40,486 nt of DNA from Gemmatimonadota bacterium (GTDB taxonomy: Bacteria > Latescibacterota > UBA2968 > UBA8231), in assembly GCA_002712305.1 (NCBI GenBank), contig PATE01000054.1, positions 42,105-82,590 of the forward strand, read 5' to 3'. The notes under the pieces were generated by a model. That model searched no databases. It was not told the origin of the DNA and saw only the letters and a program-made list of their open reading frames with translations. Positions 1-40,486 of this stretch are shown here, one piece after another; positions within the stretch are counted from its first letter, which is position 1; every line of letters begins with the position of its first letter. The translations under genes were made by a program, and so were the position numbers.

Positions 1-89
1 TGGCACGAGCCCTTCACTATGAGGTGGCAGGAATGACGCCCCCGCACCCGTTCAGGTTCCACAGGGACCTGCTTGTGGGCGCACAATGA
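1..89 (+). CDS. Possible 3' end of an upstream gene (partial)
   Basis: One frame (codons from position 3) stays open from the window edge to a TGA at 87-89 and ends in ...FRFHRDLLVGAQ. The other two plus-strand frames stop early. It lies just ahead of the M23 peptidase gene in the same orientation, so it could be the tail of the preceding gene in an operon. Only 28 codons are visible and I recognise no family. The open frame could be chance. Confidence 0.3.
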   Translation, partial: ARALHYEVAGMTPPHPFRFHRDLLVGAQ

Positions 90-132
90 GCGCTGTCGAC
101 CATAGAGGTTGCGGCGTGGAGACCGACGCGAT

Positions 133-1161
133 ATGCCGAGAAAGCGGATCACATTTATTGTCATCCCCCCCAATGACGGGCAGATGCAGGAGTACAAATT
201 CTCCTCAAAGCTGCTCTGGTTGGGAATCGGTATCCTCTTACTTACCCTCAGCTCACTCAGCTACTACGCCTTCGATTTCCACACTCGCACCGACCAGGCA
301 GGTCGAATTGCAGAGTTGATGGATGAGAATGAGCGAATGGTGCGGGGGTTGGACCTGGCGCACGAAGACATTTCTTACCTCGAGTTGACCATGGCAAAAC
401 TCGTCGAACTCGATGCGAGACTGCGCGCTCATCACGAGATGGACCCGTTGCCGTCGGCAGGTGTCGGCGGCCCGGAAGAGCCGATCGATCTGCCCGAGGA
501 TTACACCAGCCTCCCTGTCCGCAAGCGGGCGCTCCTCGAAGATCTCACACTGAAGATTGGGCGCCTGGAACGTGAAGCTCAGCTACAGGCTGTCAGTTTC
601 GACAGCTTGATGAGCCATTTCTATCAGAACAACGAGAACCTGCTGTACATTCCTGCGATCTCGCCGGTACCGAGAGACAAGACGTGGAAATCCTCGCTCT
701 TCGGTCCGCGCACGGATCCCTTTACCGGCAAACCGGCACGGCACATGGGCATCGACTTTGCCGGGCGTACGGGGATCGAAATCGTAGCAACGGCAAATGG
801 GGTCGTGTCCTACGCCTACCAAGATCGTCGGCTGGGGAATGCGGTCGTCATCAGCCACAACCCCGTCGTGGTGGACGAGAACGGCGAGCAGACTTCTCGA
901 GCGGGCATGTATCGGACCGAATATGGTCACCTCGACAAGATCCTGGTGCGCAAGGGACAGTGGGTCGAACGCGGGGACGTTATCGGGCTGATGGGAACCT
1001 CGGGACGATCGACGGCCCCCCATCTTCACTATGCCGTACGTTATCAGGATCGTCGTCGAGCACCCCGGACCAAGGGCTACATCAACCCGGCCGATTTCCT
1101 CCTCAACTGGCTGGATGATGACAATATCTCCGGCTACCTCGCATCGGCTGGCGAGGAATAG
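133..1161 (+). CDS. M23-family peptidoglycan metallopeptidase (LytM-type), membrane-anchored
   Basis: This is a predicted zinc endopeptidase or scaffold acting on cell-wall peptide crosslinks in the periplasm. The N-terminus has a short basic cytoplasmic stretch, then one hydrophobic segment at about residues 27-47. Charged, coiled-coil-like stretches follow at about 55-100 and 130-165. The C-terminal M23 domain spans about 185-325. The zinc and catalytic motifs are complete: HMGID (H204, D208), YGHLD (H266) and HLH (H297/H299). The order of anchor, coiled coil and M23 is that of NlpD/EnvC/MepM-like proteins. I chose the ATG at 133 over the TTG at 109 because GGAG lies 11 bases upstream and the protein then begins with a normal anchor (MPRKRITFIV). 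A strong terminator follows the gene. Its exact bond specificity cannot be read from sequence. Confidence 0.9.
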   Translation: MPRKRITFIVIPPNDGQMQEYKFSSKLLWLGIGILLLTLSSLSYYAFDFHTRTDQAGRIAELMDENERMVRGLDLAHEDISYLELTMAKLVELDARLRAHHEMDPLPSAGVGGPEEPIDLPEDYTSLPVRKRALLEDLTLKIGRLEREAQLQAVSFDSLMSHFYQNNENLLYIPAISPVPRDKTWKSSLFGPRTDPFTGKPARHMGIDFAGRTGIEIVATANGVVSYAYQDRRLGNAVVISHNPVVVDENGEQTSRAGMYRTEYGHLDKILVRKGQWVERGDVIGLMGTSGRSTAPHLHYAVRYQDRRRAPRTKGYINPADFLLNWLDDDNISGYLASAGEE

Positions 1162-1215
1162 CAGACGTCCGCCAGAGTTACTGCCAGATTCATTTGGCAT
1201 CGATGTCGGTTTCAG

Positions 1216-1246
1216 GCCGGTCTGCCCAAGGGCGGTCCGGCTTTTT
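1216..1246 (+). terminator. Rho-independent terminator after the M23 gene
   Basis: GCCGG (1216-1220) pairs with CCGGC (1237-1241). After one T-T mismatch, a second stem of five pairs (including a G-U) closes on a four-base CAAG loop. Five Ts follow directly at 1242-1246. This is the clearest intrinsic terminator in the window. It sits only 29 bases before the GTG start of the next gene on the same strand, so that gene's promoter must overlap or precede it, or the hairpin acts as a partial terminator. Confidence 0.8.
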
Positions 1247-1275
1247 GCATTCTCTCCGCTTACCAGGAGTCAGAC

Positions 1276-1851
1276 GTGAGTGACACATCGTCCATCACCG
1301 GGAAAATCGCCGCCGTCGTCGACGCGACGACACTCGTTCTCAACGTGGGTCAGGATCAGGGCGTCCGGGAGGGGATGATCTTCGCTGTTGTTGCAGCACA
1401 CCAGCAGATCACCGATCCGGACAGTGGCGAATCGCTCGGCCACTGGGAGGATGTCAAGGCACGGGTCGTGGTCACTTACGTGCAGGAACGCATGTGCACG
1501 GCCAGGCCGCCCCTGGCCGAAGGAACCGCATCGGGCACGCTGAGCGAGATGATGGTTCGCCATTCCTTTGGCGAGTATGGCGATCGATCCGCCGCGTCTG
1601 CTCGCATCGCTCTGGAGGTCGTTCAGGGAACGGTCAGTGGCAAACCGCGCATGGAGCCCATCGCCCTCGGCGATGCTGTGCGATTCGTTGCCCCGCAGCC
1701 TGTCGCCCCTGCCCATACGGTGGAACAACAAGCGGGAGATCTGCCGTCCCAGGCCTACGGAGGCCTGAGAGATTCCCAAGGATCCGAAGCAGAACAAGGA
1801 CCATCTCACGAAGACGAACCAGAAGACGCATGCGAACCAGAGGACGCATGA
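1276..1851 (+). CDS. FlgT C-terminal-domain-like small protein of unknown role
   Basis: The protein has 191 residues. The first 75 or so resemble the small beta-barrel domain seen at the C-terminus of FlgT and in many envelope proteins: GKIAAVVDATTLVLNVGQ, then a GVREGM turn, then a DPDSGESLG strand pair. A second region of about 75 residues has no family I recognise. The last 45 residues are acidic, low in complexity and probably disordered (repeated EDEPEDA-like units). No signal peptide or membrane segment is visible, so how it would reach the envelope is unclear. It starts at GTG, with an AGGAG-type site at 1265-1269. Its stop overlaps the lptE start (ATGA), so the two are probably translationally coupled. 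No flagellar gene is nearby, so a flagellar role is not implied. Confidence 0.65.
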   Translation: MSDTSSITGKIAAVVDATTLVLNVGQDQGVREGMIFAVVAAHQQITDPDSGESLGHWEDVKARVVVTYVQERMCTARPPLAEGTASGTLSEMMVRHSFGEYGDRSAASARIALEVVQGTVSGKPRMEPIALGDAVRFVAPQPVAPAHTVEQQAGDLPSQAYGGLRDSQGSEAEQGPSHEDEPEDACEPEDA

Positions 1852-2345
1852 AACGTCTCGTTGTGTGTTTCATGTTCCTGCTGGGGGCCTTCGGTTGTGC
1901 CCACTACTCTACCACAGCGGGGCTGGTTGGCGGCATTCGCACCGTCGCTATTCCTACGGCAGACAATCAGACACCCGAAGTCGACGTGGCGCAGCGATTG
2001 ACGGAACGAGCCGTGGATGCCTTTCTCGCCGACAGCCGACTCCGTGTCGTCGACGAGGAATCGGCGGACGCCCTGCTGCTGCTGCAGGTGAATCAGCTCG
2101 AGGATGAGCCCTTTACCTACACCGCCGGTGAAGTGACTGAGCAGTACCGGTATCGACTGTTTGTAGAGGTGACGCTTCAGCGAACCGGCGGCGATGTTTT
2201 ACTCGAGATGGGGCAGTTGACCGGTTTCGGAACTTACGATGCAGCATTGCCCGATGAGGATGATCAAGGTCGCGAACCGGCGATCGACGCAGCCATGGAC
2301 ATGGTTATCGAAGAGATCGTCGATCGAACCACCGCTTCCTGGTAG
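1848..2345 (+). CDS. lptE: LptE-like LPS-assembly lipoprotein
   Basis: This is a predicted outer-membrane lipoprotein of the LptDE translocon, which inserts lipopolysaccharide into the outer leaflet. With the ATG at 1848 it has 165 residues, normal for the family. It has a lipoprotein signal ending in GAFGC, with the lipidated cysteine at residue 17. The mature part follows the LptE/LptE2 pattern: an early strand (GGIRTVAIPTADNQTPE), then a helix starting VAQRLTERAVDAFL, then RLRVVDEESADALL with further beta strands. The ATG at 1848 overlaps the upstream TGA as ATGA. An in-frame ATG at 1830 would add six charged residues ahead of the signal peptide and is less likely. It converges on the phyH pseudogene 20 bases away. 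Its partner lptD is not in the window. Confidence 0.8.
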   Translation: MKRLVVCFMFLLGAFGCAHYSTTAGLVGGIRTVAIPTADNQTPEVDVAQRLTERAVDAFLADSRLRVVDEESADALLLLQVNQLEDEPFTYTAGEVTEQYRYRLFVEVTLQRTGGDVLLEMGQLTGFGTYDAALPDEDDQGREPAIDAAMDMVIEEIVDRTTASW

Positions 2346-2365
2346 ATCGGTGTCTCTGGGGTTGT

Positions 2366-3063
2366 TCAGGCTGCCCGCAGAATCTTGTGTTGATCCCCAT
2401 TGCCGGCGTGTGCCAGCGCATCCCTGATAACTGATGATGAAACTGCGTCGCCGCTGATCGGTTCGGTTGGCCAACGACCGATGTCACGTCAGGGCGTGAA
2501 AGAGCAGGACCGATCCCGCTTCGATCGGTACCGGCACGGCCCCATCGATGGACTCCTCTCCATGTTAAAAGGCGAGGTTGCAGAACCCGTCTTCGCGACG
2601 GGACCAGGGCTGCAAGCCTTGGAGATGACTGCCGGGGACCACCCACAGACAGCCATTGCCTTCGTCGCAGTCTGACAGGGGAATCCAAACCGACATTCTG
2701 CAGGCGCTGATCGACTGTTGTTGAGAGTAGGCATCGTCCTGATGCCAATGGCAGACGGTCTCATCGAGGGCAGGTTTTTCGACCATCTTCGCCGAGTAGA
2801 TGGCGATCCCGGATGGACGACGCCTTCGATCAGCGTCAAGAGGCGCTCATCTGCGCACAGGGCACGTGTGATCGCTGATCGCAGACCCAATTGGAGGATG
2901 ATGTTCTTCCGTTGGCCGTGCTGCTGGGCGCGGTCCTGCCGCAGTCTGTCGATTTCTGCATCGATTCGCTTGAGCTCTTGGGGGGGAAGACCCCTTCCAA
3001 GATGACGCAGCCTGATCGGTCGTACTCGACTTGCTGCGCGTGGGTCAGGGGCACCTGTCTCAA
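2366..3063 (-). pseudogene. Decayed phytanoyl-CoA dioxygenase (PhyH) family gene
   Basis: Reading the minus strand in three frames rebuilds one PhyH protein of about 232 residues. It starts at a TTG next to the mannonate dehydratase stop and ends DQHKILRAA. The Fe(II)/2-oxoglutarate ligands are still legible: WHQDD (HxD) and HRSLANRTDQRRRSF (distal His and Arg). The lesions are as follows. A frameshift lies at a run of seven Cs (2980-2986, FPP then QELKRID). A second lies at CCGGGATC (about 2805-2812). In-frame TAA is at 2565-2567. An in-frame TGA at 2484-2486 sits where the context reads HALT*HRSL, probably a former Trp. A third frameshift lies at about 2422-2424. It was the last gene of the GGT-M20-UxuA operon. 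Sequencing error might explain the indels, but the two stops favour genuine decay. Confidence 0.85.
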
Positions 3064-4037
3064 CCCCTGCGTTGGGTCTGCTGCAGAAGAGAACGGATAT
3101 AGCCGATGGCATAGGCCGTGCCGGCTCTCGAGCCTTCGTCACCTTGGATGCGCGGTGTGTGATCCATCATGAAGGGGCCCTCGAATCCGTGATCGAAGTA
3201 TGTCTGCATGGCGCGACCCATGTCGATGTCACCCTCGTCGAGGAAGACCTCGGTGAAACGTGGTAGCTGGCCACGGACATTGCGGAAGTGGACATACACG
3301 ATGCGCCCGCGTTCGGCCAACCGTGCGATCTCTCCGTAGACACCCTGGCCGAGCAGCTCCGTAAAGCACCCCTGACAGAACAGAAGGCCATTGGCGGGAT
3401 CGTCGACTTCGTCAAGAATCCGGTCAAACTGGGATACCGTCGAACAGATCTGTGCGACCCCGCCCAGAGGTTCGGCGATAGGAGGGTCATCAGGGTGCAG
3501 AGCCATGCGGACGCCGGCATCACGGGCAACGGGGATCACCCTTTTCAGGAAGGTGGACATATTGTCCCACATCCGATCCTCATGCCACGATTCTCCTGCC
3601 GTTGGCTCTTTACGCGTGGTGAGAAAGTGATCATAGTCAAAGGTCGAGTAGGCCACGTCACCACGACCGGAATCGGAGGGTGTGCGAAAGTTCCCCTTCG
3701 GCTTGAAGTTGTAGCCCAATGCTTCAATGCCTGACCCACCGACGGCGGTCAGCATCGTGCACCACGCATCCAGGGCCGCCTCACGTTGGTCTGTCCCATA
3801 GGTGATGTCATCCCACGCGGACATAAAGACACTCCATAACACCATGTCATACGTGGCGACTCGCTCGCAGGCCTCTGCCAGAAACGATGACATGTCCTGG
3901 CCGGCGCGGAAGCGCGGTCCGGGTGTGCCCTCCTCCATACTGCGAAGGTCCAGGTTGATTTGGTCCACGCCCAGGGAGGCATAGAAGCGCAGTGTGTCGT
4001 CGTTGAAATCTCGCCAGAGAACGTGTTCCTGGATCAT
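3060..4037 (-). CDS. uxuA: Mannonate dehydratase (UxuA family)
   Basis: This predicted cytoplasmic enzyme removes water from D-mannonate to give 2-keto-3-deoxygluconate, the step after uronate reduction in hexuronate breakdown. At 325 residues it is a little shorter than classical UxuA but has the family landmarks of the metal-dependent TIM barrel: GNFRTPSDSGRGDVAYSTFDYD (about 115-136), HPDDPP (H181), CQGC (C221/C224), VHFRNVRG (H250) and EVFLDEGDIDM (about 264-274), with a late DHTPR. The start is supported by GGGAG six bases upstream, inside the end of the M20 gene three bases away. The stop touches the start of the broken phyH. The operon setting with peptidase-like genes is unusual, so the natural substrate may be a related sugar acid. 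Confidence 0.82.
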   Translation of the reverse strand: MIQEHVLWRDFNDDTLRFYASLGVDQINLDLRSMEEGTPGPRFRAGQDMSSFLAEACERVATYDMVLWSVFMSAWDDITYGTDQREAALDAWCTMLTAVGGSGIEALGYNFKPKGNFRTPSDSGRGDVAYSTFDYDHFLTTRKEPTAGESWHEDRMWDNMSTFLKRVIPVARDAGVRMALHPDDPPIAEPLGGVAQICSTVSQFDRILDEVDDPANGLLFCQGCFTELLGQGVYGEIARLAERGRIVYVHFRNVRGQLPRFTEVFLDEGDIDMGRAMQTYFDHGFEGPFMMDHTPRIQGDEGSRAGTAYAIGYIRSLLQQTQRRG

Positions 4038-4040
4038 CTT

Positions 4041-5255
4041 CTACTCCCGCTGACCGCAGTAGTCGAGCGCAGTCAGTGCATACACGGCGGCCGCATCGCG
4101 AAGTCGCCTCCGGTCGACCCACTCCTGATCGGCGTGGGCCGTTTCATTGGACGGGCCGTAGTAGAAAGTGGGAACGCCACATCCGTGAACATAGAGATTG
4201 GCATCTCCCACGATGCGCATGCCCACCACCTCGGGACTGTCGCCACAGATCCGGGCATGCGCCGCGGATACGGCCCGCACGGCTGCATCACCTTCTGGGG
4301 TCTCAAAGGGTTCGCGCTCGTGTTCCATCTCGACGGTCAGGCGTAGATCCCCGGCGTCGGCAAAAGACTGAGCCAACGCTTGAAGCTCTGCCAGAACCTG
4401 ATGTGCGTCGCGACCCGGACACCAACGTCGCGTACCCGTGAGCGTGCATCGCGTTGGGGTTCGATTGAAATAGTCTCCCCCATGTACCGCGCCCAGATCG
4501 ATACGCTCGGCACCGGCAAGGGGATGTTGGGTCGTGTCATCGAGACGCAACTGCAGTTCATGGATGGCCCCGATCAAGTCGCCCACATGCCGCAGGGGGT
4601 TGTCGGTGAAGGGGACGTACTGCGTGTGCATGCCGCCACGAGCGGAATCCAGGTGCAGAGTGAACACCATCGATCCCATACTCATCACCCACAACGCGTC
4701 ACGCCCCTCTACGATCAGAATCCGATCTGCACCCACACGACCTTTCCTGATATCCTCGATCAGGGCCATGGGGCCGTCCTTACGGGCGATGGTCTCTTCG
4801 TGCCCTACAACGGCGGTCAGGATGAGATCCCCCTGCAAACCTGTGTCGCTGTCGAGGATCGCTTTGGCCGCACCGAGCATGGAAGCCATGCCGCCCTTCA
4901 TGTCGGTGGCCCCGCGACCGTGGAGCTGAGTCTCCGTTTGCCGTGGCGGCCAGGCATCGCCAAGAGGAATCGTGTCCAGGTGACCATTGAGCATCAACGT
5001 AGGGCCGTGGCCCTGACCTTGGATACGTGCATACAGATTGTTTCGACCGTCGTCGTCCACGGCTCGCACATCGACCTGAAGGCCCAGGTCTCGCAACTGG
5101 CGTTCGAACAGCCCGCATACCTCGCCTTCATCCATGGTGACACTGGGGATCTGCAGCAGCTGCCAGGCTTGCTCGTCGATCCAGTCTCCATCCACGGCAT
5201 CGAGGAGGCGGGTCTGCGAGGGTGACAGGTCGCCCGGGGACGGGTCGGTACTCAT
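4041..5255 (-). CDS. M20-family metallo-amidohydrolase (ArgE/DapE/ACY1-like)
   Basis: This is a predicted two-zinc hydrolase cleaving an amide bond in an N-acylated amino acid or small peptide. It has 404 residues, typical of the family. Metal and catalytic motifs are in order: NGHLDT (H92, D94), GRGATDMKGG (D118), GHEE (E153/E154), and a C-terminal ETAHADQEWV histidine. The dimerisation and lid domain lies between, at about 200-310. There is no signal peptide, so it is probably cytoplasmic. The ATG overlaps the stop of the upstream GGT-like gene (ATGA), and GGAG lies seven bases ahead. The gene ends three bases before uxuA, so it sits mid-operon. Pairing with a GGT-like enzyme suggests degradation of a gamma-glutamyl or other acylated amino compound. 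The substrate cannot be read from sequence. Confidence 0.85.
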   Translation of the reverse strand: MSTDPSPGDLSPSQTRLLDAVDGDWIDEQAWQLLQIPSVTMDEGEVCGLFERQLRDLGLQVDVRAVDDDGRNNLYARIQGQGHGPTLMLNGHLDTIPLGDAWPPRQTETQLHGRGATDMKGGMASMLGAAKAILDSDTGLQGDLILTAVVGHEETIARKDGPMALIEDIRKGRVGADRILIVEGRDALWVMSMGSMVFTLHLDSARGGMHTQYVPFTDNPLRHVGDLIGAIHELQLRLDDTTQHPLAGAERIDLGAVHGGDYFNRTPTRCTLTGTRRWCPGRDAHQVLAELQALAQSFADAGDLRLTVEMEHEREPFETPEGDAAVRAVSAAHARICGDSPEVVGMRIVGDANLYVHGCGVPTFYYGPSNETAHADQEWVDRRRLRDAAAVYALTALDYCGQRE

Positions 5256-6871
5256 GCATCTACTCCGGCGGCATGGCGGCGGGCGGCGGGATCTCCTGCT
5301 GCAGAGGCACTGCCATCGTCATGGATGGCCAGCATCACCGGCGTGCCGATGGCGCCGCTCTTGGTCGTCACCTGATGTCCTCGGTCGGCCAACTGCTGCT
5401 GCACCTTTTCGTCCACGTCGTCATTGACTGTCAGGGACCGAACACCCTTGAACGTGTCTGACCGCTGAGGATTCGGATCGAAGGAGTCCTCGTGGTGATC
5501 GGTGGAAAAACGAGGCGTCGTCACAGCCTCGGCTGGATCCATGCAATAGTCGATGGCATTCATTAGCAGATTGAGGGCTGTCTGGTCCTGCAGGTCGCCA
5601 CCGGCGACGCTGACTGCCATGGCCGGTCGTCCCTGCTTAAGCACGAGGGTAGGGGTCAGCGTAATCCGAGGTCGTTTGCCGGGTTGGATACAGTTGGGGT
5701 GCCCCGGTGTCGTGTTGAGGCTTCGCAGGCGATTCCCATATGTCACGCCGGTGGCCCCGCCGCCATCATGGTCCCTGGGGATGTTGGCACTGGGCGTGGC
5801 CGAAACCACATTTCCCCAGCGATCGGTGATCACGCACGTTGTGGTTCCGCCTGGTGCCGGCGCCGTCTCGTCAGCCTCGGCCAGCGCCTGTAGCCGGTAG
5901 GGATCTCCCGGTCGCGCTGTGTCAGAGGCCAACTGAGCATCGATCAGGGTTCGTCGCACCTCGGTGTAGCGATCGCTCAGCAGAGATGACATGGGCACAC
6001 CGGTGAACTGTGGATCGCCGTAGTAGGCATCGCGATCGGCGAAGGCGAGCTTCAACGCTTCCACGGCGTGATGGATCGAATCTGCCGAGAGATGCCCCAT
6101 GGCCGTGAGGTCGAACCCCTCCAATAGGCGCAGCGCCTGACACAGCGACGGGCCTTGTGTCCATGGGCCACACTTGCAGACCGTATAGCCACGATAGTCG
6201 GCGGCGACGGGTTCTTCAATGGTCGTGATGTGGCGGGCGAGATCCTGGCGTCGAAGAAAGCCACCCTTTTCGATGTAGTAGGCTTCGAGCTCTTCAGCAA
6301 TGTCATTACGCGTAGCGTGGCGACCGTAGAATCGATCACATGCCGCCTGCAAGCGGACCTGCCTGGACCCCGTCGTCAACGATTCCTCTTCCACCATCCT
6401 GCGCAGGGTATGGGCCAGGCGGGGGTGCCAGTCTTCCTGTGCTTCATCAAGCAGCGACAGGACGGGGGCTGTGACCTGGGCAAGGGTCATGGTCCCGTAT
6501 CTCTGCAGAAGAGTGATGCACAGGTCCACGACGGAGGGCACAGGCGCCATCTTGATGTCGGGCGCCGCAGGGATGCCATTCTGCATGTACCAATCGATCG
6601 CTTCCTGTGACCACGGCGCTCGTCCCTGGCCCGAAAGGGCCCGTACGCGACCCTCCTCGGCGGCGTAGATCAAGACGGGAACCTCGCCTCCGATGCTGCA
6701 GGCGATATGGTCGGTCACATTCAGAGCGAAGATCGTCGCCACTGCCGCATCCGCGGCATTGCCGTCAGCCTCGAGAATGGAGAGTCCCGCATCCACTGCA
6801 GCAGCTCCACCTGCGGCAACAACGCCGTGGCGGCTCGTCGCCTGCCAGCCGGTGCTTCGAGGTTGAGGCAT
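5252..6871 (-). CDS. Gamma-glutamyltransferase family protein
   Basis: This is an Ntn-hydrolase of the GGT family. Such proteins self-cleave before a catalytic threonine and then hydrolyse or transfer gamma-glutamyl groups. The protein has 539 residues from the ATG at 6871. The N-terminal GGAAAVDAGLSILEADGNAA block is typical. The nucleophile region reads GGTTTCVITDRWGNVVSATP (threonines 343-345). The usual TTH is TTC here, a small departure. A C-terminal SVAGGDLQDQTALNLLMNAI block follows. No signal peptide is present, unlike the periplasmic E. coli enzyme, so it is probably a cytoplasmic GGT-like acylase. I prefer the ATG at 6871 because AGGA lies eight bases upstream. An ATG at 6880 would have its AGG directly abutting. 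It is the first gene of a four-gene operon. Confidence 0.85.
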   Translation of the reverse strand: MPQPRSTGWQATSRHGVVAAGGAAAVDAGLSILEADGNAADAAVATIFALNVTDHIACSIGGEVPVLIYAAEEGRVRALSGQGRAPWSQEAIDWYMQNGIPAAPDIKMAPVPSVVDLCITLLQRYGTMTLAQVTAPVLSLLDEAQEDWHPRLAHTLRRMVEEESLTTGSRQVRLQAACDRFYGRHATRNDIAEELEAYYIEKGGFLRRQDLARHITTIEEPVAADYRGYTVCKCGPWTQGPSLCQALRLLEGFDLTAMGHLSADSIHHAVEALKLAFADRDAYYGDPQFTGVPMSSLLSDRYTEVRRTLIDAQLASDTARPGDPYRLQALAEADETAPAPGGTTTCVITDRWGNVVSATPSANIPRDHDGGGATGVTYGNRLRSLNTTPGHPNCIQPGKRPRITLTPTLVLKQGRPAMAVSVAGGDLQDQTALNLLMNAIDYCMDPAEAVTTPRFSTDHHEDSFDPNPQRSDTFKGVRSLTVNDDVDEKVQQQLADRGHQVTTKSGAIGTPVMLAIHDDGSASAAGDPAARRHAAGVDA

Positions 6872-6969
6872 CAGGCACATCCTGTTTGAAGGTGATTGTG
6901 GGTGTCGCGCAGGTCGAAGCCTATGTAACGTTGGACACGAATGCCAGCCGCCATCACCGGGAGTTTCCC
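6872..6969. promoter_or_regulatory. Divergent intergenic region, GGT operon and lactonase
   Basis: This 98-base gap separates the divergent starts at 6871 (minus) and 6970 (plus), so it should contain promoters for both. A GGGAG ribosome site for the lactonase lies at 6958-6962. I see no convincing -35/-10 pair or operator palindrome. Confidence 0.4.
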
Positions 6970-8070
6970 ATGCTGAATCTCACCATCCTCATCGTGATTG
7001 TGGTGGCATTCATCAGCCCCGTAGCAGCCGACCCTCAAAGCGACAGAGTTGAGCGACCGATGAACTATCACGTGTACGTTTCAAATAGCGGTAGCACCTT
7101 TCTCTCCCACTTTCTTCTCGACTCTTCCTCTGGAGAGCTTACCGTGCAGCCCGACATCGATCTGGGCGCTGCACCCGGTGCGCTTGCCACCGATGCCGTA
7201 GGGCGACGCATGTATGTATGTCTGCGGTCAGAGAAGCAGTTTGCCAGCTTCAACATCGATCCGGCAAGTGGGGGGCTGTCGAAGATCGACGCCACTCATG
7301 TCCCAGATGGTGCGCCCTATGTCTACACGGACAACACCGATCGATTCCTGCTGGCTAGTTACTACGGGGCAGGGCACGTGTCCGTGCACGCGATTGGCGA
7401 CGACGGCACGTTGTCTGACGAGCCGCTGCAGTGGATCGAGACCGACGGTCATGCTCACAGCATTCAGACGGATCGGTCCAATCGGTTCGCCTTCGTGCCG
7501 CATACGAATCCGGCGAATGTGATCTACCAGTTTCGCTTCGACGAGTCTACGGGCACACTATCTCCAAACGATCCAGCCACGATTCAACCGGCCACGCCCG
7601 AGGGACCCCGACACTTCGTCTTCCATCCGACCAAGAATCTTCTGTACTCCGTCAATGAAAATGGCAGCACCGTATCAGCCCATCACTTCGATGCGGACAA
7701 CGGTACGCTGACCTCTTTCCAGGTGATCTCGACGTTGCCCGATGGATTTGACGCATCAGACAACACGACGGCCGAGATCAAGATCGACCAGAGCGGCCGC
7801 TTCCTGTATGCCTCGAATCGTGGCCACGATTCGCTTGCCCTCTTCGATGTCGGTGATGATGGCACACTCACCCTTCGAGACCACTTTGCGACAGAGAAAA
7901 CGCCCCGATTCTTCGATCTGGACCCGACGGGAAAGTGGCTGTTGTCGGTGGGACAGAATTCGGGCCGCATGTCCGCCTATGCGGTGGAGGCCTCCGGTGC
8001 ACTGATACGGACGACGACGCACGAGGTGGGAGACGCGCCCTTGTGGATCGAGTACGTCGAGGCCAGGTAG
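6970..8070 (+). CDS. Secreted seven-bladed beta-propeller lactonase (Pgl/YbhE family)
   Basis: The fold is that of 6-phosphogluconolactonase of the YbhE type (PF10282), which opens sugar lactones. The first 20 residues form a signal peptide (MLNLTILIVIVVAFISPVAA), so this copy acts outside the cytoplasm on a non-phosphorylated lactone or a binding partner. The remaining 345 or so residues show repeated propeller blades of the type GRFLYASNRGHDSLALFDVGDDGTL. These include the family's EGPRHFVFHPT and NENGSTVSAHHFD strands. I chose the ATG at 6970 because GGAG stands seven bases ahead and the signal peptide begins there. The annotated upstream extension to 6607 lies antisense to the GGT gene and looks non-coding. 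It is transcribed away from the GGT operon and converges on a Gfo/Idh/MocA gene. Confidence 0.8.
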   Translation: MLNLTILIVIVVAFISPVAADPQSDRVERPMNYHVYVSNSGSTFLSHFLLDSSSGELTVQPDIDLGAAPGALATDAVGRRMYVCLRSEKQFASFNIDPASGGLSKIDATHVPDGAPYVYTDNTDRFLLASYYGAGHVSVHAIGDDGTLSDEPLQWIETDGHAHSIQTDRSNRFAFVPHTNPANVIYQFRFDESTGTLSPNDPATIQPATPEGPRHFVFHPTKNLLYSVNENGSTVSAHHFDADNGTLTSFQVISTLPDGFDASDNTTAEIKIDQSGRFLYASNRGHDSLALFDVGDDGTLTLRDHFATEKTPRFFDLDPTGKWLLSVGQNSGRMSAYAVEASGALIRTTTHEVGDAPLWIEYVEAR

Positions 8071-8083
8071 TCAGGGCCAGGTA
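8061..8083. repeat. Short direct repeat at the lactonase stop codon
   Basis: GGCCAGGTA occurs at 8061-8069 and again at 8075-8083, with a 14-base period. The first copy carries the lactonase stop (TAG). The repeat looks like a local duplication at the gene's 3' end. The convergent gap 8071-8124 has no clear terminator. Confidence 0.5.
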
Positions 8084-8124
8084 ATACGGAGTCGCTGCAG
8101 CAGGAACCGTTCGCCCAGGACACG

Positions 8125-9297
8125 CTACTCCCCAAGTCGCCGCTGTTCCTCCTCATGCCATTCGGCATCGACCGTGGGCATGGACTCGGGGTCACCTAGT
8201 CCGGCTTCCCGGCGCCAGCGGAGTAGGGGGTGTTCTCGGTCGACCTGCGGCAGATCGATTCGTCGACCATAGGCGGCCGACTCGAAAATGCCGCTGATAA
8301 TCTCGATCACATGGCGGCCTTCGGCACCGCTGCATTCATGGGGGCGTGCTTCGTCGAGGGCGCGAACATACTCCTCCACGAACCAGTAGTCCCCCTCCAT
8401 CATCTGCCCGCCATCCATGCCGTTCATAGCCGTCTCAAAGCTGTCTGGATACAGGGGCTCCAGCTTCTGCCACTGATCTTTGCCGTCCACGGGCAACACG
8501 TGAGGCGTCGGCAACCACCAGGCGGCATGGGGATGCCACAGCAGGCGTCCCTCCGTGCCATAGAGTTCCACCACATGGGCGTCGAGATTGAGTTTGTCGA
8601 AACCATGCTGAAGCAGAGTGCCCGTGACACCATTGCCAAACTGAAGAGAGGCGCTGACCCGGTCGCCGGCGATGGTGCCATTGCCGCGCGGGGCAGGTAG
8701 AACGTCTCGCGGGGTGATCGGTCGCCCGCGTGTGGTGGCGTGGGCCGTTACACTCTGACAGGGGCCGCCAAACTTGATCATCTGCGTCAGCAGATGCGTG
8801 CCGATCTCCATCAGACCAAATCCACCGTAGTATCCTTTGCCACTGGCGTAGATGTATCGCAAGTCACCGATCTTGCCCGCGTCGAAGGCACGAGTGATCG
8901 CTTGAGCCCAGGGATGCACCCGCCACTGGTGGTGGACGGCAATCTGAACACCTTTCTCGTCTGCTTTAGCCGCCACGGCATCCGCCTCGACCAGATCCAT
9001 CGCCATGGGTTTCTCCACATCGATATGAACGCCGTGCTCCAGTACGCGAAGGGCCAGGGGTGCATGCAGGGAGGGCGCCGTCGGAATCGCAACGATGTCG
9101 GGGTGGGTCTGTCGGATCATCTTGTCGAGATCGGTGAATCGGGCCTCCACCTGCAATTCGTCGCTGAGGGCATGGAGTCGGTCTTCCAGCAGGTCACACA
9201 ACCCCACGACCTCGGTCCTTGGATGGGCATGATACACGCGCCCGGCACACGTGCCGCGCGAACGGCAGCCCAGGATCGCAACACGATACGTTTTCAT
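8125..9297 (-). CDS. Gfo/Idh/MocA family oxidoreductase
   Basis: This is a predicted NAD(P)-dependent dehydrogenase acting on a sugar, cyclitol or sugar acid. An N-terminal Rossmann fold carries a GCRSRG nucleotide loop (about residues 10-15). The family's catalytic lysine sits in DVEKPMAMD (E95-K96-P97). The C-terminal alpha/beta domain includes HHQWRVHPW, and GLMEIGTHLLTQMIKFGG in the substrate pocket. The length of 390 residues is normal. There is no Tat or Sec signal, so it is cytoplasmic. The ATG at 9297 follows an AGGTAGGT stretch. It lies 12 bases downstream of a second member of the same family, so the two form a pair. Specificity is unknown. Confidence 0.85.
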   Translation of the reverse strand: MKTYRVAILGCRSRGTCAGRVYHAHPRTEVVGLCDLLEDRLHALSDELQVEARFTDLDKMIRQTHPDIVAIPTAPSLHAPLALRVLEHGVHIDVEKPMAMDLVEADAVAAKADEKGVQIAVHHQWRVHPWAQAITRAFDAGKIGDLRYIYASGKGYYGGFGLMEIGTHLLTQMIKFGGPCQSVTAHATTRGRPITPRDVLPAPRGNGTIAGDRVSASLQFGNGVTGTLLQHGFDKLNLDAHVVELYGTEGRLLWHPHAAWWLPTPHVLPVDGKDQWQKLEPLYPDSFETAMNGMDGGQMMEGDYWFVEEYVRALDEARPHECSGAEGRHVIEIISGIFESAAYGRRIDLPQVDREHPLLRWRREAGLGDPESMPTVDAEWHEEEQRRLGE

Positions 9298-9309
9298 ACC
9301 TACCTGTTC

Positions 9310-10431
9310 TTAAGAGGTTTCGCGACGCCAGACGTCGTATGGATTCTCTCTGTTGGACATGGGGAAACTCACGCGTCCCTTCACGCGCTGCGACTCGTGC
9401 ACGGCCATGACCATCTCGAGGGCGGCCAACGCATCGGCACCGCTGGATGCCTCGATGACATTGCGGTCTTGCTCGATGGCAGTCAGCAGTTCACGCACGA
9501 TCATCAGATTGCTGTGGTGCGTTCGATCACCGGGTGGAATCGCCTCCCAGTCGTCGATCAACACTCGCTCCCAGGCTACTGTCCCATCGGGGATGAACAT
9601 GCCATGCCGGTGGATGTACATCTCTCCATTGGGTGAGTTGCGCAGCGAAAGGATCCCTTTCGTGCCATGGGCCTCAAAACCGAAAGAGCGGCTGTTGACT
9701 CCCGCCTCTGGGTCGGCGGGGCGCGACTCAAAATGGGCGGTGACGCCGTTGGTGAACACGTAATAGGCGGCGAGCCGGTCTCCTGCGATGGATCCGATTC
9801 CCTCCGCACCGTCGTATGCGTCGTCGAGGGTGACATCGCGGTCACCTTGAGAGACGTGGGACTGTGCCCAGGAGACCTCGGCGCCAGCGAAGTAGCGCAT
9901 GCTGTCCATCATGTGCGGTCCCAGTACGGCTAGGTCTTCGGCGCCCGAGCGCCGATCCCACTTGCCCCGTGCCTTGAGCACCTGCAGGTCGCCGATTTCG
10001 CCGGCCTCCACCAGCCTCTTCCCGTATTGCTCATAGGGATTCGCTCGACGATGAGCCACTGCAACCTTCACATTGTGGGTTTCGCACGCTTCGAGCATGG
10101 CATCCGCTTCTGCCAGCGTTGCCGCCAACGGCTTCTCGCAGAAGATGCCGCGAACACCTGCCTCGGCGGCGGCGATGACCATGCGGGCATGGTGCGTGAC
10201 CACCCTCGGACACACATTGACGAGATCGACGCTCTCTTTCTCAAGCATCTCTCGATAGTCTGTGTAGAGATTCGACGCACCTGTTCGTGTTCCCGCATCG
10301 CCGAGTCCCTCCTCGTCCGCGTCGGCAACGGCCACGACCTCCACGTTGGATATGTCTCGATACACCACATCCAGGCCATGACCATAGTTCCCGTTGCCCG
10401 TGTGGCCGATGATGGCGGCTCTATACGTCAT
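9310..10431 (-). CDS. Gfo/Idh/MocA family oxidoreductase
   Basis: This is a second NAD(P)-dependent sugar or cyclitol dehydrogenase of the same superfamily. It has 373 residues from the ATG at 10431, which has AGGAAAG just upstream. The longer frame to 10530 adds a poor N-terminus. The Rossmann loop reads IGHTGNGNYGHG, a less common version of GxGxxG. The catalytic EKP is in GIFCEKPLAAT (E99-K100-P101), and the pocket has LGPHMMDSMRYFAG. It shares little with its neighbour beyond the family pattern, so they probably act on different intermediates. It is the first gene of the minus-strand pair and diverges from the PhyH gene at 10596. Confidence 0.86.
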   Translation of the reverse strand: MTYRAAIIGHTGNGNYGHGLDVVYRDISNVEVVAVADADEEGLGDAGTRTGASNLYTDYREMLEKESVDLVNVCPRVVTHHARMVIAAAEAGVRGIFCEKPLAATLAEADAMLEACETHNVKVAVAHRRANPYEQYGKRLVEAGEIGDLQVLKARGKWDRRSGAEDLAVLGPHMMDSMRYFAGAEVSWAQSHVSQGDRDVTLDDAYDGAEGIGSIAGDRLAAYYVFTNGVTAHFESRPADPEAGVNSRSFGFEAHGTKGILSLRNSPNGEMYIHRHGMFIPDGTVAWERVLIDDWEAIPPGDRTHHSNLMIVRELLTAIEQDRNVIEASSGADALAALEMVMAVHESQRVKGRVSFPMSNRENPYDVWRRETS

Positions 10432-10595
10432 TGTCTTTCCTATCTGTCTTTCCCATATAGCGCGTCGAGGCAGGTTTCCCACACAAACGACCCGCTTGCC
10501 TTTTGCTCGCTTATCTTGTTGCTCACTCACATTCTAAGCAATAGTCCACGACTCACCACGACCCTCCTTTTCGTCTACGACGGAGACGCCTGGCC
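10432..10595. promoter_or_regulatory. Divergent intergenic region, Gfo/Idh pair and PhyH-glycosidase pair
   Basis: This 164-base gap lies between the divergent starts at 10431 and 10596 and should hold both promoters. No good -35/-10 pair is visible. CGTCT (10572-10576) and AGACG (10584-10588) form a small inverted repeat that overlaps the PhyH ribosome site (GGAG, 10582-10585). Five base pairs is too few to claim regulation. Confidence 0.4.
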
Positions 10596-11456
10596 ATGTC
10601 TGACACCTTCGTTCGCCCCTTTCCGGCGCTCACGCCGGCGCAGAGATATCATCTCGATGTCTTCGGGTACGTCGTCATTGAGAACACCCTGACCACGATC
10701 GAAGTAGAGCGCCTGCTGGACGCGATGCAACAACTCAAGGCCGATTTGATTGCCGCCGGAGAGGGTGGGGTCGTGCGAGGCTGCCGCCTGAGTGCGAGAC
10801 ATGAGCACCATTGCCACTTCGCCCATATCCTGGAAGCCGATCCGGCGATCTACGACTACCTCACCCACCCACGACTCGTCGGCCTGGCAGAAGAACTGGT
10901 TGGGGGGTCGGTTCGACTGGAAGAGTCAGAGGCTGTCATCAATCATCGGCCAGATCCGGCACCCGCCCTTGACGCTCCTTACGGTTTCCACACGGGCACG
11001 ATGCCCGATCAGGGAACCTACACCGAGAACGGGTTGTTCCACTGCACGTTCGTCAAGACGCTGACGAACCTCACCGACCTGGGGCCTGATGATGGGGGGA
11101 CGGTCTGCATCGCAGGTAGTCACAAGATCAAGGCGCCGCGTGAGCAGATCATCGCATGCGCCGAGGAAGATCGTTCTCTCGTGCATCAGGTCATTGCACC
11201 GGCGGGTTCGACGCTCCTGTTCGGAGAATCCCTGATCCATGCAACTGGTCACATTCGCTCAGACCGTGAGCGGGTCATCGTGATTGGAGGCTATACGCCC
11301 ACCATGTTCCAGGCATGGAATGGGCAGGAGCCAAGTGCCGCCTTCGTTGAAGCGGCCGAACCTCGGCACCGCGCTCTTCTGTCAGGAAGTGATCGCTGGA
11401 ATTGGCAGCGGCAACACCGGACCCTCGACATGCCCGTTCATCAAGATGCCGACTGA
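10596..11456 (+). CDS. PhyH-family protein with HTG in place of the HxD iron motif
   Basis: The fold is phytanoyl-CoA dioxygenase-like, a double-stranded beta helix of Fe(II)/2-oxoglutarate enzymes. The N-terminus has the usual QRYHLDVFGYVVIEN opening. The core contains DDGGTVCIAGSHK (about 165-177), and the distal ligand region has LIHATGHIRSDRERV (H215, with R224 or R226). Where active dioxygenases have HxD, this protein reads FHTGTMP (H132-T133-G134). Known Fe/2OG halogenases lack the carboxylate at this position, but degenerate or differently coordinated PhyH proteins also occur. Asp138 or another residue might substitute. The length of 286 residues is normal. It starts at an ATG with GGAG ten bases ahead and ends two bases before the glycosidase gene, so the two form an operon. 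Confidence 0.8.
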   Translation: MSDTFVRPFPALTPAQRYHLDVFGYVVIENTLTTIEVERLLDAMQQLKADLIAAGEGGVVRGCRLSARHEHHCHFAHILEADPAIYDYLTHPRLVGLAEELVGGSVRLEESEAVINHRPDPAPALDAPYGFHTGTMPDQGTYTENGLFHCTFVKTLTNLTDLGPDDGGTVCIAGSHKIKAPREQIIACAEEDRSLVHQVIAPAGSTLLFGESLIHATGHIRSDRERVIVIGGYTPTMFQAWNGQEPSAAFVEAAEPRHRALLSGSDRWNWQRQHRTLDMPVHQDAD

Positions 11457-11458
11457 CG

Positions 11459-12973
11459 ATGGAACAACCCAGCATCATCACCGGAGATTTTCAGGTCGAT
11501 GCCCTGCTGCCGGCAGTCCGGTCATTTCTTTCGCAAGACACCGTCGACTACTGCATTGATGGGCAGGTTGTGCACGGGTACCGTAGTTCAGACTGTCCCG
11601 CGCTCTGGATTCGCGATCACTCTGACATGCTGCGCGGGGCACGCTATTTCGATCCGGACATGACCAGTGCCGTGACTCACTTCGCCGAGACTCAACTCGG
11701 CAATGGTTCGTTTCACGACTTCGTCAGCTGCAACATGGATCGGGAGAACTGGACCAAATATGTGCGAGTGCCCGTAGAGGCAGATGTCGAGTATCGTTGG
11801 GTGAAAGCCCTATTTCTCGCATGGCAGGCGACGGGAGACGATGAGTGGATGGCGTCCATGTTGCCCCATGCGGAACGGGCGATGGCCTATATCCAGTCTC
11901 ATCCCTGGCGCTGGAGCCAGGAACATGGTCTGGTCAAGCGCGCGCTGACGATGGACACATGGGATTTCGACTACGTGCGGGCCGATCAGCCGTGGCTCAA
12001 TTTCCAGATCACCGATGAGACGCATTGGGGCATCTTCCACGGTGACAACTCCGGTTACTACGAAGCGTATCGATGTCTGGCACGACTCTATCGGCACCTC
12101 TCAGATGAGGCCGCGGCCAATCGGTGGGAGAAGGAGGCGGCTCAACTGCGGCAGGCAACCAACGACCTGTGCTGGAATGGATCCTTCTATGCGCACCGTG
12201 TGCCCCTGGACGAGTTTCGCATTGATGGCGTGGACGAATCGACACAGTTGAGTCTATCGAATCCTATGGCGATCAATCGAGGATTGGCGTCGTGCGAACA
12301 GGCCCAGGCGATGCTGGATGAGTACATCCAACGGGCACAGGTGGGGTCAAGTTTTGCGCCGTGGTACTCCATCGATCCACCCTTTCCGGATGGGTGCTTC
12401 GGAGACCCACTCCTGGTGGGGGGAGCCTACATCAATGGTGGCATCTTTCCACTGGTGGGTGGCGAACTCGCGCGTGCTGCTTTCGCCAACGGGCGTGAGC
12501 GATTGGGCGTGGAGACTCTACGGCGATACGCCGATCTGATCGCTGCAACCGGGGAGACCTATCTGTGGTATTTTCCGGACGGCCGTCCCTCCTCGGTGGA
12601 AGCCAGTACAAGCCCTGAAGCGACGGCCACCGATGGCTGGGGATCCTCGGCCATACTCTTCGGGTTGGTCGAAGGTCTGGCGGGTGTGACCGATGTGGAT
12701 GCCTGTTTTCGGCGAATCGAGATTTCACCTCGCTGGGCGGCGGCCGAGATCGAAACGGCAAGGGTCCACATGGCTTACGCCGCCAGTGGGGCCGGCGTGG
12801 GCTACGTCTATGAGCAGGGCACGGACGGGTGTCGGTGCTGCCTCTATGCCGATGGCGCGACTGTGCGCTGCTGCCTGCGGGCAAAGACCTGGTGGGGATG
12901 GAAATCGGCGGTCAGCGTGTGGAGTGTGCTCGAACCGTGGTGGGTGAATCGGTCTATGCGGATGCGGATCTGA
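11459..12973 (+). CDS. Six-hairpin (alpha/alpha)6 glycosidase-like protein, C-terminus frameshifted
   Basis: This is a predicted glycoside hydrolase of the six-hairpin clan (GH63/GH78/amylo-glucosidase-like); the exact family is uncertain. Helical-barrel landmarks include CPALWIRDHSDMLRGARYF near the N-terminus, DETHWGIFHGDNSGYYEA mid-protein, NGGIFPLVGGELARAAF, and a late DGWGSSAILFGLVEGLAGV. Beta-rich residues follow. The open frame gives 504 residues but ends in an unnatural Trp/Arg-rich tail (KTWWGWKSAV...). A shift of one base at about 12863-12876 leads into the tail LPAGKDLVGMEIGGQRVECA... ending ELRFT at 13014, which looks native. The full product would be about 518 residues. No signal peptide is seen. 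It follows the PhyH gene by two bases. Confidence 0.7.
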   Translation: MEQPSIITGDFQVDALLPAVRSFLSQDTVDYCIDGQVVHGYRSSDCPALWIRDHSDMLRGARYFDPDMTSAVTHFAETQLGNGSFHDFVSCNMDRENWTKYVRVPVEADVEYRWVKALFLAWQATGDDEWMASMLPHAERAMAYIQSHPWRWSQEHGLVKRALTMDTWDFDYVRADQPWLNFQITDETHWGIFHGDNSGYYEAYRCLARLYRHLSDEAAANRWEKEAAQLRQATNDLCWNGSFYAHRVPLDEFRIDGVDESTQLSLSNPMAINRGLASCEQAQAMLDEYIQRAQVGSSFAPWYSIDPPFPDGCFGDPLLVGGAYINGGIFPLVGGELARAAFANGRERLGVETLRRYADLIAATGETYLWYFPDGRPSSVEASTSPEATATDGWGSSAILFGLVEGLAGVTDVDACFRRIEISPRWAAAEIETARVHMAYAASGAGVGYVYEQGTDGCRCCLYADGATVRCCLRAKTWWGWKSAVSVWSVLEPWWVNRSMRMRI

Positions 12974-13009
12974 CCGTCGACGGCCAGACCATCGTCGAAC
13001 TGCGGTTCA

Positions 13010-13026
13010 CCTGACCCGTGGTCAGG
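13010..13026. terminator. Weak hairpin at the native glycosidase stop
   Basis: CCTGAC (13010-13015) and GTCAGG (13021-13026) form a perfect six-pair stem with a CCGTG loop. It spans the TGA at 13012-13014 that ends the shifted frame. It lies in the convergent gap before the minus-strand PhyH gene. No T-tract follows on either strand, so termination is only a guess. Confidence 0.3.
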
Positions 13027-13055
13027 CCCGCTTCGTCATCAGGCCCCAACCCCCG

Positions 13056-13907
13056 TCAGACCTGCTCCCAGCGACTGGGTGCCATGCCGCGTTCGCCACG
13101 TCCCATGTCGTCGGTTTTGTTCGTCGCATCGAAGTCCCACTCGCGTGTATTCGGGTCACCGAACAAGGGCCGCACGCGCTCGGGCAGGGCAGCCACACGC
13201 TGTTCATCCCAAGCCTCCACCTCTGCGATAGGCCCCGCCCAGGCAGGCCGATAGGCGATGGCCAGCATGGAGCGCTCCTTGGCGCCTGTGTTGGGCAGCG
13301 TACCGTGGAAGACACGGTGATTGAGAAACAACGCTGACCCCGCCCGACACGGCACAACGACCTCCTCCGGATGTGACTCGTAGCGGCTGTACGGATTCGC
13401 CTGAGCGTGCAGACTCAGATGGGACCGGGGCACCACACGGAAGGGCGAAACGTCGAGAGTGAGATCGTCGAGATAGTAGAGGACGCGGATCGTCGCAGGA
13501 CACGAACCATTCAGGCCGAAGATCTTCGATCCATAGGGCTGGCCATCCGTGTGCAGGCTGATCCCGGGCGTACCAGGTTCAGAACGGTCGTAGCCGTAAC
13601 TCAGAAACAGGATCTGATCTCCAAAGACGGCGCGCAGCAGTTCGAGGGTAGGCTCGTGAGCGATCAGGTCCGTCGCAGGACCCCCTTCCCACTGAACATC
13701 TCTGCGACCACGTTGGTGAGGGCTGTAGTCGCGCGGGACCGTCTCCCATGTCGCGGCCTGTGTCTTCAGGCGTGCCAGATGGTCTTCATCCAGCAGATCC
13801 GGGACGATCAGATACCCTTCCAACTCGATCTGCCGGATTCGATCTCCCAGGCTCAGCGCCGCCCAGTCCCGATCGTCGATTTGGATGTCATTCGTCTGTT
13901 TCTCCAT
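13056..13907 (-). CDS. PhyH-family Fe(II)/2-oxoglutarate dioxygenase
   Basis: This is a predicted oxygenase hydroxylating a small organic substrate with 2-oxoglutarate as co-substrate. The active site looks complete: SLHTDGQ (H119-T120-D121), FHGTLPN (H201) and KERSM (R212, for the co-substrate carboxylate). The core SPFRVVPRSHL strand is typical of the family. It has 283 residues from the ATG at 13907, which has GGAGG seven bases ahead. A GTG directly before it is in frame but too close to that site. The ATG shares one base with the stop of the upstream gene (TGATG), so it is coupled to the unknown carbohydrate-binding-like protein. Family members are too diverse for the substrate to be named. 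Confidence 0.85.
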   Translation of the reverse strand: MEKQTNDIQIDDRDWAALSLGDRIRQIELEGYLIVPDLLDEDHLARLKTQAATWETVPRDYSPHQRGRRDVQWEGGPATDLIAHEPTLELLRAVFGDQILFLSYGYDRSEPGTPGISLHTDGQPYGSKIFGLNGSCPATIRVLYYLDDLTLDVSPFRVVPRSHLSLHAQANPYSRYESHPEEVVVPCRAGSALFLNHRVFHGTLPNTGAKERSMLAIAYRPAWAGPIAEVEAWDEQRVAALPERVRPLFGDPNTREWDFDATNKTDDMGRGERGMAPSRWEQV

Positions 13908-15313
13908 CACAGAACCTCCACCTCGATATCATCAAACCAACTGCTTCCCACACCATCCTGTCGCAGAGAGATCTCGACAGCACTTGCCTCTGGGGGTGGG
14001 GGACCGGTGATCTCCAGTCGCAGTTGAGTCCAATCCGCATCGCCGCGGACATAGTCCGTCACACGGATGGGATACCGCTCGGGTACATTGAAGATAATCC
14101 AGCGAAGCCCCAGGCACGCGCCGCGGCCGACGAGATCTCTGGTCTTGACCCAGACACTGACGCGCAGTCCCGTCGATTGACGCCATCGCTGGGTGAAGGC
14201 TCCCTCGCCCTCCCTGTCCATCGACCACAGACTGACACCCGGTCGTTCTCGTTCGATCTTCAGGCTGTGGTCGTCACTACGACCCGTATCATGGCACCAG
14301 TCTGCCCCTTCTCCCTGGGGGAGCCATGGCCAGGGGCCAGGATCTCCCGCGGATTCGTTTAGTTTCTGCCCCCGAGAGAAACTCGACAGTCTCTCGTAGG
14401 CGGGCAGTTCCTCGAATCCACCAAACTCGACCGCCGGGGGACGGGGCGCTGTCTGTCGCATCTTCTGCACGACGGGTGGCGGGCAGAGGCGCACCCGAAA
14501 GCGCTCGCTGATGTCGCTGTAGAGCTCATCACGCGAGTACTGACCGGCCAGATGGATGTCGTAGCCCCAGTTGCACACGCCCACCCGCGTGCGCGCCGCC
14601 GAAGCGCCGACAAACTGAAAAGCGGGACTCGGCACCGTGTCGGTGGCATCGGCCAGCACGAAATACGAATCGGCGGCGAACTGCTCGGGCCTGGTGATCC
14701 CGGTGGCCAGGTGATTGAGGGGCATCTGCCACGCCGACCCGTCAGTCGATTGGGCCAGGAGGCGATCATACCCCCGTCCACTCCACGCGCCATCGAACTC
14801 AATCGTCGGTGCGGGGATATCGGTGAACCAGGGGTCACTGTACTCGAAGGAATGGCTCTCTACTCCGGGAAGATCAAATGTCTCCGGCGCATGGAGCTCC
14901 AAGTGGCAGGCAAATTCGTACACATAGCTGCCATCTTCCTCATCATACGTGATGTCGATGATCCGGCGTGATGTGGCGACCCCCCCGGGGTCGGCGGTGA
15001 TGACGGTGAGTCTCAGGTGACCTGAGCCTCGGCCCTCGACACTTACATCGACCACATCGGAGGTGATGATGTCCCGTCCCAGAACCCAGTACAGATGAAC
15101 ACCATCCACGAGTGGTTTCTGGTGTGGGGCCAGCGAGAGGGATCGCAGTAGAATTGGGCGGGGGTTCTTGTTGAAGTACCGCAGATTCTGTTCCGGTTGC
15201 TCTACCTCCACATGTTGTAGTTCGGCGATGGGCTGGTCACCATCATGGATCCATTCCGGGCCGGCGGTGACACCACCGCGGGTCTTGAGATCAAAACTGG
15301 GACTATGCGTCAT
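13907..15313 (-). CDS. Unrecognised protein with a jelly-roll, carbohydrate-binding-like C-terminus
   Basis: The protein has 468 residues from the ATG at 15313 (MTHSPSFDLK). I cannot assign a family to the first 340 or so residues. They are rich in beta-strand-like sequence, Trp and Tyr, and refer to no obvious catalytic motif. The last 120 residues look like a galactose-binding-type jelly roll: HSLKIERERPGVSLW, a TGLRVSVWVKTRDL strand, then DWTQLRLEITGP, and a final GSSWFDDIEVE signature common in CBM-like domains. No signal peptide is visible, and the longer frame to 15376 does not add one. It lies 22 bases downstream of the GH4 gene and overlaps the next PhyH gene by one base. That suggests a role in handling a glycoside or glycan. 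Confidence 0.6.
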   Translation of the reverse strand: MTHSPSFDLKTRGGVTAGPEWIHDGDQPIAELQHVEVEQPEQNLRYFNKNPRPILLRSLSLAPHQKPLVDGVHLYWVLGRDIITSDVVDVSVEGRGSGHLRLTVITADPGGVATSRRIIDITYDEEDGSYVYEFACHLELHAPETFDLPGVESHSFEYSDPWFTDIPAPTIEFDGAWSGRGYDRLLAQSTDGSAWQMPLNHLATGITRPEQFAADSYFVLADATDTVPSPAFQFVGASAARTRVGVCNWGYDIHLAGQYSRDELYSDISERFRVRLCPPPVVQKMRQTAPRPPAVEFGGFEELPAYERLSSFSRGQKLNESAGDPGPWPWLPQGEGADWCHDTGRSDDHSLKIERERPGVSLWSMDREGEGAFTQRWRQSTGLRVSVWVKTRDLVGRGACLGLRWIIFNVPERYPIRVTDYVRGDADWTQLRLEITGPPPPEASAVEISLRQDGVGSSWFDDIEVEVL

Positions 15314-15335
15314 TTTTTGATGGACCACCGTCGTG

Positions 15336-16708
15336 TTACGCGTCCCACATGCGTGGCATGCGGAAGGCCTTGCCATTCTTGAAGAAACTGCCCATCTCGT
15401 GGGCGGCGATCATTTCGTCACACATCTTGCGGATATCATCGATCGACAGTTCCGCGGAGGTGTGCGGGTCGAGCATGGCTGCCTGATACACGGCATCTCT
15501 GTTGCGTTGGAATACAGCATCCAGCGTGACCAACTGCGTACTGATGTTGGTTCGATTCAGACCCGCACACTGCTCTGGAAGGTCACCGACGAAGGTGCCC
15601 TGAACACCATTTCGATCGACGAGGTAGGCGATCTCGACGACGCAGTTGTGGGGCAGGTTGGTAATGTAATTGCCATCGTTGAGGATGTTTCCGCCGATCC
15701 GATAGGGGATGTCGGTCTCCATGGCCTCCATGATGTAGGAACCATACTCGTGAGTACGGGTATGGCTCAGTTTCGCATTCCGTGTCAGTTCCTTGCTCTG
15801 CGTCTTCCAGCGTTCGATCTGCCGAATACAGCGCCGTGGGTATTCATCCAGCGGAATATTGAACTCCTCGATCAGTTCAGGATAGTTGGATTTGATCCAA
15901 TAGGGCATGTATTCGGAACTGTGTTCGGAGGACTCGGTGATGTAGTAACCGAAGTGGCGCATCAACTCCAGGCGCACCATGTCGCGGGGCTTGTCAGCCC
16001 CCTTCTTGCGGGCCTCGCGCACGATCCGAGCGGCACGACGCCTGATCTCCGGATAGAGGTCCTTTTCGCCATCGGTGATCTCCAGCAGCCATGCCTGATG
16101 ATTGATGCCGGCGATCTTCCACTGCAGGTCCCTGGCGGGGGGCATGCCGACGTATTCGAGCAAGCGAGGTGCGCAGACCTGAACCGAATGACACAACCCG
16201 ACGCCCAGGATGCCGGTTCCACGCAGGAGCGCACCGGTGACGGCGCACATGGGATTGGTACAGTTGAGGAACCACGCATCCGGACAGACCTGCTCCATAT
16301 CCTGACCGAAGGCCATCACGCGGGTGCCGTTCGCAGCGTGCGGAATAGACCACCGATGCCGATCGTATCGGCAATGGTCTGGCGCAGGCCGTATTTCTTC
16401 GGGATCTCGAAATCGATGACCGTCGACGGCTCATAACCACCGACCTGGATCGCATTGACCACGTAGGTGGCGTCTTTCAGCGCCGCCTTGCGCTGGGGTT
16501 TTCCAAGATGGGCCGTGATTTTCGCCCGGCCCTTGTTCGTATTCCGATTCAGCGTCTGAAGCATCTTCTTGGATTGGCGGAGGCGTTTCCCCTCGATGTC
16601 ATACAGCGCGATGTGGGCATCGTGAAGAGCGGGGCTGAGCATGGTGTCGCCGAGGATATTCTTGGCAAACACCGAAGAGCCCGCGCCCATGAAGGTGATC
16701 TTCGACAT
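15336..16708 (-). pseudogene. GH4 NAD-dependent glycosidase (MelA-like), split by a frameshift
   Basis: GH4 enzymes cleave glycosides by transient oxidation at C3 with NAD and a divalent metal. Two abutting frames make one protein of about 457 residues, normal for the family. Frame one (16708 to 16316) has the NAD loop GAGSSVFAKNILGD and VVNAIQVGGYE, then stops after RTLRTAPA. Frame two (16319 to 15336) continues with FGQDMEQVCPDAWFLNCTNPM, the metal-binding GLCHS, GINHQAWLL, and a conserved end. Either an extra CG in CCCGCGTGATGG or a missing base at about 16316-16325 breaks the frame. The start at 16708 has AGGAAG nine bases upstream. If not a sequencing indel, the enzyme is inactive, because half one lacks the metal site. 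I do not think the halves are two subunits. Confidence 0.85.
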
Positions 16709-16751
16709 GGCTTACGACTTCCTCTGCAGTTGATGTCTCAACACGGGTGTC

Positions 16752-17783
16752 TCAAAGGTCGATAGCGATCTCGCGACCTTCGGAGGCCGAATCGATGGAG
16801 CCGAAGACCATGGCCAGACTCTTGATGTTGTCATGGGCGACCGTCTCGGGTTCACCACCATGACGGACACGATCGATGAATTCTCGCATCAGCCCTGTGT
16901 GATGACCGATACGATCGTCCGGGGCGCTGTCGGGAATGGTGAGGGGAGACATTTCGGATCGAAAATCGCCGGACTGGCTCACGCTTTCTCCGTGGATCCC
17001 CTCACCCCCATCCCACAGGACCGAGCCGCGTTCGCCCACGATCCGCCAGTCGCTTTCCCAGGTGGTATTCATCCCTTCTGCACACCAACTTCCTCGATAG
17101 GTGAAGACAATGCCGTCGGTCATTTCAAAGACAGCCACGGCGTTGGCTCCATGGGCGAACCATGACCCGGACGAATTCCACTCCCGGCAATACACGCGAA
17201 CCGGATCGGCACCACTGATCAGCCGCGCTGCGTCGAAGGTATGAATGGCCATGTCGAGCAGCAGTACGTGATCCATCTGGGCGCGAAATCCACCAAAGTG
17301 AGCCCCCAGATAGAAGTCGGCATCGACGCTGGTCAAAGGGCCGATGGCGTCACTGTCGAGCAATCGCCGCAGTCGCCGAATGTTGGGATCATACCTGCGA
17401 TTCTGAATGACTGCGTAGATCCGGTTCGCCTTGCGGGCTGCCTCCAGCGAGGCTCTGGCGTTGGCCATGGAGTCGGCCAATGGCTTTTCCCCCAATACGT
17501 GACACCCGTGCTCCAAGGCGGTCGTCGTCACGTGGGTGTGCGCCTCGGGCACGGTACAGTCAAACACGACATCCGGCCTCAACTCTTCGAGGAGGCGAAC
17601 CATGTCCGTGCCGGTCTGGGCCTGGCTGAGTTCGTATTCATCGCGCCGGGCGAGGGCTCGATCGGCATCGAGATCGACGAGGCCTACGATCTCGACATCA
17701 TCCAACGTGGCCGCCGCGCCCAACCAGGCGCCACTCATCCCACCGCATCCCACCAACAGGGCACGGACCGAACTGTCACTCAT
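16752..17783 (-). CDS. Gfo/Idh/MocA family oxidoreductase
   Basis: This is the third predicted NAD(P)-dependent sugar dehydrogenase in the island. It has 343 residues. The nucleotide loop reads VGCGGMSGAW, close to the family GxGxxG. The catalytic lysine is in VLGEKPLADS (E99-K100-P101). The pocket has LLLDMAIHTFDAARLISG, with the family histidine, and NRRYDPNIRRL ahead of it. There is no signal sequence. It starts at the ATG at 17783 with only a weak purine stretch upstream. It lies 43 bases upstream of the GH4 gene on the same strand, so the two are probably co-transcribed. A dehydrogenase beside GH4 fits redox handling of a keto-sugar, but this is inference. Confidence 0.87.
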   Translation of the reverse strand: MSDSSVRALLVGCGGMSGAWLGAAATLDDVEIVGLVDLDADRALARRDEYELSQAQTGTDMVRLLEELRPDVVFDCTVPEAHTHVTTTALEHGCHVLGEKPLADSMANARASLEAARKANRIYAVIQNRRYDPNIRRLRRLLDSDAIGPLTSVDADFYLGAHFGGFRAQMDHVLLLDMAIHTFDAARLISGADPVRVYCREWNSSGSWFAHGANAVAVFEMTDGIVFTYRGSWCAEGMNTTWESDWRIVGERGSVLWDGGEGIHGESVSQSGDFRSEMSPLTIPDSAPDDRIGHHTGLMREFIDRVRHGGEPETVAHDNIKSLAMVFGSIDSASEGREIAIDL

Positions 17784-17839
17784 CGGGGTTTCTTTCTGGT
17801 TCGAGCTGTATCATCGCTCACGTCAGGGAGCGGTTCCCG

Positions 17840-19561
17840 TCAAGCCGATACATCTTCGGCGACGTCTTCGGATCGTCGTCCACCAAAACGCACGATGAGG
17901 ATGATACAGATGGCTCCCAGGATCAACCCGACCCCACCCGGATACAGGGCCGCCGTCCCAAGGTAGCCGACGGTGGCCGCTACGATCATCGTCATGACCG
18001 CGTAGGGCATCTGTGTCTTCACATGGTCGAGATGGTCACAGCCGGCAGCCACCGACGACAGGACAGTGGTGTCACTGATGGGGGAGCAGTGGTCACCGAA
18101 GATGCTGCCGTCGAGAACGGCGGCGGCCGTCATCACCGTCAGCGGCAGGCCACCCAGTTCGTGGGCGAGGGGGACAGTCGTGGGCAACAGGATCGCCATC
18201 GTCGTCCACGATGTGCCGATCGAGAAGGCCACCACCGCCGCCAGCAGGAACACGAGAAGAGGCACCGTCGCAGGCGGAAGTGACGTTCCCAGCAAGGCCA
18301 CGAGATAGTCGGAGGTCCCCACGGCACTGCAGGCCTCCTTGATTGCCCAGGCGAGCACGAGGATCACGAGGGCGCGATGGAATCCGGTCACGCCGCCGAG
18401 CCAGGTCGAGGCAGCCAGGCGTGGCGAGATCGGCCGATGGCCCTGTTCGGTACGGCGGGTGACGGCGATGAGCATGGCCACCACGGTACCGAGAACGGCC
18501 GACAGGAACATGACTTTGGCCCCGTCGGCGTTCGAGAAGACGGTGCTCCAGTACAACTGACTCAGCGCAGATACCTGCTGTCGAGCTTCGACGACGGCAG
18601 GCACCGACCAGGCATCGGCCTGCATGCCGACGACGACACCCACGATGACCAGACCTACTGGAATCGCTGCCCACACCCAGTTTGGGGTGAGCCCGGCGGG
18701 CATCTCAAGTCCGTCGGTTTCGTGTCCGTCCATGGCTTTGGCCCCCGGACGAAGGACCTGCCCGTGAACCAGAGCGCGATTCTCGGCGTGCAGCATGGGG
18801 CCGAAATCGCGACGCCACCAGACATTGGCAGCCACAAAGACAAGGGCAAACCAGCAATAGAAGCGGACGCTGAGGGCGCGAAAGAACAACTCGTATCCGG
18901 AGACGCCCGTGGACAAGTTGTCCATGGCATCCTGAAAGAGCCCGACTTCATAACCGATCCAGGTAGAGATCAGGGCGACACCGGCGACAGGAGCCGCTGT
19001 GGAGTCGACGATGTAGGCCAGCTTCTCGCGAGGCACGCGGAATCGATCGGCGACGGGGCGCATCGTCGTGCCGACGACGATCGTATTCGAGTAGTCGTCG
19101 AAGAACACGGCCAGTCCCAACAAGAACGTCGCTCGCCGTGCCGTGGCGGTCCCGTCAGCGCGTCGTGCGAGAGCCTCGGCAATGCCTCGTGTCCCACCCG
19201 CAAGAGACACGACCCGTACCATGCCGATGAGACCTGCCGTGAAGGCGAGGATGTAGAGTTGGAAGGAATCGCTCAGCGGCTGCCAGACGAAATCGACCGC
19301 CGAGGTTCGCAGCACCCAGGCCACGGCAGAGAGCGGGCCCATGTCGGGGGGCAGAACCAGGATGGCCGCACCGACGAGGGCCGTGCAGAGCCCCAGCACG
19401 AGCCATCCTGTGACGATGGCGACGGCGATGGCGACCAGAGGGGGTAGGAGGCTCAGCCCCCCGTGTGGGGTGCCTTCAGCGGGCAACAGCCAGCCCACTA
19501 CGAGAGCACCGGCGATGGCGGCAGCATAACGCAGCGTCAGACCCCGCACGATTCGCTCCAC
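17840..19561 (-). CDS. NhaC-family sodium/proton antiporter
   Basis: This is a predicted inner-membrane antiporter of 573 residues with about 11-13 membrane segments. Family landmarks are FDDYSNTIVVGTTMRPV (about 155-171), the following DSTAAPVAGVALISTWIGYE, and late FGDHCSPISDTTVLSS. These are the core ion-site motifs of NhaC/YqkI-type transporters. A charged cytoplasmic loop falls near the middle. The start is GTG, one base after the stop of the upstream symporter gene (TGA-C-GTG), so the two are tightly coupled. Sodium entering with solute through the symporter could be expelled here. The substrate ion (sodium or another) is inferred from the family. Confidence 0.85.
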   Translation of the reverse strand: MERIVRGLTLRYAAAIAGALVVGWLLPAEGTPHGGLSLLPPLVAIAVAIVTGWLVLGLCTALVGAAILVLPPDMGPLSAVAWVLRTSAVDFVWQPLSDSFQLYILAFTAGLIGMVRVVSLAGGTRGIAEALARRADGTATARRATFLLGLAVFFDDYSNTIVVGTTMRPVADRFRVPREKLAYIVDSTAAPVAGVALISTWIGYEVGLFQDAMDNLSTGVSGYELFFRALSVRFYCWFALVFVAANVWWRRDFGPMLHAENRALVHGQVLRPGAKAMDGHETDGLEMPAGLTPNWVWAAIPVGLVIVGVVVGMQADAWSVPAVVEARQQVSALSQLYWSTVFSNADGAKVMFLSAVLGTVVAMLIAVTRRTEQGHRPISPRLAASTWLGGVTGFHRALVILVLAWAIKEACSAVGTSDYLVALLGTSLPPATVPLLVFLLAAVVAFSIGTSWTTMAILLPTTVPLAHELGGLPLTVMTAAAVLDGSIFGDHCSPISDTTVLSSVAAGCDHLDHVKTQMPYAVMTMIVAATVGYLGTAALYPGGVGLILGAICIILIVRFGGRRSEDVAEDVSA

Positions 19562-19562
19562 G

Positions 19563-21437
19563 TCACTCGGTGTCGGCGAGGGCCTTGATTTCGTCCCGAG
19601 GGGCCGTCGACATCTCCAGTTTGAAAGCCAACAGATACATCATCAATACCCCTGCGAGCCACCAACAGAATTGCCATATCCACAGGGTTGGAATCCCCAT
19701 CGACCACTGAGCCGGGTCGGTTTCATTGCCCAATACGGCGAAAGGACCAATGGCACCCAGGAACCAGATGATGGTGAAGATCCAGATGGGGATCTTCCAG
19801 GTACGACGTTCCGGTGGCAGCGCGGTGTGCTCTTTCAGGAAATTGTGGAAACCGTCCCGGTGTTGTTGCTGATCTGCCTGCGTCGGCTGAGTGAAGGCAC
19901 TGACCAGAACACACGTTCCAAGGTTGAAGAGAATTCCCCATCCGGCGGAGTGAATCGTGAGGGGGTATCGGCCGATTCCGATCAAAGCACCCAACTCGGT
20001 GACGTAGGTGAAGGTCACGGCCAGGACACCGGCGATCAGACCGGCCACAACACCTCGCGGCGTGAACCACCGGATGTAGCAGATGCCCAGCAGGGCGGGC
20101 CACATCTGGAATCCATAGGACACGGCAGCTCCGCCCAGCAACACCAGTAGATCGCCTGAGGCCAAGCCGACGAGCAGAGCCATCGATACCACCACGAAGA
20201 CGGTGACGCGGCCCACCAATACCTGGGCTCCGTGGGAGGCTTCCCTGTTGAAGAAGTGGCGATACAAGTCGCGCGTTACGATCCCAGAGGCAGTGGACAT
20301 GTAGGCAGCGCCTGTGGACTGCATCGCAGCCAGGGCGCAGACACACAACAGGCCCACAAGCCAGGGGGCCTTGTCTGCCAGGGTGCTGATCAGATAGGGC
20401 ACCAGATAGTCGGAGGAGGGAACACCCAGTGCCTCGCCGCCCGGAATGAGGCCCCGATCGAGCATCGTTCCACCCAGGCCCTGAACGGCGGTGAAGGTGA
20501 ACAGGATGCCACCGATAATGAGGGACGAGGCCACGACCTGTTGCAGCGGAAAGGGACGTGGATCCTTGTTGGCAAAGGCCCACATGCTGAAGGCGGGGGC
20601 CGATTGAATCCCCATCAGAGCAAACATGTAGGTGAGAATCATCAGCCCCGTCCACGGACCACCGGCGGCATCGAGGAACATCGTGCCGTGGCGCTCAAGG
20701 AAGGAGGCGGACTCGGGGCGTGTCGGGATGGCCACCATATCAGGCGCCTGCTGTGCCAGGCCCGCCAGACCCGTCTTAAACGGTGACCAGCCGCCGACCA
20801 GGTCGAGAGCCACAATACCGAGGGCGATGATGCCGAGGGCGAGTAGAATACACTGGGCGCAGTCGACGTAGGCGACCGATCGCAGGCCGCCCGAGGCGAC
20901 ATAGATGAAGACGACGACCGACAGCAGGATCGCCCCGCCTTCGATCGAGCCCAGGAAGCTCTGCTGTAGGATGGTGCCTTCCACGAGCCGGCTGAACAGG
21001 ATGCCGGACGCACGCAACTGAATGCCTAGATAGGGGACAGAAAAGATCATCGCCACCACCACCGTCAGGATGCGCATGGCATCGGTGCGGTAATAGTCGG
21101 CAAACATTTCGCCAGGCGTGATATAGCCGTAGCGCTTGCCGAGTAGCCACTGTCGCTTCAGAAACATGACGCCCGTGAAGGGAATCGTGATCGCATAGAA
21201 GGAGGCGAATGCGTAGGGAAGGCCCACATTGTAGATCGACCCCGGATGGCCGACGAAGGTCCAGCCCGAGAAGGAGGTCGCCGTCGCCGCCAGGACGAAG
21301 ACCCAGATGCCGATGCTGCGACCGGCGAGGAAGTAGTCACTGGCCGTCCGTGCCTGCCTGGCGCCTTTTACGCCCCAGAAAATGCAGTAGGACCAGTAGC
21401 CGATCGTGAACACGACCAGCCAGATCAGCTTCTCCAT
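19563..21437 (-). CDS. Sodium/solute symporter (SSS family) with extra C-terminal membrane module
   Basis: This is a predicted sodium-coupled importer of 624 residues. The first 490 or so form a standard SSS core: ASDYFLAGRSIGIWVF, ATATSFSGWTFVGHPG, and a late AALAAMQSTGAAYMSTASGIVTRDLYR. The last 120 residues are additional. A hydrophilic linker is followed by two more hydrophobic segments around WKIPIWIFTIIWFLGAIGPF and GIPTLWIWQFCWWLAGVLMM. This resembles the small two-helix partner proteins of some SSS transporters, here fused in one chain. The ATG at 21437 has GGGAG nine bases ahead. It is 38 bases downstream of glutamate dehydrogenase and coupled to NhaC. Neighbouring gdh hints at an amino or organic acid, not proven. 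Confidence 0.85.
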   Translation of the reverse strand: MEKLIWLVVFTIGYWSYCIFWGVKGARQARTASDYFLAGRSIGIWVFVLAATATSFSGWTFVGHPGSIYNVGLPYAFASFYAITIPFTGVMFLKRQWLLGKRYGYITPGEMFADYYRTDAMRILTVVVAMIFSVPYLGIQLRASGILFSRLVEGTILQQSFLGSIEGGAILLSVVVFIYVASGGLRSVAYVDCAQCILLALGIIALGIVALDLVGGWSPFKTGLAGLAQQAPDMVAIPTRPESASFLERHGTMFLDAAGGPWTGLMILTYMFALMGIQSAPAFSMWAFANKDPRPFPLQQVVASSLIIGGILFTFTAVQGLGGTMLDRGLIPGGEALGVPSSDYLVPYLISTLADKAPWLVGLLCVCALAAMQSTGAAYMSTASGIVTRDLYRHFFNREASHGAQVLVGRVTVFVVVSMALLVGLASGDLLVLLGGAAVSYGFQMWPALLGICYIRWFTPRGVVAGLIAGVLAVTFTYVTELGALIGIGRYPLTIHSAGWGILFNLGTCVLVSAFTQPTQADQQQHRDGFHNFLKEHTALPPERRTWKIPIWIFTIIWFLGAIGPFAVLGNETDPAQWSMGIPTLWIWQFCWWLAGVLMMYLLAFKLEMSTAPRDEIKALADTE

Positions 21438-21475
21438 GAAGCGATACTCCCTCGTGGATGGTGAGCGCGAGGGGC

Positions 21476-22720
21476 TTAGAAGCCGCCGCGCATTTTCTCG
21501 GTGTCAGCGACCCGCTGAATCGCGATGGTGAAGGCTGCCGTGCGCATCGGGACACTCTGTTGTTTCATCACATCCGTCACGTCTCGATACGCTTTCACCA
21601 TGATACGCTCAAGTTGCTGATTGACGTCGTCTTCTTCCCATGTCATGGCCTGGATATTCTGTACCCACTCGAAATAGGAAACAGTCACACCACCGGCATT
21701 GGCAAAGATGTCGGGAACTACGATGACCCCGCGATCGTTCAGAATCGCATCGCCGATGGTCGTGATCGGCGAGTTGGCCGCTTCCACGACCATCTTTGCC
21801 CGGACATCGTTGGCGTTCTCCTGGGTGATGACACCGCCGAGTGCGGCGGGAATGAGGATGTCGCAATCCAGGGTGATCAGTTCCTCATTGGACAACGCTT
21901 CACCCTGACCAAATCCCTCGATCGTCCGATGCTCGTAGGTGTGGTCAAACAACTCGGTCACCGGGAGGCCATCGCCGGCGAACAAGCCCCCGCTCGCATC
22001 GCTGACAGCTACGATCTGAGCGCCCATCTCATGCAGGAATTTTCCTGTGTACGAGCCCACATTGCCAAAGCCCTGAATGGCCACGCGAGCCCCCTTCAGG
22101 TCGATGTCGAAATCGCGTGCTGCCTCGCGGGTGGCAATACTCACACCCTTACCGGTAGCCGCCTCGCGCCCGGGTGACCCGCCCAGGCCGAGAGGTTTTC
22201 CTGTGACGATTCCGGGGGTATAGCCGTAACGCTGGCTGTACTGGTCCATGATCCAGGCCATCACCTGCGCATTCGTGTTGACATCTGGTGCCGGAATATC
22301 ACGGTGGAGACCCCATGCCAGGCCCATGCGTGAGGTGAAGCGACGCGTAAGCACTTCCAGTTCACGTTGCGACATCTGCCATGGGTCACAGGTGATGCCA
22401 CCCTTGGCGCCACCGAAGGGAACGTTCACCAGCGCCGTCTTCCAGGTCATGAGCGAGGCGAGAGAACGGACCTCGTCGAAATCGACCTCTGGATGGAAAC
22501 GGAGGCCCCCCTTCATCGGCCCGCGTGCCCCATTGTGCTGCACACGATAGCCGAGAAAGACCTCGATATGCCCGTCATCCATACGCACCGGCAGCTCGAC
22601 CTTTACCTCGCGAAAAGGAGTCTTCAGGATCTTGCGGATGTCCGCGTCGAGTTCGATGACATCCGCCGCTTTGTCGAAGAGGCGGTTCGTGTTTTCGTAG
22701 TTATTGAGCTTTTCGGCCAC
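21476..22720 (-). CDS. gdhA: Glutamate dehydrogenase
   Basis: This enzyme interconverts glutamate with 2-oxoglutarate and ammonia, using NAD(P). It has 414 residues, the length of the small hexameric GDH class. Motifs in order are GPMKGGLRFHP, the catalytic lysine in PFGGAKGG (K106), GYTPGIVTGKPLGLGGS, and the dinucleotide loop IQGFGNVGS. A C-terminal DIFANAGGVTVSYFEWVQN block follows. The start is GTG at 22720, with AAGGAG five bases upstream. The 87-base gap before it separates it from the NTF2-like gene on the same strand and probably contains a promoter. Downstream lies the SSS-NhaC pair. Coenzyme preference cannot be judged reliably by eye. Confidence 0.95.
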   Translation of the reverse strand: MAEKLNNYENTNRLFDKAADVIELDADIRKILKTPFREVKVELPVRMDDGHIEVFLGYRVQHNGARGPMKGGLRFHPEVDFDEVRSLASLMTWKTALVNVPFGGAKGGITCDPWQMSQRELEVLTRRFTSRMGLAWGLHRDIPAPDVNTNAQVMAWIMDQYSQRYGYTPGIVTGKPLGLGGSPGREAATGKGVSIATREAARDFDIDLKGARVAIQGFGNVGSYTGKFLHEMGAQIVAVSDASGGLFAGDGLPVTELFDHTYEHRTIEGFGQGEALSNEELITLDCDILIPAALGGVITQENANDVRAKMVVEAANSPITTIGDAILNDRGVIVVPDIFANAGGVTVSYFEWVQNIQAMTWEEDDVNQQLERIMVKAYRDVTDVMKQQSVPMRTAAFTIAIQRVADTEKMRGGF

Positions 22721-22807
22721 AGTGTCTCCTTATGGACTCATCAGCATACCCCGCCATCGCCGAAACCAGTCGGAGTGCCTTAGCCCGTGCGAGCCGCCAG
22801 TCCGGCG

Positions 22808-23776
22808 TTACCGGAGAGCGGCAGTGTTGCTTGTGAAGGGGATCTCTTTCGATTTCCAGAACACCCAAGATACGACCCAATCGCCGCCTTGCTTGTGCAG
22901 CAGCCAGTAGTTCAGTCGCTCCTGCTCATACACGGCGTCGCCAGCGAGAGGGGCGGCACGGACCTGATCTCGTGACACGGCAACCGCCTCGCGCCCATCT
23001 GCGCCTGTGCTGACATGAATAACCTCACGCGTGATCGTGTAGTCGACCCGTTCGAGTCGTTTGTCGAGCCATTCACCATACTCGTCGCGATCGGCGAACA
23101 TGATGAGCCAATTTGCGGGGTTCGATGAAAACTTCGATTCCACGGCGACAAACGCTTCGTCAGCGGCACCTGTGATACCGCTGGCGCTGCCATCGGACCA
23201 CGCCCCGGCCTCGTCCATCAGGAGCTCGACGACCTGCTGAGCCTCCTGGTTTGGAATCCCATTCGGTCTCGCCCCTGCCGTCAAATCTCCGTAGTCGGCC
23301 ACGATTCCGGTCACCAACCACTCTTCATCGAGCTTGGCCAGTGTCCACAGGCGGCGTTCGAAATACTCGACGCGTTCAGAGGACGCGCGATTGACGACGA
23401 ACCCTGAGTCTATGGTCGTGGCGAAGGCTTTGTCCTTCCACACGCTGATAACCACCACGGTCCGCTGGATCTCGTAGCGATGGGATTCTACTTCAGACGC
23501 CAATTGCCGAGCGTAGACATCACGGTCGTCGAAGACCGGATCCCACCCGCTGGCGCTGGCGCTGGCATGGCCGTCATACACGACGAATCTGTCCTCGTCG
23601 TAGGCCTCGACCATCAATTCCACATTGGCTCGTCGACGACCACCCAGGTCCTTGTCGATGGCGGCTCTGATCAAGATGGTCTCGGCCGTCTCCGCTGGTA
23701 CAGGTTCGACAGCTAACAACATCATGGCCAATGCAGCGAACAGCGAGGCGTGCCCGATCACACGTCGATAAATCAT
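22808..23776 (-). CDS. Exported protein with two NTF2-like domains (unknown function)
   Basis: The protein has 322 residues and an N-terminal signal peptide of about 28 residues (ending EPVPAETA). Two repeats of an NTF2/SnoaL-like pattern follow: a helix, then strands ending with a lesion-tolerant WxxxWLV or DWVVSW motif. Repeat one covers about 35-180 (RRLWTLAKLDEEWLVTGIVAD). Repeat two covers about 205-310 (LNYWLLHKQGGDWVVSWVFWK). Such domains often bind small ligands or act as accessory folds; no catalytic residues stand out. The ATG at 23776 overlaps the upstream HEAT gene's stop by one base (TGATG) with GGAG seven bases ahead. The two are therefore probably made together in the envelope. 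Confidence 0.65.
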   Translation of the reverse strand: MIYRRVIGHASLFAALAMMLLAVEPVPAETAETILIRAAIDKDLGGRRRANVELMVEAYDEDRFVVYDGHASASASGWDPVFDDRDVYARQLASEVESHRYEIQRTVVVISVWKDKAFATTIDSGFVVNRASSERVEYFERRLWTLAKLDEEWLVTGIVADYGDLTAGARPNGIPNQEAQQVVELLMDEAGAWSDGSASGITGAADEAFVAVESKFSSNPANWLIMFADRDEYGEWLDKRLERVDYTITREVIHVSTGADGREAVAVSRDQVRAAPLAGDAVYEQERLNYWLLHKQGGDWVVSWVFWKSKEIPFTSNTAALR

Positions 23777-25023
23777 CAGCCAGCTCCAAGCTTCTCAAGG
23801 GCCCACTGCGCGTAGTAGGCGACAGTTTTATCCTCGTCGTCGAGCAAACTCTGCAGTGCCTCCCGACTCTGGTGGGTGCCGATCCGTCCCAGCGAAATCA
23901 CGGCACTCCAGCGGACCTGGGCGTCGTCATCGGTGGTCGCTTCCAACAGTGAGGGAACCGCCTCCTCGATCTGAGCCCGACCGAGTATCTGTGCCGCTGC
24001 AGATCGGAGTCGGGCGTCGGGTGCTCCGAGACTGGCAAGGAGTCGTTCAGAGACGCCGCCCGAAAGGCGCTCTACGTCGATGAGCGAGCGCACGGCATTC
24101 AGGCGCTGAATCTGATCCTCATCATCCAGTGACTCAAAGAGAAACTCGATCCCCCGCTCATCCCGCAGGCGCGCCATGGACGTGGCCGCCGCATATCGCA
24201 CGAGATTGCTCGCATCGCCCAGCAACAGCGCCAATTGGGGGATGGCCTCCGGATCGCCAATGTCGCCCAACGCCTGGGCGGATTCGCGGCGCAGATCCGG
24301 GTCGTCGTCGGCGAGCTGGCTCTCCAACTGCAAGCGAACCACCTGGAGGGCCTTGTCGAGTTGCTCGCGTCGTTCAGGTGCCCCATCGCGCATACGCACC
24401 AGAAGGGGCACGCCGAAATAGTTGGCGTTCTCCAATTCGGCGATCGCGATCTGCGCGGTCTGGTCATCCGGGCCGCTTACAGCGGCCCGAATCGTGTCGA
24501 TCCCCGTGCCCTCGCCCAGTTTGAGCAAGGCCACCGCAGCCAACAGTCGAATCGTCGAATTCAGCGAGTCGGCCAGTTGTTTCGTGACATTGGTGACGGC
24601 AACCTGCGTGAACCCGAGTTTTCCTACGGCTCGCAACGCGGCACTTCGCTCGGGGAAGGTGTAGGCCACCGTGATTCGATCGTCCATACTGGCAGAGGCT
24701 GCGCGATGACGGATCCGACCCAGCACAATGGCGGCACCGGTTCGTGTCTTTTCTCTCTCAGCACGGAACTCTCTGTATTTCACGCCTCGATACTGGCCCG
24801 GATCGAGAAGCGCCACCAATTGGCGAGCTCCGGGTCGTCCGAGCCTCGTCAACTCATCAACGCCGGATCTCCACTCGGGAGACTCGAGTTCATTGGCGGC
24901 CAGGACCTCAATCTGATCCTGAACCTGCTCCTCTGTGGTTGAGCAGCCCTGAAACAGGATGGTCAGCAGCAGGAGCGCCGGCAGGCGGACGATCCTCAAC
25001 CCCGGGCGCGGACAGCGACCCAT
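23776..25023 (-). CDS. HEAT-repeat lipoprotein
   Basis: This is a predicted lipoprotein of 415 residues. The signal LPALLLLTILFQGC places the lipidated cysteine at residue 27. The mature protein is almost entirely HEAT or PBS-lyase-type helical repeats. The best are near the C-terminus: VRYAAATSMARLRDERGIEFL, LRSAAAQILGRAQIEEAVPSL, VRWSAVISLGRIG. Such solenoids serve as protein-binding scaffolds. I chose the ATG at 25023 because GAGGGG lies nine bases upstream and the lipoprotein signal starts there. The frame reaching 25254 adds a low-quality stretch. It is coupled to the double-NTF2 gene downstream. It faces outward or into the periplasm; the partner is unknown. Confidence 0.75.
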   Translation of the reverse strand: MGRCPRPGLRIVRLPALLLLTILFQGCSTTEEQVQDQIEVLAANELESPEWRSGVDELTRLGRPGARQLVALLDPGQYRGVKYREFRAEREKTRTGAAIVLGRIRHRAASASMDDRITVAYTFPERSAALRAVGKLGFTQVAVTNVTKQLADSLNSTIRLLAAVALLKLGEGTGIDTIRAAVSGPDDQTAQIAIAELENANYFGVPLLVRMRDGAPERREQLDKALQVVRLQLESQLADDDPDLRRESAQALGDIGDPEAIPQLALLLGDASNLVRYAAATSMARLRDERGIEFLFESLDDEDQIQRLNAVRSLIDVERLSGGVSERLLASLGAPDARLRSAAAQILGRAQIEEAVPSLLEATTDDDAQVRWSAVISLGRIGTHQSREALQSLLDDEDKTVAYYAQWALEKLGAG

Positions 25024-25352
25024 TTGTTTGTTCCCCTCGGGAGTTTCGGCGCCATGGTGACGAGGACGCTCATCACGACGGCGTAAGTCATCGATTCTAT
25101 TAAGACCTACAGGCCTCTTTTCACGGCGGGTTAATCTATAGCCGAATGCCAGGCACGAGCAACCGCGCGGCGGGGCGAACAACGGCAGGTGGTGAAGATC
25201 CGGGCGCGCCCCTTCCGATGAGCCGACGCGAAGGACCGAGATCCTCCGTATCATTGCGCAACGGCAGGCGAATCACGACGAAAGTGCAGGATCTGTGCCT
25301 CGATCTCGTGACGCTGGATCTGACTTCGACAGCAAGGGAGGAGCCGAAACAC
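25024..25352. other. Divergent intergenic region, HEAT lipoprotein and cvpA
   Basis: This 329-base gap separates the divergent starts at 25023 and 25353. An open frame on the plus strand from 25146 runs into cvpA, but its residues are Arg-rich and uninformative. I see no RNA gene, no T-tailed hairpin and no convincing promoter pair. An AT-richer patch (25095-25142, containing TTAATCTATAGCC) is the likeliest place for promoter elements. Confidence 0.4.
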
Positions 25353-25985
25353 GTGCATTGGTTTGACTACGCCGCATTGGGCCTGTTGGCCCTGTTTGCC
25401 TTGCGAGGTTTCAGTCGCGGACTCATTCTGCAGTGGTCGGCCCTGGCCGCCGTCGTCACCGGCCTGCTCGGAGGTCTCTATCTCCACAGTGTTTCCATGG
25501 CCCTGCTGCCTGATCTTGGCAATTCAGTGGTGCAGTTCGTCGCCGGTTTCACCCTCGTCTTTGTCGGCATTGCCATCAGCGTAAATCTGTTGGCGCGTGT
25601 GCTGAAAACCGCTGTGGACGCGTTGTTTCTCGGTACCGTCGACCGATTGCTGGGAATGGCCCTTGGGCTGATGATGGCATCGATGATGATCATCGTCGTG
25701 GTGCTTCTGATCAGCCGATTCTTGCCCGATGGTGTGGAGTGGCTCGAAGCGACTCAGGCTGCGGGCATGGTCTATGTCGCCGTCGATCAGCTTCTCCCAC
25801 TGTTGCCCGATCATTTCGACGAGTTCTATCGCGACTATGCCACGTCCTGGTCAGGACCTGACGAGTTGGCCCCTCTGGGGCGCGACCTGATGGAGCGTTA
25901 CGAAGGGCTCGTCGAGCAGGGGCGACAGGCCCTGGAAGAGGTGCGCGCCCTCGAACGAACCGTCGAGGACGCGGAGATTCCCTAA
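25353..25985 (+). CDS. cvpA: CvpA-family membrane protein
   Basis: This is a predicted inner-membrane protein of the CvpA family, needed for colicin V production in E. coli and linked to envelope stress. It has 210 residues from the GTG at 25353, which has GGGAGGAG nine bases ahead. Four hydrophobic segments occupy about residues 5-130: ALGLLALFALRGFSRG, then VVTGLLGGLYL, FVAGFTLVFVGIAISVNLL, and LGMALGLMMASMMIIVVVLL. The opening DYAALG...RGFSRG motif is typical. A charged helical tail ends the protein. The frame annotated from 25146 is too long for the family. It converges with the RarA fusion gene 16 bases away. The molecular role is poorly defined. Confidence 0.8.
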   Translation: MHWFDYAALGLLALFALRGFSRGLILQWSALAAVVTGLLGGLYLHSVSMALLPDLGNSVVQFVAGFTLVFVGIAISVNLLARVLKTAVDALFLGTVDRLLGMALGLMMASMMIIVVVLLISRFLPDGVEWLEATQAAGMVYVAVDQLLPLLPDHFDEFYRDYATSWSGPDELAPLGRDLMERYEGLVEQGRQALEEVRALERTVEDAEIP

Positions 25986-26001
25986 GAGAGTCCTTGCCCC
26001 A

Positions 26002-28263
<2,262 letters not shown>

Positions 28264-28448
28264 GGGGAGGTTCGTCGACCGCGCCTTGGGGAGGAGGCAA
28301 AGCCGTCGTGGCTCGCACGTGGTGACACTCGACGGGAAAGATCGAGGCGCGTAACATAACCGGCTACCTCTCTATCGACCAGATCCCAGGGCAGATCGCC
28401 GGTGATCGCCTTCGGTATCCCTCACCCAAGCAAGACGCAAGAATCTCC
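28264..28448. promoter_or_regulatory. Divergent intergenic region, rarA fusion and SDR operon
   Basis: This 185-base gap holds the promoters for rarA (minus) and the SDR operon (plus). GATCGCC occurs at 28394-28400 and 28404-28410, a direct repeat with a ten-base period, a spacing seen in some operators. GATC occurs at 28382 as well. No clear -35/-10 pair is visible. Confidence 0.4.
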
Positions 28449-29480
28449 ATGGCTGACCCTGATCTTCTCGACGACGAGACCGTGCTGATCGAGCGGATGA
28501 CACGGCCATCCGACCTTGTGCGTGAAGCGATGGAGGCGCTCGAAGGGGATGTGCTCATTCTCGGGGTTGGCGGGAAGATGGGGCCAACTCTCGCCGAACT
28601 GCTGGTGCGTGGCGGGGCGACGGCGAATTCGCGACGTGTGATGGGTGTCGCCCGATTTTCGGACCCCTCGGTGGCCGACCATCTGCGAGAGATCGGCGTC
28701 GAACCGGTCAAGGCAGATCTACTTGATGACCAGGCACTGGCCAATCTGCCCGACGCGCCCCACGTCTTTTTCCTGGCAGGGTTCAAGTTTGGCTCCACGG
28801 GGAATCCATCCATGACGTGGGCGATGAATTCACTTCTTCCCGCGAAAGTGGTCGAGCGATACCGTCAGTCGCAGGTGATCTACGTGAGTTCGGGGAATGT
28901 GTATGCGTACTCCGACATCAACGGTCCAGGTGCCGATGAAGCGGGGGCCCTCGAACCGGTCGGTGAATATGCCCAGTCACGGCTGGGCGGTGAACGCCTG
29001 GCTGAATACGCCGCTCTCAAGCATGACGCCCGGCTCTACATCTCCAGACTCTTTTACGCCACCGAACTGCGCTATGGAATCCTCCACGATGTCGCGTGGA
29101 GGGTCTTGCAGGAAGAACCGATCGATCTGTCCATGGGACATGTGAACCAGATCTGGCAAGGAGACGCCAACGCCTATCTCGCGCGTTCATTCCCACTGTG
29201 CAGCAGCCCGCCGGGAGTCTACAACATGACCGGCATCGATACCTTGTCCATCCGCCAGTTGGCGATTCGATTCGGCGACCTGCTCCAGCGCGATCCTCAG
29301 TTCGTGGGCCAGGAGCGTTCGACGGCCCTGCTGGGAGACACCTCTGCACTCGTGGAAAAACTCGGGCCACCGGAGACCTCCGTCGACGACGTCATCGAAT
29401 GGATGGCCCATTGGGTCCAGATCGGTGGGATGAGTCACGGCAAACCGACGAAATACGATTCCCGTACAGGTGAGTTTTAG
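28449..29480 (+). CDS. NAD-dependent epimerase/dehydratase (extended SDR) family protein
   Basis: This is a predicted NAD(P)-dependent sugar-modifying enzyme or reductase. It has 343 residues. The Rossmann start is VLILGVGGKMGPTLAELL (about 35-52). Ser148 lies in YVSSGNVYAY. The active-site block reads YAQSRLGGER (Y174, R178). The usual YxxxK is therefore YxxxR, which weakens the standard proton-relay assignment. The C-terminus (IEWMAHW) is like other extended SDRs. The ATG at 28449 has only a weak upstream site. It opens a plus-strand gene row. The MR_MLE gene follows after 24 bases, and the next genes overlap, so this is an operon. A role on sugar acids is suggested by the neighbours, but an inactive or binding-only role is possible. 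Confidence 0.8.
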   Translation: MADPDLLDDETVLIERMTRPSDLVREAMEALEGDVLILGVGGKMGPTLAELLVRGGATANSRRVMGVARFSDPSVADHLREIGVEPVKADLLDDQALANLPDAPHVFFLAGFKFGSTGNPSMTWAMNSLLPAKVVERYRQSQVIYVSSGNVYAYSDINGPGADEAGALEPVGEYAQSRLGGERLAEYAALKHDARLYISRLFYATELRYGILHDVAWRVLQEEPIDLSMGHVNQIWQGDANAYLARSFPLCSSPPGVYNMTGIDTLSIRQLAIRFGDLLQRDPQFVGQERSTALLGDTSALVEKLGPPETSVDDVIEWMAHWVQIGGMSHGKPTKYDSRTGEF

Positions 29481-29504
29481 GCCGACACAAGATGAGGGCA
29501 TGTC

Positions 29505-30638
29505 GTGAAGATCACTGATCTGCGGATCCACGAGGTCGATGCGAGCCACCGAGGCAACTGGTTCTTTGTCGTGATCGACACCGACGTCGGGATTCAAGGA
29601 GTCGGTGAGGCCAGCCAGAGTGGCAACGACGAACTGGTCATGGCCTGCCTACGGCAGTTGGGGGAGCGGATCGAAGGGAACGATCCAACCCAGCCCGAGG
29701 TGATCTGGGAGCAGATGGTGGGAGCCAGTGCCATCTTCTCCGGCAAATCCGGGAGAGTCGGCGCAACAGCGGTCAGTGCCATCGATCAGGCGTTGTGGGA
29801 TATCGCGGGCAAAGCGGCCGGCCTTCCAGCATGGCGATTGCTTGGCGGCCGTCGTCGTGATCGAGTCCGCTGCTACGCAAATCTGAATCGTGGAACCACC
29901 GATCGCAGTCCTGAGGGTTTCGCACAGGCTGCAGTGGCTGCCGTAGAGGCAGGATTTCGAGCCGTGAAGGCGACCCCCTTCGATGAGGTCAGAGCTTCTC
30001 ACCAAGATCGCGATGGCCTTTGGCAGGACGTAGAGAGGGGCCTCGCCCGATTAAGGGCTACGCGCGAGGCGATCGGCGGTGAGATCGATCTGCTCGTCGA
30101 CTGCCACTGTCGTTTCGATCTGCCTCTTGCCATGCGGGTAGCCGAAGCCGTCAGACCTCTCGACCTGTTCTGGTTTGAGGAAGCCGTTCCACGCGACCAG
30201 ATCGATGCCAATGCGCACATCACCGCCCACTCCGGTCAGACCACGGCAGGGGGCGAGTCGTTCTTCGGCCGTGCCGAATTCGAGCGATATGTGACGACGG
30301 GTGCCGTCCATATCCTGATGCCGGACGTCAAACATGCCGGCGGCATCACCGAGTGCCGGCGCATCGCCCATCAGGCACAGATCCACCAGGTTTCCGTAGC
30401 GCCTCACAGCCCTGCAGGCCCGGTGTCGACGATGGCGGGTGTTCAGGTGGCTGCGACGATCTCCAATTTCCTGGTTCTCGAATGGGCCTTCGGCGAAGTG
30501 CCGTGGCGCGCTGAACTACTTCAACCGGCCGAGATCGTCGAGGACGGATTCATCGAGGTGCCCGATGGCCCGGGGCTCGGTTTCGAACTCGACACCGACG
30601 TGGTCGCCGCTCATGCCCCTGGTGAGACCCCATCATGA
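29505..30638 (+). CDS. Mandelate racemase/muconate lactonizing (enolase superfamily) enzyme
   Basis: This is a predicted Mg-dependent enzyme, probably an acid-sugar dehydratase or epimerase. It has 377 residues from the GTG at 29505, with GAGGG about six bases ahead. The metal and catalytic residues are in order: KATPF (K155), LVDCHCRF (D199), WFEEAV (E225), GGES (E251), and APHSPAGP (H301). The presence of a single KxT-type lysine and a late histidine fits the mandelate racemase subgroup. The stop overlaps the start of the SSS gene (ATGA). The combination with an SDR, a symporter and a sulfatase suggests breakdown of a sugar acid or sulfated sugar derivative. The substrate cannot be read. 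Confidence 0.88.
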   Translation: MKITDLRIHEVDASHRGNWFFVVIDTDVGIQGVGEASQSGNDELVMACLRQLGERIEGNDPTQPEVIWEQMVGASAIFSGKSGRVGATAVSAIDQALWDIAGKAAGLPAWRLLGGRRRDRVRCYANLNRGTTDRSPEGFAQAAVAAVEAGFRAVKATPFDEVRASHQDRDGLWQDVERGLARLRATREAIGGEIDLLVDCHCRFDLPLAMRVAEAVRPLDLFWFEEAVPRDQIDANAHITAHSGQTTAGGESFFGRAEFERYVTTGAVHILMPDVKHAGGITECRRIAHQAQIHQVSVAPHSPAGPVSTMAGVQVAATISNFLVLEWAFGEVPWRAELLQPAEIVEDGFIEVPDGPGLGFELDTDVVAAHAPGETPS

Positions 30639-32161
30639 CCTCCGTCGATTGGATCGTGATCTGTGTCTATCTGCTGGCCACGATCGGCATGGGGATGTGG
30701 CTCAGTCGCAAGCAAGACGATCTCGAGGACTACTATCTCGGTGGACGTGGGATTCCCTGGTGGGCGGCGCTGCTGTCGATGGTGGCCACCGAGGCCAGCG
30801 CTGCGACGTTTCTGGGCGCACCCGAGCAGGGCCTGACCCGTGATCTGACGTACCTGCAGTTCTCGATCGGTACCGTCGCTGCTCGCTTCGTACTGGCTTC
30901 GGTCTTCATCGCCGCCTTCTATCGGCTGCGGGTGTTTACGGTCTACGGTTTCCTCACGACCAGGTTTGGTGTCCCCACGCAGGGAACGATGGCCGGTGTC
31001 TTTCTCTTGGGACGTCTCTTCGCCAGCGGTGCACGTCTCTTCATCGCCGCGATCGCGATCGAGGTCGCGACGGGCCTCGACATGCGAACCTCCATCATCC
31101 TGCTCGGTGTTGTGGCGGTTCTCTACACGATGGTGGGTGGCATCAAGGCTGTCGTCTGGACGGATGTCCTGCAAGCGATCGTCCTCGTGGGTGGTGGCAT
31201 CATCGCCGCGATCCATCTGTTTGGCGCAACACCCCTCTCAGGTGGAGAGATCTGGTCCTTTCTCGCCGATCGCGACAAGCTGCGTGTCCTGGACCTGGAC
31301 TGGCGGACCGCCGACGGTGCCTTGGCCTTTCTCTACAATCCCTACCACATCCTGCCCGCTGTTGTGGGTGGTTTCTTCCTGACCATGGCGACCCATGGAA
31401 CCGACCATGACATGGTGCAGCGGCTGCTGACGTGCAAAGACTCCGCCGACGGGCAGCGCTCGCTCTGGGTGAGTGGTTTTGTCAGTGTGCTGGTCACGTG
31501 TCTATTCCTCGCCGTGGGATTGCTCCTCTTCGTGTATCTGCAGCATCTGGCTCCTTCCCACTCGATGGCACTCAAGGCCGCCGATCTGGCCGCCCAAGGA
31601 CGCAACGGGCACGTGTTCCTTCACTACATCGTCGATATCCTGCCGGTCGGTGTCGGAGGGCTCGTTCTGGCCGCGGTTTTCGCCGCCGCCATGTCCAGCC
31701 TGGACTCTGCCATGAGTGCCATGAGCGCCACCTTCGTCAGCGATTTCTACAGGCCCTTCTTTCGGCCCGACGAAGATCAACGTCACTACCTGCGAGCAGG
31801 GAGATGGGCGACCGGCGTCGTAGGGATCCTGCTCGTGGGCGTGGCCTTGCTCGTCGTCCACTACTACGAGGCAAATCCCGACACGGATCTGCTGTCGATC
31901 GCTCTGGGAATCATGACCTTCTTCTACGGCGCCTTGCTGGGCATCTTCCTGCTTGGATTCATGACCCGCGCACGAGGCAGCACGATGAGCAATGCCCTTG
32001 GCGCCACATTTAGTGTGGTTGTGGTGTTGCTGGTCCGCTATGGGAGCGATCTCGGCTGGCCCTGGTTCATCGTGATCGGGACACTCGTGGCGTTCGCCAT
32101 CGGGTTGGCAGGGCGTACGGCCGCTTCGCTGGTGTCAACGCAGGTGGTTAGGGCCTCATGA
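30635..32161 (+). CDS. Sodium/solute symporter (SSS family)
   Basis: This is a predicted sodium-coupled importer of 508 residues with about 13 membrane segments, the usual size without additional modules. Motifs include EDYYLGGRGIPWWAALLSMVATEASAATFLGAPE (first half) and AAVFAAAMSSLDSAMSAMSATFVSDFYR (second half), the sodium-site regions of the family. The ATG overlaps the stop of the enolase-superfamily gene, and its own stop overlaps the DsbD start (ATGA both times). It probably imports the substrate of the SDR and MR_MLE enzymes, most likely a sugar acid or other organic acid. It lacks the extra C-terminal module of the other symporter in the window (19563-21437). Confidence 0.88.
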   Translation: MTSVDWIVICVYLLATIGMGMWLSRKQDDLEDYYLGGRGIPWWAALLSMVATEASAATFLGAPEQGLTRDLTYLQFSIGTVAARFVLASVFIAAFYRLRVFTVYGFLTTRFGVPTQGTMAGVFLLGRLFASGARLFIAAIAIEVATGLDMRTSIILLGVVAVLYTMVGGIKAVVWTDVLQAIVLVGGGIIAAIHLFGATPLSGGEIWSFLADRDKLRVLDLDWRTADGALAFLYNPYHILPAVVGGFFLTMATHGTDHDMVQRLLTCKDSADGQRSLWVSGFVSVLVTCLFLAVGLLLFVYLQHLAPSHSMALKAADLAAQGRNGHVFLHYIVDILPVGVGGLVLAAVFAAAMSSLDSAMSAMSATFVSDFYRPFFRPDEDQRHYLRAGRWATGVVGILLVGVALLVVHYYEANPDTDLLSIALGIMTFFYGALLGIFLLGFMTRARGSTMSNALGATFSVVVVLLVRYGSDLGWPWFIVIGTLVAFAIGLAGRTAASLVSTQVVRAS

Positions 32162-34323
32162 GGCGATTTGCGCGTCAGCTGGCGTTGGTTGTGGCACTGG
32201 GACTCTTGCCCAGCGTCGGCTACGGGGTTTCCAACTTTGATCGACATCCGGTTCAGGCCCGGCTCGTTCTCGACGACGACGACATCGGCGCCGGCGACAC
32301 GCTGACGGCAGCGATCGTGCTGACCATGGACGATCACTGGCATACATATTGGGAGTTCAGCGGAGACGCAGGACTTCCGACGAAGATCGAATGGGATCTT
32401 CCCGATGGGATGACGGCAGGTCCCATACAGTGGGCGGGGCCGACTCGGTACGTGGAAGCGGGCGATCTGACGGTCTTCGGTTACGCCGATGAAGTCTCGC
32501 TGTTGACGAGCCTGACCCTTGCCGACACAGCCGCCTTTGGAAGACCAACCTCGCCGGCAGAACTGACGGCACGCGTCTCTTGGCTCGTCTGCGCAGAGAT
32601 CTGCATTCCCGGCGACACGACGCTAACCGTTGACCTGGCTGACCCAGCCTCGGGACTGATCGATCCAGGGATCATTGCGGAAGGTAGCACACACCTCAGT
32701 CTGCCGTGGACGACGGGGGAGGACCTCATCTCCTGGGAGCCGACGGTTCGAGCCACCAACTCGGGGCAACTCGATGTCACCGTGGAGTTGGCCAGTTCAG
32801 ATACGATGGGGGGTATGCCCGATCTGTATCCCATCGAACCGGTGGGGACCTTTATCGAGGGCAATCGTCGTCGTCCGATCCCTGGCGGGGCCGAAGTTGG
32901 ATTCAGCGTGGTACCCTATGCCGGAGAGGATCTGCCCGCGTCGGTGGAGATCGTCCTGGCTGCAAGGTCTGCCGACGACCAGATCCAGTATCGCCGCGCT
33001 GAATTCGACCTGACCCGTTCCCACGTTGACCTGTTCGCCACCGACTATGCCGCTGCGCAGACCGGCCGGAGTCTCTGGGTCTACCTGATCATGGCGCTGG
33101 TGGGCGGGCTCATTCTGAATCTGATGCCCTGTGTCCTGCCGGTGATCTCGCTGAAGGTGATGGCTCTGGTGTCTCAGACCGGCGAATCGCCGGCTCGAGT
33201 GCGCCAGTTGGGGCTCGCCTTCTGTGGCGGCGTTCTGGCCACGTTCCTGTTGCTGGCAGTGGTCGTGATCGCCATCAAATCAACGGGCGAACTGATCGGT
33301 TGGGGTTTTCAGTTTCAATCGCCGATCTTCATTATCAGTCTGGGGGCACTGGTGTTCGTTCTGGGTCTGAGTCTGTTCGGCGTCGTCACCTTTCGACTGC
33401 CCGGAGACACCGGACAACTCGGCGGACTCGCCGACCAGGAAGGACTGGTGGGGAGCTTCGCCAACGGGATCCTGGCCACCATCCTCGCCACACCCTGCAC
33501 CGCACCTTTCCTTGGCACGGCCCTGGGTTTCGCTTTTTCCCAACCGGCCATGACCACGCTTCTCATTTTTACGGTCACTGGTATCGGCATGGCCCTGCCC
33601 TACGCCCTTCTCGCTTGGCACCCCGGATGGACACGGTTGCTCCCCAAGCCGGGCCCCTGGATGGAGAGGTTCAAGCAGGCCATGGGTTTCCTGCTCATGG
33701 CGACGACGGTCTGGCTGCTGTGGGTGCTCGGTCGCCAGCTCGGCATGGAAGCGGTCATCTGGACCACAGCCTTCTTCCTCTGTCTGGCCGTGGCAGCCAC
33801 CCTTGTGGGGCAGTGGCTCGATCTGCGATCGACCCCTGTGCGCCGGCGGTTGGTGTGGGCCATCTCACTGGTCATCGTGGTCGGCGCGTATCTTTGGTTG
33901 ATCCACCCTCTTGTGAGCGAACCCCTGCCCATCGGCGATCGGTCAGCGTCGGCGCAACAGGAAGATGGATGGCAGGATTTCGATCGCACCGAGGTGGAAT
34001 CCCTGATCGGGGAGGGGCGTACGGTCTTTATCGATTTCACCGCAAATTGGTGCTGGACGTGCAAGGTGAACGAGCGGATCGTACTGGCCGACGAGCGCGT
34101 GATTACCGCTTTCCGTGAGGGCAACGTGGCCCTGATCAAGGCCGATTGGACGCACCGTCAGCCCGACATCACACAGATGCTCCACGCCTTCGGTCGCCCG
34201 GGCGTGCCACTGTATGTGATCTTCTCAGGGGGGCGCGCCGAAGATCCGATCGTTCTGCCCGAGGTGATTACAGCAGATCTCGTCATCGATGCGCTGGATC
34301 AGTCGGTGGGATCCTCCGATTGA
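32158..34323 (+). CDS. DsbD/ScsB-type thiol:disulfide interchange protein
   Basis: This protein transfers reducing power across the inner membrane to the periplasm. It has 721 residues. A signal peptide (about 1-24) is followed by a periplasmic domain of DsbD-alpha type, with HWHTYWEFSGDAGLPT and a LVCAEICIPGD cysteine pair at about 143-147. The central membrane part has LNLMPCVLPVISLKVM and ATPCTAPFLGTALGF, the cysteine-bearing helices. A C-terminal thioredoxin-like domain carries WCWTC (about 632). All three thiol modules are intact. It is translationally coupled to the upstream symporter by ATGA. Such coupling is uncommon for DsbD, so either it supports maturation of an exported enzyme or the association is accidental. 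Confidence 0.92.
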   Translation: MRRFARQLALVVALGLLPSVGYGVSNFDRHPVQARLVLDDDDIGAGDTLTAAIVLTMDDHWHTYWEFSGDAGLPTKIEWDLPDGMTAGPIQWAGPTRYVEAGDLTVFGYADEVSLLTSLTLADTAAFGRPTSPAELTARVSWLVCAEICIPGDTTLTVDLADPASGLIDPGIIAEGSTHLSLPWTTGEDLISWEPTVRATNSGQLDVTVELASSDTMGGMPDLYPIEPVGTFIEGNRRRPIPGGAEVGFSVVPYAGEDLPASVEIVLAARSADDQIQYRRAEFDLTRSHVDLFATDYAAAQTGRSLWVYLIMALVGGLILNLMPCVLPVISLKVMALVSQTGESPARVRQLGLAFCGGVLATFLLLAVVVIAIKSTGELIGWGFQFQSPIFIISLGALVFVLGLSLFGVVTFRLPGDTGQLGGLADQEGLVGSFANGILATILATPCTAPFLGTALGFAFSQPAMTTLLIFTVTGIGMALPYALLAWHPGWTRLLPKPGPWMERFKQAMGFLLMATTVWLLWVLGRQLGMEAVIWTTAFFLCLAVAATLVGQWLDLRSTPVRRRLVWAISLVIVVGAYLWLIHPLVSEPLPIGDRSASAQQEDGWQDFDRTEVESLIGEGRTVFIDFTANWCWTCKVNERIVLADERVITAFREGNVALIKADWTHRQPDITQMLHAFGRPGVPLYVIFSGGRAEDPIVLPEVITADLVIDALDQSVGSSD

Positions 34324-34341
34324 CGCAGTTCAGATCCATTC

Positions 34342-34359
34342 GAACAATTCAATTGGTTC
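34342..34359. repeat. Imperfect palindrome before the MetE-C-like gene
   Basis: GAACAATT-C-AATTGGTTC is nearly self-complementary (GAAC/GTTC arms and AATT cores, with one extra G). It lies between dsbD and the next gene, in a locally AT-richer stretch. It could be an operator or chance. The central spacer is too short for a stable RNA hairpin. Confidence 0.3.
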
Positions 34360-34381
34360 TTCTACAGGAGAAAGTGGTTCC

Positions 34382-35386
34382 ATGGGAATTCTAACGACGG
34401 TGGTGGGTAGCTATCCGGTCCCGGACTGGCTTGCCGCACTGCCTTCGGAACAAGCCCTGGCTGACGCCATGGCTGTCGTGATCAAGACGCAGGAGAACGC
34501 AGGAATCGACCTGGTCGCCGACGGAGAATTGGGTCGCTTCGACATCAATCACCCCGATACGAACGGGATGATCGAATACTTCGTGAAACCCCTGGGCAAT
34601 GTTCGCTCCCAGATCACGCGTGGAGATCTGGATGCGTTCCGCCAGGACGAGGGCATGTCCTTCCGCGCCCGCCCCAGCGCCGTCGTCGATGGACCGCTAG
34701 AGGAGGGGAGTCTCGATCTACCCCATGACTTTTCACTGGCTCGATCACTGACGAAGGAACCCCTGAAGTTCACTCTGACGGGGCCTCACATGTTGTGCAA
34801 GACCTTGCTCGACAATCACTATGCCTCCCGAGAAACGCTCTGCACGGCGTTGGCTGACGTGCTGGCCGCCCAGGTCGCTCAAATCGATGCCGAAGTTGTT
34901 CAGGTGGATGAGGCCAATCTGCCCGGTAACCCGGATGAGTGGGAATGGGCCCTCGATGGGATCAATCGAATTCTGCGCCAAGTAAAAACGATACCCGCCG
35001 TGCACCTGTGTTTCGGCAACTATGGGGGACAATCGATTCAGCAAGGCAGTTGGGAGCAACTGATCGGTTATCTGAGTGGCCTTCACGCAGATCACGTGCT
35101 GCTCGAACTGGCGCACCGCGGCAATTGGGAACTGCCACGACTCACCGAGATCGATGAGAAGATTCGTTTTGGTCTCGGTGTCGTCGACATCAAAACGAAT
35201 GTGGTAGAATCTGCAGACCAGATCGCCAAACAGATCGAGGAAACGGCCGAGGCCGTTGGCATCGAGCGAATCGCCTATGTCAACCCTGATTGCGGATTCT
35301 GGATGCTCAAGCGCTCGGTCGCCGATCGCAAGATCGAGGCCCTGGTGGCCGGACGTGACCTGTTCGAGTCGGCAGGTCGAGGATAA
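34382..35386 (+). CDS. MetE C-terminal-domain-like methyltransferase
   Basis: This is a standalone protein of 334 residues resembling the zinc-containing catalytic half of cobalamin-independent methionine synthase, without the N-terminal half. The start shows the MetE-like TTVVGSYPVPDWL. The zinc site is visible as VHLCFGNYG (H208, C210), LLELAHRG (E242) and VNPDCGFW (C304). The substrate-facing VADGELGRFD block is also present. AGGAG lies 11 bases ahead of the ATG at 34382. The longer annotated frame starts inside dsbD. Proteins like this act as methyltransferases or as C-S/C-Se cleaving enzymes on uncertain thiols. The acceptor here is unknown. It follows the DsbD gene by 58 bases and precedes the sulfatase. 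Confidence 0.85.
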   Translation: MGILTTVVGSYPVPDWLAALPSEQALADAMAVVIKTQENAGIDLVADGELGRFDINHPDTNGMIEYFVKPLGNVRSQITRGDLDAFRQDEGMSFRARPSAVVDGPLEEGSLDLPHDFSLARSLTKEPLKFTLTGPHMLCKTLLDNHYASRETLCTALADVLAAQVAQIDAEVVQVDEANLPGNPDEWEWALDGINRILRQVKTIPAVHLCFGNYGGQSIQQGSWEQLIGYLSGLHADHVLLELAHRGNWELPRLTEIDEKIRFGLGVVDIKTNVVESADQIAKQIEETAEAVGIERIAYVNPDCGFWMLKRSVADRKIEALVAGRDLFESAGRG

Positions 35387-35409
35387 CGCACCTACACGAT
35401 GGAACCGCG

Positions 35410-36852
35410 ATGAGTGAGCCGCGACAAGATCGTCCCCATGTATTGCTGATCACCACTGATCACTGGTATGGCGCTCTTCTGGGGGCCACTGGGCATCCCT
35501 GTTTGCAGACGCCAACCCTCGATCAACTCGCGCGCAATGGCGTGCGCTTCCCCCGGGCCTATGCCGAGACACCGGTCTGTATTCCGGCAAGACGCACGTT
35601 GATGACGGGGTGCCCGCCCCGAACCCACGGAGATCGTGTCTTCACCGATCTGCCCATGCCCGATCTGCCGACGATGGCTCAGACCTTCCGCAACGAAGGG
35701 TATCAGGCCTATGCCGTGGGCAAACTCCACGTGCACCCGCAGCGGGACCGGATTGGCTTCGATGATGTGCTGCTCGCCGAGGAGGGGCGCACTCAGTGGG
35801 GGGTCGAAGATGACTTCGAAGCCTATCTGCGAGGGCAGGGACTGGGAGGGCAGCAGTTTCTGCACGGGATGGGGAACAACGAGTATGTGAACCGACCGTG
35901 GCACCTGTCGGAAGAGCACCATGTGACGAACTGGACGACCCGCGAGATGTCCCGGATGATCAAGCGCCGAGATCCGAGTCGTCCGGGTTTCTGGTATCTG
36001 TCCTACTGTCATCCGCATCCACCCCTGGTTCCACTGCGGGACTACCTGGATATCTATCGCCAGCGTCCCATCGATACGCCGAGTATGGGCTCCTGGGCCG
36101 ACGATGCGGATACACTACCCTACGCGCTGCGTGGTCGTCGTGCTGAGGGTGAGCGGTTTTCCGACCACGACGAGGCGAGTGCACGGCGTGCGTTCTATGC
36201 ATTGTGCACCCATATCGATCATCAGATCCGGGTTGTGATCGGTACCTTGCGCGAAGAGGGATTGCTGGAGAACACGATCATCCTCTTCAGCTCCGATCAC
36301 GGTGATATGTTGGGGAAGCACGGGTTGTGGGCAAAGCGGCTCTTCTACGAAGAGTCAGCTCAGATCCCGATGATTCTCACCGGAACGGCAGCGCAGCAGG
36401 GGATGGTCGGTTGTGACCGTGTCGATCCACGTCTCGTCGGCTGGCAGGATGTGATGCCGACCCTGCTGAGTCTGGCCGGGATTCCTATCCCCGACCACGT
36501 AGAGGGCCTGTCGATGGTGGGCGAGTCACGGCGCTCGAGTTTATATGGCGAGATCGGGGAAGGGGCCACGGCAACGCGCATGATGCACGATGGCCGCCAC
36601 AAACTCATCTACTATCCCGTGGGCAATGTGAGCCAACTCTTCGACCTGCAAGAGGATCCGCAGGAGCTAACTGATGTCGCCGGTGACGAAGCCTATGCGG
36701 GCACGTTGCGAGAATTGCAGCAGGCGCTGGTGGCCGAGTTTTATGGCGGTGACCTGGATTGGCTGAAAGACGGGCGACTGGTGGGTTGTGAAGACCTCGA
36801 CTGGTCGCCTTCCGCGAACCGCGGGTTGAGTGGCCAGCGTGGTCTGCACTGA
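35410..36852 (+). CDS. Sulfatase (formylglycine-dependent)
   Basis: This is a predicted sulfuric-ester hydrolase of 480 residues. The modification motif reads CIPAR (C57, P59, R61), the CxPxR type converted to formylglycine by a separate maturase. Metal and active-site residues are seen in TTDHWYG (D17) and FSSDHGDMLGKHG (about 295-307). A C-terminal subdomain has the YYPVGNVSQLFDLQEDPQEL strand. No signal peptide is visible, so it may be cytoplasmic or exported by another route. The ATG at 35410 has GGAA five bases ahead. No formylglycine-generating enzyme lies in the window. Together with the symporters it suggests use of sulfated sugars or phenols. Confidence 0.9.
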   Translation: MSEPRQDRPHVLLITTDHWYGALLGATGHPCLQTPTLDQLARNGVRFPRAYAETPVCIPARRTLMTGCPPRTHGDRVFTDLPMPDLPTMAQTFRNEGYQAYAVGKLHVHPQRDRIGFDDVLLAEEGRTQWGVEDDFEAYLRGQGLGGQQFLHGMGNNEYVNRPWHLSEEHHVTNWTTREMSRMIKRRDPSRPGFWYLSYCHPHPPLVPLRDYLDIYRQRPIDTPSMGSWADDADTLPYALRGRRAEGERFSDHDEASARRAFYALCTHIDHQIRVVIGTLREEGLLENTIILFSSDHGDMLGKHGLWAKRLFYEESAQIPMILTGTAAQQGMVGCDRVDPRLVGWQDVMPTLLSLAGIPIPDHVEGLSMVGESRRSSLYGEIGEGATATRMMHDGRHKLIYYPVGNVSQLFDLQEDPQELTDVAGDEAYAGTLRELQQALVAEFYGGDLDWLKDGRLVGCEDLDWSPSANRGLSGQRGLH

Positions 36853-36886
36853 CCGACCTGTACAGCCTACCCGCTTTTTTCTGCTC

Positions 36887-36924
36887 AGGCATGCCTAGCT
36901 GGGCTTTCCTTCTATTGGGCTTTC
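36887..36924. repeat. Palindrome and direct repeat between sulfatase and gnd ends
   Basis: AGGCATGCCT (36887-36896) is a perfect ten-base palindrome. TGGGCTTTC occurs at 36900-36908 and again at 36916-36924, the second copy inside the end of gnd. A T-run (36875-36880) precedes the palindrome on the plus strand, the wrong side for a terminator. The convergent gap 36853-36911 has no clear terminator. Confidence 0.45.
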
Positions 36925-37820
36925 TTGATCGCGTGCCCGCCGAACTGGTTTCGCATGGCGGAGAGCAACCGGTCCCCAAAGCCGACCTCGTCTCGTGATC
37001 GCAAACGCGCCAGCAGGGAGTGGGTGATCACCGGCGCGGGGACATCAAGATCGATCGCCTCCGCCACCGTCCAGCGACCTTCACCAGAGTCTGAGACGAA
37101 GGGCGCGATGTCAGCCAGCTCGCTGTCCTGATTCAGTGCCTCTGACGTCAGGTCGAGGAGCCACGACCGCACCACAGAGCCATGGCGCCAGATCTCGGCA
37201 ATTTGATGAAGGTCGAGATCGAACTCCTCCTTCTTCTTCAAGATGGCAAACCCCTCGGCGAAGGCCTGCATCATTCCGTATTCGATCCCATTGTGGATCA
37301 TCTTCGTGAAGTGACCAGCCCCGGTGGGGCCCACGTGTCCCCAGCCCAATTCAGATGAGGGTGCGAGGGACTCGAAGATGGGAGACAAGGCCTTCACCGC
37401 CTCGTCTTCTCCGCCGATCATCAGACTGTATCCCTCCTTGATCCCCCAAACGCCGCCGCTGGTTCCCACATCGACGAAGTGCAGGCCTCGTTCCCCCAGG
37501 ACACGTCCACGGCGTACGGTCTCGCCGTAATTGCTGTTGCCACCATCGATGATCGTGTCACCCGGTTCCATCAATTCAGCCAGGGACATGACGGATTCCT
37601 CCGTCGGGTCTCCGGAGGGGACCATGACCCATACCACGCGTGGAGCCGGCAGGGCATCCACGACCTGCTGGAGTGTCGAAGCTCCTTCTGCGCCACCTGC
37701 CTGGGCCGCCTTCACCGCCTCGTCATCGCGGTCGTAGACGACGATCTGATGTCCTGCCGCCAGCAGACGCGTGGTCATGTTTGCTCCCATCCGTCCCAGT
37801 CCGATCATGCCAAGTCGCAT
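36912..37820 (-). CDS. gnd: 6-phosphogluconate dehydrogenase, decarboxylating (short form)
   Basis: This is a predicted pentose-phosphate enzyme converting 6-phosphogluconate to ribulose 5-phosphate, CO2 and NAD(P)H. It has 302 residues from the ATG at 37820, the short YqeC/GndA-type. The nucleotide loop is IGLGRMGANM. Family blocks are GGNSNYGETVRRG, FVDVGTSGGVWGIKEGYSLMIGG and HVGPTGAGHFTKMIHNGIEYGMMQAFAEG, with the catalytic lysine in the last. The longer frame to 37991 runs into the pgi gene and is not coding. It is seven bases downstream of pgi on the same strand. Its stop is a TAG close to the convergent sulfatase. Coenzyme choice (NAD or NADP) cannot be judged with confidence. Confidence 0.9.
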   Translation of the reverse strand: MRLGMIGLGRMGANMTTRLLAAGHQIVVYDRDDEAVKAAQAGGAEGASTLQQVVDALPAPRVVWVMVPSGDPTEESVMSLAELMEPGDTIIDGGNSNYGETVRRGRVLGERGLHFVDVGTSGGVWGIKEGYSLMIGGEDEAVKALSPIFESLAPSSELGWGHVGPTGAGHFTKMIHNGIEYGMMQAFAEGFAILKKKEEFDLDLHQIAEIWRHGSVVRSWLLDLTSEALNQDSELADIAPFVSDSGEGRWTVAEAIDLDVPAPVITHSLLARLRSRDEVGFGDRLLSAMRNQFGGHAIKKAQ

Positions 37821-37827
37821 CTGCTTA

Positions 37828-39549
37828 CTACTCCGTAGCTGTGGGTTGTTGGATTGCCTGGTCGAGGGTCGTGCACAAGGTTCGCAGTGCCGCGTCGATC
37901 TGTGTGCCGAGATGAAAACGCACGACCTGTCTGCCGCCCTGCCGCAAGGCCTGCGCATCACCGAGGGCTTGCGCGGCCTTGAGGACGCCAAAACTCATCG
38001 AACTCTCGTCTGTTTCAGTTGAATCGGGAATACCCAGATCGATCGTATCGTCGCACGTGAGTTGCACGAAGAATCCGGTGCCACCATCGCCCTTGTGGAG
38101 TTGCCCTGTCGAATGCAGGAACCGCGGGCCATATCCCGCGGTCGTTGCCCTTCGTGTTGCAGACCGAATCCCGTGTCGCAGGTGCTGCAACGCCGTGTGT
38201 GTTGTCTCAGAAGGCGGCAGATAGGCCTGCAGGGCGTAGTACGACGTGGAAGGTGACGCCGAACGCAGGATCTGCTGCAATACATCCAGGAGGGTCGAAC
38301 CTGCCACGTCACCCATGATCGTGATTCCCTGGTCCGTGAGCGTCGCCTGTTCCGATGGCAGCTCACCTGTCTCCTGGTAGGTGCTCACCATGGATCGAGC
38401 TTGGATCTTGGCCGATTCCACGTCCGGTTGGTCGAAGGGGTTGATCTCGAGCACATGTCCGGCAATGATCGTGGCGATTTCCCAGCCGATCAGTTCAGCG
38501 CCCAGATCGCTCTTCGTCTGTAGCTCGAAATGGGCGACGGGATGTCCCGCCTCCCCCAGGGTCGCCAATGGCTGTTGCTCCATGGACTCCGAACTCAACT
38601 GGCTGGCTACGAAGATCCGGTCGTCACCGTACACATCTGGTGTTCCCAGGGCCTCACCATCAACGGGGAGGATCCCTCGTTCCCGTTTGCCTGTACTCTC
38701 AGCAACCAACTGCTCGACCCAGACGCCGATGGGGTTCAGCGTCGATGAACTGACGAGGGTGAGCTTGTCACGTCCCTCCCGAGCGGCTGCTCCGAGAAGG
38801 GCACCCATTACCACCGACGGGGTCTGCACCGTCAGCTCCGCCAATTCTTCAAGCGCCTGCTGGGCGGACACCAACAGGACGCCGATATCGATTCCGCACA
38901 GGGCCGCTGGAACGAGACCAAACATAGACAGCGCCGAATACCGACCGCCGATGTCTGGATCGTTGAGAAAGATGTGGCGGAAGGACAACTCCTGGGCCAG
39001 ATCCGCCAGCCCGCTGCCCGGATCGGTGATGGCGACAAAGTGGTCTCCTGGATCCCTACCGAGATCGGCGGCGGCCCTTCTATAGGCAGCCTTCAGGAAA
39101 GACAGCGTCTCCACCGTGCCGCCAGATTTCGTCGCAGGGATGTAGAGGGTTGTCGATGGGGCGCTGGCTGCGAAGGCGGCCAGTACAGCGGCCGGGTCCG
39201 TGCTGTCCAGCACGCGCACGTCGATGAACCGATCGGCCACGCCAAAGACCTGTCGGAAGACTTCAGGGGCCAGGCTGGATCCACCCATTCCGAGCAGCAA
39301 CGCGTGTGTGAAGCCGGCCTCCCGCGCCTGGGAGACGAAGGCCTGCATCGCGGAGATCTCATCCATCATGACGCGAGGACTGTCGAGCCACCCCAGCCGA
39401 TTGGCGATCTCATCCGGCTCCGGTCCCCAGACCGTGTGATCGCGTTGTAGAAGGCGCTCGACGATGCGGTCCTGTTCCAGCTGTTTGAGGGTTTGTTCGA
39501 CGCGTTTGGCCAGCGGGCCAGCATCGATGTTCGGGTGTTTCCACGACAT
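37828..39549 (-). CDS. pgi: Glucose-6-phosphate isomerase
   Basis: This is a predicted cytoplasmic enzyme interconverting glucose 6-phosphate and fructose 6-phosphate. It has 573 residues, longer than the usual 450 or so of small bacterial Pgi. It resembles the isomerase half of transaldolase-Pgi fusion proteins without the transaldolase half. Motifs: LLLGMGGSSLAPEVFRQVFG, TKSGGTVETLSFLK, and DIGGRYSALSMFGLVPA. A late block has GTGFFVQLTCDDTIDLGIP. The ATG at 39549 has AAGGA about 11 bases ahead. It heads a two-gene operon with gnd, linking hexose phosphates to NADPH and pentose supply. Confidence 0.9.
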   Translation of the reverse strand: MSWKHPNIDAGPLAKRVEQTLKQLEQDRIVERLLQRDHTVWGPEPDEIANRLGWLDSPRVMMDEISAMQAFVSQAREAGFTHALLLGMGGSSLAPEVFRQVFGVADRFIDVRVLDSTDPAAVLAAFAASAPSTTLYIPATKSGGTVETLSFLKAAYRRAAADLGRDPGDHFVAITDPGSGLADLAQELSFRHIFLNDPDIGGRYSALSMFGLVPAALCGIDIGVLLVSAQQALEELAELTVQTPSVVMGALLGAAAREGRDKLTLVSSSTLNPIGVWVEQLVAESTGKRERGILPVDGEALGTPDVYGDDRIFVASQLSSESMEQQPLATLGEAGHPVAHFELQTKSDLGAELIGWEIATIIAGHVLEINPFDQPDVESAKIQARSMVSTYQETGELPSEQATLTDQGITIMGDVAGSTLLDVLQQILRSASPSTSYYALQAYLPPSETTHTALQHLRHGIRSATRRATTAGYGPRFLHSTGQLHKGDGGTGFFVQLTCDDTIDLGIPDSTETDESSMSFGVLKAAQALGDAQALRQGGRQVVRFHLGTQIDAALRTLCTTLDQAIQQPTATE

Positions 39550-39754
39550 GCGGTTCGGTGTCCTTCGCCCTTAGGAGGATGGCGTTGGGAACCTACTGTG
39601 CTGCTGTTGATCGTGCCATGGGGAGCTTGAAAGGGCCTTGAAGCCCTTCTATCTTCGTTGGCTGACATCTTGTGCAAACTGCGACCCGATTCCCGTGCGA
39701 CAGCCGCCTGCGAGACGGACGGAAAACGGATCCTGATTCCTCTGAGGAGCCTCC
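39550..39754. promoter_or_regulatory. Divergent intergenic region, pgi-gnd and RidA-like gene
   Basis: This 205-base gap lies between the divergent starts and should contain both promoters. It carries one clean hairpin: AAGGGC (39631-39636), loop CTTGAA, GCCCTT (39643-39648), followed by a mildly T-rich stretch. A GAGGAG ribosome site for the RidA-like gene is at 39742-39747. No consensus promoter is evident. The hairpin could be a leader structure or operator. Confidence 0.45.
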
Positions 39755-40348
39755 ATGAGTGACCTGCCTGCCGCGTGGCAACGGGACTTTGACGTGTACG
39801 ATCGCATCGAAGAGCTGGGAATCGACCTGAAGAGCAAGGAGGATGTCATTCCTGCGCCCTCTGGCCGACGGATCTGCATGCTCACATTTACACCAGCGGG
39901 CCTGCTGTTTACCTCGGGCACCGGTGGGGGACGCGGCGCGATCACCAATGATGATGGTGATGTGGAGCGGGGCTACGAGGCTGGGCGAGACGCGGGAATC
40001 AACCATCTACGGGTCCTCCATTGGGGTTTGCACCCCGAGGGAACGCTAAATGACATCTGGTACTGCGTGAAGTGCATTGGCATGGTCAACTCTGCCGGTG
40101 GTGGTGCGTTCTCGAAATCGCCACGTGTCGTGGATGGCTACACGAAGGTGTTCCATGACGTATTGGGAGGTCCTCAGTCGCAGTTCGCCGAGGATGGGAG
40201 CGACAGCTCCTTTTCTGGCTGGCATGCACGTTCGGCCGTGGCCGGTTTCGATCTGCCAGGACATGTGGCCATTGAACCGGAGATGATCGTGCAGATCGAT
40301 CCCGAATTGGCGACATCCATCATCCGCGCACGCGGACCACACGCCTGA
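39755..40348 (+). CDS. RidA-family protein (YjgF/endoribonuclease-like, PF14588 type)
   Basis: The protein has 197 residues, larger than classical RidA (about 130). It fits the longer RidA-like group with an N-terminal RIEELGI helix. The core has LTFTPAGLLFTSG, NHLRVLHWGLHPEGTLNDIW, and a final GWHARSAVAGFDLPGHVAIEPEMIVQI, holding the conserved arginine that binds carboxylates. RidA itself hydrolyses reactive imines. The role of the longer relatives is uncertain. The ATG at 39755 has a strong GAGGAG site seven bases ahead. The next gene starts eight bases after its stop, so the two are probably co-transcribed. Confidence 0.8.
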   Translation: MSDLPAAWQRDFDVYDRIEELGIDLKSKEDVIPAPSGRRICMLTFTPAGLLFTSGTGGGRGAITNDDGDVERGYEAGRDAGINHLRVLHWGLHPEGTLNDIWYCVKCIGMVNSAGGGAFSKSPRVVDGYTKVFHDVLGGPQSQFAEDGSDSSFSGWHARSAVAGFDLPGHVAIEPEMIVQIDPELATSIIRARGPHA

Positions 40349-40355
40349 GCCATCG

Positions 40356-40486
40356 ATGGCCGTTTCTCTGTCTCGTCATGGCGAGACCTACTATCTAGGG
40401 GGCGTTCCCGGTGTGCCCGATCTGGCCTGGTATCGAGAGCAGGATCGCTGGGCATCGAAGCCGGAGGCCCTGCCCGCTGGGGCCGA
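40356..40486 (+). CDS. Start of an unrecognised gene (cut by the window end)
   Basis: An ATG at 40356, seven bases after the RidA-like stop, opens a frame that stays open for all 43 codons to the window edge (MAVSLSRHGETYYLGGVPGV...). The residue mix looks coding. There is no clear ribosome site, as expected of a coupled gene. Too little is visible to name a family. Confidence 0.55.
   Translation, partial: MAVSLSRHGETYYLGGVPGVPDLAWYREQDRWASKPEALPAGA

Follow-up and report, generated by a model that had tools for sequence, protein, structure and literature searches.

A carbohydrate-themed gene cluster in a Latescibacterota genome is probably a lineage-specific mosaic rather than a dedicated redox glycoside-catabolic island

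Gene content and density of the locus

Does a cluster of oxidoreductase and glycosidase genes in an uncultured bacterium constitute a dedicated pathway, or do its members have separate histories? The question is raised by positions 8125 to 17783 of the window, the whole 40,486-nucleotide stretch analyzed here (contig C75, 42105-82590, of a 4.77-Mb MAG in 146 contigs), which an initial annotation made from the letters alone read as a possible island in which a glycoside is oxidized to a keto-sugar, cleaved, and reduced or oxygenated. We find that this stretch is probably a lineage-specific mosaic and not a dedicated island of that kind.

The gene identities given in the initial annotation are largely right, whereas for a coherent redox island we find no support apart from a possible operon at the genus level. 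All three Gfo/Idh/MocA proteins and both PhyH proteins exceed the Pfam gathering score (Table 1). The statement that no xylose-isomerase-like partner lies in the window was mistaken, as a UxuA/AP_endonuc_2 gene scoring above cut-off is present at 3060-4037. The genes SSF-NhaC-Gfo3-GH4-U468-PhyH2 all lie on the minus strand with intergenic gaps of ≤56 bp, and within this run the co-directional Gfo3-GH4-U468-PhyH2 genes are separated by gaps of 43 and 22 bp, followed by a 4-bp overlap. A scan for promoters and terminators returned nothing clearly above shuffled sequence.

Table 1 Features of the window, in window coordinates
Feature	Position	Strand	Evidence
PhyH fragment with internal stops, lineage-specific	2445..2789	-	PF05721 match C75:44549-44893, 1 TGA and 1 TAA
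UxuA/AP_endonuc_2 xylose-isomerase-like TIM barrel	3060..4037	-	PF03786 137 bits, PF01261 47 bits, both above cut-off
Lactonase-type 7-bladed propeller	6979..8070 (start approximate)	+	PF10282 222 bits
Gfo1, Gfo/Idh/MocA oxidoreductase	8125..9297	-	PF01408 77 bits
Gfo2, Gfo/Idh/MocA oxidoreductase	9310..10431	-	PF01408 70 bits
PhyH1, Fe/2OG-type, HxG for HxD (H132-T-G134, H215, R226)	10596..11456	+	PF05721 61 bits
Six-hairpin-type glycosidase-like protein, C-terminus frameshifted near 12844	11459..12973	+	Weak family-level matches
PhyH2, canonical LHTDG metal motif	13056..13910	-	PF05721 53 bits
U468, supersandwich (residues 1-300) and CBM16/22-like jelly roll (about 302-467)	13907..15313	-	Family alignment, models, fold searches
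GH4, MelA-like, CHSV motif, frame-broken at 16316-16319	15336..16708	-	Pfam and PRK15076
Gfo3, Gfo/Idh/MocA oxidoreductase	16752..17783	-	PF01408 61 bits
NhaC-type Na+/H+ antiporter	17840..19561	-	PF03553 176 bits
SSF sodium:solute symporter	19563..21437	-	PF00474 113 bits

The host genome contains 107 Gfo and 152 PhyH (PF05721) Pfam matches, the latter count including fragments and cases of two pieces of one gene. The stretch is the densest Gfo and PhyH spot in this genome and its sole 9.7-kb stretch with at least five such genes. Random placement brought three Gfo and two PhyH genes together within 9.7 kb somewhere in the genome in 7% of simulations (P ~0.07), with a mean of 0.37 anchored stretches holding at least five Gfo or PhyH genes. 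Because the stretch was picked after the data had been seen, its density is no evidence for a module, and with both families very large, the cluster is unremarkable. A PhyH expansion is known from Poribacteria, where six single-cell genomes hold 305 PF05721 sequences (PMC3909097); the present genome likewise has a very large and diverse PF05721 set, but its host belongs to a different phylum and PhyH1 is an HxG variant. Large scattered families of this sort easily yield apparent catabolic islands in the phylum, and relatives need to be checked before one is called; as a pathway, the locus has little significance.

Described 3-ketotrehalose and 3'-ketolactose loci combine Gfo or LacABC dehydrogenases with DUF1080 hydrolases (PMC9007349). 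The locus resembles these in its Gfo proteins and its carbohydrate theme, and it has an AP_endonuc_2 gene that lies about 4 kb away from Gfo1 but is missing from the congener. It differs in that its members are not kept together, that the window holds no DUF1080 gene (as the initial annotation had stated), and that Gfo1-3 score 15 to 37 bits against NF058561 and NF058563 (BT_2158/BT_2159), far below the cut-offs of 750 and 650. The only DUF1080 (3-keto-disaccharide hydrolase) match in the genome is on contig C66 (32611-33183), with Gfo genes beside it at 33931 and 34907; if the genome has a keto-glycoside locus of the described type, it is this one.

Conservation within and outside the genus

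The genus-level comparison was made with one congener (G001), which is syntenic across nearly the whole window and has PhyH1, the six-hairpin protein, PhyH2, U468, GH4, and Gfo3 at 76 to 90% identity. Gfo3 is 81% identical there, GH4 is 88 to 90% identical and intact at 457 aa, and the six-hairpin gene is intact as well. Since the congener keeps nearly the whole window in order, gene order says little about function, and on that ground we ruled out synteny with the congener as proof of a pathway. The tight, co-directional Gfo3-GH4-U468-PhyH2 run is common to the two species of the genus; we note that its tightness and its retention in the congener at 76 to 90% identity are what an operon would show, and that this counts against a mosaic.

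Several genes of the window have no counterpart in the congener. Both Gfo1 and Gfo2 are absent from its syntenic region, as is the UxuA/AP_endonuc_2 gene, and the PhyH fragment is missing, with LptE and M20 there only 9 bp apart and leaving no room for it. The junction between the lactonase and PhyH1 genes exists in four states in four genomes: it holds Gfo1 and Gfo2 here, another PhyH gene, oriented on the opposite strand, in the congener, a 442-aa gene without a Pfam family in G012, and nothing in G005. Gfo1 and Gfo2 would most likely represent a species-level insertion at this variable junction, still more recent than the arrival of their neighbors.

Outside the genus, the best matches reach 70 to 80% identity for PhyH1, 60 to 74% for PhyH2, up to 84% for GH4, up to 68% for the six-hairpin protein, 45 to 66% for Gfo3, and, in most relatives, 52 to 62% for U468. 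We searched about 10 kb on either side of each relative's gene with all window proteins where contigs allowed, many relatives being fragmented MAGs in which some contigs end near the gene. At none of the loci read beyond the genus were orthologues of any two of the eight genes (Gfo1 to Gfo3, PhyH1, PhyH2, GH4, U468, and the six-hairpin gene) found within about 10 kb of each other; the closest approach is that of a PhyH1 paralogue (44 to 54% identity) separated from GH4 by a single gene in G007 and G019. G018 and G024, each a single contig, carry PhyH1, PhyH2, and the SSF-NhaC pair at distances of roughly 0.9 Mb or more. The only pairs that recur outside the genus are lactonase-PhyH1, which are neighbors in two genomes of a different genus as well, and SSF-NhaC, adjacent in 16 other genomes of family f1. 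GH4 shares its neighbors with close relatives only, and both U468 and Gfo3 are found in genomes without GH4. The synteny search proposed in the initial annotation thus recovered the order in the congener but no co-location of orthologues beyond the genus, and the suggested co-occurrence of GH4 and the six-hairpin gene with U468 holds in the congener, where both are intact, but not outside the genus. With the gene order present in exactly two congeneric genomes, the outcome is close to the rare co-occurrence, or order unique to one assembly, that was named as speaking against an island.

We propose, from the observed gene content, synteny, and scatter, that the stretch was assembled around two older gene pairs, with lactonase-PhyH1 to the left and SSF-NhaC to the right. 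Between them would lie later additions, the six-hairpin gene, PhyH2, U468, GH4, and Gfo3, each of which is found scattered singly elsewhere in the family; the direction of gain is what we infer from this pattern. A mechanism uniting all eight genes is unlikely. At most, the genus would have built a putative transcription unit, SSF-NhaC-Gfo3-GH4-U468-PhyH2, that could import and degrade an alpha-galactoside-like sugar; in it GH4 would itself perform the NAD-dependent oxidation at C3, the elimination, and the re-reduction, with no need of a separate Gfo protein to make the keto-sugar.

Frame breaks in both glycosidase genes

The GH4 assignment in the initial annotation is right as to family, but the reading frame is broken in this assembly, where a frameshift splits the gene into two ORFs. 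Over the two frames the domains score 124 and 51 bits (PF02056) and 194 bits (PF11975), and the halves score 384 and 173 bits against PRK15076 (MelA), for which the whole-protein cut-off is 486. As in the alpha-galactosidase MelA, NCTNPM and CHSV motifs are present; unlike MelA, the gene is frame-broken here and no partner gene is kept between lineages. We take CHSV to be the alpha-galactosidase motif, and our literature search on this motif in GH4 found nothing. GH4 enzymes use a bound NAD to oxidize C3; elimination of the aglycone and re-reduction follow. As this redox step is internal, partner dehydrogenases are not called for.

A six-hairpin glycosidase is plausible from family-level matches, though the support is weak and the last part of the gene lies in another frame from about 12844. 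The protein alone has a sole match, to GH94 (E 0.002), and a phmmer search with it led nowhere; its family matches GH116, GH78-6H, and MGH1 at about 1e-5 and an exo-beta-D-arabinofuranosidase structure at E 4e-7. Of about 20 window genes set against the congener, only the two glycosidase genes have broken frames; either sequence error or decay would account for this.

Alternative readings of the locus

The redox island proper, a pathway of 3-keto-glycoside formation and reduction by Gfo proteins together with oxygenation by PhyH proteins, is highly improbable. Its gene families are present, and an AP_endonuc_2 gene also lies in the window, but this gene, Gfo1, and Gfo2 are missing in the congener, the DUF1080 hydrolase gene sits on C66 beside two other Gfo genes, and both glycosidases are broken here; the eight genes are never neighbors outside the genus, where U468 usually has unrelated ones. 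We consider it unlikely, though less remote, that SSF-NhaC-Gfo3-GH4-U468-PhyH2 is a recent genus-level operon for degrading an alpha-galactoside-like compound, with the symporter importing it, GH4 cleaving it, U468 handling the sugar, and Gfo3 and PhyH2 oxidizing the sugar or aglycone. The single strand, short gaps, and order kept in the congener favor such an operon, as do the place of GH4 in the MelA subfamily and a U468 N-domain fold near galactose mutarotases, YidC P1, GH38 C-domains, and MdoD. However, the shared order is weak evidence because it spans nearly the whole 40 kb, SSF-NhaC is older and is found without the remaining genes, U468 and Gfo3 occur without GH4, GH4 is frame-broken here, and the promoter and terminator scan offered no support.

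Glycosidases that were functional in the ancestor of the genus and are now being lost in the present species would be compatible with a mosaic origin, and we regard such decay as rather improbable. The restriction of broken frames to the two glycosidases and the stop-containing PhyH fragment point toward it; against it, protein similarity carries on past each shift, and misassembly of a MAG can produce single-base indels. A lineage-specific mosaic remains our preferred account.

U468 and the metal site of PhyH1

The 468-residue protein with a carbohydrate-binding-like tail was correctly singled out in the initial annotation: U468 belongs to no Pfam family (best match CBM_4_9, E 0.0034, in 2 of 22 members), a PDB sequence search returned nothing below E 0.18, and its AlphaFold model (pLDDT 88) ends in a jelly roll resembling CBM16/CBM22. 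The N-domain modeled alone (pLDDT 87) has a galactose-mutarotase-type supersandwich fold, matching GalM-like proteins, the periplasmic (P1) domain of YidC, GH38 C-domains, and MdoD. Foldseek E values were 2e-4 to 8e-4 with 3dcd and 4bze and 4e-5 to 8e-5 with 9awt, YidC, and MdoD, at TM-scores of 0.36 to 0.50, which make this a statement of fold class and not of function. H201, D252, and H254 are invariant in the family alignment, and the family has matches in 27 of 119 genomes, mostly Latescibacterota-type. Its neighbors are MoxR-type AAA proteins, a 611-aa protein without a Pfam family, amidohydrolases, Ldh_2, and CoA-transferase in family f1, and heparinase-like, RraA-like, and 3-hydroxyisobutyrate-dehydrogenase-like proteins and Ldh_2 in f4. 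We considered whether U468 belongs with GH4 and rejected this, as many genomes have U468 with its own neighbors and without a close GH4 orthologue.

PhyH1 is a more interesting lead than the supposed pathway. It carries FHTG where Fe/2OG enzymes of the superfamily have HxD, and the H-x-G, distal His, and Arg are invariant in all 30 of 30 homologues. In a weak profile alignment (E 0.014), the Gly aligns with the Asp of the ectoine hydroxylase (EctD) HxD (4mhr, WHSD). Alpha-KG halogenases have been recognized by an HXG/A motif (PMC11186838), and like these enzymes PhyH1 has Gly for the metal-site Asp and keeps both His residues and the 2OG Arg. A point of difference is that the solved structure closest to PhyH1 is that of an "oxidase/hydroxylase" (4xcb/4xc9, E ~1e-14; the alignment starts just after the HxG stretch), and we found no sequence-level kinship to any halogenase. 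Hydroxylation, too, is possible at an iron site with two His ligands, as described for AspH (PMC10947486). Judging from sequence, we tentatively suggest, as a possibility well short of an even chance, that PhyH1 represents a large and so far unremarked Latescibacterota-type PhyH group with a 2-His/Gly site, perhaps a halogenase or an unusual Fe/2OG enzyme, and that U468 may be a new carbohydrate-active family. If the HxG site were a working halogenase-type center, PhyH1 would stand for a widespread candidate halogenase group in an uncultured lineage of bacteria, one open to direct assay. PhyH2 orthologues keep an HTD motif, with HAD in one.

PhyH and Gfo/Idh/MocA families

The metal-binding HxD is replaced by an invariant H-x-G in the PhyH1 family (the window protein together with homologues at L155-L166 and L235-L252, loci read in related genomes), while the distal His and Arg are retained, and from these residues we regard the family as a candidate halogenase-type or two-His Fe/2OG group. 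The whole genome (G000) contains 152 PhyH (PF05721) and 107 Gfo/Idh/MocA matches in its 4.77 Mb, and only 1 of 14 control genomes gave a PhyH signal. A PhyH remnant with internal stops adjoins a UxuA-like gene in the window; the congener lacks both.

U468 and gene neighborhoods

The U468 family, which matched no known family, is modeled as a supersandwich with a CBM-like domain, and H201, D252, and H254 are invariant across it. In many family f1 genomes, U468 is adjoined by a pair oriented divergently from it, comprising a MoxR-type AAA gene and a conserved 611-aa protein with no Pfam family. The SSF symporter and NhaC antiporter genes are neighbors in 16 other same-family genomes outside the genus, an adjacency that does not depend on the catabolic genes. 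The cargo at the lactonase-PhyH1 junction differs among four related genomes.

Coordinates of the features discussed
Feature	Position	Content
PhyH remnant	window 2445-2789	
PhyH1	window 10596-11456 (+)	
U468	window 13907-15313 (-)	
SSF-NhaC	window 17840-21437	
MoxR-type AAA/611-aa pair	L116:7138-8973 and L116:8970-9998	also L103, L110, L111, L118, L121
Lactonase-PhyH1 junction	window 8071-10595	two Gfo genes
Lactonase-PhyH1 junction	L081:10237-11191	one PhyH gene
Lactonase-PhyH1 junction	L191	no cargo
Lactonase-PhyH1 junction	L192:7927-9240	442-aa gene
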